DNA of 64,000 bases from an uncultured Lachnospiraceae bacterium (GTDB lineage: Bacteria > Bacillota > Clostridia > Lachnospirales > Lachnospiraceae). A program made the translations under genes and the position numbers. The notes under the pieces were generated by a model. The model had not been told where the DNA came from and did not search any database. It saw only the letters and a list, made by a program, of their open reading frames with translations. Position 1 is the stretch's first letter. Every line of letters begins with the position of its first letter. Positions 1-64,000 of this stretch are shown piece after piece. Location of the stretch: the NCBI GenBank assembly GCA_951801955.1, contig CATOOV010000007.1, positions 1 through 64,000 of the forward strand. Reading direction: 5' to 3'.

Positions 1-46
1 CGATTTTCTTTTTAAATTCTGGTTCATAGACTTTTGTTTTTGGCAT
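1..46 (-). CDS. IS3-family transposase OrfA, N-terminal end (runs off window)
   Basis: Read on the minus strand from an ATG at 46, this gives MPKTKVYEPEFKKKI and then leaves the window. That start is typical of the helix-turn-helix OrfA of IS3/IS150-type insertion sequences. A ribosome binding site (GGAAGG) sits about seven bases upstream at 55-60 on the same strand. The element's end must lie between here and about position 125, where relaxase coding sequence resumes. Only 15 residues are visible, so the family call rests on a short but characteristic N-terminus. Confidence 0.6.
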   Translation of the reverse strand, partial: MPKTKVYEPEFKKKI

Positions 47-125
47 GTATAACACCTTCCTTTGCATTGATTGGAGTATATCATGTATTTCCCATTTGGT
101 GTTACAACTTTATTATACCAGCTCA

Positions 126-1538
126 GAATTTGAAAAAAGCGGCACGAACGGGAAGTGTATCGAGGCAAGAGAGCTAATGATTGCCCTGCCGGAGAGTTTT
201 ATCCACTATGACCATGACTATCTGCTGAAAAGGATGGTGGACAAATTTAAGGAAAAGTATGGCGTGGAGTGTTTTGCTGCGCTACACCACAATAAGCGAA
301 AAACAAATCTGCATATCCATATGATATTTGCGGAGAGGAAACGGCTGGAGCAGCCAACAGAAAAGGTTGCCACCCGGAATATGTTTTATGACGAGCAGGG
401 GCATCATGTGCGGACGAAAAAGGAGATACTTGAAGATGACGGAAATATCCGCAAGGGCAGTAAAATCATCAAAAAAGGGGAGGTATACGAGCGTAAGATT
501 TTTACCGTAAAAGACGGACGTTTCAAGCAGGAATCTTTTTTGGATGAAGCAAAGGTTTTTTATACGGATTTGATTAATCAGATGGTGATCGATGATAAGG
601 ATCGGCTCAGCATATTTGATAAAAACGGTCCGTACCTTGCGACAAAGAAGGTCGGTAAAAACAATCCGAAAGCGGAGGAAATAAAGGCAGACAATGAAAT
701 CCGCATGGAATGGAACAGGACGGTTGACCGTGCAATCGTAAGCGGCGTATCCGAAGCGGAGATTTTGGAGTTAAAGAAAACGGAGATTACGGACAGGGCA
801 AAGGAATCCGTGGAGCAGAATGGAAAAAAGCCGGAGCTGTTCGGGGATATTGTGAGGGCGGCGATTGCACTGTTGGAGAGCTTGATTTCAAAGGTTATGC
901 GGAAGGTAATGGATGCTGTGGAAAAAGTTGTTGATGCTGTAAAAGAATCACCGAAAGAAACGGAAAGCCATATCCATACAAAAGACGAGCCGTTAGATCA
1001 GCCGGAACGAAAGAAGATACCACTTCCTGTAAATCAGCACCAGAGGGAGGTGACGGCAGAAAGACCGCCGCAGCCAAAGCCATCCGTGCTTGCAGGTAAA
1101 TATCACCGCCTAAAAGAAATCGACGGCAAACTTAAGGAACAGAACAAGGCAATTTTTGAGCGTGAGAAAAAGAGGGATAAGCTGAAAAAAGAATTATCTG
1201 GATGCACGGGTATTTTTAAGAGTGGCAGGCGTAAAGAGCTGCAACAAGAGATTGATGGGATTGACACCCAGATTTCAAATATGAAAAAGTGGCTTTCATC
1301 TATCGTGAAGGAATACAAATTCGATTCTGTGCAGGCATTTTATAAGGAATTTAAAGCAGCCAAGAGCGAGTATCTTGATTATATAGCTGCTAGTTTAGAG
1401 TGGGAGAAAACCTATGGAGAAAAGGTAATAGATACCGAGAGCATCAGAGACAGGCTCAAGCAGAAAGAGCAGATGGTGAAAGAAAGAGAAGTGGACAGGG
1501 ATTATCAAGTAAGACAGCAAGATAAAGGTGCAAGGTAG
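126..1538 (+). pseudogene. MobA/MobL-type relaxase, 5' end removed by an insertion sequence
   Basis: The frame is open from 45, but recognisable relaxase sequence begins near 126 (ARELMIALPESF). An HxH metal-binding motif (NLHIHMIF, about 307-330) follows, as in the MobA/MobL family that nicks plasmid or element DNA at oriT. The C-terminal half is charged and coiled-coil-like, with a Pro-rich linker near residues 320-350. The first conserved catalytic segment, with the nicking tyrosine region, is missing and is replaced by the end of an IS3-type element read in reverse (1-46). The protein was therefore probably inactivated. It marks the region as part of a mobilizable element; the oriT would be expected upstream, outside the window. 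Confidence 0.7.
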
Positions 1539-1630
1539 CGAAATTAGAAATGAACTACCCCGTAACTTTGCTACGAGATAGTTTATTTGACATTGTGCGA
1601 ATGAATGCGTATAATTGGATTAGTTTGATA

Positions 1631-1659
1631 TTGAGGCAAAATATGTGATAACATATGAT
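1631..1659 (+). promoter_or_regulatory. Candidate promoter with palindromic operator for the island operon
   Basis: TTGAGG (1631-1636) and TATGAT (1654-1659) are separated by 17 bases, a good sigma-A spacing. The spacer and -10 contain a perfect inverted repeat, ATATGT-GATA-ACATAT (1641-1656). It would be well placed as an operator for the small HTH protein encoded just downstream. The autoregulation is inference. Confidence 0.45.
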
Positions 1660-1713
1660 GTAAAACTATAGAGATTGTAGAATGTAAGCGTGTTGCAGTA
1701 TTGATTATTAGAC

Positions 1714-1748
1714 ACAATCTTTTCCTTTTTTGGTAGGATTGTTTTTTT
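1714..1748 (+). terminator. Weak terminator-like hairpin in the island operon leader
   Basis: ACAATC (1714-1719) can pair with GATTGT (1737-1742), followed directly by a run of T. It lies between the candidate promoter and the first gene, so it could act as a leaky attenuator or end transcription arriving from the relaxase side. The stem is short. Confidence 0.3.
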
Positions 1749-1768
1749 GGCATTGTGCGAGGTGAACT

Positions 1769-1975
1769 ATGAACGGATATTTAAAAATTTCTGAGGTTTC
1801 GGAAAAATGGGGGATTAAAGAACGCCGAATCAATACTTTATGTCTTGAAGGACGAATTGAAGGTGCTATCAAGTTTGGTAACACTTGGGCTATTCCAGAA
1901 GGATCAGAGAAACCAAAAGATGAAAGAATAAGAACAGGGAAATATATAAAAAGTAAAGAAAATGATGATGAGTGA
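1769..1975 (+). CDS. Small helix-turn-helix (excisionase/MerR-like) DNA-binding protein
   Basis: A 68-aa protein with a winged-helix pattern seen in many short Firmicutes proteins: YLKISEVSEKWGI, then an RRINTLCLEGRIEGA recognition segment, then FGNTWAIPEGSEKPKD. This family is usually annotated as a helix-turn-helix or excisionase-like protein and often sits at the head of accessory or defence loci. The start has an AGGTGA ribosome binding site. It lies 52 bp upstream of the large ATPase gene and is the likely transcriptional regulator of the operon, perhaps through the palindrome at 1641-1656. A recombination directionality role is less likely because no integrase is in view. Confidence 0.7.
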   Translation: MNGYLKISEVSEKWGIKERRINTLCLEGRIEGAIKFGNTWAIPEGSEKPKDERIRTGKYIKSKENDDE

Positions 1976-2027
1976 CAAATAGTGTCATCCACAGAAGTTA
2001 CAATAGAAAAAATGTAAGGAGTGTGTT

Positions 2028-4994
2028 ATGACAAATCAGAATGATATGGTTAGATTGAAAACAAATACAAGTGAGTTATTTGATTTGTTTCACTTTGTTC
2101 AAAAGATGGATTTGGACGTTCCTTTTGAGCCAATTGCCGATATAGGATATCCAGAAGATGACGGCTTGAGCACAAGTGATGATATGTGTTTCTATAAAGT
2201 TGAAAAGCTATCATATGACGAGGAGTATCCAAGAAGAGAAGCTTTTGAAAATGTATTAGATTCGCTTGATAATGAGGCTTTCAATTTTGTTTATGTACTT
2301 TCCGGCAATAACTTAGGTGTGGAATTACACATAGGGGTTGTGAAGAATCATAGGAACAATAGAAGAACACTGTCCACAGTTAATTATGGTGATATTATTG
2401 AAAATGCATTTGAGGGAAATTTTAGTGGTAGCTCACTGAAAAGGTTAGATTCCGATGAATTGCAAGAAAAGATTATAAAGCAAATAAAAAATTATAAGAG
2501 CGCTGGAATAATATCTGGGATACCATCTATAAATGAGAGTGATGCAGGCGAGAAATTTGATTTCCAGGGAATTGATAGGTTGATTAATAGTATGCTTGGA
2601 CAAACATGGAGAATTGTAGTTATCTGTGAACCTGTTAGTCAGTCTGAGATATTACGAGTGAAAGATGACATATACGAATTGTATAACCGATTATCAGTAT
2701 ATTCTAAAGCAACTATACAAAAGTCTTTGAATACAGGCGATAGTGTTTCCTTTGGAAGAAATGTTTCAAACTCTCATGATAAAAACCGAAATTGGAGTGA
2801 AAGTGATACTGAATCCAACGGAAAAGCAAATAGTAGCGGAACAAAGAACTCTGGTACATCTCACCAATTTGGAAGAGGCGGTGGAAGTAGTCGAGGACAT
2901 AGCGAAGGGGAAAATTGGAGTTATAATCAAAATAGAGGTACATCTCAAGCAGTTACTATTGAAATGGCTAATAAGCATGCACAGGATTTGATGCAGTATA
3001 TTGATGATGAGTTGTTGCCAAGAATTAAAGAGGGATATGGAAAAGGCATGTTTAAGACATCATTGTTTTATATGGCTGACAAGGTAACAACTGCTAATAG
3101 GTTAAAGTTATCTATTATGTCACTTTTCCAAGGAGATAAATCAAACTTTAGCCCTTTGATTGCTCAAGAACTGAACTTGAGAGAGCGTATTAGTGCAAAA
3201 GCTTTAGTTTCATACCAAAATGGTTTTTATGATATGAAAGAATATTCGCTAGATGCAGCCACGCTTTTAAGTAAGCCTGTTGATTCTCAGTTTGGATTGG
3301 GCATATCTACATATTTAACTGTGGGTGAGGCTAGTATTCTTGCAGGATTGCCACAGAAGGAAGTCCCAGGAATTGTACTGAATGAAGCTGTTGACTTCGG
3401 TTTGAACGAGCATCCTATCGCAAATCAAGATGCGATTGACATGGGTGTACTTGTTCAAAAGGGAAGAAAGTTAAATATTAGATTTTCATTGAAGAAGGAT
3501 TCGATGATGAAGCATACATTCATAGCCGGGGTAACAGGAACAGGTAAGACAACAACGTGCCATAAGCTTTTAGCTGCCTCAGCAGTGCCTTTTCTTGTAA
3601 TAGAACCTGCAAAAACTGAATATAGAACTTTAGCACAAGAAAAGAACAGAAAAAAATACGGTGATGTATATGTATTCACATTAGGAAATGAGAGTATTGC
3701 ACCATTTAGAATTAATCCGTTTGAATTGGTTAAGGGAGAAGTTATATCTGCTCATATAGATATAGTCAAAGCCACATTTACTTCTGCTTTTCCTATGGAA
3801 GCATCTATGCCACAAATTTTAGAGGAGGCGATTGTTAAGTGCTATGAAAATAAGGGATGGAGCATTGATACTAACTCGAACAGTCTTTATGATGATCCAT
3901 TTAACAAAGATAAGGAAAAAAGCTTTCCAATAATGTCGGAATTGCTGGAAGAAATGAAAAAGATAGTTAAAGAAAAAGGGTTCAGTGCTCAAATGCAAGC
4001 CGATTATGAAGGTTCTTTGGTTAGTAGATTATCAAATTTAACAGTTGGCGCAAAAGGAAGAATGTTGAATTGTCCATATTCAACTGACTTCAGATTTATA
4101 GTCTATAACAAGGTAATTCTCGAAATGGAAGAACTTAAATCACCAGAGGATAAAGCCTTGTTTATGGGATTCATTTTATCAAGATTGTCTGCAGTGATTA
4201 AGGCAGAACATAAAAGAGATTCTGGCTATAGACATCTTACACTTATCGAAGAAGCACACAGGTTGCTTGCAAAAGTCGAATATGGTGATAGTGGCTCAAA
4301 AAAGACTGCCGTAGAGACATTTACGGATTTACTTGCTGAAGTGAGAAAATACGGCGAAGGATTGATAGTTGTCGACCAGATTCCAAATAAACTAGCACCA
4401 GAAGTATTAAAAAACACTAACACTAAAATAATTCACAAAATATTAGCTAGGGATGATAAAAAAACGGTTGGTGACACAATGCTTATGGATGATAAGCAAA
4501 AAGAATTCTTATCTGCTTTAGAACCAGGACACGCTATAGTATTTTCGGAAGATACAGACAAGCCAGTTCATGTGTATGTCGAACGAGAAACCGACACTAA
4601 TGAAGATGAGATTGATGAAGTTATAATAAAAAGCCAATTTGATCTTAATAGAGAAAACTATGGTTCGATTTATAATGAATTGGAAATAGTTCAAGATTAT
4701 GACTTTTATCTTGTCTTGGCAGAGCAAATTAGAACAAGGCAATTGGAAACCGAAAACCTAGATAAGTTTAGAAAAATTGTAGAGAGGATTGCGAAACAAC
4801 CTGTTTTTGCAACTTTACAAGAGCCGGAAAAAGAAGTACTGAAAAAGTTTTTTGCAAGAAGAGAGAGACTCATTGGTAATGCTTATGATGAAGTATTCGC
4901 AGAAAATGCAGCAAGATTCTTGTTAGGATTATTAAATAAGGATGTTCTTACATATGATGATTTAGACTATAAAAAATGCAGATGGTTTGTATAG
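2028..4994 (+). CDS. HerA/FtsK-like P-loop ATPase (DUF87-type), 988 aa
   Basis: Large motor ATPase. Walker A is GVTGTGKT at residues 501-508. Walker B is LIEEAH around 739-744. A later DQIPNKLAPEVLKNTNTK stretch matches the sensor/arginine region of HerA-type hexameric translocases. The N-terminal ~500 residues are not a recognised domain and contain a striking low-complexity Ser/Gly/Asn stretch (about residues 240-305) that looks like a flexible linker. HerA-like ATPases pump DNA or act as hexameric platforms for nucleases and other effectors in defence and conjugation. No nuclease domain is visible here. The start follows a TAAGGAG site. The next gene begins 12 bp downstream, so it is co-transcribed. 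AGA is the dominant Arg codon, unlike the core genes. Confidence 0.75.
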   Translation: MTNQNDMVRLKTNTSELFDLFHFVQKMDLDVPFEPIADIGYPEDDGLSTSDDMCFYKVEKLSYDEEYPRREAFENVLDSLDNEAFNFVYVLSGNNLGVELHIGVVKNHRNNRRTLSTVNYGDIIENAFEGNFSGSSLKRLDSDELQEKIIKQIKNYKSAGIISGIPSINESDAGEKFDFQGIDRLINSMLGQTWRIVVICEPVSQSEILRVKDDIYELYNRLSVYSKATIQKSLNTGDSVSFGRNVSNSHDKNRNWSESDTESNGKANSSGTKNSGTSHQFGRGGGSSRGHSEGENWSYNQNRGTSQAVTIEMANKHAQDLMQYIDDELLPRIKEGYGKGMFKTSLFYMADKVTTANRLKLSIMSLFQGDKSNFSPLIAQELNLRERISAKALVSYQNGFYDMKEYSLDAATLLSKPVDSQFGLGISTYLTVGEASILAGLPQKEVPGIVLNEAVDFGLNEHPIANQDAIDMGVLVQKGRKLNIRFSLKKDSMMKHTFIAGVTGTGKTTTCHKLLAASAVPFLVIEPAKTEYRTLAQEKNRKKYGDVYVFTLGNESIAPFRINPFELVKGEVISAHIDIVKATFTSAFPMEASMPQILEEAIVKCYENKGWSIDTNSNSLYDDPFNKDKEKSFPIMSELLEEMKKIVKEKGFSAQMQADYEGSLVSRLSNLTVGAKGRMLNCPYSTDFRFIVYNKVILEMEELKSPEDKALFMGFILSRLSAVIKAEHKRDSGYRHLTLIEEAHRLLAKVEYGDSGSKKTAVETFTDLLAEVRKYGEGLIVVDQIPNKLAPEVLKNTNTKIIHKILARDDKKTVGDTMLMDDKQKEFLSALEPGHAIVFSEDTDKPVHVYVERETDTNEDEIDEVIIKSQFDLNRENYGSIYNELEIVQDYDFYLVLAEQIRTRQLETENLDKFRKIVERIAKQPVFATLQEPEKEVLKKFFARRERLIGNAYDEVFAENAARFLLGLLNKDVLTYDDLDYKKCRWFV

Positions 4995-5006
4995 GAGGTA
5001 AAAGAC

Positions 5007-5639
5007 ATGGGATTAATTTTAGGAGCAATTGGAGTGATAGTGACAGTGGCTGTTACCGTTTCAAAAGCATTAGCATTAGCAGGGCTGGCAGTTCAAGGAT
5101 TAAAGGTAATTGGAAATTCAATTGCATCAATAGCAAAAGCATTAGGAATCATTAAGCCTGAAAGAGATGTTGAGGAAATTGGTGATAGAGCATTTCAGGC
5201 TGAAGAAAAGGGTATGACACCAGATAAGTATTCTTCATATGAAGCGTGGGTTAAGGACATTGAAAAGGATGATTGGGGATATGACCCTGAAAAGAACAAG
5301 GATATGGATTCTCAAAAAAAGGTTCTTAAGGGTGTAGAAGTATCAACAGCTGTAACAGTGGAGCGTTTCCCAGGACTTCCTATTCAAGAATTTTTCAGTC
5401 TTGCTGTGAAAAACCCAGAGTTCTTTACCGTAGAAAGAATGGACGAAATCGGGAAATTAGCTGGTGCTGATTCAGACGCATTTGGAAAGGTTGTTAACTA
5501 TGTAACCGGTTCTGCGAAAGATCATACAACTGTCGATATGGCTTCAGATATTTTGATGGATATTGAGCGAACAATTGATCCGAGTGTTAGCGAAAATGTG
5601 GCTTATGATAAAGTTGCAGGATATAAAGGCATGAAATAA
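5007..5639 (+). CDS. Uncharacterised 210-aa protein, paralogue A, hydrophobic N-terminus
   Basis: I do not recognise the family. Residues 1-50 are strongly hydrophobic and rich in Ala, Val, Ile and Gly, suggesting a membrane-inserted or amphipathic segment. The rest is a soluble acidic domain. It is clearly paralogous to the product of 5706-6356: both share AKxLGII, a following VEExGxRAxQA block, a DDWGY motif, a KNPEFFTVxRM-like block and an MAxDxLxxIExxIxP block in the same order. An excellent ribosome binding site (AGGAGG) precedes the ATG. The pair sits between the ATPase and the GTPase, so it may be a membrane-associated partner of one of those NTPases. Confidence 0.6.
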   Translation: MGLILGAIGVIVTVAVTVSKALALAGLAVQGLKVIGNSIASIAKALGIIKPERDVEEIGDRAFQAEEKGMTPDKYSSYEAWVKDIEKDDWGYDPEKNKDMDSQKKVLKGVEVSTAVTVERFPGLPIQEFFSLAVKNPEFFTVERMDEIGKLAGADSDAFGKVVNYVTGSAKDHTTVDMASDILMDIERTIDPSVSENVAYDKVAGYKGMK

Positions 5640-5648
5640 ACGGATTTT

Positions 5649-5683
5649 AGCAATATCTTTTCTGTAAGGGGAGAGATATTGCT
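5649..5683 (+). promoter_or_regulatory. Intergenic hairpin between the two paralogues
   Basis: AGCAATATCT (5649-5658) and AGATATTGCT (5674-5683) form a perfect 10-bp stem with a 15-nt loop. Only a weak T-rich tail follows, so it is more likely an mRNA-stability or processing hairpin than a full terminator. It sits in one of the largest gaps inside the operon (66 bp). Confidence 0.5.
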
Positions 5684-5705
5684 GTTTGTGTAAAGGAGAA
5701 AAAAT

Positions 5706-6356
5706 ATGGATATTTCAATTAGTAATGAAACTTTTATTCCTCAAATTCAGCAACTTCCACTTAACGGAAAAGATATTGTAACTGCGATTGAAACAGTAAA
5801 ATTGGCTATTGAAGTTGTTAAGAGTATTGGAAATGCAATGATGGAATTAGCGAAGGAATTGGGTATAATTCCCAATATGGAAGTAGAGGAACTTGGGGCG
5901 AGAGCTATTCAAGCAATTGATAAAGGTGTTTGTCCAGAAAATTTTGCTACTACAGAGGAATGGGTTACCAAGTTAATGCATGATGATTGGGGATATGCTC
6001 CTGAATTGAGTGAAAACTTTTCTCAAAATGAGAAGATTTACATGGGTATTGGAATGATTGCCGCTTATTTAGTAGATAAATTTGAGCAATGGCCGATAAA
6101 GGATTTTCTGCTATTAGCAGCCACTAATCCGGCTTTATTTACAGTAGATAGAATGAGTGCAATATCAGGACTTATTCTCAATGGAAGCAAAGCATTGGGT
6201 TCCATTGTGCAGTATTTGTCGGGAAATGATAAATCGAGACAGACTGTTGAAATGGCAACAGATACATTAATTGAGATAGAAAAAAATATTAATCCGGAAT
6301 TGGATGATAATGAAGCATATAAAATGGTATTGTCTTATAGCAAGTCAGGAATTTAA
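5706..6356 (+). CDS. Uncharacterised 216-aa protein, paralogue B
   Basis: Paralogue of the upstream gene with the same motif order: AKELGIIP, VEELGARAIQA, DDWGYAPE, then NPALFTVDRM and MATDTLIEIEKNINP. Its N-terminus is less hydrophobic than that of paralogue A but still carries an Ile/Val-rich helix at about residues 25-50. The ATG follows TAAAGGAG. Keeping both copies in tandem with substantial divergence suggests a hetero-oligomer. Function unknown. Confidence 0.6.
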   Translation: MDISISNETFIPQIQQLPLNGKDIVTAIETVKLAIEVVKSIGNAMMELAKELGIIPNMEVEELGARAIQAIDKGVCPENFATTEEWVTKLMHDDWGYAPELSENFSQNEKIYMGIGMIAAYLVDKFEQWPIKDFLLLAATNPALFTVDRMSAISGLILNGSKALGSIVQYLSGNDKSRQTVEMATDTLIEIEKNINPELDDNEAYKMVLSYSKSGI

Positions 6357-6384
6357 GAGACATATGACAAAGGAGGGTTGATTT

Positions 6385-6849
6385 ATGAAATTCTTTATTA
6401 TTATAGGCAGAAGAGCGCTATATACATATGAACATGACGGCCAACGCTTTGAATCGCAATTTATAGAAGGAAGCAAGGCATTTCCAATAAGTTCAACTAA
6501 TGTTTCTGAAGATGTAAATGCATATATGGAAATATTAGCAAATGAGAAGAATCTGGGAACAGTTGCAAAGCTGGAGTTCGAGGTGCTTGAAGGTTCAGAT
6601 ATTAATTTGAATAAAGCAATTGTTACAGCTTTTGGTGAACACATCAATAAAGTGTATTCATTAGAAAATACATTGAACACAGTAACGAAAAAACTGCTAC
6701 GTGATAAAAAGTTAATGGTTGACACCTATGGCATAAATTATGAAGGATGCGCATATAAGCTTGAGAGTAATACTCTCATACAGGGGGAGTTTGATTTACT
6801 GGGATACACAATTCACTGTAATGATGTTGTTGGATTGATGGATTTGTAA
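6385..6849 (+). CDS. Uncharacterised 154-aa protein
   Basis: No family recognised. It starts MKFFIIIGRRALYTYEHDG, which resembles a beta-strand-led small alpha/beta domain, and shows no signal peptide, Cys cluster or obvious catalytic motif. A strong site (AAAGGAGG) precedes the ATG. It lies 28 bp after paralogue B and 16 bp before the dynamin-like GTPase, so it is very likely translated as part of the same transcript. Confidence 0.55.
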   Translation: MKFFIIIGRRALYTYEHDGQRFESQFIEGSKAFPISSTNVSEDVNAYMEILANEKNLGTVAKLEFEVLEGSDINLNKAIVTAFGEHINKVYSLENTLNTVTKKLLRDKKLMVDTYGINYEGCAYKLESNTLIQGEFDLLGYTIHCNDVVGLMDL

Positions 6850-6865
6850 TGAAGGAGGAAGAATT

Positions 6866-8452
6866 ATGGGAGCATTAATATGCGAAGTATGTGGAAGTCA
6901 AAATGATTCAAAGAAATATTTTTGTTCAAAGTGTGGAAAGTTTTTGTTAGCAGGTGATTTCGTGGATGCTGGAATTTCAGGAGATGCAGAATTAAAACTG
7001 TCAAGAATAGCGACAAACTTAAAAGAAAATCCACATATTGATATATTGTGGAATGATACGATAGATGCATATACTCGTAAGATTGAAAGAATTCAAAGTT
7101 TACTGAGAATAAAAGACTTGGAAATAGATTCCACTGAATTAAATGAAAAGGTAGATCAATTTTTAAATATATGTAGAAAACCAGATTTTGAAATTGCGTT
7201 TGTAGGTGCAGTAAAGGCTGGAAAATCTACGCTGATTAATGCATTGCTTGGTAGAAATTATGCATCAACAGATCCTAACCCAGAAACAGCAGTATTGACA
7301 AAATTTCGAAGCAGTGAACAGGATTATATTAAAGTTAAATTTTATTCAGCAAGGGAGTGGGATAAGCTTTGGAAATCCGTACAGTCAGATGCAGAAAGAT
7401 TTTTGGAATTATATAAGGAATTAGAAGCCGAGAAGCATAAATCAAAGTGGGTAGGACATGGTGAAATGCGGTTCGATTTGGAAAATAGTGAGATTGAAGA
7501 CGAATTGAAAAAATGGTCATCGTCGCAGAGTGCAGTTCACTTTTTTGTTAAAGAAATCGAGGTTGGAATATCATCACTTCCTAAAGATTTTCCAAAGCAA
7601 GTTGTGTTTGTTGATACACCAGGATTATTTGATCCTGTAGCCTTTAGATCTCAGATCTCCATCGACTATATTCATAGCGCAAATGCAGTTTTGGTATGTG
7701 TTAAAGCTGAGGACTTGCATGGTGAGGAAGTTAAGACAGTAGAATCTGTATTCTCATTTTCGGGGCATAAGAGAAATAAGGTATTTGTGATAGCTACTAA
7801 TTGGGATAAGTTAAACAATGTGATAATTGATTGGAACAAGAGATATAACTATATGATTAAGTCATTTACAGGAAAGGCATTCTTCCCAACGAAGGACATG
7901 GCGCAAAGTAACATTTTATATGCTGCATCTTATCATTATAATCTTTGCAGAGATTATAATTCATTAAGAAGTTCACAAAAAAATGAGATTAATATTTTAT
8001 TGATGAAGATTCAAACAGCTATCGAAGATTGTCAGGATAAAAAGGTACCTATCCCAGAGAATATTATTGCTCTTGCTGATGCACAGTTAGGGATGTTATC
8101 TCCATCAGACATAAAGGGATTAATGGAACTTACAAATATTCAGATTATAAATAAAGTGATTGTAACTGAACTGGTTAATCAATATGCAGAATTATTATAT
8201 GGTGACATTAAAAACTTGTATGGGGATATACAGCATATGGTGGGTAGAGTAGCTGGTGAGAGAAAGAAAACTGTTAATGAGAGAATAACAATTTCTCATT
8301 CAGATATGAAGGAAATTGAAAAAAAGGTTGAAGAAACAAAGAAGAACCGAGATGAAATTCAAAAGGTTCAGAGACAATTAACAGCAGCATTAGCCAGTCT
8401 TAATAAGAATACCCAACAAAGACTCAAAACAATCACATCAAAATTAGGGTGA
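6866..8452 (+). CDS. Dynamin-like GTPase with N-terminal zinc ribbon
   Basis: A 528-aa protein with a zinc ribbon from four Cys (C6, C9, C20, C23) followed by a large GTPase. G1 is GAVKAGKST (residues 114-122), G3 is DTPG (250-253) and G4 is TNWDK (311-315). The AVKAGKST P-loop is characteristic of bacterial dynamin-like proteins, which bind and remodel membranes. The C-terminal ~60 residues form a coiled coil (KKVEETKKNRDEIQ). A site of type AAGGAGGA precedes the ATG. The stop overlaps the next start by 4 bp, implying translational coupling to the LpxD-like gene. Bacterial dynamins protect membranes under stress or phage attack; that role here is inference. Confidence 0.85.
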   Translation: MGALICEVCGSQNDSKKYFCSKCGKFLLAGDFVDAGISGDAELKLSRIATNLKENPHIDILWNDTIDAYTRKIERIQSLLRIKDLEIDSTELNEKVDQFLNICRKPDFEIAFVGAVKAGKSTLINALLGRNYASTDPNPETAVLTKFRSSEQDYIKVKFYSAREWDKLWKSVQSDAERFLELYKELEAEKHKSKWVGHGEMRFDLENSEIEDELKKWSSSQSAVHFFVKEIEVGISSLPKDFPKQVVFVDTPGLFDPVAFRSQISIDYIHSANAVLVCVKAEDLHGEEVKTVESVFSFSGHKRNKVFVIATNWDKLNNVIIDWNKRYNYMIKSFTGKAFFPTKDMAQSNILYAASYHYNLCRDYNSLRSSQKNEINILLMKIQTAIEDCQDKKVPIPENIIALADAQLGMLSPSDIKGLMELTNIQIINKVIVTELVNQYAELLYGDIKNLYGDIQHMVGRVAGERKKTVNERITISHSDMKEIEKKVEETKKNRDEIQKVQRQLTAALASLNKNTQQRLKTITSKLG

Positions 8453-9393
8453 AAAATATGTTAGTATCTGAAATCACTAATTTATTGGGATACGAAATGG
8501 TTGGAGAAGATTGTGAGGTATATGGGATATCATGGTTTGACTCAGCCAAGGAGAAGGACATTGCTGTAATAAATAAAAAAAATGATTTGAAGAATACTTT
8601 GGCAGATGTTGTATTAACAAAACCTATAATTGCTCAAACAGATAAAACATTAATAATCACATTTGAAGATATTGAATGTTCTTTTGTTAAGGTATGCAAG
8701 GCTTTGATTGATAATGGGATTCTAGAAGATTATTCAACTCCAACTCAATATGTGTTACATGAGAGAGGATATTATGTGGGAAAAAATTGTAATATAAGTG
8801 ATACTGCAATCATTCGGCCGGGGGTAATGATTGGAGACAATGTCACAATTGAGGATGATTGTTTTATCGAACCTTATGTTGTGGTTGGAGATGGAACTGT
8901 ACTTGGAAAGAAAATACATATTGGAGCAGGAAGTAAGATTGGAGTTCCAAGTTTCTATCATTATTATGTTGATGAACAAATTAAGAAATTTGATGGATGT
9001 GGAATCGTTAGGATTGGAGATGGTACAAGCATTGGATGTAATACTATCATTCAAAGAGGAACAATTTCTGATACCATGATTGGTATCAACAATATGATAG
9101 GAAACGCCATAGATATAGGGCATGATGTGAAAATAGGAGATAATTGTAAAATCGTTTCACAGACAGGAATTGCAGGAAATGTATGCATAAAGAATAATGT
9201 TACAATTTATGGACAAGTTGGTATTTCAAATAATCTTGTTGTTGGGAACAACGTAGTAATTAAAGGACGAGCAATAGTATCGAAATCGGTAAATGACAAT
9301 GAAATTATATATGGACCTTTTGGAAGAAAATTTTCTGATGAAATGAAACTTATTGCAAAAGCAAGACGCTTTTTTAAAGGAAAGGATGAGTGA
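8449..9393 (+). CDS. LpxD-like left-handed beta-helix acyltransferase
   Basis: A 314-aa protein with an N-terminal uridine-binding-like domain (residues 1-100) and then a long run of hexapeptide repeats typical of LpxD/LpxA acyltransferases. IDIGHDVKIGDN (221-232) carries a His (H225) in the place of the LpxD catalytic base, and SQTGIAG follows as in LpxD. LpxD adds an acyl chain to a UDP-glucosamine in lipid A synthesis, which a Gram-positive host should not perform, so the acceptor here is unknown. The start is GTG at 8449 overlapping the GTPase stop; an ATG at 8458 is an alternative. The gene is AT-rich like the rest of the operon. Confidence 0.8.
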   Translation: MKNMLVSEITNLLGYEMVGEDCEVYGISWFDSAKEKDIAVINKKNDLKNTLADVVLTKPIIAQTDKTLIITFEDIECSFVKVCKALIDNGILEDYSTPTQYVLHERGYYVGKNCNISDTAIIRPGVMIGDNVTIEDDCFIEPYVVVGDGTVLGKKIHIGAGSKIGVPSFYHYYVDEQIKKFDGCGIVRIGDGTSIGCNTIIQRGTISDTMIGINNMIGNAIDIGHDVKIGDNCKIVSQTGIAGNVCIKNNVTIYGQVGISNNLVVGNNVVIKGRAIVSKSVNDNEIIYGPFGRKFSDEMKLIAKARRFFKGKDE

Positions 9394-10105
9394 GAATATG
9401 GGCGGAAGTTGTTATGTAAGTAATCACCCGATTTTAGATTTTTTTAGTGACCTATTTTGTAGCGATAGCTGTTGTGTTGGTAATGCATCAGGACCATCAG
9501 AGTCGGAGCAGCACGCAAAAAAAATTGCTGAAGAATTAGCCGAGATGAAAGAAAAATCCGGAAAATCATCAAGTGAAACCGAACAAAATATAATGGATTA
9601 CATTAATCGTTCAATGTATTCTTTTATGATTGAAATTGATAAAATTAACCAGCAAACCTTTTTTGGTGAGAAGTTAAATATTAATACTGAAGCCATTAGA
9701 GAGAAGAATGAACAGCTTAATAGACAAGTTGTAGGATGTATTAGTTCTGTGCTAAACACAAGATTGGTTCAAACAGATAAAGAATTGAGTACAATTCTTG
9801 AGGAAAGAGATGCAAAAAAACGAAAGGCAAACTTTGAAAAATTTGTCGAGAAAATAAAAAAACAAGCTATAAATAAGTTGCGGATTGAAATTGAGAAAAC
9901 AGTAAATGCACAGTCAGAAGTAGTTTCAAAAGAAATAAAGACGCGTCAGAAGGAAGTTGATACCCGTATGGAAGAGTCCATAAAGGAATTGACTGAAATT
10001 GTGGAGGTAAAAGAAAAAAGCGAATCAGAATTGAAAAAGAAACAAGTGAATTATATGTATCAGAGTGCTTTGTGCGATTTACTGTTAGCTGAAGTTGAAG
10101 GGTAG
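9386..10105 (+). CDS. Coiled-coil protein with Cys-rich N-terminus
   Basis: I place the start at ATG 9386, which has AAAGG five bases upstream and overlaps the preceding gene by 8 bp; ATG 9398 is possible. The first ~40 residues hold several Cys, including CSDSCCVGN, and then an unbroken charged helical region runs to the end, predicted coiled coil by heptad-like Lys/Glu spacing. No known domain was recognised. The Cys-rich head could bind metal, be lipidated or be modified; a radical SAM/SPASM enzyme is encoded three genes downstream. It may be a scaffold for the neighbouring GTPase. Confidence 0.6.
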   Translation: MSENMGGSCYVSNHPILDFFSDLFCSDSCCVGNASGPSESEQHAKKIAEELAEMKEKSGKSSSETEQNIMDYINRSMYSFMIEIDKINQQTFFGEKLNINTEAIREKNEQLNRQVVGCISSVLNTRLVQTDKELSTILEERDAKKRKANFEKFVEKIKKQAINKLRIEIEKTVNAQSEVVSKEIKTRQKEVDTRMEESIKELTEIVEVKEKSESELKKKQVNYMYQSALCDLLLAEVEG

Positions 10106-10116
10106 GTGAAAGTCGC

Positions 10117-10893
10117 TTGTGGATTACAACAAAATTTATTGTTAAAGAGATAAAAAAGAATCAAGAAGACTTTGCTGTACAGCTTGAAAAAATAGCTGTT
10201 GAGCAACGACAAAGTGCTGAAGCATTACAAAAGCAAATAGCCGTCTTGGTTGAAAGGATGGATTGTTTAGAAAAACTTAATGCTGAAGATAGGGAAAGAA
10301 ATAACAGCAATTATTTTGAACTTGTTAGATTGATTGAAAATATTAATAAACTGCTGAATGATTTACAAAGAAATATAGTTACTGAATTTGAATCCAGAAC
10401 ACAAAGGTTAAACGATCAAATTATATATTCTTCTCAAAATGAGACAAAGGTGATTCTTGAATCTATTCAAAAATCTTTGGACAAGGTTAGTGAAAATTTA
10501 AAAGATTCTGCTGGGCAGTGCGAAAATCATTTGAAGGATGAAATTGAGAAGGTAATAGATTATTCAATGACTGCTGGGGAGAAAAATACTTCACTGGTTA
10601 TGGATGATCTTACGTCTAAATTAGAACAAGTTGAGAAAATAGTTCGGTATGCAAGTGACGAACTCGTTCGAGAAACGACTAACCAGTGCAATGATATTTC
10701 TGATGGGCTAAAGGAAATTCGTTATGCAATCAAAAATATGACTGCGTTGTCCGAAAATCAGGACAGAGTGGTATCTGAAAACATTGAAACTATGAGTGTT
10801 GCTATGCAAGAAATGATGAGAGGCTTGTTGTCTTTGGATGAAGCAAATCGATTGATAATCGCAAAGCTGCTTTTAAAGGATATGGAGATTTGA
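10117..10893 (+). CDS. Long coiled-coil protein, 258 aa, TTG start
   Basis: Almost entirely helical and charged, with heptad-like spacing throughout, resembling cytoplasmic stalks or scaffolds rather than an enzyme. No membrane segment. The only good start is TTG at 10117, supported by AGGTGA seven bases upstream. The stop is one base from the next ATG. Together with the preceding coiled-coil protein it could form a filament or tether. Function unknown. Confidence 0.6.
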   Translation: MWITTKFIVKEIKKNQEDFAVQLEKIAVEQRQSAEALQKQIAVLVERMDCLEKLNAEDRERNNSNYFELVRLIENINKLLNDLQRNIVTEFESRTQRLNDQIIYSSQNETKVILESIQKSLDKVSENLKDSAGQCENHLKDEIEKVIDYSMTAGEKNTSLVMDDLTSKLEQVEKIVRYASDELVRETTNQCNDISDGLKEIRYAIKNMTALSENQDRVVSENIETMSVAMQEMMRGLLSLDEANRLIIAKLLLKDMEI

Positions 10894-10894
10894 T

Positions 10895-11053
10895 ATGGAG
10901 ATTATTATTTCCGCTAACGAGAAAATATTGGCTATTACACGGGATAATAGGCTTTCACAGAATATGTCGGAGGAAGAGTATACTGAGTGGCTCAATAAAT
11001 TGATAAATGTGGGGATAGAAGATGAAAAGGAAATACAAAAAGTCCCAATTTAA
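10895..11053 (+). CDS. 52-aa small protein overlapping the radical SAM gene
   Basis: The ATG at 10895 lies one base after the coiled-coil stop, with GGAG (10884-10887) seven bases upstream. The 52-aa acidic product contains a SEEEYTEWLNKL helix and ends KVPI. It has no Cys and no double-Gly leader. It overlaps the radical SAM gene by 32 bp in another frame, a geometry that suggests translational coupling. It could be a peptide substrate, a small recognition partner or an adaptor for that enzyme; none of these can be proven here. Confidence 0.5.
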   Translation: MEIIISANEKILAITRDNRLSQNMSEEEYTEWLNKLINVGIEDEKEIQKVPI

Positions 11054-12236
11054 TTATGTAAGTGATTCTAAAAATGGACATATAATATACAACACGCTGT
11101 ATAACTCATTAACAAGGTTATCTGATGAAGAATATGATGTTTATTTATCAGAATATGATTCTGGTTGCCAAATTGCAAATCAATTGTATATGCAGGGGCT
11201 GTGGGTTGATGCAAATGTTGATGAATTGGAGCAGTATAATCTGTATACTGATTATGCAAATTGTTATGCTGGTAGCAAACCACATTTTACTATTACACCG
11301 ACTATGGAGTGTAATGCTAGATGTTTCTATTGTTATGAAGACGGAGTGAGATGTGGAAGAATGCAACAGGAAGACTGTAAAAACATAGTAAGATTTTTGA
11401 AAACGCTAGATTACAGTCAAGGAATAGATTTAACATGGTTTGGCGGTGAACCTTTAATGAATCAAGAGTGGATGGATTGCTTTTCGGAAAGTTTGGAAAA
11501 TGCTGGAATTGAATTTTCAGCCTTTATTATTACTAATGGAAGCAAGATCGACGATACCACAATTGATAAAATGATTAATAAGTGGAAAATACAAGATATT
11601 CAGATTACATTGGATGGAAGCTATGAGGAGTATTTTTTCAGAAAAGAATATGTAGACCAAGACAATGCTATTTATTATAGAATCTTGCAAACTATTGGTA
11701 AATTGGCAGGAAAAGGTATAAGTGTTCAATTGAGGATGAATATCGATAGAAATAATCGGGAAAGCATTTTAAATGCAGTGGCCGATATAAATGAACTCTT
11801 TAAAGATAATAGTAGAGTTAAGTGCTATCCTGCTTTTTTGACAGGTGCGAAGGAACCATTAACTGAAAAAGAAAAAATTGATTTTATTAAGGAAATGATT
11901 GAAATAGGTCAAGGAAAGTTTAATGTCAACGAATGCCTGTATAGATTACCAAGAACAAAGGCATGTTATTATTTCCAGAAAAATGCATATTCAATTGATG
12001 CTAGTGGGAATGTGTTCATATGTGAGCATATGCTAGGACATGAACAACAATCTATAGGAAATATAAAGACAGAAATAGTTACTATTGAAAGAGAGCAATC
12101 AGGAAAAAGGAAAGAGTGTCAAAAATGCGTCTTTTTGCCAAAATGCCAGGGTGGCTGCATGGATTCCTTGCAACATGGTGAACCCCCGTGTTTCACGGAC
12201 AAATATATAATCATGGCATATTTAGATTTATTATAG
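11022..12236 (+). CDS. Radical SAM/SPASM-domain enzyme, 404 aa
   Basis: The radical SAM [4Fe-4S] motif CxxxCxxC is C97, C101 and C104 in TMECNARCFYCYEDG. A SAM-binding GGEP (TWFGGEPLMN) follows. The C-terminal SPASM region has the expected Cys set, including a central CEH and a final CQKCVFLPKCQGGC. SPASM enzymes modify peptides or proteins by radical chemistry (thioether links, formylglycine, epimerisation and others) and often act on a small peptide encoded next door. Here the neighbours are a 52-aa ORF and a Cys-rich coiled-coil protein. The start ATG at 11022 has GGGGAT upstream. Confidence 0.85.
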   Translation: MKRKYKKSQFNYVSDSKNGHIIYNTLYNSLTRLSDEEYDVYLSEYDSGCQIANQLYMQGLWVDANVDELEQYNLYTDYANCYAGSKPHFTITPTMECNARCFYCYEDGVRCGRMQQEDCKNIVRFLKTLDYSQGIDLTWFGGEPLMNQEWMDCFSESLENAGIEFSAFIITNGSKIDDTTIDKMINKWKIQDIQITLDGSYEEYFFRKEYVDQDNAIYYRILQTIGKLAGKGISVQLRMNIDRNNRESILNAVADINELFKDNSRVKCYPAFLTGAKEPLTEKEKIDFIKEMIEIGQGKFNVNECLYRLPRTKACYYFQKNAYSIDASGNVFICEHMLGHEQQSIGNIKTEIVTIEREQSGKRKECQKCVFLPKCQGGCMDSLQHGEPPCFTDKYIIMAYLDLL

Positions 12237-12241
12237 GGGTG

Positions 12242-12628
12242 ATGAACTTGAAAAAAGAGAATCTTGAATCTCGATTAGATAACATTGAAGAAATATTAAA
12301 GATGTTACTTGTCAATAGTGTTCTTGGAAGCAGTGAGATCAATAAAATACAAGAGAACATCTTAAATGGTGTTAGAGATATACTATTTGCATTTGGGATG
12401 GAAAATTTGCGGTTGAATTATATTGAAGATAAGTACTATATATTTGCTGAAATTGATGAAAATGAAACATTGAAAAATATCAAGAGTAATTATTCTCAGG
12501 CTTGTGATTTTTTAGATAATGTAAAGCTTGTTTTAGCATTTGAAAAATTGCATGTTAAGAGAAAAAGAGCTTTTGAAGAAGCTAAGATATCTTTTTACAT
12601 TAAAAGTGGCGAAATGAGAATTTTCTAG
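12242..12628 (+). CDS. Uncharacterised 128-aa protein, last gene of the island operon
   Basis: The start is ATG 12242 (a GTG at 12239 is alternative), just after AGGGG and five bases from the previous stop. It begins with a coiled-coil segment (NLESRLDNIEEILKML), then a compact alpha/beta region. No recognised family. Its position makes it a likely accessory factor of the radical SAM enzyme or the terminal component of the system. Confidence 0.55.
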   Translation: MNLKKENLESRLDNIEEILKMLLVNSVLGSSEINKIQENILNGVRDILFAFGMENLRLNYIEDKYYIFAEIDENETLKNIKSNYSQACDFLDNVKLVLAFEKLHVKRKRAFEEAKISFYIKSGEMRIF

Positions 12629-12765
12629 TTGGACTTGTTATAGAGGTTTTGTGTTAAGAGAACTATCAATTTGAAATCTTCATAGTTTATGAAAAGAATC
12701 TGGGGATTGTTTTTGTGCAGATTTTTCTGCTTTTAGTAAAAGTTTACAAACACACTTGACAACAC
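12629..12765 (+). other. Island right-hand junction
   Basis: Non-coding AT-rich sequence after the last island gene. At about 12760-12766 the sequence switches abruptly into aldo/keto reductase coding sequence with core-like codon use. No integrase, tRNA or clear direct repeat was seen at the junction. No convincing terminator was found either. Confidence 0.5.
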
Positions 12766-13464
12766 TTCTCTGAAGAAGCAGTTGGCAATGCTGTCCGCAA
12801 ATGCGGCGTTCCCCGTGAAGAACTGTTTCTTACGACAAAAGTATGGATCAGTAACGGTGGTTATGAAAAGGCAAAAGCTTCCCTGAAAGACTCCCTGCGC
12901 AAACTACAGACAGAATATATTGACCTGGTGCTCATCCACCAGCCATTTAATGATTATTATGGGACTTACCGAGCAATGGAGGATGCTTACAAAGAAGGAT
13001 GGCTCCGTGCTATCGGCGTGTCAAATTTTTATCCTGACCGTCTGGTTGATTTTTGCAATTTTGTAGAAGTAAAACCGGCTGTCAATCAGGTAGAAACCCA
13101 TGTGTTCCAGCAACAGGTACAGGCGCATGAGTACATGGAGAAATATGGTGTGCAGCATGAATCCTGGGGACCATTTGCCGAAGGGCGTAAGGATTTCTTT
13201 ACAAATCCCGTGCTGCTGGGGATTGGAAAAAAATATGGAAAAAGTGCTGCTCAGACGGCCCTGCGATTCTTGATCCAGAGTGGTGTGATAGTAATTCCGA
13301 AGTCCACCCATAAAATACGCATGATCCAGAACATAGATGTGTTTGATTTTATTTTAGATGAGGGGGATATGGCGGCAATACGGGAATTGGATACAAAGGA
13401 AAGCCTGTTTTTTTCCCATTATGATCCATCCACAGTGGAGATGCTGACAAGGCTTCACAGATAA
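12766..13464 (+). pseudogene. Aldo/keto reductase, 5' third missing
   Basis: The frame is open from 12760 and reads SEEAVGNAVRKCGVPREEL, LTTKVW, then IDLVLIHQP, AIGVSNF, NQVETH and a C-terminal VIVIPKSTH. This is the order of an NADPH-dependent aldo/keto reductase (2,5-diketo-gluconate reductase type). About 50-60 N-terminal residues, including the catalytic Asp and Tyr part, are absent, replaced by the accessory island. A GTG at 12928 could start a shorter product but would also lack the active site. The catalytic Lys (TTKVW) remains. Confidence 0.8.
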
Positions 13465-13957
13465 CATGGAATATATCGTTACCATGGAAGCGGAAATAAC
13501 TTATTTGAAGATTGGAAGGAAGGACTGCATACGACGCGGGTTTTGGGCAGGAATGGCATATCTGCCGTGTTGTAAGGAAGCAGCCCATAAAGCTGGCATT
13601 GAATAACTGTTTTGAAGATTTTGAACCATTGACGTATTATTTATCAAGACAGGAAATAATCAAGCTGGCAGACAAACTGTTCTTACTAATAGGTTACAAC
13701 TTTAGATTTATAACAAAGCGAAACAGGACAGAAATTCGGGATTTTTAGATGGAATGTTTGAACTATTCTTGTTTTGAAGGTTTTTAGATCCTCATATGGT
13801 GAAATGATATGCATTTCCTATGATAGAAAAAATAAATAAATATGCGTACGCGCAAATTTGGAAATGATTGCTGCGAAATTGTGCGCGGCGCGGCAAAATT
13901 TCCGTTTAGCCAAAAAAGCGCAGACTTCCCCTATCCCTGATATTTTTTACTTTATTT
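13465..13957. other. Non-coding or degraded stretch with a partial dispersed repeat
   Basis: No convincing gene. A 78-codon frame at 13512-13748 lacks family resemblance and a good ribosome binding site. At about 13850-13910 there is a diverged copy of the dispersed repeat seen at 15041 and 37104 (AATTGTGCGCGGCGCGGC is shared in large part). It lies just outside the IS110 gene end. Confidence 0.4.
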
Positions 13958-14796
13958 TCAGGCTGTGGCGGTCTGCGTTTGAGTATTCGGTACCCATTCA
14001 AGTTTTTTTAACTTTTTCAGATAGGCGTTTATCTTTCTTTCACGGTTAAACTGGTTATAATAATCACACCCTAAGTCCTTATACGGGAATTTTTCTTTTA
14101 ATACGTGGTATATTGCTGTCAACATTGAATGGGCTGATGCTACATACGCCCTCTTGTTTCCTCTATGACTGCTTATCCTTGTAAACTGTGCAGAAAAATA
14201 GGAACCCTTTACCCCCACCGCTGCATGGGCACAATTTATCAATATTGTTTTTAACAGCGCATTTCCTTTTGTTGTTATTCCGCTTTTCCTTTTCTTGGCA
14301 CTTTCATTATTCTCTGGGCAAAGCCCTGCCCAGGAACATAAATGCCCTTCATCTGGAAAACGGCCCATCTCAATCCCAATGGCTGCCAGTATCGCTTTTG
14401 CCCCATCCTTGCCTATCCCTGGTATTTTATCCAATGCTTCTATCGCCGGCTTATAACCGCCCCCCATATTTGTATCAATGTCTTGATCTAATTCCTTTAC
14501 ATGCCCATCTAACCCATTGATATGTTTTAGCAATTCTTTCATCATTTTTTTCTGCAGCGGCGACATCGCTCCTTCTATGTCTTCCAAAACGTTGTACAAA
14601 GGCTTCCAATAAGACGCGGCGCTTTCCATAGCGATCATTTCACACTTATTTCCCATAAGCCAGCCTGCTATTTTCAGGAGTTCCTTTGTGGTGGTCCCAA
14701 CCCCCTTAATTCATTAGACGTCCCATTTCGAAAACACGCCACAATCAGTTTCTTATGCACGTCTATGCCACAACAGCGCTCGTATACTTTTTCCAT
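13958..14796 (-). pseudogene. IS110-family transposase, frameshifted
   Basis: The minus-strand gene begins at ATG 14796 (MEKVYERCCGIDVHKK) with a GGGAGG site, carrying the first Asp of the DEDD domain. After about 35 codons the frame breaks; the rest continues in another frame from about 14690 (TTKELLKIAGWLMGNK) to 13958. The C-terminal part has IPGIGKDGAKAILAAIG and SWAGLCPEN, whose Ser is the second catalytic residue of IS110/IS1111 transposases. The offset between the two frames (140 bp from ATG 14796 to the Met codon at 14656) is not a multiple of three, which supports a real frameshift or a small deletion. Confidence 0.85.
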
Positions 14797-15015
14797 GTTC
14801 AATTCCTCCCATTTCAAAAATCTACGGCGTGAACGCCTGTCCCCCTATTATTTTCCTTTACGTCCTTCTACCTATGGCTGGATAATTCGTGGTGCAATGA
14901 GGAGTTCATGAATCAGTTTCCTATACGGGCTTCATGCCCAAAATTCGTTCAACCGCTGCCGCATACATGAAGTATACTCTTTCAGAACGTAAATTCATAG
15001 CCATGTTTCATTTAT
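14797..15015 (-). other. IS110 upstream non-coding end (possible bridge-RNA region)
   Basis: About 220 bp with no ORF directly upstream of the IS110 transposase start. In IS110-group elements this side encodes the structured bridge RNA that pairs with target and donor DNA. I see several short inverted stretches (for example GGCGTGAACGCC at 14825-14836) but cannot fold the region by hand. The element end is not defined. Confidence 0.35.
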
Positions 15016-15040
15016 CGTGGTGCTTTATAGAAGCATGGGG

Positions 15041-15200
15041 GTTTCCTATATGAGAAAAGCCCTCCGGGCAGGATGCGCACGCGCACAAGAGGAAACGATT
15101 ATTGCACAAATGTGCACGGCGCGGAACAAAAGATGCGTTAGCAAAAAAAGGTCGCGGAGGTGCGTGAAACGAACTTTTGTTCGATTAACAAAACCAAGCC
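15041..15200 (+). repeat. Dispersed repeat, type A, copy near 15.1 kb
   Basis: It contains TTTCCTATATGAGAAAAG, GCCCTCCGGGCAGGATGCGCAC, then GGCGCGGAACAAAAGATGCG and GTGCGTGAAACG. The same modules recur in the same order at 37104 and, reversed, at 49594. Only the right half of the leading palindrome is preserved here. The 95-codon frame running through it is an artefact of the repeat. Confidence 0.7.
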
Positions 15201-15342
15201 TTCAAAAGATAAAATTTTCTGGGAATAACCAATTACTGAAACAAATATTGAGGAATGCAGTGAGTTGTGATAATATGGAAATGTATTTGTTGCATAAGGG
15301 TTAAAACATAAAGATTAAAAATATACATTATTAGAGGGTTAT

Positions 15343-18300
15343 ATGAGGAATTTACGAAAATTAGCAGGGGTTTGCATTCTATTTATCCTTGTTTTTATGG
15401 TAATTGCAATGGTTCAGTTTGAAAAAAAAGAGGACGGGATGTCCATGTTTCCAGACCAGATAGAATATTATTTTAATGAAAACTGGCTCATGACCCATGT
15501 GGACCATGCAAAGGTGTCAAATGAAGAATGGAAAGATCATGATAAACTCAAAGAGGTAGTCCAGGAGGCATTGGCGGGAGAGGAATGCCAGAATGTGAGC
15601 TTGCCTTATCAGGGACAGAGCAACCCTTTTGATTTAATTATATTTAAAAATACGCTGCCAGAAGCATATGCGGGGCTGACGCTGAATTTTTTTTCTACAG
15701 ACAGTATGGTGCGTGTAGTTATAGATGGCGAGGTCATTTACCAATATGGAGTTGAAGAATATACATCTGGCAAGCTGCCTGAGGATAATGATAATTTTGT
15801 AAATCTTCCCAATGTGTTTGAAGGTGGAGAACTGTGGATTGAGCTGGCTTCACCTTCTGGGAGTGAGGCGTCAATTCTTGGGGATATTAAAATCGAAACA
15901 CGTGACATGGTAGTTATCGGGGTTGTTGGAAATAATATTGCTGATATTGGCTGTTGTCTCTTAATTGTACTTATGGCAATTATCATGTTTGTGCTTGCGG
16001 TCATACGGCGCTATACACGTCAGCCGGCAAGGGGAGAGCTGTTTTTGGGGTTAACTGGGCTGGCTGCGGGCGTGTATTGTTTTATTGGGACAGATACGCT
16101 AAATATTTTTTATGATGTGCAGGAAGTGTATGAGATGCAGGAATATTTGGTGCTGCTGCTGCCATTATTTTTGACATTATATTTTGAACGAAACCTGCAT
16201 ACGGTATATCCCTACCGTTTTTCTGTGCTGTTATGGGGGGTCAGCGGGAATGCAGTGATGCAGATCTTATTGCAGATGCTGGGCATACGAACTCTTGAAG
16301 AGATGATAAATATATCTGCAGCGGCAGTGGGTGTGGTCTGTGTGGCTGCGATTGCCAGCCTGATACAATATGATTATAGAAATAAGCGTTACCAGACGTT
16401 GTTTGCTGTTTTGTCCATGCTTGTGCTGCTGGCAGGAGGAATCGCGAATATGATTATGAATTTATTTTTCCAAAATCCTCGTGGAAATATAGCGGGGCAA
16501 TATAGTATGACAGTGTTTGGGATTATGATGGCTGTGATGCATATTTTGCAGCTTTCCAAAGAGTACCGGGCAAATGCAGAGGAAAATGCACGTCTTCTAA
16601 AAGAAAAGGTAAAAGTGGCAGAACAGCAGAATATGCAGTTGGCACAGGCGAAGAAAGAAGCGGATGCGGCAAGGCATGAGGCGTTGGCGGCAAATGAGGC
16701 AAAAGGGATGTTCCTTGCCAGGATGTCCCATGAGATCCGTACCCCGATCAATGCCGTACTTGGCATGGATGAGATGATTTTAAGGGAATCAAAGGAGCAA
16801 AATATAAAAGGCTATGCGATGGATATCTATATGGCTGGCCAGACGCTGTTGTCTTTGATTAATGATATCTTGGATTTTTCCAAGATTGATTCTGGGAAGA
16901 TGGAGATTGTGCCAGTGGAATACGATGTCTGCAGTTTGATCCATGATTTGGCTAGTATGGCATCACAGAGGGTAAAAGATAAAGATATTAAACTTGAACT
17001 GGAGGTGGACCATGCAATCCCTTCCCGGCTTTATGGAGATGATGTGCGCATCCGCCAGGTATTGACAAATATTCTTACGAACGCTGTGAAATATACACAT
17101 GAGGGAACCGTGTGGATGCGGGTAGAATGCTGCAAGAAGGAAAAGACAGCAGTGCTGAAGTTTGAGGTGGAGGATACTGGCATTGGAATCAAAGAAGAAG
17201 ATTTGCCGAAATTGTCGGCAGAGTTTGAGCGGATTGAAGAAGATCGGAATCGTAATATTGAAGGCACCGGGCTTGGGATGAGTATTACCATCCAACTTTT
17301 GGCGCTGTTGGGCAGCAAGCTGCAGGTTGAGAGCGTCTATGGAGAAGGGTCAAAATTTTATTTTGAATTGGAACAAAAGATTGTGGACCAGACACCAATT
17401 GGAGATTTTGAGTCACGGGTACATCAAATTGCAGAAAATTACAATTATGATACCAGGTTCTGTGCACCAGAGGCAAAGGTTTTGGTGGTAGATGACAATG
17501 CTGTCAACCGTAAAGTATTTCGGAATCTTTTGAAAGAGACACAAATTCAGGTGACAGATGCAGAGGGAGGGGAAGAGTGTCTGGAACTGGTACAGACGAA
17601 TCATTTTGACCTGATTTTTCTTGACCATATGATGCCTAAAATGGATGGCGTGGAGACACTCCATTATATCAAAGAGTTATCGAATTTCCCATGTCAGGAT
17701 ACGCCCATTGTGGTATTGACGGCAAATGCGGTATCAGGGGCAAAGGAAAAATATCTCTTAGAGGGGTTTGATGATTTTTTGTCCAAGCCCATTGTACCAG
17801 AAAAACTTGAGAATATGATAAAAAGAATGCTGCCCCAGGAATTGCTGCAGGAAGCTGCGGCAAGCGAATCCCAGACGGCTGTATTGCAGGAAGCAAAGGG
17901 GATGCCGGAGGATATTTTAGAAGAACTCCCAACGGTGGATGGTTTAGACTGGCAGTATGCCTGGATGCATTTGCCGGATTTGGATTTGTTGGAATACACA
18001 GTAAAAGAGTTTTATGCCCAGATTGATTCTTCTGCAAATCGCTTGGAACAGGCTTATAGGCAGGTTACGGAGCCTGGGCAGTTAGACCAATACCGGATTC
18101 AAGTGCATGGGATGAAAAGTCTTGCCGCAACGGTAGGAATTATGCCTTTAGCGGGGATTGCAAAAATCTTGGAATATGCAGCAAGAGATGGTAAAATAGA
18201 TGTGGTTCTGTCTGTTACCACACCATTTTTGGATGAGTGGCGCAGCTATCATCACAAATTACAAGGCGTTTTTGGCATAGAAACTACAGCAAAAAAAGAA

Positions 18301-18525
18301 GTAAAAGATTATTCTGTAGTCCAGGCTCTTGTGGAAATGGCACGGTACAGTATGCAGGAGATGGATATTGACCAGGCAGACCAGGTGGTGAGCCAATTGC
18401 AAGAATACGAATATCCAGAGGAAATGGATCAAAATATTCAAAAACTTGCGGAGGCAGTGACAAATTTAGATTCAGAGGAAGCAGACCGACTTGCGGATCT
18501 GCTGATTGGACAGATGGAAAAGTAA
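15343..18525 (+). CDS. Hybrid sensor histidine kinase with receiver and Hpt domains
   Basis: A 1060-aa protein. It has an N-terminal membrane segment (about residues 7-26), an extracytoplasmic domain to about 190, then a block of about seven membrane helices (195-405) resembling 7TMR-DISM sensors. Next come a coiled coil and the HisKA motif SHEIRTP with phospho-acceptor H463. The HATPase has NAVKYT, EDTGIGI and GTGLGM. The receiver has VVDDN and phospho-acceptor D761 (FLDHMMPKMDG). A C-terminal Hpt domain has H922 (VHGMKS). The whole phosphorelay is thus in one protein. It lies 79 bp upstream of a two-receiver regulator and a secreted peptidase-like gene. The ligand is unknown. Confidence 0.9.
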   Translation: MRNLRKLAGVCILFILVFMVIAMVQFEKKEDGMSMFPDQIEYYFNENWLMTHVDHAKVSNEEWKDHDKLKEVVQEALAGEECQNVSLPYQGQSNPFDLIIFKNTLPEAYAGLTLNFFSTDSMVRVVIDGEVIYQYGVEEYTSGKLPEDNDNFVNLPNVFEGGELWIELASPSGSEASILGDIKIETRDMVVIGVVGNNIADIGCCLLIVLMAIIMFVLAVIRRYTRQPARGELFLGLTGLAAGVYCFIGTDTLNIFYDVQEVYEMQEYLVLLLPLFLTLYFERNLHTVYPYRFSVLLWGVSGNAVMQILLQMLGIRTLEEMINISAAAVGVVCVAAIASLIQYDYRNKRYQTLFAVLSMLVLLAGGIANMIMNLFFQNPRGNIAGQYSMTVFGIMMAVMHILQLSKEYRANAEENARLLKEKVKVAEQQNMQLAQAKKEADAARHEALAANEAKGMFLARMSHEIRTPINAVLGMDEMILRESKEQNIKGYAMDIYMAGQTLLSLINDILDFSKIDSGKMEIVPVEYDVCSLIHDLASMASQRVKDKDIKLELEVDHAIPSRLYGDDVRIRQVLTNILTNAVKYTHEGTVWMRVECCKKEKTAVLKFEVEDTGIGIKEEDLPKLSAEFERIEEDRNRNIEGTGLGMSITIQLLALLGSKLQVESVYGEGSKFYFELEQKIVDQTPIGDFESRVHQIAENYNYDTRFCAPEAKVLVVDDNAVNRKVFRNLLKETQIQVTDAEGGEECLELVQTNHFDLIFLDHMMPKMDGVETLHYIKELSNFPCQDTPIVVLTANAVSGAKEKYLLEGFDDFLSKPIVPEKLENMIKRMLPQELLQEAAASESQTAVLQEAKGMPEDILEELPTVDGLDWQYAWMHLPDLDLLEYTVKEFYAQIDSSANRLEQAYRQVTEPGQLDQYRIQVHGMKSLAATVGIMPLAGIAKILEYAARDGKIDVVLSVTTPFLDEWRSYHHKLQGVFGIETTAKKEVKDYSVVQALVEMARYSMQEMDIDQADQVVSQLQEYEYPEEMDQNIQKLAEAVTNLDSEEADRLADLLIGQMEK

Positions 18526-18604
18526 TTCGGGTCTGGAGGCAGTTGAAACAAAGATTCAACCAGCCCCCATTTGAACCATAGCAGGTACGGCAGAGGAGGA
18601 AAAA

Positions 18605-19384
18605 ATGAAAAAAATATTATTAATAGGAAAGCTAAACAGTGTGGTAAAAGAGACAAACACCTTTTTGTCACAATTTTTTCATGTACAGCTTTGTTCAGAA
18701 AATGCAGGGGTTTTGGAGGGGATGCTGAAAATTGTAAATCCTGATTTGGTGCTGATTAGTTTGATTGGCACATACGATATTGATACCTCTATATTTTTTA
18801 TGTTAAGCGACCAATATTCGAAGGTTCCAGTTTTGACAATCGGAACAAAGGAGGAGAGCAAAACTTTTTTTCAATATTATGAAGATGGACAATTTGAAAA
18901 TTTAATCCGTCCAGTAGAAAATACAACCATTATGGACGCAGTATGCAGAAGGCTTTGCCTAGATAAAAAAGAAGTAGAAGAAAGAGCGGCAGAAGAAAAA
19001 ATGGAAACAAGCAACAGGAAACGGATTTTAGTGGTGGATGATAATGGAACCACGCTGCGGACGATGAAAGCCATGCTGCAGGAATACTATGAAGTCGCTG
19101 TGGCGATTTCTGGAGCACAGGCGATGACTTCCATAGGAAAAAAACGTCCAGATTTGATTTTATTAGACTATGAAATGCCCATCTGTGATGGAAGAATGAC
19201 GCTGGAAATGATACGTGCGGACGAGGAGATGAAAGATATTCCCGTGGTTTTTCTGACTGCGATTAATGACCGTGCCAATATTGAGGCGGTATTGAAATTA
19301 AAGCCTGCTGGATATTTTTTGAAACCGGCAGTAAAAGACCGGCTGCTGGCAGAGATTGATAAAATATTGAGTAATTGTCCATAA
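18605..19384 (+). CDS. Two-receiver response regulator without output domain
   Basis: A 259-aa protein with two tandem receiver-like domains. The first (residues 1-120) has lost the acidic pocket and phospho-Asp (it starts MKKILLIGKL). The second (about 138-259) is intact with VVDDN, phospho-acceptor D188 (LLDYEMPICDG), a Thr (FLTA) and a Lys (FLKP). No DNA-binding or enzymatic domain follows, so it may signal by protein contact. It is probably phosphorylated by the kinase encoded just upstream. A GGAGG site precedes the ATG. Confidence 0.85.
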   Translation: MKKILLIGKLNSVVKETNTFLSQFFHVQLCSENAGVLEGMLKIVNPDLVLISLIGTYDIDTSIFFMLSDQYSKVPVLTIGTKEESKTFFQYYEDGQFENLIRPVENTTIMDAVCRRLCLDKKEVEERAAEEKMETSNRKRILVVDDNGTTLRTMKAMLQEYYEVAVAISGAQAMTSIGKKRPDLILLDYEMPICDGRMTLEMIRADEEMKDIPVVFLTAINDRANIEAVLKLKPAGYFLKPAVKDRLLAEIDKILSNCP

Positions 19385-19415
19385 TAAAAGCACAATTGGA
19401 AAGGAAGACAACATA

Positions 19416-20294
19416 ATGAAAAAATACCTATCTGCATTGTGGGGGATCGTGTTTTTACTGTTATTGGTGAATTTTGCGGAACATGACGCAGAGAAAGTGG
19501 AAATTACCCAGACAGAGAAAAAAGGAGAAAACGAAGAGATCGAAGAGGTAGAAGAGATAAAGCCAAAGAGAAATGGGTTTTATCTTGGATCTGATGGTTA
19601 TCTGGAACAGATATTTTCTGAGCAGGACAAGCAGGCATTGCTTCAGGTTTCTAGTATGGAGGAGGAAGAAATATACAGTTTCCTGCAAGGTCCAAAATCC
19701 TGGAAAGAAAAGATTTCCTGGTCTGGGGAATGGTGTAAATTTGGAGTGGAAGGAAATCCCTTTGGAGGGTTCGGCTGCGGTTTATGTTGTCTGGCAAATA
19801 TTTATGATACGCTCACTCCTTATGAGGTATCGCCTTGGGATATGTATGAATATGCCATACTTGTTACGGATTATAGGCCAAGCGGAAAGGCAGGGGCAAT
19901 TGATTGGAAACCGATGAAGAAAGTATTAAATTATTGCGGTTTTTCCTGCAATATCTATCGCAAATCCAAAACTTATGAAGAATTCCGGGAAGAGATGGCA
20001 CAGATGAAGTCGGCAATAGTTTTGGTTAGCAGCAATAATGATAGCACCTTCTGGCGGGATACGCCAGGGCATTATGTAAATATTTGGATGTACCAGGAGG
20101 AAGATGACACCGTATTTTTGGCAGAACCCGGAAATCCTGAGAATAACCGTAAGAGGATTCCCCTGCGTTATGTATATGATGCGTTGAAGACGAAAAGTAA
20201 ATTCCAATATTTGGTAGTGGAGGATTATCTGGAGGAACAGAATCAGTGGAAAGCGGACGGTATTGACGAGCGATGGAATCCGCCTGCAAAATGA
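19416..20294 (+). CDS. Exported C39-like cysteine peptidase homologue
   Basis: A 292-aa protein with a signal-anchor (residues 4-20), then a Glu/Lys-rich linker and a papain-like domain. GFGCGLCCLANIY carries the likely nucleophile (C121 by alignment with the C39 CGP pattern) and PGHYVNIW carries the His (H219), followed by an acidic residue region (FLAEPGNPE). C39-like proteins cleave peptides or act in the cell wall. It lies 31 bp after the regulator and is probably co-transcribed with the kinase-regulator pair. Confidence 0.7.
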   Translation: MKKYLSALWGIVFLLLLVNFAEHDAEKVEITQTEKKGENEEIEEVEEIKPKRNGFYLGSDGYLEQIFSEQDKQALLQVSSMEEEEIYSFLQGPKSWKEKISWSGEWCKFGVEGNPFGGFGCGLCCLANIYDTLTPYEVSPWDMYEYAILVTDYRPSGKAGAIDWKPMKKVLNYCGFSCNIYRKSKTYEEFREEMAQMKSAIVLVSSNNDSTFWRDTPGHYVNIWMYQEEDDTVFLAEPGNPENNRKRIPLRYVYDALKTKSKFQYLVVEDYLEEQNQWKADGIDERWNPPAK

Positions 20295-20344
20295 AAGAAT
20301 CTTCTAAGGGAGACGCTTCGTAAAGAAGTTGTTTCCCTTATTCT

Positions 20345-20420
20345 ATCATACTAGGAAATTCGAAGGAATTTCCTAGTATGATAAAACGAAAATGCGCACT
20401 CACACAAAAGGAAGATATCT
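20345..20420 (+). repeat. Perfect 16-bp palindrome and type A repeat head
   Basis: Arms at 20345-20360 and 20367-20382 (core CTAGGAAATT / AATTTCCTAG) are perfectly complementary with a 6-nt loop. The following ATGCGCACTCACACAAAAGG matches the type A repeat body. It probably serves as a terminator for the upstream gene. It is one of several such palindromes in the window. Confidence 0.75.
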
Positions 20421-20510
20421 GCCATACGATTCGATAGGACCTTGAAAAATTCTCTAAAAATAAATGATTTTTGCTCCCTGATATGGTAAAATAAGACCGT
20501 ATTCGGCAAA

Positions 20511-20697
20511 ATATTACTCCGGCGGTTAAATATCAGTGAATTTTACGCAGAATAAATTTTCATCTGCAAGGCGGAAGAATGAGTTGTAGCAAACGCTACA
20601 ACGATTAATGAGGGTCTGCCTAGCTTTATCGGGTACAATGTGGCAGATGGAAATTTAGACAAGTAAAAACGTCGATATTTAACCGCCGGAGTAATAT
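20511..20697 (+). mobile_element. MITE-like element, copy 1
   Basis: It begins ATTACTCCGGCGGTTAAATA and ends with its exact reverse complement, giving ~24-bp terminal inverted repeats around a 187-bp element without coding capacity. A second copy in the opposite orientation is at 49783-49968. A TA or AT dinucleotide target duplication is possible but ambiguous. Confidence 0.85.
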
Positions 20698-20779
20698 ACA
20701 AACGATTGCAAACAGTAAACGAATTTGCTGTTTTCTATCCTTTGTATCGGCTTGCGAGAGAAAAGTTTGAGGTGATATA

Positions 20780-22207
20780 GTGAGAAAAATAACAGAACAA
20801 ACAATTGCAGTGCTTGCACCCAATGCAAATGCAGTGAATAATGGGCGGAAAATCTCCCAAAAAGGCGGATTTGTAAAACTTTTCCGTTCTGAAGATGATA
20901 CATTTTATATGGGAGAATGCAGCGGAAGCGGAAAATCCAATTATATAACATCTGCAGACTTTGTGGAGGAGGAAAACCCGGTGTTCCGCTGTTCCTGTCC
21001 AAGCAGGCAGTTTCCCTGCAAGCACAGCCTTGCGCTGCTTTTTGAAATGAATGCAGAGAAAGAATTTACACTATGTGAGATCCCGGAGGATATTCTTACA
21101 AAGAGACAGAAAAAAGAAGCACGCGCAGCGAAATCTGCCGCGCAGAAGCAAGCGGGGAAGCCCAAAGTAAACAAAGCGGCACGCACCAAAAAGATAAAAA
21201 AACAATTGAAAGGGCTCAAACTGACAGAAGAAATTATGAATCATCTGTTATATGCCGGTTTGGGAACGATGGGGGGAAGTTCTATTAAGACTTATCGTGA
21301 CCTGGCGAAACAGTTAGGAGATTATTATTTGGCTGGACCGCAGCTTTATGTCAACCGTTTAATTTTAGAGATGGAAGCTTTTCAGAAAGATGGGGAGAAC
21401 CGCCATTACCATGAGGCAATCCATACATTGGTCCAACTGCGTGCCTGTGTAAAAAAAGCAGAGGTTTATCTCACCGAAAAGCTGGAGAAAGAAGAAATTG
21501 GAGATGATGACAATGTCCTTTTTGAAGAATTGGGAGGCGTCTGGAAGTTAGAGCAGCTCCAGGCATTGGGGCTGAAAAAGGAAAATGCATGTTTGCTGCA
21601 GCTTTCCTTTCAAGTTGTTTATGACCAGGCAAGAAAAGAATTTATTGATATTGGCTGGTGGGCAGATGTTGAGACAGGGGAAGTGTCTGTTACTCGCAAT
21701 TACCGTCCCATTAAGGCTGTGAAATATGTAAAACAGGATGATACCGTGTTTGATGCCGTGTCTGTCCCCATACTCACTTATTATCCAGGGGAAAAAAACC
21801 GCCGTATTCGCTGGGAAGGCGCCACATTTAGCCCAATCAAAAGGGAACACCTTGCAGGTATTCGGAAAAATGCCCAGACAATCCTTCCTGCAACTGTGAA
21901 AATGGTAAAAAACCAAGTGAAAAATGTACTTTCAGATAACTTTGTAGTATTGCTGTTTGCTTTTGAACAAATTGGAGGCGTGCAGGATTCCTATGTAATG
22001 AAGGATCAAGAGGGAAATACCATTTTGTTAAAAGATATTCCTGGTATGGAGGGCACCGTGCATCGTCTTTCCATGCTTATGGAGCCATCCCTTTTGGAAG
22101 GGCAGGTATTGCTTGGGGCATTTTTCTACCAGGAAGAAACCCATCGTATCTGTGTGCAGCCGTACAGCATTGTGACAGATGAGAAAGTTGTCCGTTTGTT
22201 ATATTAA
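20780..22207 (+). CDS. SWIM zinc-finger protein
   Basis: A 475-aa protein starting at GTG with an AGGTGA site. The SWIM zinc-binding motif CxCx(n)CxH is visible as CSCPSRQFPCKH (about residues 72-83). A Lys/Ala-rich linker (110-150) and a large uncharacterised C-terminal region follow. SWIM domains bind DNA or proteins. It opens a run of five collinear genes with a MoxR ATPase, a DUF5682-like protein and a VWA protein, a gene order that recurs in other bacteria, notably actinomycetes. Confidence 0.8.
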   Translation: MRKITEQTIAVLAPNANAVNNGRKISQKGGFVKLFRSEDDTFYMGECSGSGKSNYITSADFVEEENPVFRCSCPSRQFPCKHSLALLFEMNAEKEFTLCEIPEDILTKRQKKEARAAKSAAQKQAGKPKVNKAARTKKIKKQLKGLKLTEEIMNHLLYAGLGTMGGSSIKTYRDLAKQLGDYYLAGPQLYVNRLILEMEAFQKDGENRHYHEAIHTLVQLRACVKKAEVYLTEKLEKEEIGDDDNVLFEELGGVWKLEQLQALGLKKENACLLQLSFQVVYDQARKEFIDIGWWADVETGEVSVTRNYRPIKAVKYVKQDDTVFDAVSVPILTYYPGEKNRRIRWEGATFSPIKREHLAGIRKNAQTILPATVKMVKNQVKNVLSDNFVVLLFAFEQIGGVQDSYVMKDQEGNTILLKDIPGMEGTVHRLSMLMEPSLLEGQVLLGAFFYQEETHRICVQPYSIVTDEKVVRLLY

Positions 22208-22211
22208 GTGT

Positions 22212-22234
22212 AAAAACGCCATCGGCGTTCTTGC
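22212..22234 (+). repeat. Hairpin repeat (type B) between SWIM and the next gene
   Basis: AACGCCATCGGCGTT forms a short hairpin; the same 20-24 nt unit is found between many genes of this window, mostly just after stop codons. Confidence 0.7.
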
Positions 22235-22304
22235 AGCGGTCCAGCCCTGCTGGAAGAAACAAACGGCGGAAAGCAGAAATTGTGCACAAAATGGAGGAAA
22301 AAAG

Positions 22305-24320
22305 ATGAATCTTAGTCCGCTTTATGAATTAAAAGAACGTTTGGAATCCAGCGTGATTGCCGGGGTATCCCTTCTTTCCGAGGATTTCCGTCTCGCCCGT
22401 GCAGTGGAGCAGATGGAGCCGTTATCTAAGCTATCTCCTGTGTTTGAAAAGATTTTTCGGTCGGCACAAGGGCTTTTGTCTGATGCTTGTACCGAGAAAG
22501 GAGATACGCTGCTTGATATCCTTGGGTTTGTGGATGCAGTCTTAACCACCCAGGCAGTGACAAATGTAGAGGGGGAATGGGAGCCTCTTGTCATTACAGA
22601 AGGAAAGACAGTGTCACAGGCGCCGCACAGCCTGCTTGCCCCTGTATTGGAGGCATTGTCTTCCTCTGGGAGCGGTCATTACAGTTTGATTGTAGACACC
22701 CATGAAAGGAATCCAGGGATTTTTTCTGATTATCGCTTAAAGGCAGCATTGGTGGCAGGGCTGAACGCAGGTTATGCAGAACTTGCGGAACAGATTGAGA
22801 GATGGCTCTGTAAAGAGGATGCCTCGATTCTGCCCTTGTTGAAACAAGGGTTCCATCCCAAGGGAAAGAAAGAAATGGTGCGCCGTGTCCATGTGGTGGA
22901 AGCCATTGCAGGGGCAAAGGAAAATCAATGGTATCTTGCCATGTTGGAAGAGGCAGAAAAAGAAGTGCGCGCCGCCCTGATTTATGCCCTGCGCCACAGC
23001 CAGGAAAACTGTGAGGTTTTGATGGGATTTACCAAGACGGAAAAAGGCAATTGCAAGAAAGCTGCCATGTGGTCTTTGGCAAAGATGGAGGGGACGGAAA
23101 ATCTGGAGTTCTGGGAACAGCAGATTCAGAAAAAGCCGGCGGCATCTGTAAAGTATTTGGCGCTTTCTACAAGTGATACCGCATCTGACTTGATTGCAGA
23201 TGCCTTAAACCGTGCGTTGGATGGTTTGAAAAAACAGGCAGAGGGAGGAAACTTTTTGTTAGCTGAAAAAGATCATGAAAAGTTTCAGGAATTATTTCTC
23301 TCCATGACAGGGAAAGCATCCCAGAAAATGCTCGATTTATACCGAAGGATGGTGTCAGAACGCCCCTTTGAAAAGTTAGAAACAGAGAAAAATAAAGAAG
23401 TCCGGTTTCAATGTAACTCGCTTGGGAGTGGACAGATGTCCTGTGCAATATCCAATTATATGGCAGAACTTTTGACGGAATCCCTCCTTTGGAGTATGGA
23501 TGAGAGGCTGTTTTCACTGGCACAAGAGCTTTATCAGGAATATGGACAAATATTTCTAAGACCTGCATTGACCGCGGCATTATTGACAAAAGGGGCAGGG
23601 GATGCATATGACGAATTTTGTATATGGCTGGTAAGGGAAGGCGTGCTGAAAAAAGAGACGGAAAGCCAGAAACAGGCTCGAATGGCGATTATGGAAGCCT
23701 TTGCCAAAATTGTCTGGAGGAAGGAAGAAGAAAGTTACCAGTTTTTGGAGTATTATTTTGATGAATTTCAAAACTGTTATGTTGAAGTAACACGTAACCT
23801 GTTTGAAAAACTGGATATCCGATGGTTTGAACTTTTGGTAAACCCCAAATTAAAAAAGGCAGGTTCTTTTCATACATACTATAATAATAATTATGTACGG
23901 GACCAATTTTTCAATCGCACAACAAATGATTGGGAAGACGTCTTGGCGAATTTAATTTGTCCTTCTGATGTCAAAATCTGTGAAGTATTAGGCAATTATT
24001 TTTATCAGTGCATCCTTATAAACCTTAATTTTAAAACTTCCAGAAAGTTTTATCCGCTATTGCAGCAGTGCGGCTTAAAAGCTAGTCCGGGATTGGTGGG
24101 AAAGGTAGTGGAAAAGCAGAAGCTCCGGTATTGGGAAGTCCAGGATTTGATACGAACCATACCCCTATCTGTTTCTGAGAAGATAAAGGAATGGGAGGAG
24201 GTCAAAAACCTTGTGGAACAGGGGAAGGCAAGTATATCTGGATGGAGCGCACAGAGATACCAGGTTTTATATACCAGCATGTTAAAGGAATTGGAAGAGG
24301 AAAAGAAAAAAGAGAGTTGA
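22305..24320 (+). CDS. Large uncharacterised helical-repeat protein of the MoxR/VWA operon (DUF5691-like by position)
   Basis: The start is ATG 22305 after GGAGGAAAAAAG, giving 671 aa. The product is helical with HEAT-like regularity (for example the YALRHSQEN and MWSLAKMEG stretches) and shows no enzyme motif. In related operons this position, between SWIM and MoxR genes, is occupied by a DUF5691-family protein; I assign it by position and not by motif. It may scaffold the AAA+ and VWA partners. It ends 21 bp before the MoxR gene. Confidence 0.6.
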   Translation: MNLSPLYELKERLESSVIAGVSLLSEDFRLARAVEQMEPLSKLSPVFEKIFRSAQGLLSDACTEKGDTLLDILGFVDAVLTTQAVTNVEGEWEPLVITEGKTVSQAPHSLLAPVLEALSSSGSGHYSLIVDTHERNPGIFSDYRLKAALVAGLNAGYAELAEQIERWLCKEDASILPLLKQGFHPKGKKEMVRRVHVVEAIAGAKENQWYLAMLEEAEKEVRAALIYALRHSQENCEVLMGFTKTEKGNCKKAAMWSLAKMEGTENLEFWEQQIQKKPAASVKYLALSTSDTASDLIADALNRALDGLKKQAEGGNFLLAEKDHEKFQELFLSMTGKASQKMLDLYRRMVSERPFEKLETEKNKEVRFQCNSLGSGQMSCAISNYMAELLTESLLWSMDERLFSLAQELYQEYGQIFLRPALTAALLTKGAGDAYDEFCIWLVREGVLKKETESQKQARMAIMEAFAKIVWRKEEESYQFLEYYFDEFQNCYVEVTRNLFEKLDIRWFELLVNPKLKKAGSFHTYYNNNYVRDQFFNRTTNDWEDVLANLICPSDVKICEVLGNYFYQCILINLNFKTSRKFYPLLQQCGLKASPGLVGKVVEKQKLRYWEVQDLIRTIPLSVSEKIKEWEEVKNLVEQGKASISGWSAQRYQVLYTSMLKELEEEKKKES

Positions 24321-24341
24321 AATCGAAAGGAGTATGATGAA

Positions 24342-25433
24342 ATGGCAGCAAAGACAAAGGTGCAGCGTCTGCCGGCAGAGCAGATGTTCCAGAAAGAGAT
24401 TGAAGCATTGATTGCAGCAGAGACAGATCCCATACCTACTGGGTGGAAAATGTCCCCCAAATCGGTATTAACTTATATTACGGGTGGGAAGGTGGGGAGG
24501 AAAGTGATCACCCCGAAATACATTGGTCATAAACGCCTAGTGGAGATTGCCATTGCAACCTTGGTGACGGACCGTGCGCTGCTGCTGATCGGGGAGCCTG
24601 GAACGGCGAAATCCTGGCTTTCAGAACATTTGACTGCCGCTATCAATGGGGATTCCACCAAGGTAATCCAGGGGACGGCAGGAACCACAGAGGAACAGAT
24701 TCGTTATTCCTGGAATTATGCCATGTTGATCGCCCAGGGACCTTCCCAGGAAGCCATGCTCAAGAGCCCCATTTTTCATGCGATGGAGACAGGGACGATT
24801 GCCAGGATGGAAGAGATTTCCCGGTGTGCCTCTGAGGTACAGGATGCCTTGATTTCCATTTTATCAGAAAAACGGGTATCAGTGCCAGAACTTGGGCTGG
24901 AGGTTCCGGCGAAAAAAGGATTTTCAGTGATAGCCACGGCGAATACCAGGGACAAAGGCGTCAATGAAATGTCAGCGGCGTTGAAACGACGATTTAATAT
25001 TGTGGTGCTGCCGGCGCCAGCAGATTTGGAATCGGAAATGGATATTGTAAAAACCCGTGTGGCACAGCTTTCCGAAAACCTGGATCTCAATGCAAAACTG
25101 CCGGAACAGGAAGTGATTGAGAAAGTATGTACAATTTTCCGGGAACTGCGCCTTGGCGCGACCTTAGATGGAAAACAAAAGTTAAAGCCAACCACAGGCG
25201 TATTGTCAACGGCAGAGGCAATTTCACTGTTGGCAAACAGCATGGCGCTTGCCGGAAGCTTTGGGAATGGAACCATTACCGATTACGACCTTGCTGCAGG
25301 GCTGCAAGGAGCGATCGTAAAGGATGAGGAGAAGGACAGCCTTGCATGGAAAGAATATTTAGAAAATATTCTGAAAAAGAGAGGGTTAAAGTGGTCTGGT
25401 TTGTATAAGGAATGTAAGGAGCTGAATGGATAA
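24342..25433 (+). CDS. MoxR-type AAA+ ATPase
   Basis: A 363-aa protein. Walker A is GEPGTAKS (about residues 85-92). A degenerate Walker B (RMEEISRC) is followed by ALISILSEKRV, and ATANTRDKG is the sensor 1 region. These are typical of the MoxR family, which works with VWA-domain proteins as chaperones for metal insertion or complex assembly. A site of type AAAGGAG precedes the ATG. The stop TAA overlaps the next ATG by one base, so translation is coupled. Confidence 0.88.
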   Translation: MAAKTKVQRLPAEQMFQKEIEALIAAETDPIPTGWKMSPKSVLTYITGGKVGRKVITPKYIGHKRLVEIAIATLVTDRALLLIGEPGTAKSWLSEHLTAAINGDSTKVIQGTAGTTEEQIRYSWNYAMLIAQGPSQEAMLKSPIFHAMETGTIARMEEISRCASEVQDALISILSEKRVSVPELGLEVPAKKGFSVIATANTRDKGVNEMSAALKRRFNIVVLPAPADLESEMDIVKTRVAQLSENLDLNAKLPEQEVIEKVCTIFRELRLGATLDGKQKLKPTTGVLSTAEAISLLANSMALAGSFGNGTITDYDLAAGLQGAIVKDEEKDSLAWKEYLENILKKRGLKWSGLYKECKELNG

Positions 25434-27703
25434 TGGGTGGAAAAGAACAGCCGATTATATTTGGAATCCGGCATTTGTCTCCGGCAGGAGCCTGGAATCT
25501 GAGGAAACTATTAGACCAGGTGATGCCCCAACTGGTATTAGTGGAAGGTCCTAGCGATTTTACAGAGGAGCTTTCTGTACTGGCAGACAGGAAAACGAAA
25601 CTCCCAGTTGCGGTTATGGCATATACCAGCGACACGCCCATTCACACCATTCTCTATCCCCTTGCAGAATATTCTCCAGAATACCAGGCGGTCCTTTGGG
25701 CAAATGAACACGACAAAGAATGCCGTTTTATTGACCTGCCTTCCAGTGTATTTCTTGCTTATATGCGTGCCGCGGGAATAGAGGAGGATGCGGGGGAGGA
25801 GGAGAGGATCAGCGTTTATCGGAGGCTGGACGAGCTGTCTGGGGAGGATGCCCATGAAACTTTCTGGGAACGTACCATGGAACATTTCAGTGAAGGGGAC
25901 GGGTATTTTAAGGGGGCAGAGGTTTTTGGAAAAAATCTTCGGGAATTGACGCAAGGCAAAGACTGGGATGATGCAGAAACCATTGTGCGGGAAGCCTATA
26001 TGAAACGGCAGATAAAAAAAGCAATTGACTCTGGTATTGCGCCAGAACAGATTGTGGTGGTGACTGGCGCTTACCATACGCAGGGATTGAAAGAGAGTAC
26101 GCTTGAGCTGAGCGACCAGGAACTTGGGCAGCTTCCGTCTGTGGAATCACAGAAAACATGGATGCCTTATTCTTATTACCGTTTATCCTCGCGTTCTGGC
26201 TATGGGGCAGGTAACAAGGCGCCGGCATATTATGAGCTGCTGTGGAAAGGGTATCAGAAGGGGGAGGCAGACTATGCGGCAAGAAGCTATCTCTCAAAAC
26301 TTGCCTTTTGGCAGCGTCAAAATGGAAATATGGTTTCTTCTGCAGAGGTGATTGAGGCGGTGCGGCTATCCTTTTCCCTTGCCGAACTGCACGGATATCG
26401 GATTCCTGCGCTGCGGGATTTGCGGGATGCCGCCATGACCTGTATGGGGCATGGGAATTTTGGAGAGATTGCCCAGGCAGTTGCAGATACGGAAATTGGC
26501 ACAACCATTGGCTCTCTTCCCCAGGGAATCAGCCGTACCTCTGTACAGAATGATTTTTACCGCTTTTTGGATGAACTGCATCTGCGGCGGTACTGTTCTG
26601 TAACTGCAGATGACCTGCACTTGGATCTCAGAGAAAAACTCACAGTGAAATCGGAAAAATCAGCGTTTTTGGACAGGGAACGTTCATTTTTTCTCCATCG
26701 GCTACGGGTACTGGGAATTTCTTTTGTAAATTGGCAGCAAGTGCAGCAGGAAAATGCCACCTGGGCGGAACATTGGGTACTGCGCTGGACGCCGGAGGCG
26801 GAAATTGAGATTGTGGAGACGCAGCTAAAGGGAGATACCATTCTGTTGGCGGCAGCTTTTCAGATGAAAGAGGAGGCAAAGAAGGAGCAGGGTATCGCTG
26901 CAATTGCTAAGATTATTGAGGAATCCTTTTTGTGCGGGATGCCAGAAATGGTAAGTTTTACCACATCTATCCTGCAAAAAATTGCGGTGGAAGCTGCGGC
27001 GGTGGAGGAGATTGCAAAGACGGTGCACAGCCTGTCATTGGTAATCCAATATGGAAGCATCCGAAATCTTTCCAGTGACGCATTGGTTCCGGTTTTAGAG
27101 CAGCTCTTTCTTCGTGCCTGCCTGTTGCTGCCGGAAAGCTGCATTTGTGATGACAATGCTTCCCGTGAAATGATACATGCCGTCAGCATGTTAAATGAGG
27201 CGGCACTGCGCCACGAATTTCTTTCGGAAGAGCAATGGCTCCAGGTGGTCACAGAAATTGCGCAGAGGGATGATTTAAATACGAAAGTTTCTGGTTATGC
27301 AGCGGCAGTTTTGCTGGAGAGAGGGACGTTTACAAATAAAGAGCTGGAACTTCAGGTGCAGCGGAGGCTCTCCAGAGGGATCCCTGCAGATTTAGGCGCT
27401 GGATGGTTTGAGGGGCTCTCTATGAAGAACCGTTATGCACTGATTACCCATATGAGTTTGTGGGAAAGTTTGGATGGATATTTAGATACGCTGGATGATG
27501 AGGAATTTAAACGGGCGCTTTTATTTCTGCGGCGTGCTTTTGCAGATTTTACGGCTAGGGAAAAAAGTGATATTGCAGAAAACTTAGGGGAGCTGTGGCA
27601 GTTAAATCCTCAACAGGTCAGTGAGATTGTAAATGCGCCTCTTACCCAGGAAGCACAGGAAATGCTTGAGGAACTGGATGATTTTGATTTTGGGGATATT
27701 TAA
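25433..27703 (+). CDS. DUF5682-like protein
   Basis: A 756-aa protein whose start, FGIRHLSPAGAW, and LVLVEGPSDF match the conserved N-terminus of the DUF5682 family, which has a TraB/TIKI-like look. VVTGAYHTQGL (about residues 202-212) is a second family-like motif. The rest is long and helical. Its biochemical role is unknown. It is always seen by me in this kind of MoxR/VWA gene order, which supports a shared complex. Confidence 0.75.
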   Translation: MGGKEQPIIFGIRHLSPAGAWNLRKLLDQVMPQLVLVEGPSDFTEELSVLADRKTKLPVAVMAYTSDTPIHTILYPLAEYSPEYQAVLWANEHDKECRFIDLPSSVFLAYMRAAGIEEDAGEEERISVYRRLDELSGEDAHETFWERTMEHFSEGDGYFKGAEVFGKNLRELTQGKDWDDAETIVREAYMKRQIKKAIDSGIAPEQIVVVTGAYHTQGLKESTLELSDQELGQLPSVESQKTWMPYSYYRLSSRSGYGAGNKAPAYYELLWKGYQKGEADYAARSYLSKLAFWQRQNGNMVSSAEVIEAVRLSFSLAELHGYRIPALRDLRDAAMTCMGHGNFGEIAQAVADTEIGTTIGSLPQGISRTSVQNDFYRFLDELHLRRYCSVTADDLHLDLREKLTVKSEKSAFLDRERSFFLHRLRVLGISFVNWQQVQQENATWAEHWVLRWTPEAEIEIVETQLKGDTILLAAAFQMKEEAKKEQGIAAIAKIIEESFLCGMPEMVSFTTSILQKIAVEAAAVEEIAKTVHSLSLVIQYGSIRNLSSDALVPVLEQLFLRACLLLPESCICDDNASREMIHAVSMLNEAALRHEFLSEEQWLQVVTEIAQRDDLNTKVSGYAAAVLLERGTFTNKELELQVQRRLSRGIPADLGAGWFEGLSMKNRYALITHMSLWESLDGYLDTLDDEEFKRALLFLRRAFADFTAREKSDIAENLGELWQLNPQQVSEIVNAPLTQEAQEMLEELDDFDFGDI

Positions 27704-27712
27704 CAGGTAATT

Positions 27713-27733
27713 CAAGAACGCCATCGGCGTTTA
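27713..27733 (+). repeat. Hairpin repeat (type B) before the VWA gene
   Basis: AAGAACGCCATCGGCGTTTA is a partly degraded copy of the hairpin repeat, 10 bp after the DUF5682-like stop. Its insertion makes the ATG at 27733 an unlikely native start for the next gene. Confidence 0.65.
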
Positions 27734-27810
27734 TGGGAAAATTGCAAAATGGTTACGCAATGGTTTTGCAATTTTTCAAAAGGATGTCAGAAAAGATATA
27801 TAAGGTAAGG

Positions 27811-29013
27811 ATGGTGCAGGTTATGGATGAATTGGAACGGATGAAACGCTGGCGGCTGATTCTTGGAGCAGAGAGCAATGAGCGTTTTGCTTCCATGAAT
27901 GGGGCGCAAGGGTTTGGCTTATCAGAGGAACAGAGGTTGATGGACCAGGCGCTTGCAGCGATTTACAATCGCAGTGAATCTGGCGGGTTTGGTTCTGGAA
28001 GGGGTGCAGGAAGCGGTCCTTCCAATCCCAAGGTTTCCAGATGGCTGGGAGATGTGCGTACGTTATTTGAGAAGGATTTGGTGACAGTGATACAGGCGGA
28101 TGCCATGGAACGGTGCGGTTTGCGCCAGCTTTTGTTTGAACCGGAGCTTTTAGAGAACATAGAGCCGGATATCAGCCTTGCTTCTACCATTTTGATGTTG
28201 AAAGACCAGATTCCCAAACGCTCCAAAGAGAGTGTACGTGCTTTTATTGCAAAAATAGTGGAGGAGATCAACCGATTGCTTGAAGCGGATATCCGCCGTG
28301 CTGTCACATCGGCGGTGAACCGAAGGATGCACTCGCCGATCCCTTCCGCGGCGGCAATGGATTATCCCCTTACGATCCGCAGGAATTTGAAAAATTACAA
28401 TCCAGATCTTGGAACAATTGTACCAGAGCATTTTTATTTTTTTGACCGGACGACCACGGCAGCTTCAAAACAGTGGACCGTGATTCTGGACGTGGACCAA
28501 AGTGGTTCTATGGGGGAATCTGTGATTTATTCTTCCATTATGAGCTGTATCTTGGCGAGTATGGCTTCCATTCGGACGTATATTGTGGCATTTGATACAA
28601 ATATTGTGGATTTAACAGAAAAATGTGAAGAGCCCATAGATCTGCTGTTTGGTTTTCAGTTAGGCGGGGGTACGAACATTGAACGGTCGGTGGCATATTG
28701 CCAAAAATTTGTAGAAAACCCTTCTAAAACATTGTTTTTTCTGATTACTGATTTGGAGGAGGGCGGCAATCGGGCAGCACTGCTGCATCGTCTCAAAGAA
28801 TTAAAAGAATCTGGCGTGACGGTGGTGTGCCTTCTTGCTATTGCAGATGGAGGAAAACCGTATTATGACGCACAGATGGCAGAGAGGGTGTCAAGGCTTG
28901 CAATTCCCTGTTTTGCATGTAACCCGCAAATGCTTCCAGCATTGTTGGAGCGGGCGTTTCGGGGACAGGATCTTGAGGCGTTCCGAAAAGATTTTGAAAA
29001 ACGCAAGAAGTAG
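27811..29013 (+). CDS. VWA (von Willebrand A) domain protein
   Basis: I place the start at ATG 27811, which has TAAGG five bases upstream; the frame is open to 27733 and ATG 27823 is also possible. The VWA domain is in the C-terminal half: a MIDAS motif DQSGSMG, then GGGTNIE (the MIDAS Thr region) and ITDLEEGG. Such domains bind a metal ion and protein ligands and pair with MoxR ATPases. It closes the five-gene operon. A Gly/Ser-rich linker lies at about residues 55-70. Confidence 0.85.
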   Translation: MVQVMDELERMKRWRLILGAESNERFASMNGAQGFGLSEEQRLMDQALAAIYNRSESGGFGSGRGAGSGPSNPKVSRWLGDVRTLFEKDLVTVIQADAMERCGLRQLLFEPELLENIEPDISLASTILMLKDQIPKRSKESVRAFIAKIVEEINRLLEADIRRAVTSAVNRRMHSPIPSAAAMDYPLTIRRNLKNYNPDLGTIVPEHFYFFDRTTTAASKQWTVILDVDQSGSMGESVIYSSIMSCILASMASIRTYIVAFDTNIVDLTEKCEEPIDLLFGFQLGGGTNIERSVAYCQKFVENPSKTLFFLITDLEEGGNRAALLHRLKELKESGVTVVCLLAIADGGKPYYDAQMAERVSRLAIPCFACNPQMLPALLERAFRGQDLEAFRKDFEKRKK

Positions 29014-29050
29014 AATTCTGAAAGAATCTTAGTAAAATTGCAATAAATTG

Positions 29051-29079
29051 TTTACAAAAAAAAGAAAATCATGTACAAT
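29051..29079 (+). promoter_or_regulatory. Promoter of glgC
   Basis: TTTACA (29051-29056) and TACAAT (29074-29079) with a 17-bp spacer; a good sigma-A-type promoter, about 140 bp upstream of glgC. Confidence 0.7.
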
Positions 29080-29104
29080 AATAACAATTGAAAGCTGAGG
29101 CATT

Positions 29105-29131
29105 TGTAGAAACATCAAAATGGTTTCTACA
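29105..29131 (+). promoter_or_regulatory. Hairpin in the glgC leader
   Basis: TGTAGAAAC (29105-29113) pairs perfectly with GTTTCTACA (29123-29131) around a 9-nt loop. There is no U-run directly after it, so it is a leader structure and not a clear terminator. Confidence 0.5.
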
Positions 29132-29216
29132 TGTCTGTTTTCTCTCATATCAGCATTGGCATCTCTATATCATCCAAGCTGTTAAAATTAATAATTATAG
29201 GTAAAGGAGACAAAAA

Positions 29217-30422
29217 ATGGGTAAAGAAATGATTGCTATGCTTCTTGCCGGTGGACAGGGTTCCCGCCTTTATGCGTTGACCCAGAAGCTGGCAAAACCA
29301 GCAGTTCCGTTTGGCGGTAAATACCGTATTATTGATTTCCCCCTGTCAAACTGTGTGAACTCTGGAATTGACACGGTAGGTATTTTAACACAGTATCAGC
29401 CGCTGATTTTAAATGAATATATTGGAAATGGGCAGCCATGGGATTTAGACCGCCTGTATGGCGGTGTGCATGTGCTTCCGCCATATCAGCAGGCATCTGG
29501 CTCTGATTGGTACAAAGGGACTGCAAACGCTATTTATCAGAATATTTCTTTTATTGACCGTTATGATCCAGAATATGTGATTATTCTTTCGGGCGACCAG
29601 ATTTGTAAGCAGGACTATAGTGATTTTCTTCGTTTTCATAAGGAAAAGGACGCAGAATTTTCAGTAGCTGTTATGGAAGTTCCATGGGAAGAGGCCTCTA
29701 GATTTGGGCTTATGGTTGCAGATGACAATGACAGAATTACAGAATTCCAGGAAAAACCAAAGGAGCCAAAATCTAACCTTGCCTCCATGGGTATTTATAT
29801 TTTTAATTGGGATATTCTTCGCAAATATCTGATGGAAGATGAGGAAGACACCACATCTGAAAATGACTTTGGCAATAACATTATTCCAAACTTATTAAAA
29901 GATGGCCGCAGGATGTACGCATATCATTTTAATGGTTATTGGAAAGATGTGGGAACGATCTCCTCCTTATGGGAAGCAAATATGGAGGTCCTTGACCCAG
30001 AGCACAGCGGAATTAATCTGTTTGATGAGGCATGGAAGATTTACAGCCGCAACAGCGGAATGACCGGACATAAGATCAATGCGGGCGCCCAGGTGGAGAA
30101 CTCAATGATTACAGATGGCTGCAATGTTTCTGGAAATGTAAAACATTCCATTTTGTTTGCGGGCGTAAAGGTTGAAGAAGGCGCCGAGGTTGAAGATGCG
30201 GTTGTGATGGGCAATTCAATTATCAAGGCGGGTGCAAAAGTAAAACACTGTATCATAGCAGAAAATGTAATTATCGGGCAAAATGCTACGGTGGGGCAGA
30301 TGCCGGAAGGTGACGAGACAGGGGTAGCGACGGTTGGTCCAGGGGTCTACGTAGGCGATAATGCTACAATTGGACCCAATGCCATGGTCAGCGATAATGT
30401 AAAGGATGGTGATAAACAATGA
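29217..30422 (+). CDS. glgC: Glucose-1-phosphate adenylyltransferase
   Basis: A 401-aa enzyme that makes ADP-glucose for glycogen synthesis. The N-terminus has the nucleotidyltransferase signature [13 protein letters not shown] and [21 protein letters not shown] is in the centre, and hexapeptide repeats form a C-terminal beta-helix (about residues 280-395). A site of type AAAGGAG precedes the ATG. It overlaps glgD by 4 bp, so both are coupled. Confidence 0.95.
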
Positions 30423-31564
30423 TAAATTCCAACAACACGAATGCACTGGGCATTATTTTTCCCAATACTTATGATGAGCTTGTATCAGAATTGACCGGTG
30501 AACGGCTGATGGCTTCCATTCCCTTTGCAGGTCGTTACCGTATCATTGATTTCGTACTGTCCAGTATGGTGAATTGCGGAATAGACAATATTACGGTATT
30601 AGTCCGGGAAAATTATTTTTCATTGCTGGACCATTTGGGTTCCGGGCGTGAATGGGATTTGACCCGTAAGAACGGCGGATTGAATATTTTCCCGCCATTT
30701 GCCCAGAAAAATATGGGTGTTTACAATGGCAAAGTTGGTATGCTGGCAAGTATTTTAGGATTCTTGAAATCCCAAAAAGAAAAGTATGTTATTATGTCAG
30801 ATGCAAACATTGCATTTAATTTTGACTTCAAGGCTTTGTTGGATGCACATATCGCAAGTGAAGCAGACATCACAGTGGCTTATACAAAGGAAGAGCTGCC
30901 AGAAAGCATTATGAATTCCGATGATCTGAATAAGGGTATGTACTATACCTTGGATTTAGAGGAAGACCGCATTAAGAAGATACATATCAATTCCCAGGAA
31001 TCTGGAGTACAGAATTTTTCCATGAATATTTATGTATTTGGGCGTGAGTATCTGATCAAGATGATCAATGATGCGTATATGGGCGGCAGCGTATACTTTG
31101 AGCGTGATATTTTAATTCCGCACTTAGATGATATCAAAGTAAACGGATATGAATATAAAGAGTATACGGCACGTATCGGAAGCCTAAAAGGTTACTTTGA
31201 TGAAAATATGCGCCTGCTGGATAATAAAAACCTGGAGGCATTATTTGGCAAGAATCCGATTTATACCAAGATTCGTGACGATAATCCGACACGTTATCTG
31301 AATGGTTCCTGTGCAAAGAATGTTATGGTTGCCGACGGCTGCGTCATTGAAGGTGAAATCGAGAACTGCATTCTTTTTAGAGGTGTTAAAATCGGCAAAG
31401 GCGCCAAGGTTAAGAATTCTATTTTGATGCAGGATACTGTGATTGAAGAAGGCGCTGTGGCTGAATATATTATCACAGATAAGAAAGCAAAGATTACCAA
31501 AGATAAAGAGCTGAGAGGAACCGATACATTCCCAGTTTTTGTGGCAAAGAAGCAGATGGTATAA
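30419..31564 (+). CDS. glgD: GlgD, regulatory-type glucose-1-phosphate adenylyltransferase subunit
   Basis: A 381-aa paralogue of GlgC. It retains the fold ([19 protein letters not shown], later hexapeptide repeats), but the Gly-rich catalytic loop is replaced (ALGIIFPNT). This agrees with GlgD in Firmicutes, which forms a heterotetramer with GlgC and modulates it. It starts inside the glgC stop region. Confidence 0.92.
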
Positions 31565-31576
31565 TCGAATGGGATT

Positions 31577-31599
31577 CAAGAACGCCATTGGTGTTCTTG
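31577..31599 (+). repeat. Hairpin repeat (type B) after glgD
   Basis: CAAGAACGCCATTGGTGTTCTTG, an almost perfect hairpin 12 bp after the glgD stop. It could act in mRNA 3' end protection. Confidence 0.7.
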
Positions 31600-31624
31600 C
31601 TGCAGGATGCGGGGAGACTTTTTC

Positions 31625-31712
31625 CCAGTCGGAGAACTGACGCCCACTGAGACAAATCTGTTGTACTCACCACTGATAGAAGTGGGAGCCTTCTGCGATG
31701 AGATAAATTACT
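31625..31712 (-). repeat. Type C repeat (inverted relative to the copy at 39130)
   Basis: Reading the minus strand, AGTGGTGAGTACAACAGATT and then TGTCTCAGTGGGCGTC match 39163-39203 with few changes; the similarity extends left through a TCATCG-AGAAG block. About 80 nt are shared. Confidence 0.65.
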
Positions 31713-31763
31713 ATACCATGGATTGCGAAGCAATCATGGCGGCTGTGAGTTAGGTTGTTTTAG

Positions 31764-31805
31764 AAGGAGATGTGAAAAAGCATGAAAGCTTTTTCACATC
31801 TCCTT
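31764..31805 (+). terminator. Perfect 17-bp hairpin upstream of the bioY remnant
   Basis: Arms at 31764-31780 and 31789-31805 (AAGGAGATGTGAAAAAG and its complement) are perfectly paired with an 8-nt loop. No U-run follows, but the stem itself ends in a T-rich side. It could stop transcription in either direction. Confidence 0.5.
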
Positions 31806-31831
31806 TATGGCGTGTCCAAGGTATACCCAAG

Positions 31832-31969
31832 TGTGCGATGATAACAGCGCTGATGTGTATACTTGGACCTATGTCTATCCCTATCGGTCCCATTCCAGTA
31901 TCTTTGACAAACTTTGTTATTTTCTTTTCTGCTTATCTTCTTGGCATTCTGGCTGCCTATCTCTGTTGT
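31832..31969 (+). pseudogene. Remnant of a BioY-type biotin transporter
   Basis: The translation contains ALMCILGPMSIPIGPIPVSL and then NFVIFFSAYLLG, the first membrane helix and the conserved PIP-V-L loop of the BioY S-component. The normal N-terminus and more than 100 C-terminal residues are missing, and the flanking codons do not fit the family. Confidence 0.55.
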
Positions 31970-31989
31970 ATCATCTGGTTTGTTTTTAA

Positions 31990-32334
31990 ACGCAGTGTGA
32001 CATTTGAAGAGTGAATTTATCTGTTGTTTCCCGTGCCAGAAAAACATGTGTTTGTGTTGGATTTTCTATCCGTACCGCAACTGCTGCGGCATCAAAAGTA
32101 CGCCTTAGGGATGAACGAAGATCCTCTGCGAAGTTTTGATGGATACCAAGTGGTTTGTACGCTGGTATAACTGAAAGGAATGGAAGTTAAAAATAATTTG
32201 TATGGGATAGAGGAAAAACAGACCTGTGAAACTATTGACAAACCAGGGTAATGTGCTAAACTAATTAGTAATCGCGGAAATATTCATTTTAAACAGGAAT
32301 GGATAAATGCGGATAGAAAAGGCAGGTTTTGCGT
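31990..32334. other. Non-coding stretch with the ilvN promoter
   Basis: No supported gene. A minus-strand frame (about 32168-31990) reads like a degraded fragment but I cannot name it. A good promoter for ilvN is TTGACA (32235-32240) and TAAACT (32257-32262), with a 16-bp spacer. Confidence 0.5.
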
Positions 32335-32835
32335 ATGGAGAGACAAGCATTATCAATTTTGGTTGAAAATACACCAAACGTACTCAGCCATGTATCAGGA
32401 TTGTTCAGCCGGAGAGGATACAATATCGACAGCATATCAGCAGGTGTGACGGCGGATCCAAGGTTTACCAGGATTACGATTGTCTCAAGCGGCGATGAAT
32501 TGATTTTAGAGCAGATTGAGAAACAGCTTGCAAAATTGGAAGATGTGGTTGACATCAAAAAGCTGGAAAGTGGTAATTCTGTATGCAGGGAGTTAATCCT
32601 AATTAAGATCCGGGTGAAGAATACAGAACGTCAGGCGGTGATCTCCCTGGCGGAAATTTTCAAGACCAAGATTGTGGATGTGACAAATGATTCCATGATG
32701 ATTGAGTTAATTGGAAGCCAGAGTAAGCTGGATGCATTTTTGGAATTGCTGGAGGGCTATGAGATACTGGAACTTGCAAGAACTGGGATTACTGGGCTCA
32801 CAAGAGGTTCTTCAGATGTCAAAATGTTTGATTAG
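32335..32835 (+). CDS. ilvN: Acetolactate synthase small (regulatory) subunit
   Basis: A 166-aa protein. The start is ATG 32335, with GCAGG eight bases upstream; a TTG two codons earlier is possible. It has the ACT domain signature (LSILVENTPNVLSHVSGLFSRRGYNI) and the typical SRELILIKI-like block (here CRELILIKI). It gives valine feedback control to acetolactate synthase. The catalytic ilvB gene is not adjacent; ilvC follows after 110 bp that contain two short hairpins around GCTGCC/GGCAGC and CTGCCA/TGGCAG. Confidence 0.93.
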   Translation: MERQALSILVENTPNVLSHVSGLFSRRGYNIDSISAGVTADPRFTRITIVSSGDELILEQIEKQLAKLEDVVDIKKLESGNSVCRELILIKIRVKNTERQAVISLAEIFKTKIVDVTNDSMMIELIGSQSKLDAFLELLEGYEILELARTGITGLTRGSSDVKMFD

Positions 32836-32933
32836 TTTTATTTTTGCTGCCAATCATACATAGGGGGCAGCGTTGGTGATGCTTTAAACTGCCAAGTACC
32901 AAAGGGACTGGCAGTGGAACCATAAATTTTTAG

Positions 32934-33965
<1,032 letters not shown>

Positions 33966-33980
33966 ATTACAAATCAGCAC

Positions 33981-34018
33981 AAAAACGTTCAAGCTCTTAT
34001 TTGGGTTTGAACGTTTTT
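33981..34018 (+). terminator. Terminator after ilvC
   Basis: AAAAACGTTCAA (33981-33992) pairs with TTGAACGTTTTT (34007-34018); the T-rich right arm serves as the U-tract. It is 16 bp after the ilvC stop. Confidence 0.8.
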
Positions 34019-34023
34019 GCCAT

Positions 34024-34085
34024 TTTATAGGAAATTTTATTAAAATTTCTTATAAGATAAAAGCCCTCCGGCGTTGTTCCAAGTG
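34024..34085 (+). repeat. Type A repeat, short copy
   Basis: ATAGGAAATTTTATTAAAATTTCTTATAAG is a slightly imperfect palindrome, followed by ATAAAAGCCCTCCGGCG as in other copies. The body is cut short here. Confidence 0.6.
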
Positions 34086-34170
34086 TCCAAGACAGAAGAA
34101 TTTCTATGTGTTCTAATGCAGGTTGAAACTTTACGCAACCTGCTGGTATTCGCCATCCATGACTCAGATC

Positions 34171-34206
34171 ATCCTTTTCGAAAACTACCTTTTGACACCC
34201 GAATCC
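34171..34206 (+). repeat. Half copy of the type D inverted-repeat element
   Basis: CATCCTTTTCGAAAACTACC and then TTTTGACACCCGAATC match the right end of the element at 54130-54277 almost exactly. The left arm is absent, so this is a truncated copy or solo end. Confidence 0.6.
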
Positions 34207-34238
34207 ATATAGGAACTTTATTATATAAAATTTTTCTT

Positions 34239-35138
34239 CTATGATAGTTCGTATTCCTCATAAAAGTGGATAAAACGTGCCAGAGATTTGGAAATTTTTG
34301 CATCTTTTTTGTATGCAAAACCAATTTCACGTTTGGGGATAGGGGGAGTAAGGGGAATTTCCATTAAAATATTGGAAAGCAGTTCTATTTTTACAAAATC
34401 CCGGATCACACAACCAACACCCAGACCGATTTTTGCCATTTCAATCAGCAAATCCATATTGGAAACCTCGATGGCATCTTGGATAAGGATCTGGTTGTCC
34501 TCAAAATAATTGTCAATATATTGTCGGGTCATATTCTCTTTATCAAGCAGCATAAGTGTGGAATTTTGAAGGATATGCTGTCGGTTTACGCCGCGGATTT
34601 TTAGATTATGGAGATAATCCTGGGTAGCGACAAAAATATCCTCAATCTGCCGAAGTGAATAAAAATCGATATTTTTTATGTGCGCAGGTTTGCCGATTAA
34701 TCCTACATCCAATTTACCATCCTCCAGAAGTTTTAGGGTTTGGTTCGTTGAATGGCAGGCAATGGAAATATTGATATGGGGATATTTTTTGATAAAGTCT
34801 TTTAAGTAGGGCAGTAAAACGTATTTACAGAGTGTAGCGCTGACGCCAATTGTCAACTGCCCGATACCAAGCGCCATACAACGGCGCAGTTTATCCTCAC
34901 CGATTGCCAAAGTTTCAAAAGCAGATTTCACATGCGCATAGAGGAGTTCTCCTTCTGGAGTCAAAGTAACGCCGCGCGAACTTCGGTCAAAAAGTTTTAC
35001 GCCAAGGTTTTCTTCTAGTTTTTGTATGGATTTGCTGATTGCTGGCTGGCTGATATACAGTTCTTTTGCAGCTTTGGAAATATTTCCAGTATTGGAAACT
35101 GCATAAAAAATATGGTAAGAGGAAAGATTGTGATTCAT
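34239..35138 (-). CDS. LysR-family transcriptional regulator
   Basis: I place the start at 35138 (MNHNLSSYHIFYAV), after GGAG, giving 299 aa; the longer frame has no support. The N-terminal winged HTH is NISKAAKELYISQPAIS and SRGVTLTPEG, and the periplasmic-binding-like effector domain runs from about residue 90. It is divergent from leuC with ~110 bp between starts, the usual layout for a LysR regulator of the neighbouring genes, so it probably controls leuCD and senses a related metabolite. Confidence 0.9.
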   Translation of the reverse strand: MNHNLSSYHIFYAVSNTGNISKAAKELYISQPAISKSIQKLEENLGVKLFDRSSRGVTLTPEGELLYAHVKSAFETLAIGEDKLRRCMALGIGQLTIGVSATLCKYVLLPYLKDFIKKYPHINISIACHSTNQTLKLLEDGKLDVGLIGKPAHIKNIDFYSLRQIEDIFVATQDYLHNLKIRGVNRQHILQNSTLMLLDKENMTRQYIDNYFEDNQILIQDAIEVSNMDLLIEMAKIGLGVGCVIRDFVKIELLSNILMEIPLTPPIPKREIGFAYKKDAKISKSLARFIHFYEEYELS

Positions 35139-35245
35139 GTGGTTTCTCCATAACTTTAAATTATAATAATTATATTTAATATGTATTTCTATTATACTAT
35201 GTGATATGTTAAAATAGCAAGCAGAAAGAATAGGAGGATGAGAAT
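35139..35245. promoter_or_regulatory. Divergent control region between the LysR gene and leuC
   Basis: Very AT-rich (ATTATAATAATTATATTTAA) with several candidate -10 boxes and T-N11-A-like half sites suited to LysR binding. I cannot fix the exact promoter. The leuC site AGGAGG lies at 35232-35237. Confidence 0.45.
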
Positions 35246-36502
35246 ATGGGAATGACAATGACACAAAAAATCCTTGCCGCAGCAGCAGGGCTTCCTGAAG
35301 TAAAAGCAGGACAGTTGATTGAGGCCAAGCTGGATTTGGTTTTGGGAAATGATATCACTTCACCAGTGGCAATCCATGAAATGGACAAATTTACCACAGA
35401 CGGCATTTTCCATAAGGATAAAATTGCATTGGTTATGGACCACTTTGTGCCCAACAAGGATATCAAGTCAGCACAACATTGTAAATGTGTGCGGGAATTT
35501 GCATGTAAACATGAAATCAGCAATTTTTTTGATGTGGGAGAGATGGGGATTGAACACGCCCTCCTTCCAGAAAAAGGGCTGACTGTGGCAGGGGATGTAA
35601 TTATTGGAGCAGACTCTCATACTTGTACCTATGGCGCGCTAGGAGCATTTTCCACCGGTGTGGGCAGTACAGATATGGCTGCGGGAATGGCAACAGGCAA
35701 GGCATGGTTTAAAGTACCTTCTGCTATTAAATTTAATATCATTGGAAAACCATCCAAATGGGTCAGCGGAAAAGATGTAATTCTGCATATTATCGGAATG
35801 ATTGGCGTGGACGGCGCCTTGTATAAATCCATGGAATTTACAGGGGAAGGGATCAAGAATCTTACGATGGATGACCGTTTTACTATTGCGAATATGGCGA
35901 TTGAGGCGGGTGGAAAAAATGGGATTTTTCCAGTAGATGACCTTGCAAAAAAATATATGGATGAGCATTCTTCCAGGACATACAAAGTCTATGAAGCGGA
36001 TGAAGATGCAGAATACGATGAGGAATACACCATTGACCTGAGTGCTTTAAAGCCAACTGTGGCATTTCCGCATTTACCGGAAAATACCAGGACTGTAGAC
36101 CAGGCAGGGGATGTAAAGATTGACCAGGTGGTAATCGGTTCCTGTACCAATGGACGTTTGGACGATCTTAGGATTGCGGCAGAAGTTCTGAAAGGAAAGA
36201 AAGTGGCAAAAGGAATCCGCTGTATTGTGATTCCGGCAACCCAGCAGATTTATCTGGAAGCCATGGAGGAAGGGCTGCTGAAAATCTTTATTGAAGCAGG
36301 GGCAATTGTAAGCACGCCTACCTGTGGACCCTGCCTGGGTGGTTATATGGGCATTTTGGCAGAGGGAGAACGCTGTATCTCAACTACAAATCGTAACTTT
36401 GTAGGACGTATGGGACATGTAGAATCAGAGATATATCTTGCAAGTCCGGCGGTAGCGGCTGCAAGTGCGATTACTGGCAGGATTTCACAGCCAGAGGAAT
36501 AG
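35246..36502 (+). CDS. leuC: 3-isopropylmalate dehydratase large subunit
   Basis: A 418-aa aconitase-family enzyme of leucine synthesis. It has [21 protein letters not shown], and the [4Fe-4S] Cys in GSCTNGR and TCGPCLGG. The length fits the shorter archaeal/clostridial-type LeuC. leuD follows after 9 bp; leuA and leuB are not in the window. Confidence 0.95.
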
Positions 36503-36511
36503 GAGGAAAAT

Positions 36512-36997
36512 ATGAAAGCCAGCGGAACAGTTTTTAAATATGGAGACAATGTAGATACAGACGTGATTATTCCAGCAAGATATTTGAATTCTTCGGATCC
36601 AAAAGAATTGGCAACCCATTGTATGGAGGATATTGACAAAGAGTTTGTCAACCAGGTAAAGGCAGGGGATTTGATTGTGGCAGACAAAAATTTTGGCTGC
36701 GGATCTTCAAGGGAACATGCACCGATAGCAATCAAGGCAGCAGGGGTGAGTTGTGTGATTGCAGAGACATTTGCCAGGATCTTTTACCGCAATGCGATCA
36801 ATATCGGGCTTCCCATCATAGAATGTCCAGAAGCTGCAAAGGGAATTGAGGCAGGAGACGAAGTGGAAGTGGATTTCGACAGCGGAATTATTACCAATAA
36901 GACAAAAGGAACCACATTCCAGGGTCAAGCATTTCCAGAATTTATGCAGAAGATTATCAAAGCAGAAGGTTTGATTAACTATATCAATCAAAAATAA
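36512..36997 (+). CDS. leuD: 3-isopropylmalate dehydratase small subunit
   Basis: A 161-aa swivel subunit with [11 protein letters not shown] and [11 protein letters not shown], the substrate-recognition loop. AGGAGG precedes the ATG. It functions as a heterodimer with LeuC. Confidence 0.95.
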
Positions 36998-37061
36998 TCA
37001 GAGCAAAAGTTTACTTTATAGATTAGGGATGTTCACAGGACTCTCCGAATCTTAGACATAG

Positions 37062-37102
37062 GAAAAAATGGTGTAACCGTACCTAGGTTATGCCATTTTT
37101 TC
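37062..37102 (+). terminator. Terminator after leuD
   Basis: GAAAAAATGGTGTAACC (37062-37078) pairs with GGTTATGCCATTTTTTC (37086-37102) with one mismatch; the right arm ends in a T-run. Confidence 0.8.
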
Positions 37103-37103
37103 T

Positions 37104-37255
37104 CATATAGGAAATTACTCCGAGTTTCCTATATGAAAAAGTCAAATACCCAGCAGCAAGCTAGGGGGCATAACCTAAATTGTGCGCGGCGCGGAACAAA
37201 AGATGCGTTAGCAAAAGAAGTTATTCGTGGGAGTGCGTGAAACGCACTTTTGTTC
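37104..37255 (+). repeat. Type A repeat, copy overlapping the AP2-like gene end
   Basis: The palindrome CATATAGGAAA...TTTCCTATATG (37104-37135) is followed by AATTGTGCGCGGCGCGGAAC and then AAAAGATGCGTTAGCAAAAG. The last ~50 bp overlap the 3' end of the AP2-like gene, so that protein's tail is repeat-encoded. Confidence 0.8.
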
Positions 37256-38074
37256 AATTTCAGAATCTTTGCGGGACTTAAGATAGTGGAGGTATTTTTT
37301 TGAAATTTTTACCTGGCTGTAAATGTCCGCATATTGTCTTGGTGAAAGGGATTCGACATAATTGGTCTGAAAATTCTTGCATACGCCGTAATTTTTTGCC
37401 AAATCCACCGCTTTATTATATGCAACGGCGGCAACTTCCTCTTTCAAATAATTCCCAACCAAATAATTGCCATTAATATGAATCTGGACTTTATACCTGC
37501 AGCTGCCTGCAGACTCTATTTTTGTGACGCCATAATAGCGATTGACCACAATAATATTGGAATAACGAAAATCCCAAGGATCTTCATTTGCAAAATAATA
37601 ATCCCGTCCAGGAACAGCATAATTTTTGATTCCATACCTGGAAAGGATATTGACCTGCATTCCATAGTCATTGACAAAAAGATGTCCTTGGCGACGCATA
37701 ATTTTATGGCTGGAATAGTAAAAAAGGTCATCAATATCAAATTTTAATTCTTCTGTTTGGGAAAGATGGTAGATAAAATAATTATTCTTCAAATAAATAG
37801 GATTTTTAAAATAAATATGGTTATCCCGAAAATTCAGCAAAGAAATCACCTTATCAAAACTTAGAATAGTCGGGAGTAAAAAAACATCGTTAAATGCCAC
37901 AGAAGAATCAGACAACAAATGGGCTGCCTGCTGATATGCCTGGTGTGCCTCAAGCTCTGATGCAAAGCTGCCTAAAGAGATATGTTTCTTTTGAAAGGTA
38001 ATACTGGAACGATAATAGGCGGTTCCATTTTTTTTATAAGCAAGATAGGCGCCTGGCAGCATAAACTCCTCCAT
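37208..38074 (-). CDS. Protein with two AP2-like DNA-binding domains
   Basis: A 288-aa protein. Residues ~8-54 (YLAYKKNGTAYYRSSI, then SLGSFASELEAHQAYQQA) and ~200-245 (VQIHINGNYLVGNYL, then EEVAAVAYNKAVDLA) have the three-strand plus helix pattern of AP2 domains. In bacteria these usually occur in homing endonucleases or phage-like regulators; no HNH nuclease motif is visible here. The ~20 C-terminal residues come from the type A repeat. A candidate promoter, TTGCGT and TATACT, lies upstream on this strand at about 38140-38115. Confidence 0.6.
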   Translation of the reverse strand: MEEFMLPGAYLAYKKNGTAYYRSSITFQKKHISLGSFASELEAHQAYQQAAHLLSDSSVAFNDVFLLPTILSFDKVISLLNFRDNHIYFKNPIYLKNNYFIYHLSQTEELKFDIDDLFYYSSHKIMRRQGHLFVNDYGMQVNILSRYGIKNYAVPGRDYYFANEDPWDFRYSNIIVVNRYYGVTKIESAGSCRYKVQIHINGNYLVGNYLKEEVAAVAYNKAVDLAKNYGVCKNFQTNYVESLSPRQYADIYSQVKISKKYLHYLKSRKDSEIEQKCVSRTPTNNFFC

Positions 38075-38234
38075 TTATGTTTTTTAATGTATTTTTTCGA
38101 GAAAAAACTACAAAATAAGTATATCATAAAAAACCAAAAACGCAAGTTTCTCAAAAAATAAGAATAGCGTGGCAATTAATGGGAAAAATTATATCAGTCA
38201 CACGTGAAATCTCAAATCGAAAAGAGGGACGATT

Positions 38235-39038
38235 ATGTTGACAATTCAAAATTTACTTAAAAATGTGTATTGTTGTATAAAAAATATATCTAAGATTTTC
38301 TATCGCAATTGCGCCATCCTTGTTTCAGGGTTTGCTGTTTTCGCTATGATTATGCTTAATGACCACAATTTCCATGGTTCTGGAAAGAATGAGGTTGAGG
38401 CTGGAAGCAGTGCCGTAAAGGAGGAAGAAGAGCAGGCAAACCAGGAAAATACAGAGGAATTACTGATGTTGGCAGAGGGGAGTTTTGCAGTATCATGCAG
38501 GAATCTCGCGGAGGAAGGAAAAAATCAATTTGAAAAGGAAATTCAGTCAAGGCTCTCAAAGCTGGAGGTAACTGCTGTATGTGCCAGTATTGAGTCTGTG
38601 TACAATGAGATACAGCAGGAACCATTAAATCCTTATGGAGAAATTGCTGTTTCCGACCAGGACTTTGAAGCATTGTGCAGAATTGTACAGGCTGAAGCCG
38701 GCGGCGAGGATGAGCAAGGAAAAATACTTGTGGCAGAGGTAATTTTAAACCGCGTACTTTCTGCGAAATTTGCATCTTCCGTATATGATGTAATTTTTGA
38801 GCGCAGCGGCGGCAGCCCGCAGTTTTCACCTACTGTAGATGGAAGGTATTTTTCAGTTACAGTGACTCCTGGAACCAAAACAGCAGTGGAACAGGCATTA
38901 AATGGAGAGGATCTCTCAAATGGCGCCTTGTTTTTTTCCGCACGGAGTAAAGCGGATCCATATGATATGGCATGGTTCGACCGAAATTTGAAGTGGCTGT
39001 TCCGGCATGGAGGACATGAATTTTATACGCTTCCTTAA
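38235..39038 (+). CDS. SleB/CwlJ-type cell wall hydrolase (Hydrolase_2)
   Basis: A 267-aa protein with a membrane anchor (about residues 25-42), a Glu-rich linker and a C-terminal hydrolase domain from 140: LCRIVQAEAGGE carries the probable catalytic Glu (E154). VAEVILNRV and GSPQFSP follow, as in SleB-family lytic enzymes. It likely cleaves peptidoglycan at the outside of the membrane. Not necessarily a spore germination protein. Confidence 0.85.
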   Translation: MLTIQNLLKNVYCCIKNISKIFYRNCAILVSGFAVFAMIMLNDHNFHGSGKNEVEAGSSAVKEEEEQANQENTEELLMLAEGSFAVSCRNLAEEGKNQFEKEIQSRLSKLEVTAVCASIESVYNEIQQEPLNPYGEIAVSDQDFEALCRIVQAEAGGEDEQGKILVAEVILNRVLSAKFASSVYDVIFERSGGSPQFSPTVDGRYFSVTVTPGTKTAVEQALNGEDLSNGALFFSARSKADPYDMAWFDRNLKWLFRHGGHEFYTLP

Positions 39039-39129
39039 TTATTTAGTGATAAAAAATGTATGGAGTGCTTGTTGACAGAGAAATGGAAAACTTTTATAAT
39101 GAGGGGTGTCCTGAAGTAATCAGGCGCCT

Positions 39130-39215
39130 CTTTTTATATCATCGGAGAAGACTCTCTTCTGTAAGTGGTGAGTATAACAAATTTGTCTCAGTGGGAGGTG
39201 GGTCTTTGACTGAGA
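39130..39215 (+). repeat. Type C repeat, second copy
   Basis: AGTGGTGAGTATAACAAATT and then TGTCTCAGTGGGAGGT match the copy at 31625-31712 in the opposite orientation. An apparent 96-codon frame across this repeat (39056-39346) is not a gene. Confidence 0.65.
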
Positions 39216-39305
39216 GAAAACCTCCGGCGAGTACTGGATGTCAAGTGGACATCCATTTCGCACCGACCATAGCGGAGCGAAGAAGCAGGGGTGCGGATTT
39301 GTTCC

Positions 39306-39400
39306 CATATAGGAAATTCCTCCAAATTTCCTATATGACAAAATAAATATGTGCACTCGCACAAGGGGAAACGATTGCTGTGCGATTGTGCCCAGTAATG
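39306..39400 (+). repeat. Type A repeat, copy upstream of thrC
   Basis: CATATAGGAAATT (39306-39318) and AATTTCCTATATG (39325-39337) form a perfect palindrome, followed by TGTGCACTCGCACAAGGGGA and AACGATTGCTGTGCGATTG. It ends ~25 bp before the thrC start. Confidence 0.8.
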
Positions 39401-39425
39401 ATAAAAGTAAAGGATGGAATAAGCG

Positions 39426-40904
39426 ATGTTATATAGAAGTACAAGAAATGCAGATGAAAAAGTTACAGCTTCCCAGGCAGTTTTAAAAGGTTTGGCAGAC
39501 AATGGCGGATTGTTTGTGCCGGAGCAGATTCCAATGTTGGATGTTCCGGTTGAAAAACTCGCCGACATGACGTATCAAGAGACGGCATATGAAGTAATGA
39601 AGTTATTTCTTACTGACTATACGGAAGAAGAATTAAAACAGTGTATTCAAAAGGCGTATGATAAGAAATTCGACACTAAGGAGATTGCGCCGCTGGTAAA
39701 AGCACAGGATGCATATTATTTGGAATTGTTCCATGGATCTACCATTGCGTTTAAGGATATGGCGCTTTCCATTCTTCCACATTTATTGATTACAGCGGCA
39801 AGAAAGAATCAGGTACAAAATGATATTGTAATCCTTACCGCTACTTCTGGTGATACAGGAAAAGCTGCTTTGGCAGGATTTGCGGATGTAAAGGGAACAA
39901 AGATTATTGTATTTTATCCAAAAGACGGCGTAAGCCCTATCCAACAAAAGCAGATGGTAACACAAAAGGGGGACAATACTTTTGTGGTGGGAATTAATGG
40001 GAATTTTGACCAGGCGCAGACTGGGGTAAAGAAAATGTTTTCTGACCAGGGGCTGGCAAAAGAAATGGCACAGGCAGGATATCAGTTTTCTTCTGCTAAT
40101 TCCATCAACATTGGACGATTGGTGCCTCAGATTGTCTATTATGTATACGCATATGCAAAGATGGTAAAATCAGGGGAAATAAAAAATGGTGACAACATAA
40201 ACGTTGTAGTCCCTACAGGAAATTTCGGAAATATTCTTGCCGCTTTCTATGCAAAAAATATGGGGCTTCCTATTGGGACATTGATTTGTGCATCGAATGA
40301 GAACAAAGTGTTGTATGACTTCTTTGCAACGGGTACATACGATAAAAACCGGGAGTTTGTTTTAACTTCGTCACCGTCTATGGATATTCTTATTTCCAGT
40401 AACTTGGAGCGTTTGATTTATTGTATTGCAGGGAACGACGCACAAAAAAATCAGGAACTGATGGTATCTTTACAAGAGAAAGGCTCTTATACGATCACAG
40501 AAGAAATGAGACAGCAGCTCACTTCTTTTTATGGAAATTATGCCAGTGAAAATGAGACGGCAGCTACCATCCGGGAAATTTTTAAAGATGCGGGATACGT
40601 GATAGATCCCCATACGGCGGTAGCGGCGGCTGTTTATAAAAAGTATCAAACAGAGACTGGGGATCAGACAAAGACAGTGATTGCGTCAACTGCAAGCCCC
40701 TATAAGTTTACTAGGAGCGTAATGACAGCAATTGATGAAACATACAATAGCAGAGAAGACTTTGCATTGGTGGACGAGCTTGCTTCCTTGTCAAACGTAA
40801 AAATTCCAAAAGCAATTGAAGATATCCGCACAGCGCCAGTCCTCCATAATACAGTATGTGAAGTGGAGCAGATGCAGTCAGTGGTAAAGAAATTTTTAAG
40901 CTGA
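39426..40904 (+). CDS. thrC: Threonine synthase
   Basis: A 492-aa PLP enzyme converting O-phosphohomoserine to threonine. The N-terminus is MLYRSTRN, and the PLP Lys is K110 in FHGSTIAFKDMAL. TATSGDTGKAAL and VPTGNFGNILA are phosphate- and PLP-binding loops. Length fits the long (yeast/E. coli-type) subfamily. Confidence 0.95.
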   Translation: MLYRSTRNADEKVTASQAVLKGLADNGGLFVPEQIPMLDVPVEKLADMTYQETAYEVMKLFLTDYTEEELKQCIQKAYDKKFDTKEIAPLVKAQDAYYLELFHGSTIAFKDMALSILPHLLITAARKNQVQNDIVILTATSGDTGKAALAGFADVKGTKIIVFYPKDGVSPIQQKQMVTQKGDNTFVVGINGNFDQAQTGVKKMFSDQGLAKEMAQAGYQFSSANSINIGRLVPQIVYYVYAYAKMVKSGEIKNGDNINVVVPTGNFGNILAAFYAKNMGLPIGTLICASNENKVLYDFFATGTYDKNREFVLTSSPSMDILISSNLERLIYCIAGNDAQKNQELMVSLQEKGSYTITEEMRQQLTSFYGNYASENETAATIREIFKDAGYVIDPHTAVAAAVYKKYQTETGDQTKTVIASTASPYKFTRSVMTAIDETYNSREDFALVDELASLSNVKIPKAIEDIRTAPVLHNTVCEVEQMQSVVKKFLS

Positions 40905-41036
40905 TGTTTGAAAAACGCTTTTAAAGTGGGATTTCTTAAGGGAATAAGAAAAAACTGCCGGACAGAAGCTGAAATGGTACAGGACTAAATTATGAAAAGG
41001 TAAGATTGAACAGGAAAGAAGGCACGTATTGGAATT

Positions 41037-41093
41037 GGCTGTCCCCTACATGATAGATCATTGTGATACAGGTTTATTATGTAGGGGACAGCC
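41037..41093. terminator. Bidirectional terminator between thrC and the convergent gene
   Basis: GGCTGTCCCCTACAT (41037-41051) pairs perfectly with ATGTAGGGGACAGCC (41079-41093), followed by TCTTTTA. It ends eight bp from the stop of the convergent gene. Confidence 0.85.
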
Positions 41094-41100
41094 TCTTTTA

Positions 41101-42036
41101 TTATAAGTCTGATACTTCGTCCTCTTGCATATGAGTTTCTGAATCTTCCATCTTCTTAATAGAAAATAAGAAATTGATAGTTCCAAAAGAGAAAATTACT
41201 GGCAGCATATAAAAGGGATGGTCAGTTGCCAGAAGAGTGTTCTCATGTGATTGGGGCGGTTGTAAATGCAGTTCCATAGAATAATCATTGGACATATTTA
41301 CGGAATACAGACCATTGTGCAGATTCAAAAAATCTTCCATAGATGCATTGACATATTCATTAAATTCCTCAAATTCCTCGTCCACATATCTGCCAGCAAA
41401 AGCAATGGCGGCATCTTGTTCCATATCCAAAGCGGATAAAAAAGAAAAAGTGCCTTCAATCTCCTGGGAAACGCAGAAACTAACAGGGACTTCTGGGAGG
41501 TTGATAATGTCTAATGTGGTGAAATCTTCTCCTATAAATCGTACCAAGTCATTGAACAGCAGTGTAAGGTAAGAGAGGATATATTCAGCATGTGGAAGGT
41601 CTTCTGGAAGATAAAAATTTGAAAGAAGTTTATCAACCATATGTTGTTGTTCTTCAATCAGCTCTAAATCATAAATCTCATAAATAGATTTATACTCCGT
41701 AATTAAATTCTCAAATTCCACATGGGTCAGGATATTCTGTTCTACCAGGATTTGTCCCAACAGCATATAGTCAGGAAGCTGAATAGTCAGAAGTTCATCT
41801 ACCTGTTCTTGGGTAAGATATCCCAGTTCAATGGCAAGTTCACCGAAACGCTTGTCATAGTGGGTCTGGGTGATAAAAACATCTTCAACTTCGTTTGCTG
41901 ACATATAACCTGAATGAATGGCAAGTGTACCAAGCTTTTTGTGAGCAGAAGACCGAATCTTCAGCACGTCAATCAACTGTTCAGGGCTAATTACTCCCTT
42001 GTTAAGCAAAAAATTACCAAAAAACTGCGTATGCAT
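41101..42036 (-). CDS. MshEN-like plus CheX-like domain protein
   Basis: A 311-aa protein. The first ~115 residues contain three ~35-residue MshEN-like repeats (for example FGELAIELGYLTQEQVDELL), a module that in other proteins binds nucleotides such as c-di-GMP. Residues ~150-300 resemble a CheX/CheC-type domain (EFNEYVNASMEDFLN). It lies 5 bp after a CheY-like gene, so it may be the phosphatase or effector of that receiver. Conserved phosphatase residues E-xx-N are plausible at EYVN but unproven. Confidence 0.6.
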   Translation of the reverse strand: MHTQFFGNFLLNKGVISPEQLIDVLKIRSSAHKKLGTLAIHSGYMSANEVEDVFITQTHYDKRFGELAIELGYLTQEQVDELLTIQLPDYMLLGQILVEQNILTHVEFENLITEYKSIYEIYDLELIEEQQHMVDKLLSNFYLPEDLPHAEYILSYLTLLFNDLVRFIGEDFTTLDIINLPEVPVSFCVSQEIEGTFSFLSALDMEQDAAIAFAGRYVDEEFEEFNEYVNASMEDFLNLHNGLYSVNMSNDYSMELHLQPPQSHENTLLATDHPFYMLPVIFSFGTINFLFSIKKMEDSETHMQEDEVSDL

Positions 42037-42041
42037 AATGT

Positions 42042-42413
42042 TTATCTCCCTTCAAAACGCGCTTTTATGATCTCTCTAATACCAGAGTCTGTAAAAGGTT
42101 TCTGGATGAAATCCCGTGCTCCTTCCATAATAGCGTTTTTTAATTGAGTTTGAGTGCCCACAGAAGATACAACAATCACATGGGCTTCGGGATCAAATTC
42201 ACGGATCTCATGAATTGCCTCAACACCGTCTTTAATGGGCATCACAATATCTACAAAAACCAAATCGGGCTTATGTTCTTTGTAGACATCAATTGCTTCT
42301 TGTCCGTTGGAAGCTTCCAGAAAATTATCATAGCCGCACTTTTTTATGCTGTCCTTTAACTGTTTGCGTGCAAGAATAGAATCATCGCAAATAAGTATTG
42401 TTACATTTTTCAT
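42042..42413 (-). CDS. CheY-like single-domain response regulator
   Basis: A 123-aa receiver with ICDDS, phospho-acceptor D55 (FVDIVMPIKDG), VVSSVG and a Lys in FIQKPF. No output domain. It is the first gene of a two-gene operon with the CheX-like protein. A GGAG site precedes the ATG. Confidence 0.9.
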   Translation of the reverse strand: MKNVTILICDDSILARKQLKDSIKKCGYDNFLEASNGQEAIDVYKEHKPDLVFVDIVMPIKDGVEAIHEIREFDPEAHVIVVSSVGTQTQLKNAIMEGARDFIQKPFTDSGIREIIKARFEGR

Positions 42414-42676
42414 TCAAATCGCTCCTTGTTAATTACAGATTTATAAATACTAATCTAATTTTACACTATGTGCTTGCAAGATTCAATCATTTCTTTTATA
42501 GAAATGCTAATTGCAATCCTTTTCGACAACAGTTATAATATAAAAATGGCAACGATGATTTTAGAAAAAGTATATCCAAAGTGGCGCTTATTGTGCCATT
42601 TGGTATACCCAAGGGCACCCCGTTATGACCATTCAGTCGTTACAAAAGGTATAAGTTTAAAGAAAGGAAAGGTACT

Positions 42677-43006
42677 ATGCTGATTATTTTTGACGTTGTT
42701 ATTTTTGCTTATGGAATTTACACCATTTATTCTGCTATTAATATGAAGCGCACACAACAGCTAAGCAGTTTTTTTACCGGAGGGAATACTATGGTCCATA
42801 TTCGGGATATCCGAGGCTATATCAGCGCGATTTACAGTAAAACGATCGTCATGGGCGCTGTAGCGGCACTATTTGGAATCGTTGGTTTTATCAATGATTA
42901 TTTAACGCCGCTCCCTATTTTGATGAAGGCATTGGTTTTGTTATTTTTGACGGTTTTGGTCTGGTTTGCAGTAACTGTCAATCGGGCAAAAAATAAATTT
43001 TGGTAA
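42677..43006 (+). CDS. Small membrane protein, 109 aa
   Basis: Three hydrophobic segments (about residues 2-20, 55-73 and 80-100) separated by short charged loops. AAAGGAAAGG precedes the ATG. No known family. It is followed directly by the 166-bp tandem repeats, so its transcript probably runs into them. Confidence 0.65.
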   Translation: MLIIFDVVIFAYGIYTIYSAINMKRTQQLSSFFTGGNTMVHIRDIRGYISAIYSKTIVMGAVAALFGIVGFINDYLTPLPILMKALVLLFLTVLVWFAVTVNRAKNKFW

Positions 43007-43013
43007 AAATGTT

Positions 43014-43380
43014 ATGCAGGCATCCTTCGCCCATTACGGGTGGAAGGCTGGAATAAAAATTTTTTTCCAGTTCCGCCCGCGCCATTCGCAAAGCCGCTTC
43101 CAGCGTTTTCCCGCTGCTGCGCAGCTAACTTTGCTCATAAGAAGGCGCTCCGCCCATGCCACGCATCATGTGCTCTTGGATGCAAGCATCCTTCGCCCAT
43201 TACGGCTGGAAGGCTAGAATAAAAATTTTTTTCCAGTTCCGCCCGCGCCATTCGCAAAGCCGCTTCCAGCGTTTTCCCGCTGCTGCGCAGCTAACTTTGC
43301 TCATAAGAAGGCGCTCCGCCCATGCCAGGCATCATGTGCTCTTGGATGCAAGCATCCTTCGCATATGATGCCTGGCATGG
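43014..43380 (+). repeat. 166-bp tandem repeat (two full copies and a partial) ending in a hairpin
   Basis: The unit starting ATGCAGGCATCCTTCGCCCA at 43014 recurs at 43180 and again at 43346, an exact 166-bp period with few changes. The third copy stops after about 20 bp and turns into an inverted repeat: CATGCCAGGCATCAT (43321-43335) pairs with ATGATGCCTGGCATG (43365-43379). Frames reading through the repeats give repeated peptides and are artefacts. Confidence 0.85.
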
Positions 43381-43486
43381 CGGAACTGTAAAAAAATTAT
43401 GAATTTTATAAGATTTTATGGATTTTTTTGGGAAAATAGTTTAAAATAAAACCAATCGCTGTAAGCGATGGAAAGGAGCCCAGGCA

Positions 43487-43906
43487 ATGGAGTATCGGGA
43501 ATTGATTGCCCAAGCGGTGGCGGCAAAGAAATCTGCTTATGCCCCATATTCCCATTTTCGCGTAGGAGCAGCGTTGTTAGCGAAAAGCGGCAGGGTATAT
43601 ACCGGATGCAATATCGAGAATGTTAGTTTTTCTGCCACGAATTGTGCGGAGCGCACAGCAATATTTAAAGCGGTGTCTGAAGGGGAACGGGAATTTGAGG
43701 CGATCGTCGTCCATGGTGACAACAATGATTATCTTCCTCCCTGCGGCATTTGCAGGCAAGTCTTGGCAGAGTTTTGTGATCTGGAGAGTTTCCAGGTAAT
43801 CCTTGCCAACCATGAGGAGGATTATCGGGCGGTGACTCTGGCACAACTCCTTCCAGGGGCGTTCCTGACAGAAAATTTTAAACCAGGAAATTTTACGGAA
43901 GAGTGA
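43487..43906 (+). CDS. cdd: Cytidine deaminase
   Basis: A 139-aa zinc enzyme of pyrimidine salvage. The zinc ligands are C53, C86 and C89, and the catalytic Glu is E55 (NCAERTA, PPCGICRQ). FRVGAALL matches the substrate loop. The length is that of the homotetrameric type. The ATG has GGAG upstream (43475). Confidence 0.95.
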   Translation: MEYRELIAQAVAAKKSAYAPYSHFRVGAALLAKSGRVYTGCNIENVSFSATNCAERTAIFKAVSEGEREFEAIVVHGDNNDYLPPCGICRQVLAEFCDLESFQVILANHEEDYRAVTLAQLLPGAFLTENFKPGNFTEE

Positions 43907-44031
43907 TCTGGCAGGCAGAACCGGTAGAAAGCTGTTGGCTCCAGAAGAAAATTTTCATTTATGGTGATGCCTGTAAAGCAGGCACAGGTGCGGATTTGTT
44001 TTTACCAGCAGAACTGTCCAGCACCCCGAAG

Positions 44032-44054
44032 CAAGAACGCCGATAGCGTTCTTG
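44032..44054 (+). repeat. Hairpin repeat (type B) between cdd and pckA
   Basis: CAAGAACGCCGATAGCGTTCTTG, a near-perfect hairpin; one of seven copies. Confidence 0.7.
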
Positions 44055-44104
44055 GAACCAAGGCAAAAGGCAACTATTTTTATTGAAAGAATATCAAAAA
44101 AAGA

Positions 44105-44134
44105 TTGACAAAAAAATAACAAAAGGATATTCTA
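44105..44134 (+). promoter_or_regulatory. Promoter of pckA
   Basis: TTGACA (44105-44110) and TATTCT (44129-44134) with an 18-bp spacer; the second AT-rich box TATAAT at 44143 is too far from this -35. Start ~40 bp downstream. Confidence 0.55.
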
Positions 44135-44172
44135 AATAATAGTATAATTAAACTTAAGGAGGACAAGGAAAC

Positions 44173-45855
44173 ATGGCAACAAAGGCATATTATCCAAGAA
44201 CAGAGATTGGACCAGGTAAAGTTGGTTTCGCAAAGACACGTTCCATTATTGAAGCCGCTTTCTATGGAAACAATGTAGTGAAAGTAAACACATTGAGAGA
44301 GGCATATGAACTTGCAAAGAATTCTCCGGGAACGATTGTAACAGACATGCCTGTATATAAAGGAGAGGAATTTGGGCTTGACCCAGATGCAAAGGTATTG
44401 TTACTGAACGATGGCTCCATTACCGGACGTTATGCCCCTGCAAGAAGAATCACAGGAAAACCTGGCGTTAATACCACAGAGCTGGACAAAATCTTAATGG
44501 ATGCTGTGTATGATTCAAGATGGAAAACTATGTACCATGCAGAGGTATATATTGGGCTTGATCCAGAGTTTATGGTAAAAGCACATCTTTTGATCCCAGA
44601 AGGGGAAGAGAATCTTCTGTACTCCTGGATGTTGAATTTCCAGTATATGTCTGATCAGTATGTTAAGATGTATAAATCATCCAAGCTGTATGAAAATGAA
44701 CCAGATATTTATATTTTCTCTGATCCCCAGTGGGTTGGAACTGATAAGACAGATATCTGTGATCCAAACTGCCTGTGCTATTTTAATACAGATACAAACT
44801 GTGCAGGTATTCTGGGTATGAGATATTTTGGAGAGCATAAGAAAGGAACCCTGACGTTAGCATGGGCATTGGCAAACAGGAATGGTTATGCTTCCTGCCA
44901 CGGCGGACAGAAAGAGTATACGTTGGAAGATGGTTCGAAATATGTTGCAGCGGTATTTGGATTGTCTGGATCCGGAAAATCTACGATTACCCATGCAAAA
45001 CATAATAACAAATATCCATCTATCAAAGTATTGCATGATGATGCATTTGTAATCAATGCAGAGACTTGTGCATCTGTTGCATTAGAGCCCACTTATTTTG
45101 ATAAGACTGCAGACTATCCTACTGCATGTGAGGATAATAAATATTTATTAACTGCACAGAACTGCTCTGCAACTTTGGATGAAGATGGAAAGGTCGTTCT
45201 GGTAACAGAGGATATCCGTAATGGTAATGGACGTGCCATTAAATCTAAATTGTGGTCTCCGAACCGTGTGGACAAGATTGAATCACCAGTAAATGCAATC
45301 TTCTGGATTATGAAAGATCCTACCATTCCGCCAGTAGTAAAATTAAAGGGAGCTTCTCTGGCATCTGTTATGGGTGCAACTTTGGCAACAAAACGTTCTA
45401 CCGCAGAACGTCTTGCCGCAGGCGTAGATCCAAACGCTTTGGTAGTAGAGCCTTATGCAAATCCATTCAGAACTTATCCGTTGGTAAACGACTATGAGAA
45501 GTTTAAATCTTTGGTAGAGTCCAAGAATGTGGACTGCTATATTATCAATACTGGAGAGTTTATGGGCAAGAAGGTTCAACCCAAAGATACCCTTGGGGTA
45601 TTGGAAGCAATTGTTGAAAAGAAAGCTGATTTCAAACAGTGGGGTCCGTTTTCTGATATTGAGATCTTCGAATGGGAAGGATTTGTTCCAGATTTATCCG
45701 ATAAAGAGTATATTGAGCAGTTAAAAGCACGTATGCAGGATAGATTAAACTATGTTATAAATCTGGATGAAGCTGAAGGCGGCTTCAACAAACTTCCAGA
45801 AGATGCAGCAGCGGCAATCAAGAAGGTTGTTGATGAGGCAAATACTCTGAATTAA
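44173..45855 (+). CDS. pckA: Phosphoenolpyruvate carboxykinase (ATP)
   Basis: A 560-aa enzyme linking PEP and oxaloacetate; in gut anaerobes it usually runs toward oxaloacetate. The kinase-1a P-loop is GLSGSGKS (residues 263-270), the metal/kinase-2 site is KVLHDDAFV, and RITGKPG is an oxaloacetate-side motif. It is longer than the E. coli enzyme and typical of the clostridial branch. AAGGAGGA precedes the ATG. Confidence 0.92.
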   Translation: MATKAYYPRTEIGPGKVGFAKTRSIIEAAFYGNNVVKVNTLREAYELAKNSPGTIVTDMPVYKGEEFGLDPDAKVLLLNDGSITGRYAPARRITGKPGVNTTELDKILMDAVYDSRWKTMYHAEVYIGLDPEFMVKAHLLIPEGEENLLYSWMLNFQYMSDQYVKMYKSSKLYENEPDIYIFSDPQWVGTDKTDICDPNCLCYFNTDTNCAGILGMRYFGEHKKGTLTLAWALANRNGYASCHGGQKEYTLEDGSKYVAAVFGLSGSGKSTITHAKHNNKYPSIKVLHDDAFVINAETCASVALEPTYFDKTADYPTACEDNKYLLTAQNCSATLDEDGKVVLVTEDIRNGNGRAIKSKLWSPNRVDKIESPVNAIFWIMKDPTIPPVVKLKGASLASVMGATLATKRSTAERLAAGVDPNALVVEPYANPFRTYPLVNDYEKFKSLVESKNVDCYIINTGEFMGKKVQPKDTLGVLEAIVEKKADFKQWGPFSDIEIFEWEGFVPDLSDKEYIEQLKARMQDRLNYVINLDEAEGGFNKLPEDAAAAIKKVVDEANTLN

Positions 45856-45868
45856 GAAATTTTCAAAT

Positions 45869-45904
45869 TTGCTCCCGCAGAATATTTGTATTCTGTGGGA
45901 GCAA
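45869..45904 (+). terminator. Terminator after pckA
   Basis: TTGCTCCCGCAGAATA pairs with TATTCTGTGGGAGCAA (16 bp, one G-T pair) with a 4-nt loop; a GTGTATTTT tail follows. Confidence 0.8.
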
Positions 45905-46026
45905 GTGTATTTTAGAATTTACACTGGGATCCCGGTCCCAATGGACAGGCAGATGCATTTTCGCAGTCTGGTGCATGGATATTGGAGAATTTAACATAGC
46001 AGTAAAGCGGATTAGCCGCGCACTGT

Positions 46027-46046
46027 AAGAACGTCTATGCGTTCTT
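46027..46046 (+). repeat. Hairpin repeat (type B) before the L,D-transpeptidase
   Basis: AAGAACGTCTATGCGTTCTT; a diverged copy 29 bp before the start codon. Confidence 0.6.
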
Positions 46047-46075
46047 GAAAACAAGGACAGATTTGAGGAATGGAT

Positions 46076-49012
46076 ATGAAGAAGAAAAAGATTATAGTGT
46101 TATTTGTGTTTTGTTTTATGCTTCTGTCTGCTGTTTTCCTGAATAAAGGAGAGGCGCAGGCGGCAGGAAATTATTCGATTCAGATAAATAAGGGAACAAA
46201 TGTGGTGACCGTATTCCGCAGCAATGGTACGCCAGAGAGGGCGTTTGTATGTTCTACCGGATATGCAACACCCATAGGAACTTTTTATACCAGCCAGAAA
46301 CTCCGTTGGCATGTGTTGGACGGACCATCTTATGGACAGTATTGTACACGAATTACAGGTTCTATTTTGTTCCATTCTGTATGGTATTATGGAAATGGAG
46401 ATTATGCTTCCCAGTCTTATCGGGAGTACAATAAACTGGGTACTACAGCAAGCCATGGCTGTGTACGTTTGACCGTGGCAGATGCAAAATGGATTTATGA
46501 AAATTGCCCGCTGCAGACAAGGGTGACTGTAATTTATGGTTCATCAGCAAATGATCCCTTGGGAAAACCGGAAGCAATTAAGATTCCGCCAAATTATGGC
46601 AGCCGGGGATGGGATCCTACCGATCCAATGCCAGGAAATCCATATAGTAATTTAAGACCGTCCATTGACGTGAACAATGCACCGACCCAGATTGGATATG
46701 GAAGCCCGTTTAATGCATATACAGGCATTTCGGCAAGAGATTCCCTGGGCAATGATATTACGGCAAAACTTACATGCAGCGGGTCAGTGAATACATATCA
46801 GTTGGGAAGTTACCAGGTGAGTTATGCGGTAACAGATGCACTGGGGAGAAATGCTTATGCAGATGTAATTTATAATGTGGTAGATACCGTTCATGCAACG
46901 ATCTCAGGCGTTATAGGTTCCCAGACAAAAGAGTATAATTCGAAGCTGGATTTACGCTCAAATGTCAGCGCTAGTACCATTGACCAGAAAAATTTGACAA
47001 GTAAAATTAAGATAAAAATTGTTTATCCAAAGACGAAAACGGAAAAGCTGTATAAGAAGAACGTGATCAAGCTGAATAAGCTTGGAACGTATAAGATTAA
47101 TTATTATGTGACTAATCCCAATAATGGGCTGATGACGAAAGTGACAGGAAAGGTTATTGTAAAAGATACCAAGAAACCAAAGCTTTCCGGCGTTTCTTCC
47201 AAAAAGACGCTGGAATACAATTCTGTTAAGAATTTGATGTCTGGCGTAAAAGCAAAGTTGGTTTCTGGTAAGAATGTGACCTCCAAAATTGTAGTAAAGA
47301 TAAAGGTACCAGGAAAGACAAAATATACAAAATTATCTTCTAAAAAGTATAAGAAATATAAATTTAATAAGCTTGGAACTTACAAGGTAGAATATTCCGT
47401 AGCAAATCCTTATAATAAAAAAGCTGTGACAAAGAAGGTAACAACTATCACAGTGCGAGATACCAAGAAACCAAAACTTTCCGGTGTTTCTTCCAAAAAG
47501 ACGCTGGAGTATAAATCTAAACTTAACTTACGGTCTGGTGTAACGGCAAAATTGGTATCCGGCAAAAACATGACCTCGAAGATTGTGATTAAGGTTAAAG
47601 TACCAGGAAGCCAAAAATTCAAGACACTGAAAACTGCTGACAGTAAAAAATATTATTTTACCAAAGTAGGCGTCTATACAGTAGAATACTCCGTGGCAAA
47701 TCCTTATAATAAAAAGGCTGTGGCAAAGAAAAATATGAAGGTTACGGTCAAGGATACAAAGCCGCCGGTTATTTCTGGTGTAAGTAATAAAAATGTAGCG
47801 TTGGGAGATAGTCTTGATTTGAGAGCTGGCGTAAAGGCAAAACTGAAATCAGGTACCAGTGTTACTTCTGCAATAAGTATTTCTGTGACTACGCCTGCGG
47901 GCAAGACTTCAAAATGGACAGGAAAGAAGTATACTTTTGACCAAGTAGGGAACTATAAGGTTGTTTATACAGCTACGAATCCAAATAGCAAGAAGAGCGC
48001 TAAGAAAACTATGACAGTGAAAGTAACAGACAAGCGGACGCCTAAGATTACCATAGCTTCCAACAAAGTACTGAAAGTGGAGGCAGGTATGTCGTATGAA
48101 GTATATGCAGGTGTAACGGCAACACTGTCAGATAACTCACCACTCAAAGCAACTGCTTCAATTACAGGAAAAGATGGGAATGGCCAGACAATAAAAGTTC
48201 CTGCAATTAATAAAAATGGCATAGTAGTATTTAGGACAGTGGGAACTTATACCATTACTTATAAAGCAGTAAATACCAACAATAATAAAAAAGCAGAAAA
48301 AAGTATTACTGTGAAGGTGATTGCTGTACAGCAACCGCAGATTACCATAGCTTCCAATAAAGTACTGGAAGTCGAGGCAGGTACATCCTATGAGGTATAT
48401 GCAGGAGTTACTGCAGTGCTGCCAGATCAGACCACGCTCCCAGTAACTGCTTCGATTACAGGAAAAGATGAGAATGACCAGACAATAAAAGTTCCCGCAA
48501 TTAATAAAAATGGCATAGTAGTATTTAGGACAGTGGGAACTTATACCATTACTTATAAAGCAGTAAATACCAACAATAATAAAAAAGCAGAAAAAAGTAT
48601 TACTGTGAAGGTGACTGCCGTACAGGAACCGCAGATTACCATAGCTTCCAATAAAGTACTGGAAGTCGAGGCAGGTACATCCTACGAGGTATATGCAGGA
48701 GTTACTGCAGTGCTGCCAGACCAGACGATTCTTCCGGTAACTGCTTCCATAACAGGGGTGGATTCCAATAATCAGCCGCTGGAAGTTCCAGTGATAGGTG
48801 AAGATGGTAAAGTATTACTGGAAATGCCTGGAACTTATACGATCACTTACACGGCTGTAAATCCAAACAATGGAAAGAAAGCAACCGCAAGCTTCACGGT
48901 AACAGTGAAAGCAAAAGAAGTACAAGAACCTGAGAATGGAAGTGAAAAAGAAAAAGTGTCTGATGTGCTGCCAGTCAGTCCCGATGACGGCAAGGAAGAG
49001 GATGGAAAATAA
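46076..49012 (+). CDS. Exported L,D-transpeptidase with Ig-like repeats
   Basis: The start ATG 46076 has GAGGA seven bases upstream. After a signal peptide (about residues 5-30) comes a YkuD domain: HSVWYY and TTASHGCVRL, with nucleophile C129 and H127. Then at least seven Ig-like repeats of ~85 residues extend to residue ~960, several starting with DTKKPKLSGVSSKKTLEY or ITIASNKVLEVEAG. The last three are nearly identical at DNA level over long stretches, signs of recent duplication. The tail is charged, with no LPXTG. The enzyme would crosslink peptidoglycan or attach proteins, with the repeats as a surface stalk. Confidence 0.88.
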   Translation: MKKKKIIVLFVFCFMLLSAVFLNKGEAQAAGNYSIQINKGTNVVTVFRSNGTPERAFVCSTGYATPIGTFYTSQKLRWHVLDGPSYGQYCTRITGSILFHSVWYYGNGDYASQSYREYNKLGTTASHGCVRLTVADAKWIYENCPLQTRVTVIYGSSANDPLGKPEAIKIPPNYGSRGWDPTDPMPGNPYSNLRPSIDVNNAPTQIGYGSPFNAYTGISARDSLGNDITAKLTCSGSVNTYQLGSYQVSYAVTDALGRNAYADVIYNVVDTVHATISGVIGSQTKEYNSKLDLRSNVSASTIDQKNLTSKIKIKIVYPKTKTEKLYKKNVIKLNKLGTYKINYYVTNPNNGLMTKVTGKVIVKDTKKPKLSGVSSKKTLEYNSVKNLMSGVKAKLVSGKNVTSKIVVKIKVPGKTKYTKLSSKKYKKYKFNKLGTYKVEYSVANPYNKKAVTKKVTTITVRDTKKPKLSGVSSKKTLEYKSKLNLRSGVTAKLVSGKNMTSKIVIKVKVPGSQKFKTLKTADSKKYYFTKVGVYTVEYSVANPYNKKAVAKKNMKVTVKDTKPPVISGVSNKNVALGDSLDLRAGVKAKLKSGTSVTSAISISVTTPAGKTSKWTGKKYTFDQVGNYKVVYTATNPNSKKSAKKTMTVKVTDKRTPKITIASNKVLKVEAGMSYEVYAGVTATLSDNSPLKATASITGKDGNGQTIKVPAINKNGIVVFRTVGTYTITYKAVNTNNNKKAEKSITVKVIAVQQPQITIASNKVLEVEAGTSYEVYAGVTAVLPDQTTLPVTASITGKDENDQTIKVPAINKNGIVVFRTVGTYTITYKAVNTNNNKKAEKSITVKVTAVQEPQITIASNKVLEVEAGTSYEVYAGVTAVLPDQTILPVTASITGVDSNNQPLEVPVIGEDGKVLLEMPGTYTITYTAVNPNNGKKATASFTVTVKAKEVQEPENGSEKEKVSDVLPVSPDDGKEEDGK

Positions 49013-49047
49013 TGTGTCTGAAACATGAATTTAACATTAATTTTTAG

Positions 49048-49076
49048 TTGCGGTTTTGGGCATAATAGAGTATAAT
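49048..49076 (+). promoter_or_regulatory. Promoter of 6S RNA
   Basis: TTGCGG (49048-49053) and a perfect TATAAT (49071-49076), spacer 17 bp. The predicted start at about 49083 fits the 5' stem of the RNA. Confidence 0.75.
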
Positions 49077-49083
49077 CAGGTTA

Positions 49084-49276
49084 GCTAGAAAGTATTCCTG
49101 GGGTGTTCGATACCCTGCTATTTTGAACCTACATTTACTTTTATGGGATTCCTATATTGCCGATTGGATGTCAAGCCGTCATTATGCAGCGGAAGACAAA
49201 AGAGAGGTTGCGGTTACCCACCTAGCTTGGCTAGGAGTCAAAATTGCAGGAAACGGCATTCTGGGGTACTTTCCAG
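49084..49276 (+). ncRNA. ssrS: 6S RNA
   Basis: The 5' part TATTCCTGGGGTGTTCGATA and the 3' part GCATTCTGGGGTACTTTCC follow the layout of 6S RNA (in E. coli TTCTCTGAGATGTTCG ... GGCATCTCGGAGATTC). The ends pair: TAGAAAGTA (49086-49094) with TACTTTCCA (49268-49276). Two strands enclose a large central bubble with the expected internal hairpins. Length ~190 nt is typical. The RNA mimics an open promoter and binds RNA polymerase. A clear promoter lies just upstream. ORFs drawn through it are artefacts. Confidence 0.75.
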
Positions 49277-49408
49277 AAAAGACTTGAAAGATACAAAAGA
49301 GATTTACAAAAGAAAATTGGCGCAGAAGTTTCAAAAGAATTGATGAAAATACGAAGGATAATAGATACAAAAGAATCATAAGGCACGAAAGATAAACTAC
49401 AAAAGAGG

Positions 49409-49437
49409 AAAGGCTGCTTTGGAGAAAGGCAGCCTTT
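49409..49437 (+). terminator. Terminator downstream of 6S RNA
   Basis: AAAGGCTGC (49409-49417) pairs with GCAGCCTTT (49429-49437), followed by CTTATATAGG. It may end a longer 6S precursor; the 130 bp between hold no other feature that I can see. Confidence 0.65.
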
Positions 49438-49593
49438 CTTATATAGGAAATTTTTTATATATCAGATGAGGCAGGGCGCCCGTCTTTATAGGCGGCAAGT
49501 ACTTGCGTTTTAGCGACGGGAGGGGTTCCCCATCTGATAATCCTTTGGCGGGGGCAGGATGTCCGGTAGACATCTGTTAAGTACCAAGCAACC

Positions 49594-49772
49594 GTGCTTG
49601 GCACAAAGAACAAAAGTGTGTTTCACGCACCCCCGCGACCAACTTCTTTTGCTAACGCATCTTTTGTTCCGCGCCGAGCACAATTGCGCAGCAATATTTT
49701 CCCATTGTGCGAGTGTGCACCCTGCCCAGGGGGCTTTTCTCATATAGGAAACTTTACCGAACTTCCTATATG
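49594..49772 (-). repeat. Type A repeat, full-length minus-strand copy
   Basis: In reverse it has the full order: palindrome CATATAGGAA...TTCCTATATG (49741-49772), GCCCCCTGGGCAGGGTGCAC, GGCGCGGAACAAAAGATGCG, AGCAAAAGAAG and GTGCGTGAAACACAC. This is the best full-length example, ~180 bp. It directly abuts the MITE-like copy. Confidence 0.8.
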
Positions 49773-49782
49773 AGAACAAAAG

Positions 49783-49968
49783 ATATTACTCCGGCGGTTA
49801 AATATCGCGTTTTTACTTGTCCAAATTTCTATCTGGCATGTTGTACCCGATAAAGCGTGGCAGACCCTCATCAATCGTTGCAGCGTTTGCTGCAACTCAT
49901 TCTTCCGCTTTGCAGATGAAAATTTATTTTGCGTAAAATTCATTGATATTTAACTGCCAGAGTAATAC
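49783..49968 (-). mobile_element. MITE-like element, copy 2
   Basis: It is collinear in reverse with 20511-20697, with the same ends (ATTACTCCGGCGGTTAAATA; one end changed to TAACTGCCAGAGTAAT). It sits ~70 bp before the SpoIID/LytB gene. Confidence 0.85.
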
Positions 49969-50038
49969 ATAAGAGAATTTTGTTTTTTAATGATCTTTCT
50001 CTTAAAAATCAAAAAGTGATAGAATAGGAAATAACTAT

Positions 50039-52294
50039 ATGGAAAAATTAGATTCCGCAAAAAAAAGAAATTTTATAATGGGCGCCCTCTGTATGTTTTT
50101 GTTGATACTTATGGTCTGGTTTATTCAGGCAGTCACAGCAAAACAAGTAATTACAGAGTACAGCAGTGAATATGTTGCCATGGCAGAACTGCCTTCCCAG
50201 TTAAGCTTTACCTATTACGAAGAAGAGGAATGGGAACAGAAACTAAAGGAAACCCTTCATCAAAAAAACCTCAATGGAAAATTAACTTATGGTAAACTTC
50301 AACTTATACTGAAACAGCTTTCTGTCCAGCAATACATAACTTACCAGGATAAATTTTCTTGGAAAATAGTGCCTCGTGCCCTGTGGAATGAACTCTATGA
50401 ACAAATTTTGGATTTGTTGGATACCGACAATCAGGTGGAGGTTTCGAATTTGGTATTTTTGACAGAGGGTGAAAAAGAGGAACCTTCCAATCAGCGCCTG
50501 ACACAAGAAGGATATCTTCAGGTTGCAGAAGGGGTTGATTATTTTCATTGTTACGATATGTACCAGGTGTATGTGAAGAATGGACGAATTATTGGCGTCA
50601 ATAGCGAATATAAAGACAAATTGACCCTAAAAAACGTATTTATCCATAATACTGAGGATGAAAAAGCTGAGATTCTCTATGAAAATCAGAAGATTTCTCT
50701 GGATATCAAAGGTCTGAAAGAACAGATACAGAATACGATTTGTGATGTGGAATGGAAGGACCATGCAGTTACTGCGATTTATAAGAAAGAAGACCGCATT
50801 TCTGGCAAGGTATTGAGTTTTGATGAAAAGAAGATTGAAATTTCGGGTTATGGAACCTTAAAACATACAGGGAAGTTAAAAATTTACAAGACTTATGGAA
50901 CCGTGGAAGAGTTGGACGAATCAAAACTGGTAATCGGAAATCTCAAAGCAGACTTTGTGGTAGCAGAAAAGAAAGTATGCGGTATTATTTTAAAAGAGCC
51001 TGCATCCATCGAGAATATCCGTGTATTACTGCTGAATGGGGAGAATGGAAAATTTCACGACAATCCTTTTTTGGTGGCAGACGCAGATGGGACGGTGACC
51101 ATTGGAGATAAGGAAAAAACCATTCGTGCAGGAAAGGTTATAAAAGCAGCAAAATATCTGGGAAAAAAAGCAGACTATGTGAAAATTACATTGAAAGATG
51201 AAAATGGAAGAATTTATTTTTCAGATAAAAAAGGAAACTATACTTCCCTGGGGTATCGTGGAACCATGGAGATCCGGAAATATCTAGAAGGGTACGGCGT
51301 AGTAAATGAACTGCCTTTGGAGCAGTATCTCTATGGCGTTGTCCCAAGTGAAATGCCGGCGACATTCGAAAGGGATGCACTTTGTACCCAGGCAGTCTGT
51401 GCCAGAAGTTATGCGTGTATCCATCTTATGCGGGGAGATTATGCAGCGTTTGGCGCCCATGTAGATGACAGTACCAGTTACCAGGTATACAATAAGCAGG
51501 CAGAAGATCCAAACACATGTCTCGCTGTGGACGATACCGTAGGCGAAGTCGTGAAATATCAGGGTGAAATCGCAGAAAGTTATTTTTTCTCAACTTCTTG
51601 TGGGTATACAGGAGATATGGACGTGTGGAATGTGGAATCTGAGGGGGCAAATGGATACCTGCAGGGAATTTCCTTGATTTCAGATGGAAGCACCCCAGAT
51701 ATTTCCGATGAGGAAAAATTTGCAGAATTTATAAAAAACCAAGATATCGTTTCCTATGATAATGAAAGTTCTTATTTCCGCTGGCGTGCCGAACTTTCTG
51801 TAAAAGAAAAAGCAGATGCTTTCAATGCAGCGGTTGCGGCACGGTTTCAGGCAAACAGCGAGAATATACAGATTGCAAAAGCAGATGGGGCAGAAGGGAC
51901 AGATGCCGATCTGGCGGGATTTGGCGCCGTAACAGGAATTTCTGTAGAGGAGCGTTGTACTGGGGGCGCAATTAAAAGGCTGCGTATCTCCTATGAAAAG
52001 GGGAGTGTAACGCTGCTTACAGAATATAATGTCCGTTATGTGCTGGGGGTAGCAGCCACAAAAGTGACGGATAAAAATAATAACCCTGTGGATATGCAGC
52101 TTTTGCCCAGTGCATACTGTACAGTGATTCCAGTGGAAAAAGGATATGTGCTATATGGCGGAGGATATGGTCATGGGATTGGGATGTGCCAAATGGGAGC
52201 CAATGGCATGGCAAAAGCAGGTATGAAATATATGGATATACTGATGACGTTTTATAAAGATATTACGATTGAAAATGTATACAATGAGGATTAA
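50039..52294 (+). CDS. SpoIID/LytB-domain protein
   Basis: A 751-aa protein with an N-terminal anchor (residues ~12-32), a large uncharacterised region and a SpoIID/LytB domain from about residue 415: NELPLEQYLYGVVPSEMPATF, AVCARSYA, and the C-terminal GYGHGIGMCQMGANGMA. In SpoIID this domain is a lytic transglycosylase acting on peptidoglycan without peptide stems. It is followed after 5 bp by a YihY-family gene, so both probably form an operon. The start has no strong ribosome site. Confidence 0.88.
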   Translation: MEKLDSAKKRNFIMGALCMFLLILMVWFIQAVTAKQVITEYSSEYVAMAELPSQLSFTYYEEEEWEQKLKETLHQKNLNGKLTYGKLQLILKQLSVQQYITYQDKFSWKIVPRALWNELYEQILDLLDTDNQVEVSNLVFLTEGEKEEPSNQRLTQEGYLQVAEGVDYFHCYDMYQVYVKNGRIIGVNSEYKDKLTLKNVFIHNTEDEKAEILYENQKISLDIKGLKEQIQNTICDVEWKDHAVTAIYKKEDRISGKVLSFDEKKIEISGYGTLKHTGKLKIYKTYGTVEELDESKLVIGNLKADFVVAEKKVCGIILKEPASIENIRVLLLNGENGKFHDNPFLVADADGTVTIGDKEKTIRAGKVIKAAKYLGKKADYVKITLKDENGRIYFSDKKGNYTSLGYRGTMEIRKYLEGYGVVNELPLEQYLYGVVPSEMPATFERDALCTQAVCARSYACIHLMRGDYAAFGAHVDDSTSYQVYNKQAEDPNTCLAVDDTVGEVVKYQGEIAESYFFSTSCGYTGDMDVWNVESEGANGYLQGISLISDGSTPDISDEEKFAEFIKNQDIVSYDNESSYFRWRAELSVKEKADAFNAAVAARFQANSENIQIAKADGAEGTDADLAGFGAVTGISVEERCTGGAIKRLRISYEKGSVTLLTEYNVRYVLGVAATKVTDKNNNPVDMQLLPSAYCTVIPVEKGYVLYGGGYGHGIGMCQMGANGMAKAGMKYMDILMTFYKDITIENVYNED

Positions 52295-52299
52295 GAATC

Positions 52300-53121
52300 A
52301 TGTGGAGAGTAATTGCAGGTATAAGAGCCTTTCTGGAAAAATGTAGAAAAGATAATATCAGCGCCTTTGCCGCGCAGTCAGCATTTTTTATTGTGTTGTC
52401 ATTAATACCTTTTATCATGCTGTTTATTTCACTGGTGCAGTATACGCCGGTAACTGAGAGTATGATTCTTGATATGGTAAACCGTATTATGCCGACGTAT
52501 ATTTCCCCTTTTTTGATTGGGATTATTCACGAAATGTACAATAATTCGATTGGTTTGGTGTCTGCTGCCGCCGTGGTTGCCGTTTGGTCTGCGGCAAAAG
52601 GGATCCAATATCTGACAAATGGGCTGAACAGCGTATATGACATTGAAGAGACGCGAAATTGGATTTTGCTGCGGTTTCGGGCAATTTTGTACACAGTGAT
52701 GCTGGTGGTGGCAATTGTAGTCTCTCTGACCTTGATGGTATTTGGAAACAGCCTGCAGCACTTGATTATCCAGTACCTTCCCTTTGTGTCGCATGTGACC
52801 CAGGGGATATTAAAGCTCCGTTCCCTTATTTTACTGGCGGTCTTGATGTTGTTTTTTGCCATGCTTTTTAAAATGCTGCCCAACCGCAGGGCAGCATTCC
52901 GAAGCCAGCTTCCAGGCAGCATTATGGGCGCCGTGGGCTGGTCGCTGTTATCTTTTGGGATTTCCATTTACGTGGATTATTTCAATGGATTTTCCATGTA
53001 TGGCAGCCTTACCACAATCATCTTGGTAATGCTGTGGCTGTATTTTGGAATTTATATCTTGTTGATATGCGCGGAAGTCAATAATATTTATGAAGAACAT
53101 TGGGCTGACCGGCATGGTTAA
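52300..53121 (+). CDS. YihY/BrkB-family membrane protein
   Basis: A 273-aa protein with six hydrophobic segments and the family pattern DNISAFAAQSAFFIVLSLIP near the start, WSAAKGIQYL in the centre and LLICAEVNNIYEE at the end. The family is called virulence factor BrkB or YihY; its function (possibly transport) is not settled. Confidence 0.88.
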   Translation: MWRVIAGIRAFLEKCRKDNISAFAAQSAFFIVLSLIPFIMLFISLVQYTPVTESMILDMVNRIMPTYISPFLIGIIHEMYNNSIGLVSAAAVVAVWSAAKGIQYLTNGLNSVYDIEETRNWILLRFRAILYTVMLVVAIVVSLTLMVFGNSLQHLIIQYLPFVSHVTQGILKLRSLILLAVLMLFFAMLFKMLPNRRAAFRSQLPGSIMGAVGWSLLSFGISIYVDYFNGFSMYGSLTTIILVMLWLYFGIYILLICAEVNNIYEEHWADRHG

Positions 53122-53374
53122 GCCTAGAAAAGTTAAAAAAGTGTTACAGGGTGCGTTGACCTCATTCTAAAAAATGTGGGTGATGCTATGAAAAAGACTT
53201 CCTGTGCATTTTCAGACTATAACAAGGACTTAACCTTGTATATTGTAAAGGGCTACCGCAATCCCACTGGCTTAGACGATGGGTGATTGTTTTTGGCGGA
53301 TAGGTGGGAAAAAATTATAATTAATCTTAGAATTTGGCACCAGAAAATCTTGCAAAGACGAAAGGGGAGAATAA
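53122..53374 (+). other. Gap with a possible transposase scrap
   Basis: A short frame at 53188-53286 (32 codons, MKKTSCAFSDYNKD, then LYIVKGYRNPTG) resembles the start of IS1634-type transposases, but it is too short to be certain. Nothing else seen. Confidence 0.3.
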
Positions 53375-54121
53375 GATGAAGACACCAAACACAAAGACAA
53401 AAAAGTGACCAAGGCGCCGACCTGTACGAAAAAAGGGGAAAAAGAATTTACCTGTACCATTTGCGGGCAGACGAAAACAGAAGAGCTTGGGAAAACGGCA
53501 CATACCTATAAAATAGTGTTAATAAAGGCAACGACAGCGAAAAATGGAAGTGTGAAAGAGGAATGTAACTGTTGTGGGAAAGTGAAGAACAAAAAGACCA
53601 TTTTCGCTGTAAAATCAGCAGCATTAAACTCTTCTTCCTATACCTACAATGGCAAGGCAAAGAAACCATCCGTTATCATAAGGGATTCAAAACGGAAGGT
53701 CATCAGCAGCCGCAATTTTACAGTTACATATAAGAATAATAAGAAGGTTGGCAAAGCAACAGTAACCATAAAACTGAAAGGAAATTACAAAGGAACCCTT
53801 ACCAAGACGTTTCAAATTGTCCCCAAAGGCACCTCTATTTCAGGGAAAATTACAGCAAAATCCAAAGGATTTACCGTAAAATGGAAGAAGCAGAAAACAT
53901 CCACCACAGGATACCAAGTCCAGTATTCTACCAGTAAAACGTTTGCGAAAAAAGCGACGGTGACAAAGACGATTTCGAGAAACACAGTGACAAAGCTGAC
54001 GGTGAAAAAATTAAAGGCAAAGAAAATGTATTATGTCAGGGTCAGGACATATCAAACAGTGAAAGGAAAGAACTATACTTCGGATTGGTCAAAGAGTAAG
54101 CATGTAACCACAAAGAGATAA
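53375..54121 (+). pseudogene. Decayed surface protein fragment with FN3-like domain
   Basis: The frame is open from 53375 but has no ATG with a signal peptide; only a GTG at 53405 could start it. It begins in a Cys-paired repeat (KAPTCTKKGEKEFTCTICG) common in clostridial cell-surface proteins, then an Ig-like strand region (YTYNGKAKKPSV) and a C-terminal fibronectin III-like domain (GFTVKWKKQK, TGYQVQYSTSK, MYYVRVRTY). It is therefore the C-terminal piece of a larger secreted protein. Confidence 0.65.
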
Positions 54122-54129
54122 ATTTATAT

Positions 54130-54277
54130 GATTCGGGTGTCAAAAGGTAGTTCCAAAAAACCTTCTTGGCAAATTGCACAAAGAAATACGAACTGTCAGG
54201 ACAAGTCACAACGTTTTGCATCCATTTGTGCAATTTGCCAACATCCTTTTCGAAAACCACCTTTTGACACCCGAATC
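54130..54277 (+). mobile_element. Type D element with terminal inverted repeats
   Basis: GATTCGGGTGTCAAAAGGT (54130-54148) is inverted at 54259-54277 (ACCTTTTGACACCCGAATC). An inner pair (TTGGCAAATTGCACAAA and TTTGTGCAAATTTGCCAA-like) extends the symmetry. The ~148-bp element has no coding capacity. A solo right end is at 34171-34206. Confidence 0.7.
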
Positions 54278-54295
54278 TTTATATAGAAAAAACAC

Positions 54296-54323
54296 TTGCA
54301 GTTTTCTAAAACTGGTGTTAAAA
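54296..54323 (+). promoter_or_regulatory. Candidate promoter of the pheS T-box transcript
   Basis: TTGCAG (54296-54301) and TTAAAA (54318-54323), 16-bp spacer. Moderate match; placed just ahead of the T-box leader. Confidence 0.4.
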
Positions 54324-54324
54324 T

Positions 54325-54645
54325 GGGTTCCATGGAGAAAATCTGTCAAAACGCCGATGGCATTTTGAAAGGAAAAGGCGAAGAAGGTGCCAAGTAGAGA
54401 TCTGTACTGCTTACAGAGAGAGAGGATCGCCGGCTGTAAGTCCTCTTAAGAACAGGCAGGGATCGAATTTCCCACCTGAGCTGCATATCTGAACCCAGGT
54501 TAGTTTAACTTTGGAACATAAAGTAAGATATGACGTTTTTGCACGTTACGCAAATATGAGTGCTTAAGAATCCAGAATTCTTAAGAATCAGGGTGGTACC
54601 GCGGAACATTTCGCCCCTATGCCTTATGGCATAGGGGTTATTTGT
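54325..54645 (+). promoter_or_regulatory. T-box leader, phenylalanine type, with terminator
   Basis: The T-box sequence AGGGTGGTACCGCG is at 54590-54603. Stem I features are visible as AGAGAGAGGATCGCCGG and GAACAGG. The probable specifier TTC (54469-54471) in GAATTTCCC reads phenylalanine, which fits pheS. The terminator stem CCCCTATGCC (54614-54623) with GGCATAGGGG (54628-54637) is followed by TTATTTGTTT. Uncharged tRNA-Phe would favour the antiterminator and allow pheS expression. Confidence 0.92.
54347..54367 (+). repeat. Hairpin repeat (type B) inside the T-box leader start
   Basis: CAAAACGCCGATGGCATTTTG; a diverged copy at the 5' side of the T-box stem I, where it could form an extra hairpin. 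Confidence 0.5.
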
Positions 54646-54649
54646 TTGT

Positions 54650-54760
54650 ATATAGGGAACTTTGTAAAATTTCCTATAAGAGAAAAGCCCTCTGGGCAGG
54701 GTGCGTACTCGCACAAAAGGTAAATATTACTGCGCAATTGTGCTCAGCGCGACAAAATGA
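54650..54760 (+). repeat. Type A repeat between the T-box terminator and pheS
   Basis: ATAGGGAACTTTGTAAAATTTCCTATAAGAG is followed by AAAAGCCCTCTGGGCAGGGTGC and AATTGTGCTCAGCGCGAC. It fills the space between the T-box terminator and the pheS ribosome site, so it is transcribed when the T-box reads through. Confidence 0.7.
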
Positions 54761-54774
54761 AAGGAAAGATAAAT

Positions 54775-55797
54775 ATGATGAAAGAAAAATTAGAACAGAT
54801 CAAAGCGGAAGCAATCCGTGAGATCCAAAATTCTGACGGGCTTGGAAAATTAAATGATGTAAGGGTGGCATTTCTGGGGAAGAAAGGCGAGTTGACAGCC
54901 GTACTCAAAGGTATGAAGGATGTGCTGCCAGAGGAGCGGCCTGTCATTGGGCAGTTGGTTAATGAGACTAGGGAGAGTATTGAGCGGCTGATTGAGGAGA
55001 CGAAAGCAAAACTGGAAGCTGCCGAGCGGGAATATCGGTTAAAACAGGAAGTGATCGACGTCACCCTGCCAGCAAAAAAAAATCGTGTGGGACACCGACA
55101 TCCCAATACCATTGCCTTGGAAGAGGTGGAAAATATTTTTGTGGGCATGGGTTATGAGGTCGTAGAAGGACCAGAAGTAGAGTATGATTACTACAATTTT
55201 GAGGCTTTAAACATCCCGGCAAACCATCCGGCAAAAGATGAGCAGGATACGTTTTATATTAATGACAAGATTGTGCTCCGTACCCAGACATCCCCCGTGC
55301 AGGTGCGCGAGATGGAAAAAGGAAAACTGCCAATCCGAATGATTGCGCCAGGGCGGGTATTCCGTTCCGATGAAGTGGACGCCACCCATTCCCCATCCTT
55401 CCATCAGATTGAAGGGCTTGTGGTAGACAAAAATATTACTTTTGCAGACTTGAAAGGAACCCTTGCTGAGTTTGCAAAAGAACTGTTTGGAGAGGGCACA
55501 AAGGTAAAATTCCGTCCCCATCATTTCCCATTTACGGAGCCAAGCGCCGAGGTGGATGTGACTTGCTTTAAATGCGGCGGGAAGGGCTGCCGATTCTGCA
55601 AAGGTTCCGGCTGGATTGAGATTTTGGGCTGTGGCATGGTGCACCCAAGAGTGTTGAAAATGAGCGGCATTGACCCAGAAGAATATTCTGGTTTTGCCTT
55701 TGGCGTAGGTTTGGAGCGGATTGCACTGCTCAAATATGAGATTGACGATATGCGCCTGTTATATGAAAATGACGACCGTTTCTTAAAACAATTTTAG
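54775..55797 (+). CDS. pheS: Phenylalanyl-tRNA synthetase alpha subunit
   Basis: I choose ATG 54775 (MMKEKLEQI) since AAGGAAAG lies nine bases upstream; ATG 54757 would add six repeat-derived residues. The 340-aa class II enzyme has an N-terminal coiled coil, motif 1 and 2 regions ([36 protein letters not shown]) and motif 3 ([14 protein letters not shown]). Confidence 0.96.
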
Positions 55798-56105
55798 CAG
55801 CAGGACTATTGAAAATGAAAATAATGGGTAATTGCGAGATTATTGAATTTGTGCATGGAATTTTAATCAATGGTAAGATTTAGGATCCAGTGAAAAATAT
55901 CATTCAGATGTTTTAAATTTATTTGGAAAAGGATGAATGTTTCTTTTTCATCAGGGGGATAAACCTCAACCGCAGGCAAAAGCCTCTTTTGAGGTTTCTG
56001 GCAGTTTGGGTTCTATGCCCTATAGCGTGGGTTTTTGAATCATTACAGTAATTTAACTTTTTCACAATTACCAATAGGTTAGACAGAAGAAAGGAATAGA
56101 GAGAT
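55798..56105 (+). other. Gap between pheS and pheT
   Basis: 308 bp, unusual for pheST which are normally adjacent. It holds a hairpin around AACCTCAA / TTGAGGTT (about 55968-56002) and a CCCTATAGCGTGGGTTTTTG stretch that looks terminator-like. No ORF or second T-box motif was found. pheT has AAAGGAAT upstream. Confidence 0.5.
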
Positions 56106-58526
56106 ATGAATACATCATTATCATGGATCAAAGCTTACGTCCCAGATTTGGATGTAACAGCACAGGAATATACCGATGCAATGACGCTTTCCGGCTCCAA
56201 AGTGGAAGGATTTGAAAAGCTGGATGCGGATCTGGATAAGATTGTGATTGGACAGATCACAAAGATTGAGAAACACCCAGATGCAGATAAACTGGTGGTT
56301 TGCCAGGTCAATATTGGAACTGGGGAGGAGATCCAGATCGTTACAGGGGCCTCCAATGTCAGGGAAGGCTATAAAGTTCCAGTAGTTTTGGACGGCGGAC
56401 GTGTTGCCGGAGGACACGATGGAAAGAAAACGCCAGGAGGGATTAAAATCAAAAAAGGAAAGCTCAGAGGCGTACCTTCCAATGGTATGATGTGCTCAAT
56501 TGAAGAGCTTGGTTCAACCAGGGATATGTACCCGGAAGCGCCAGAGGAAGGGATTTACATTTTTGGGGAAGATGCAGTGGTAGGAGAGAGTGCTGTGACA
56601 GCGTTGGGGCTTGATGATATAGTATTTGAATATGAGATCACTTCCAACCGTGTGGATTGTTTTGGCGTGCTTGGGCTTGCCAGGGAAGCGGCGGCTACCT
56701 TTGGCAAGGAATTTAAGCCTCCCGTGGTGCCGGAAACTGGAAATCAGGAGGATGTAAACAACTATATCAAAGTCACGGTAAAGGATTCGGAACTTTGTCC
56801 CAGATATTGTGCAAGGGTGGTAAAAAATATTAAAATTGCCCCTTCCCCTCAGTGGATGCAGCGCCGTCTTGCCTCACAGGGAATCCGCCCCATTAATAAT
56901 ATCGTGGATATCACCAACTACGTGATGGAGGAGTATGGACAGCCCATGCATGCATACGACCTCGATACCATTGCAGGGAAAGAGATTGTTGTGCGCCGCG
57001 CCGCAAACGATGAGAAATTTGTGACCCTGGACGGGCAGGAGCGGACAATGGATGAATCCGTTTTGATGATTTGCGATGGGGAAAAAGCAGTTGGAATCGC
57101 CGGAATTATGGGCGGGGAAAATTCTATGATTACGGACAATGTACAGACCATGCTGTTTGAGGCGGCATGTTTTGATGGTACCAATATCCGTCTTTCCAGT
57201 AAAAAAATTGGCCTTCGGACAGATGCCTCTGGAAAATTTGAAAAAGGTCTGGATCCCAATAATGCGATAGATGCCATCAACCGTGCCTGCCAGTTGATTG
57301 AGGAACTTGGCGCCGGAGAAGTCGTGGGCGGTGTTGTGGATGTCTATGGCAAAGTGAAAGAGGGCAGGAGGGTTTCTTTTGATGCACAGAAAGTCAATCA
57401 GTTGTTGGGGACAGAGATTGATAAGGAAACTATGATCAGTTATTTTAAGAAAATTGACTTGGATTATGATTTTGACAAGGATGAAGTGATTGTGCCATCC
57501 TGGAGGCAGGATTTGGAGTGCCTGGCAGATTTGGCAGAAGAAGTGGCAAGATTTTATGGATACGACAATATTCCAACCTCCCTGCCAAGCGGAGAGGCAA
57601 CGACTGGAAAATTATCCTTTAAACTGAGAGTGGAGGCATTGGCGAGAGATACGGCAGAGTTCTGCGGGTTCAGCCAGGGCATGACCTATTCTTTTGAAAG
57701 CCCAAAAGTATTTGATAAACTGCTGATTCCAGAGGACAGTAAATTGCGCAAAACGGTTGTGATTTCCAATCCGCTGGGAGAGGATTTCAGTATTATGCGA
57801 ACCATTTCCCTGAACGGAATGCTTACCTCCCTTTCTACAAATTTTAACCGCAGAAATAAAAATGTCCGTCTCTATGAGCTGGGAAATATTTACCAGCCAA
57901 AGCAGATTCCAGTGACAGAGCTTCCTGAAGAACGGATGCAGTTTACCTTGGGAATGTATGGAGAGGGCGATTTCTACACCATGAAGGGCGTGGTAGAGGA
58001 ATTTTTTGACAAAGCAGGGCTTCACGGAAAGGAAACCTATGATCCCAATGCCGGAAAACCTTTCCTTCATCCAGGCAGGCAGGCGAATGTGATTTACGAT
58101 GGAAAGGTAGTGGGGTATTTGGGTGAAATCCATCCCCAGGTGGCAGACAATTATGAAATCAAAGATCGTGTCTATATTGCCGTGATTGATATGCCAGAAA
58201 TTACGGCGTTGGCAAGTTTTGACCGCAAATATCAGGGGATCGCAAAATTCCCTGCCGTAAACCGGGATATCAGTATGGTGATGCCAAAGCATATTTTGGT
58301 AGGGGAAGTGGAGAAGGTATTTGACTCTAAGGGAGGACAATATCTGGAAGGTTATGAATTATTTGACCTCTATGAGGGCGCCCAGATTAAATCTGGTTAT
58401 AAGTCCGTAGCATATTCTCTCACGTTCCGCGCCAAGGATAAGACCTTGGAGGAGGCAGATTATGCGCCGGCAATGAACAAAATTTTAAAGGCATTGGAAG
58501 AAATGGGAATTGAACTTAGAAAGTAA
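56106..58526 (+). CDS. pheT: Phenylalanyl-tRNA synthetase beta subunit
   Basis: An 806-aa subunit. In order: an N-terminal tRNA-binding EMAP-like domain ([16 protein letters not shown], about residues 53-68), the B3/B4 editing domain ([24 protein letters not shown]), B5, a class II-like core ([16 protein letters not shown]) and a C-terminal FDX-ACB domain ([13 protein letters not shown]). Length is normal. Confidence 0.96.
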
Positions 58527-58534
58527 GGGAATAT

Positions 58535-59710
58535 ATGGATGTAAAAGATTTTTATTACGATCTGCCCCAAGAATTAATTGCCCAGGATCCTTTAAATGAC
58601 CGTTCCAGTTCGCGGCTTTTAGTACTGCATAAAGAAAATGGGGCATTGGAACATAAGCATTTCCCAGCGATTTTGGATTATCTCAATCCTGGGGACTGCC
58701 TGGTGCTCAACAATACAAAGGTAATTCCAGCAAGGCTTTTTGGGGAACGGGAAGGCACACAGGGTAAGATAGAGATCCTATTGTTAAAGCGCAGGGAAAA
58801 GGATCTCTGGGAGACGCTGGTCAAGCCAGGGAAGAAGGCAAGACCAGGCACGCGCATCCTTTTTGGGGGCGGTCTGCTGGTTGGAGAGGTTGCGGACATT
58901 GTGGAGGACGGCAACCGTCTGATTCGGTTCCGCTATGAGGGGATTTTTGAGGAAATCCTCGATCGTCTGGGGCAGATGCCCCTTCCTCCCTATATCACCC
59001 ATCAATTAAAGGATAAGAACCGTTACCAGACGGTGTATGCAAAATTTGACGGTTCCGCGGCTGCTCCCACAGCAGGGCTTCATTTTACGCCAGAGCTTTT
59101 GGAGGAAATCCGCAAAAGAGGGATTCGCATTGCAGAGGTAACGCTGCATGTGGGGCTGGGAACATTTCGTCCAGTGAAGGCGGAACATGTGCAGGAACAC
59201 CATATGCATTCAGAGTTTTATCAGCTTGACCAGGAAGCGGCAGATATCATCAATCAGACGAAGCAAAGCGGCGGCAGGGTAGTCTGTGTGGGAACCACAA
59301 GCTGCCGCACGGTGGAATCCGCAGCGGCAAGGCTGAGGGAAGAGACGATAACAAGCTGCCAAATGGTGGAACCCGCAGCGGCAAGGCTGAGGGAAAAAGC
59401 TTTAACATCGACAAATGCAGAATGCCAGGCAGGGATTCCATTATCACAGGAAATTGTGCAGGGAAACGGTTATGAAACAGAGCGTATTTGGGTGAAGCCA
59501 TGCAGCGGCTGGACCGATATTTTTATTTATCCAGGTTATCAGTTTCAGGTGTTGGATGCCCTGATCACAAATTTCCATCTTCCAGAATCTACGTTGGTAA
59601 TGTTGGTGTCGGCGCTTGCCGGAAGGGAACAGATCCTGCACGCTTATCAAGAGGCAGTGGAACAAAAATATCGTTTTTTCAGCTTTGGGGATGCGATGTT
59701 AGTTTTATGA
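58535..59710 (+). CDS. queA: S-adenosylmethionine:tRNA ribosyltransferase-isomerase
   Basis: A 391-aa enzyme that builds epoxyqueuosine on tRNA. It has [47 protein letters not shown] and the final [13 protein letters not shown] and [12 protein letters not shown]. It is about 45 residues longer than usual because of an in-frame expansion between [14 protein letters not shown] and [19 protein letters not shown]; the expansion contains an 18-residue tandem duplication. All other family motifs are present, so it may still be active. pheT ends 8 bp upstream. Confidence 0.93.
59297..59404 (+). repeat. 54-bp in-frame tandem duplication inside queA
   Basis: ACAAGCTGCCGCACGGTGGA (59297) recurs as ACAAGCTGCCAAATGGTGGA at 59351, and GCAGCGGCAAGGCTGAGGGA occurs in both units. 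The period is exactly 54 bp (18 codons). Confidence 0.85.
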
Positions 59711-59796
59711 TTTCTTAAAAATATCGTTTTTCAAGTAAATGTAAGTATTGAAAACCTTATGAAACTTGTCATGCGATACATGACGTGCGATTCACA

Positions 59797-59820
59797 GCAA
59801 GAACGCTGGCAGCGTATTTG
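59797..59820 (+). repeat. Hairpin repeat (type B) after queA
   Basis: CAAGAACGCTGGCAGCGTATTTG; a diverged copy in the 188-bp gap between queA and the phosphatase gene, in which nothing else is evident. Confidence 0.55.
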
Positions 59821-59898
59821 AATTGAAAAAAGAAATTATGTACTTGTTGTGGATAGACAAAAACGTGGGATATACCAAATCTGAGGAGAGGATATGGT

Positions 59899-60699
59899 TT
59901 GAGTACTTATGTAATCAGTGATATTCATGGCTGTTATGAGGAGTTTCTTAGGATGCTTAAGAAAATCAATTTTTCTGATGCAGACAGCCTGATTGTGGCA
60001 GGAGATTCGATTGAAAGGGGCGGACATAGCTTTGAAATGCTGAAGTGGATAGAATCTTGTCCTGCAAATGTCCAGATAATTCGGGGAAATCATGAGGAGG
60101 AATTTGCAGCATGTATTGACCTGATGGTCTGGCTTGATGAGAAAGAGGGGTTGGAAACAGATTATTGTTCCAATAAGGAAACGGAAGCACTATATAGTTC
60201 TGTAAAATATTTTTTTAAAAATCAGGGGGAGGCTGGTTTGTACTTTGATTTGTATGGCACAATCAATACCCTTGTGAATCATTCTGGCGTTACTTTAGAG
60301 GAGTTATGCAGATGGAGAAAAATGATAAGGAACATGCCCTATTACAAGGAACTGACAGTTGGAGACAGGGATTGTGTTGTGGTTCATGCAGGATATGCAC
60401 CGAAATTTGAGGATGTGGCCGCTTTGTTTTCCAGGTTGGAGGATTTTTATCTGTATGCCAGAGAGGAATCTTTTCAATTAGGAGGAAAACGGCATGGAAT
60501 GGTAATCGCAGGGCATACGCCCACAATTTCCAAAGGGACGTTTGCCTATAACCAGGGAAAGGTATTTCGGCATTATGAGAAAGAAAAAGACTGCGTGTTC
60601 TATGATATTGACTGTGGATGCGTGTTTCGAAACAAAAATCCAGATGCAGGGCTTGCCTGTATCCGGCTGGAGGATGAAACGATCTTTTATATAAAATGA
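59899..60699 (+). CDS. PPP-family metallophosphatase
   Basis: A 266-aa protein starting at TTG 59899 (MSTYVISDIHG); the site GAGGAGAGG lies upstream and no in-frame ATG fits. The metal-binding motifs are SDIHG (D8, H10), GDSIERG (D36) and RGNHEE (N64, H65), then VVHAGY and IAGHTPT. This is the order of the serine/threonine or bis(5'-nucleosyl)-tetraphosphatase superfamily. Target unknown. Confidence 0.88.
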   Translation: MSTYVISDIHGCYEEFLRMLKKINFSDADSLIVAGDSIERGGHSFEMLKWIESCPANVQIIRGNHEEEFAACIDLMVWLDEKEGLETDYCSNKETEALYSSVKYFFKNQGEAGLYFDLYGTINTLVNHSGVTLEELCRWRKMIRNMPYYKELTVGDRDCVVVHAGYAPKFEDVAALFSRLEDFYLYAREESFQLGGKRHGMVIAGHTPTISKGTFAYNQGKVFRHYEKEKDCVFYDIDCGCVFRNKNPDAGLACIRLEDETIFYIK

Positions 60700-60804
60700 A
60701 GGTTCAAAAAGTAGGAGGAAAACGGCATCTATCATGGATAAATTCCAAAGGAATCTTTTGGAGTGTGTCAGAAACCAGTTGTTCAATAGGATCAAATTAA
60801 TCGT

Positions 60805-60856
60805 AAAACCCTCACGGCAAGCGGGTGGAATATCACAGCTTGCTGTGGGGGTTTTT
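60805..60856 (+). terminator. Terminator after the phosphatase gene, left frame of the IbrAB-like locus
   Basis: AAAACCCTCACGGCAAGC pairs with GCTTGCTGTGGGGGTTTT, followed by T. The same hairpin design recurs at 63309-63358. Confidence 0.8.
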
Positions 60857-61272
60857 GTCTATCGCTTATTCGTAAATTATTTATCTATGGCTTATTCATA
60901 GCTGCACTTGACATATATCAAGGCTCATAAGGCAGTGGTATATACTAAGTTTATCGAAAAAAAGAAAAAACAAAAACATATATAAAATATTTTTTATTAT
61001 TGGGAATGTGATAAAACATTTTTGGTATTTGCAGGTGGAATTTTTATGCTTCCTTACATGAGCTTTGTATTTTTTTAAATTTAGAACTATATGCTGTCTT
61101 CCTTAGTGTTATGTATTTGACTCTGTAGGATGGAAGGAACTAGAAAAATATGGAAAATCCTGTTGAGATGGAGAAGTGGAAGTAGTATAATGACAAATGG
61201 TAATTATTTCCATATTTGGATGATGCCAGGGGAGAGTATAATACGCAGACAGCCAAAAAGGAGAGACCAAAA
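60857..61272 (+). other. AT-rich gap with promoter for the IbrA-like gene
   Basis: About 415 bp. No gene is supported in the first part. TTGAGA (61163-61168) and TATAAT (61186-61191) with a 17-bp spacer form a good promoter. A short frame ending at about 61165 (SVGWKELEKYGKSC) looks like the tail of a lost gene. Confidence 0.55.
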
Positions 61273-62592
61273 ATGGTACGGCAATACCAAGAAAAAAATG
61301 TATATGAAGCACTTCAAGAACGTTTTCATTTTTTGTTTCAGGAATTTGAAAATATCTATATTTCTTTTAGCGGAGGAAAAGACAGTGGCGTATTATTAAA
61401 TTTATTGTTGGATTTTAAGCGTGAGTATTATCCAGATCGGTTAATTGGTTTATTCCATCAAGATTTTGAAGCACAATACACAGTGACAACCGAGTATGTA
61501 GAGCGGACGTTTCGACGGTTGGAACATGAAGTGGAGCCTTATTGGGTGTGCCTACCCATGGCTACCCGGACAGCGCTCAGCAGTTATGAAATGTATTGGT
61601 ATCCATGGGATGATACCAAGAAAGATATCTGGGTGCGCCCTATGCCCCAACATCCCTATGTAATCAATATGCGAAATCCATTTCATCATTATCGTTATCG
61701 TATGCCCCAGGAAGATTTGGCAAAACAGTTTGGCAGGTTTTACAAGGAACAGCACAGAAGGGGAAAAACAGTCAGCCTTCTGGGAATACGGGCGGAGGAA
61801 TCCCTGCAACGTTACAGCGGATTTCTAAATAAGAAGTATGGTTACCAGGGGGAATGTTGGATTTCCAAGCAGTTTAAGGATGTTTGGTGTGCATCCCCCC
61901 TTTATGATTGGACAAACAGTGATGTGTGGGCGGCAAATTATAAATTTGGATATGATTATAACAGATTGTATGATTTGTATTACAAAGCGGGATTGAAGCC
62001 AAGCCAGATGCGGGTTGCGTCTCCTTTTAACGATTACGCCAAAGACAGCCTGAATTTGTACCGGGTGATTGACCCTGAAATCTGGACTAGGTTGGTGGGC
62101 AGGGTCCGGGGAGCAAATTTTGCTGCGGTTTATGCCAGGACAAAGGCAATGGGGTATCGGAATATTACGCTTCCAGAGGGGCACACCTGGGAATCTTATA
62201 CAAAATTTTTGCTGGACACCCTTCCTGTGAGGCTTAGAAATAATTATGTAAAGAAATTTCGGACATCCATTAAATTTTGGCATGAGACGGGTGGCGGGTT
62301 ATCTGAGGAGACCATCCAGGAATTGTTAGACCATGGCTACCATATCCAAAGGAATGGCGTGTCAAATTATACCGTAAATAAAAATTCCAGGATTGTATTT
62401 ATTGGTAAAATTCCGGATCATACGGACGACATCAAGTCCACCAAAGATATTCCAAGCTGGAAGAGGATGTGTTATTGTATCCTCAAAAATGACCATATTT
62501 GTCGGTTTATGGGATTTGGATTGTCAAGAAAAGAACAGGAACAGATAGATCTTATACGAAAGAAGTACGGAGGATTTGTAAATGAGCGATAA
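61273..62592 (+). CDS. IbrA-like PAPS reductase-family (DUF3440) protein
   Basis: I place the start at ATG 61273, with AAGGAGAG seven bases upstream, giving 439 aa. The P-loop SFSGGKDSG (residues 31-39) is that of the PP-loop ATPase/PAPS reductase fold. LLGIRAEES and SPLYDWTNSDVW follow, as in the DUF3440 proteins related to E. coli IbrA. The downstream ParB-like gene overlaps by 11 bp, the IbrA-IbrB arrangement. It adenylates or modifies an unknown substrate; in E. coli the pair affects surface immunoglobulin-binding proteins. Mobile-element association is known for the family. Confidence 0.8.
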   Translation: MVRQYQEKNVYEALQERFHFLFQEFENIYISFSGGKDSGVLLNLLLDFKREYYPDRLIGLFHQDFEAQYTVTTEYVERTFRRLEHEVEPYWVCLPMATRTALSSYEMYWYPWDDTKKDIWVRPMPQHPYVINMRNPFHHYRYRMPQEDLAKQFGRFYKEQHRRGKTVSLLGIRAEESLQRYSGFLNKKYGYQGECWISKQFKDVWCASPLYDWTNSDVWAANYKFGYDYNRLYDLYYKAGLKPSQMRVASPFNDYAKDSLNLYRVIDPEIWTRLVGRVRGANFAAVYARTKAMGYRNITLPEGHTWESYTKFLLDTLPVRLRNNYVKKFRTSIKFWHETGGGLSEETIQELLDHGYHIQRNGVSNYTVNKNSRIVFIGKIPDHTDDIKSTKDIPSWKRMCYCILKNDHICRFMGFGLSRKEQEQIDLIRKKYGGFVNER

Positions 62593-63199
62593 AACATATA
62601 AGAGTCCTGCATACCAGGTGATACCAGTACCTTTTGAAAAAATTGTACCCAATACATATAATCCGAATGCCGTCGCACCGCCGGAAATGCGGCTTTTGTA
62701 TGACAGTATCAAAGAAGATGGATATACAATGCCAATTGTCTGTTATTATTCCAAAACACAGGATGTCTATGTGATTGTAGATGGGTTCCACCGATATCGG
62801 ATTATGAAAGAACACAAGGATATTTATAAGCGGGAACATGGAATGCTTCCAGTGACTGTCATTGACAAACCTCTTTCCAATCGAATGGCGAGTACCATAC
62901 GGCATAACCGGGCGAGAGGCGCCCATGATGTGGAACTGATGAGCAATATTGTAAAAGAGATTCATGAGATTGGAAGGTCGGATGCCTGGATTTCTAAACA
63001 TATGGGCATGAGCAGGGATGAGATTCTGCGTCTGAAACAAATTACGGGTTTGACTGCATTGTTCCGCGATATCAAGTTTGGGCAGGCATGGAAGCCTGTG
63101 GAGGAAGAACAAAACGCCCAAAAAACGACGAAAACTAGCAAAAAAAAGGCGGAAAAAGCACAGCAAAGCGAGGAGGAAGAACCCATCGAGGAGTTATAG
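62582..63199 (+). CDS. IbrB-like ParB/Srx-fold protein
   Basis: A 205-aa protein with a ParB N-terminal-like domain: VPFEKIVPNTYNPN, SIKEDGYTMPIV, VIVDGFHRYRI and RHNRARGAHD. A helical segment with HTH look follows (SDAWISKHMGMSRDEILRLK) and the C-terminus is a Lys/Glu-rich tail. ParB-fold proteins of this type bind CTP or ATP. It pairs with the IbrA-like protein through overlapping genes. Confidence 0.82.
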   Translation: MSDKTYKSPAYQVIPVPFEKIVPNTYNPNAVAPPEMRLLYDSIKEDGYTMPIVCYYSKTQDVYVIVDGFHRYRIMKEHKDIYKREHGMLPVTVIDKPLSNRMASTIRHNRARGAHDVELMSNIVKEIHEIGRSDAWISKHMGMSRDEILRLKQITGLTALFRDIKFGQAWKPVEEEQNAQKTTKTSKKKAEKAQQSEEEEPIEEL

Positions 63200-63308
63200 T
63201 GCAATGAAAAAACTCGAATCCTGTACCTGAATTCTAGGATGGGATCTTGAACTATGCCTATAAGCAGCAAGCAAATAGCAATGGCGGGATTCCCTGAAAC
63301 ATCAAGTC

Positions 63309-63358
63309 AAAACCCCCACAGCAAGTATTCAGGAAAGTTACTTGCTATGGGGGGTTTT
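63309..63358. terminator. Terminator between the IbrB-like gene and aroA
   Basis: AAAACCCCCACAGCAAGTA pairs with TACTTGCTATGGGGGGTTTT. It serves both convergent genes and closely resembles the hairpin at 60805-60856. Confidence 0.8.
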
Positions 63359-63361
63359 ATG

Positions 63362-64000
63362 TTATATTTCTTTGTCTTTCAGGGATAAAATATCTTCAAA
63401 GAAGGAGGGATAGGAGATGGTTACACAGTTTGTATCATCGAGAGTAGTCTCTCCTTTTGCGTTCAGTCCGGCAATGGTGAAAGACATTGCAATTCGATGA
63501 TCCTGGTATGTGTGGATTCGGGCGCCGTGCAGGGGATGGCATCCTTCTATCACCATGCCGTCTTCTGTAGGAGTGGCAGAACCGCCCATGGCTTTCAGAT
63601 TTTCTGTCACCACGGCAATCCGGTCTGATTCCTTTACTTTCAGCTCCTGGGCATCCCGAATAATCGTAGTGCCCTCTGCAAATGCAGCCAACACTGCGAT
63701 CACAGGTATCTCGTCAATCAAAGTTGGGATTAATTCACCTTCCACAGTGACACCGTGCAAGGCGCTGCTTTTCACCAGGATATCTGCCACAGGTTCCCCG
63801 GAGACCGTCCGCTGGTTGACCAGTGTCACATTACCGCCCATGGAGAGGGCAACCTGAAGGATGCCATTGCGTGTGGGATTAATTCCAACATTTTGGATTA
63901 ATAGTTCTGAATGAGGAGTGATAAGGCCCAAAGCGATAAAGTATGCTGCAGAAGAGATATCTCCTGGTACATGGATTTTCTGCCCTTCCAGCCGGGGTTC
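63362..64000 (-). CDS. aroA: 3-phosphoshikimate 1-carboxyvinyltransferase, C-terminal half (runs off window)
   Basis: The minus-strand frame is open from the window edge (EPRLEGQKIHVPGDISSAAYF). The visible 213 aa contain DEIPVIAVLAAFAEG, the Lys/Glu motif ELKVKESDRI and TYQDHRIAMSF, all typical of EPSP synthase of the shikimate pathway. The N-terminal half lies beyond 64000. Confidence 0.93.
   Translation of the reverse strand, partial: EPRLEGQKIHVPGDISSAAYFIALGLITPHSELLIQNVGINPTRNGILQVALSMGGNVTLVNQRTVSGEPVADILVKSSALHGVTVEGELIPTLIDEIPVIAVLAAFAEGTTIIRDAQELKVKESDRIAVVTENLKAMGGSATPTEDGMVIEGCHPLHGARIHTYQDHRIAMSFTIAGLNAKGETTLDDTNCVTISYPSFFEDILSLKDKEI

Follow-up and report, generated by a model that had tools for sequence, protein, structure and literature searches.

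Why are a HerA-like ATPase, a dynamin-like GTPase, an LpxD-like acyltransferase and a radical SAM enzyme encoded together in one operon of an uncultured Lachnospiraceae bacterium? The question was raised by a first-pass annotation of 64,000 nucleotides of contig CATOOV010000007.1 (the window), which placed a candidate undescribed multi-gene system at 1769..12628. All four enzyme assignments were upheld by Pfam or NCBIfam matches above cut-off, which for the LpxD-like enzyme was that to Hexapep. A check of the open reading frames in the window confirmed that all operon genes lie on one strand, the forward one, and reproduced their coordinates. The HTH regulator described at the front is present as g1 (1769..1975), a small HTH_17-like protein of 68 aa, but its Pfam match is under cut-off (20.4 vs. 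27 bits). Upstream of g1, a sigma-70-type promoter match (TTGACA-17-TATAAT) with 12/12 consensus bases was found on the same strand at 1587..1615; overall, promoter-like sites were not in excess (39 vs. a shuffled mean of 49.6).

The surroundings agree with the mobile setting that had been described. A MobA/MobL relaxase-like gene lies upstream at the contig edge (45..1538, forward strand; Pfam PF03389, 27.0 vs. cut-off 26.7 bits), and two gene remnants lie downstream: the 3′ part of an aldo/keto reductase gene (12928..13464, forward strand), which covers profile positions 107-290 of 291, and a fragment of an IS110-family transposase (13958..14656, reverse strand). Intergenic gaps had been put at no more than 66 bp, which failed for g9-g10, where the first start codons leave 128 bp. 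This gap holds a 52-codon ORF, g9b (10895..11053, MEIIISANEKIL...), which overlaps g10, so the operon would have 12 genes. With the start codons that we chose for g8 (most likely 9398, MGGSC) and for g11 (12242), the true overlaps are fewer than the four counted before. The last gene, g11 (12242..12628), encodes a small protein of 128 aa without a Pfam match at E 0.01, and g9 (10117..10893, 258 aa) is a coiled-coil-like protein. Small coiled-coil-like genes similar to g9 were seen by eye in other loci, in the same place or 3′ of the radical SAM gene.

Homologues of these genes were not scattered. Of 21 dynamin loci that were opened, 10 kept the order HerA–g3–g5–dynamin–LpxD-like–g8–radical SAM, which spans two bacterial families, that of the window and that of locus L031. 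Finding this order again in other hosts is more than chance would give and supports a conserved multi-gene system. As one fixed set, however, it did not stand entirely: synteny favors it, but the system is modular, with a HerA-less core (dynamin–LpxD-like–g8–radical SAM) at locus L070, where HerA-g3-g5 is missing. The core is dynamin, LpxD-like enzyme, Cys-rich g8 and radical SAM enzyme, and HerA-g3-g5 is an added module. Nine further loci carry dynamin and g8 relatives only (the two-gene form), and neither an LpxD-like nor a radical SAM gene was found in the 9-31 kb per locus within which gene absence is scored here. The 11 loci with both enzymes belong to a single dynamin clade, together with L083, where the dynamin stands alone and the enzymes are missing; they therefore count as one origin, not 11, that is, as one event plus retention. 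A search of 300 genomes from the class of L031 returned no locus beyond the known ones. The gene set is apparently undescribed so far.

g8 (9398..10105, 235 aa) had been taken for a coiled-coil protein. The long helices bear this out, but the Cys-rich N-terminus to which they are joined had gone unmentioned. This terminus begins with MG and carries CC[VI]x[DN]-like repeats; the first ~30 residues of g8 are predicted to be disordered and the remainder helical. When Cys-rich was taken to mean three or more Cys among residues 1-50, a limit chosen post hoc with the sequences already seen, g8 was Cys-rich in 11/11 loci with both enzymes and in 0/9 two-gene loci. This coincidence of the Cys-rich g8 terminus with both enzymes is what is new here. 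Among the two-gene loci, 12 of 13 g8 copies have a hydrophobic or amphipathic start, and at L070 one Cys-rich and one non-Cys-rich g8 adjoin. An MG start was shared by all 13 Cys-rich termini (11 g8 and 2 LpxD fusions), compared with 5 of 14 others. Asp or Asn stood four residues past Cys at 40 of 122 Cys, while 5000 permutations, which count related sequences as independent, gave a mean of 17.8 (sd 3.2, maximum 31). The Cys spacing is mainly CC with a period of 4-5 (+5 for 50/122, +4 for 44/122, and +3, i.e. CxxC, for 17/122), and homologues reach 14 Cys in the first 50 residues. The g8 of the window has only 4 there, with CX3N present and no CX3D. No convincing relative of g8 was found among solved structures, and RiPP precursor models gave nothing above cut-off against five g8 proteins. 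One g8 match in another genome, G079 (E 9e-4), was judged to be chance, as no partner genes were among its neighbors. The Cys-rich N-terminus of g8 is proposed as the likely substrate of g7 and g10, which would tie both enzymes to the dynamin.

g10 (11022..12236, 404 aa) is a peptide-maturase-like radical SAM/SPASM enzyme. It matched Radical_SAM (44.9 vs. 29.5) and the SPASM domain TIGR04085 (38.1 vs. 27), and the Cys residues of its CX3CX2C motif (C97/C101/C104) were invariant in three aligned sequences. Its best curated matches were to models of peptide maturases, most of them acting on Cys-rich peptides (TIGR04463, Clo7bot, CefB), and also PapB. Its nearest known counterparts are the PapB/freyrasin ranthipeptide system and the CefB ‘Cys-every-fifth’ maturases; the enzyme adjoins a protein whose homologues are enriched in CX3[D/N]. 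The differences are that here the Cys-rich segment heads a helical protein of 235 aa and that g10 scored far under cut-off with these maturase models (for PapB-like NF047865, 89.1 bits vs. 340), so its chemistry may differ. PapB links Cys to Asp/Glu in CX3D/E motifs, as reported in PMC9413430, whereas the g8 of the window offers CX3N only. Scans of every operon protein except g9b (11 of 12) found no peptidase or exporter of the kind usual in RiPP pathways, and a literature search on the Cys-rich maturase family names found no paper. The small g9b resembled a separate ORF in locus L033 (score 59, reached by 0/2000 shuffles) and the beginning of the radical SAM protein in L031 (score 43, reached by 1/2000). 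A viperin-like antiviral enzyme was considered for g10 and rejected: the PADLOC pVip match (2e-14) covers the radical SAM core only, and NF038283 gave 40.9 vs. 180.

g7 (8449..9393, 314 aa) matched Hexapep (69.5 vs. cut-off 27) and LpxD-type models of Pfam and NCBIfam, and its similarity to LpxD covers nearly the whole length. It shares with the LpxD of lipid A synthesis the hexapeptide acyltransferase type and a conserved His225, which was aligned to 2iu8 and was invariant in 11 operon copies and 7 host LpxD; we take this His of the hexapeptide domain to be the catalytic-type residue in LpxD. In other respects the two are different. The operon copies of 11/11 genomes were under the TIGR01853 cut-off of 242.5 (163.2-223.3; 173.7 bits for the window copy), and in an unrooted tree a single branch (100/99) divides the 11 operon copies from the 7 host LpxD. 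At 49 host-invariant alignment columns, a few of which are gaps in the operon copies, the host residue never occurs in them. Moreover, LpxC was not found in 3/3 hosts of the window's family (G000, G272, G325; G000, the assembly of the window, is 88.8% complete), and the operon protein was their sole TIGR01853 match at 1e-15. The description of an acyltransferase without lipid A is thus supported for the window's host. In the family of L031, LpxC was found in 8/8 hosts and a separate true LpxD over cut-off in 7/8. The L070 copy passes the cut-off of the LpxD subfamily NF002060 (230.8 vs. 207; the window copy, at 171.8, is under it), so that an ordinary sugar-nucleotide acceptor is conceivable for that copy. 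In L031 and L112, the LpxD-like protein and a Cys-rich g8-like domain form a single fused protein.

g6 (6866..8452, 528 aa) belongs to the dynamin superfamily by its Dynamin_N match (68.7 vs. cut-off 27). The rest of the protein is helical, and an N-terminal zinc-ribbon-like Cys motif is under the Pfam cut-off. The closest solved relative was 5owv, a C. jejuni DLP (E 5e-25, profile 34-497), so that g6 aligns over nearly its full length with DLP1/DLP2 of Campylobacter jejuni (PDB 5OWV), which together with mitofusin-like dynamins are among the nearest known systems. The C. jejuni proteins are described in PMC6104087 as a lipid-binding pair and proposed membrane tether. The partner there is a second dynamin, whereas here it is a non-GTPase helical Cys-rich protein, accompanied by modifying enzymes and HerA. 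g6 is a bacterial dynamin, as are those of Eleos (LeoA/LeoBC) and of DynA-mediated phage resistance in B. subtilis, and it matched the PADLOC profiles of LeoA/LeoBC at 6e-12 and 2e-10. However, it is far under the NF041922 cut-off for LeoA (33.0 vs. 325), and no second dynamin of LeoBC type was found among the operon proteins scanned. The Eleos and DynA systems are not known to include LpxD, radical SAM or HerA.

g2 (2028..4994, 988 aa) is a HerA/FtsK-superfamily ATPase by profile matches and motifs. It matched HerA/DUF87 at 25.3 vs. a cut-off of 23.2, has a ~230-aa N-terminal region and a Ser/Gly-rich linker, and carries a Walker A-type GVTGxGKTTTC and an EEAH motif that were invariant in five aligned sequences. 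HerA antiphage systems have a DUF4297/SIR2-type partner, and none was found among the operon proteins scanned. g2 shares the HerA/DUF87 ATPase with the antiphage HerA and with the serine-rich HerA-like NF033849 proteins, but is far under the cut-offs of both models (NF042943 HerA_antiphage, 39.4 vs. 800; NF033849, residues 228-837 aligned, 124.8 vs. 650). In sister HerA loci of the same family, the genes alongside encode large GTPases and toxin-like proteins instead of LpxD and radical SAM enzymes, and representatives carry nuclease and immunity domains. g3 (5007..5639, 210 aa) is all-helical with a hydrophobic N-terminal helix in a predicted model (mean pLDDT 89.5), and no convincing relative was found among solved structures. 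g4 (5706..6356) is its paralogue, as first annotated (37% identity); the other nine full loci have a single copy of this type. A sequence scan found a hairpin with a T-rich tail between g3 and g4 (5648..5684, forward strand), a possible attenuator. g5 (6385..6849, 154 aa) has no Pfam match and is conserved, being present in 10/10 full loci.

Taken as a mechanism, the reading that we favor, at a little short of even confidence, is that the radical SAM enzyme cross-links and the LpxD-like enzyme acylates the g8 terminus, anchoring a dynamin machine whose likeliest role would be defence or envelope protection. The dynamin-like GTPase would act at a membrane, with g8 as its helical partner. The g8 relative of the two-gene form probably reaches the membrane via its hydrophobic or amphipathic N-terminal helix, and in the enzyme-bearing form the Gly/Cys-rich terminus would replace that helix. 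g10, together with g9b, would cross-link the CC[VI]x[DN] repeats by ranthipeptide-like thioethers, and g7 would acylate g8, most plausibly at the N-terminal Gly amine bared by Met removal, or at a free Cys. Once matured and carrying its lipid, g8 would serve as anchor and nucleation point for the dynamin, while the assembly, translocation or triggering of the machine would probably fall to HerA with g3/g4/g5. We regard as doubtful the most specific version, in which an LpxD-type enzyme freed from lipid A would N-acylate Gly (or S-acylate Cys) of a thioether-cross-linked terminus and the RiPP-like lipid anchor would recruit the dynamin to a HerA-motor conflict or defence machine, as a counterpart of eukaryotic N-terminal lipid anchoring.

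The g8 terminus might instead be a metal-binding (Zn, Fe-S or Cu) sensor of redox state or metal, with the enzymes acting elsewhere, e.g. on a membrane lipid or surface glycan. The density of up to 14 Cys per 50 residues would suit this, as would the nearly full-length LpxD similarity of g7 and the L070 copy that passes one LpxD subfamily cut-off. Such a sensor is unlikely, given that the Cys are mainly CC with a period of 4-5 rather than CxxC, that both enzymes track the Cys-rich form (present in 11/11 loci of one clade, absent from 9/9 two-gene loci), and that two loci fuse the LpxD-like protein to a Cys-rich g8-like domain. We think quite improbable a RiPP-like toxin or bacteriocin system in which g8 in its modified form (or g3/g4) would be the effector, HerA the export motor, and the dynamin a protecting or delivering part. 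The Cys-rich segment of g8 forms the N-terminus of a protein of long helices, no peptidase or exporter was found among the 11 operon proteins scanned (of 12), the L070 locus has no HerA, and the two-gene relatives lack both the Cys-rich terminus and the enzymes; the resemblance of g10 to maturases of Cys-rich peptides and the toxin-like genes paired with GTPases in sister HerA loci speak for it.

A plain antiphage system, with parts that act much like Eleos or HerA systems and enzymes that only tune activity, would account for the defence-type matches and neighbors. A bacterial dynamin delays phage lysis, as reported in PMC8844932. In the defence-neighbor test (10 neighbors from 4/11 modified loci), L033 was found among CRISPR-type-III-like and other defence-type genes (Cas10-like, Csx1-like, IetA-like, WYL), and a type I methyltransferase gene stood close to L112; L116 has a neighbor with a partial pAgo-type match, and L070 one with a weak LeoA match. 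On the other hand, the remaining 7/11 modified loci have ordinary-looking neighbors (by eye only). When 10 operon proteins (all but g9b and g11) were compared with PADLOC profiles, only single-domain matches were found, including HerA/mad8, LeoA/LeoBC and pVip, and against the corresponding NCBIfam models (LeoA-type dynamin, HerA_antiphage, viperin) the scores are far under cut-off. We consider this account improbable; a named HerA or Eleos system was discarded on these partial matches. Phage or plasmid cargo was also rejected. The operon DNA had no near match in 72,556 plasmids, from which g8 (queried with the L031 copy) was absent too, and dynamin relatives turned up there in 3 records when the dynamin of the window was used as query and in 10 when that of L070 was; the one inspected was the Lachnospira eligens megaplasmid NC_012780. 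HerA gave two distant matches in 50,697 phage records, and the one inspected carried no annotation. No viral contig matched the dynamin; the radical SAM query found 10 viral loci, and L086, the one examined, was without partner genes.

If the modified g8 terminus does anchor the dynamin, three features would come together for which no joint report was found in the open-access literature searched. Peptide-maturase chemistry would build the working part of an intracellular machine, not a secreted natural product. An LpxD paralogue would have an acceptor other than lipid A, even in hosts where LpxC was not found, and a bacterial dynamin would be anchored post-translationally. Mass shifts would then be predicted on a defined 30-residue terminus, and the modified and the helix-bearing two-gene forms would provide a natural comparison set.

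The make-up of the operon at 1769..12628 on the forward strand was examined. ORF coordinates and Pfam/NCBIfam domain matches bore out the genes, strand and setting described in the first-pass annotation, namely an HTH gene (g1), a HerA-like ATPase (g2), the paralogous helical g3 and g4, g5, a dynamin (g6), an LpxD-like acyltransferase (g7), g8, a coiled-coil-like protein (g9), a radical SAM/SPASM enzyme (g10) and g11. A sigma-70-type promoter was matched perfectly at 1587-1615, the number of promoter-like sites overall being not above that in shuffled sequence. A hairpin with a T-rich tail (5648-5684), possibly an attenuator, separates g3 from g4. The annotated maximum gap of 66 bp failed at one place: g9 and g10 lie 128 bp apart, and this gap contains a 52-aa ORF (g9b) overlapping g10. 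A g9b-like ORF was found at the equivalent position in L033, another locus with the full gene set. The radical SAM protein of L031, a locus in a Selenomonadaceae (class Negativicutes) MAG, starts with a g9b-like stretch (METLMSGNEKIL...), and because of this resemblance g9b probably works together with g10.

The conservation of gene order was then assessed. When 299 genomes from the window's family were searched with HerA at 1e-10, 35 had matches, most of them distant (best segments 23-36% identity); close HerA proteins (43-100%) occurred in four of the 35, window included. A pattern scan of species genomes with the window HerA, which detects close relatives only, returned one relative, L031. 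The dynamin profile at 1e-40 matched 5/397 genomes of the window's family, 3/391 of its class and 9/300 of L031's class, every one of the nine among loci already found; at 1e-30 it matched 13/151 genomes of L031's family. The window's family, taken to be Lachnospiraceae, and that of L031 likely belong to different classes. These searches plus one Lachnospira eligens plasmid pair gave 21 dynamin loci, all inspected, a count that leaves out more distant plasmid matches and a second L. eligens record. Ten (window, L031, L033, L111-L117) showed the order HerA–g3–g5–dynamin–LpxD–g8–rSAM, to which g4 is an extra in the window. L070, without HerA, has dynamin–LpxD–g8 relative–g8–small ORF–rSAM. In nine two-gene loci (L071, L073, L084, L085, L118-L122) the dynamin is accompanied only by g8 relatives, one or two per locus, and L083 carries dynamin alone. 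L032 and L034 have HerA and g3, the rest of the set being absent from the 9-10 kb covered. In L034 (5499-8528) HerA and the g3-like gene are followed by a 1009-aa protein without Pfam match at E 0.01, perhaps another variant module.

The helical body is common to g8 and its relatives, but their N-termini differ. All 11 modified loci, that is, those with LpxD-like and radical SAM genes, encode at least one g8 with an MG start followed by CC[VI]x[DN]-like repeats, as in L113 (MGGCCIGDCCVANCGFCCVFD). Such a terminus was found in none of the nine two-gene loci, where 12 of 13 g8 copies have a hydrophobic or amphipathic start (for example L071, MGLFSSIGGFVRAAGRTLGRG), the exception being the second copy in L118. 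In L070 the two kinds adjoin each other. Asp/Asn stands at +4 from 40 of 122 Cys, compared with 17.8 ± 3.2 (max 31) when non-Cys residues were permuted 5000 times; it stands at +3 from 38, and Cys at +5 from 50. The window's g8 is a sparse example, with four Cys within the first 50 residues and CX3N only; in its predicted model, residues 1-30 are disordered (pLDDT about 40) and the remainder forms long helices.

In a tree of 21 dynamin proteins (two from L121; the split dynamin of L085 left out), one clade (100/98) holds all 11 modified systems and L083, which lacks both enzymes, and the other two-gene forms fall outside. The window dynamin is 46% identical to that of L031 and 49% to that of L033. 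Since all modified systems share one clade, the association of Cys-rich terminus and enzymes is of single origin, retained across long divergence and two families. The lone dynamin of L083 (9230-10603), flanked by housekeeping-looking genes, is possibly a remnant of the system.

Both enzymes were compared with characterized relatives. The nearest curated models of the radical SAM protein are peptide maturases, mostly for Cys-rich peptides: TIGR04463 in the window and CefB in both L031 and L070. PapB, too, ranks within the top six. All these scores are far below cut-off. PapB links Cys with Asp in CX3D (PMC9413430). For the LpxD-like protein, three genomes of the window's family (G000, the window's own, G272 and G325) had the operon copy as sole TIGR01853 match at 1e-15, and LpxC was not found in these assemblies (completeness 88.8, 93 and 100%). 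In L031's family LpxC was present in 8/8 tested hosts and a separate LpxD above cut-off in 7/8, the exception being the assembly of G925. One branch (100/99) of an unrooted tree splits the 11 operon copies from the seven host LpxD. Seventeen positions, His225 included, are invariant across all 18, and in 49 columns the host-invariant residue is absent from all operon copies (a few being gaps there). Among these 49 are Phe 40 and His 43, which probably lie in the nucleotide-binding loop, and four positions in the GFGFT loop of the host proteins (168-172). Because these columns differ, the operon protein fits an enzyme with an altered acceptor. However, the L070 copy, nearest to the host proteins, scores above the NF002060 LpxD subfamily cut-off, which counts against this reading. 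In L031 and L112 the LpxD-like ACYLTRANSFERASE sits behind a fused Cys-rich g8-like domain.

Twenty-nine more distant, sister HerA loci from the window's family were compared using a map of single-linkage clusters. A dynamin/GTPase-cluster gene lay within two or three genes of HerA in 17, and a downstream gene from two toxin-like clusters was present in 15 (L035, L038, L042-L044, L046-L050, L054-L056, L058, L061). Among three tested representatives, Pfam domains were colicin-DNase/WHH (L054), LHH (L035) and YezG-like immunity (L044). Because sister HerA loci adjoin GTPases and toxin-like or immunity genes, the HerA class of the window seems to operate in conflict settings, and the sister loci may form a separate toxin-deployment system. 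All loci with such a toxin-like gene except L061 have a large-GTPase-cluster gene nearby (14/15), and by eye a motif like IxPExxMxxxxAKxFW is common to the N-termini of the toxins of L044, L055, L056 and L058. PADLOC was run on ten neighbouring proteins belonging to four modified loci (of 11) and gave a type I methyltransferase (L112), a partial pAgo-type match (L116) and a weak LeoA match (L070). In L033, Cas10-like and CARF-HEPN (Csx1-like) proteins lie to one side of the operon (1502-4629); on the opposite side (14605-19992) stand an IetA-like AAA protein, a WYL regulator and a putative membrane protein. These AAA and membrane protein families also occur near HerA in L036, L037 and L060. 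A WYL-type regulator lies upstream in three two-gene loci (L073, L084, L085), and further upstream in L033. Among the open-access papers listed on these subjects (HerA, dynamin, radical SAM, LpxD, RiPP, lipidation, antiphage, Eleos, polymorphic toxins) no description of the system was found, nor do the passages on HerA and dynamin in two conflict-system surveys describe the gene set.

The best solved relative of the dynamin is a lipid-binding pair from C. jejuni, proposed to act as a membrane tether (PMC6104087). In the mechanism we propose, g10 and g9b would cross-link the g8 terminus and g7 would acylate it, so that the modified terminus would replace the N-terminal helix as membrane anchor. 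Dynamin assembly would follow cross-linking and acylation, with HerA as an added motor, and our guess is that the system acts against phage.
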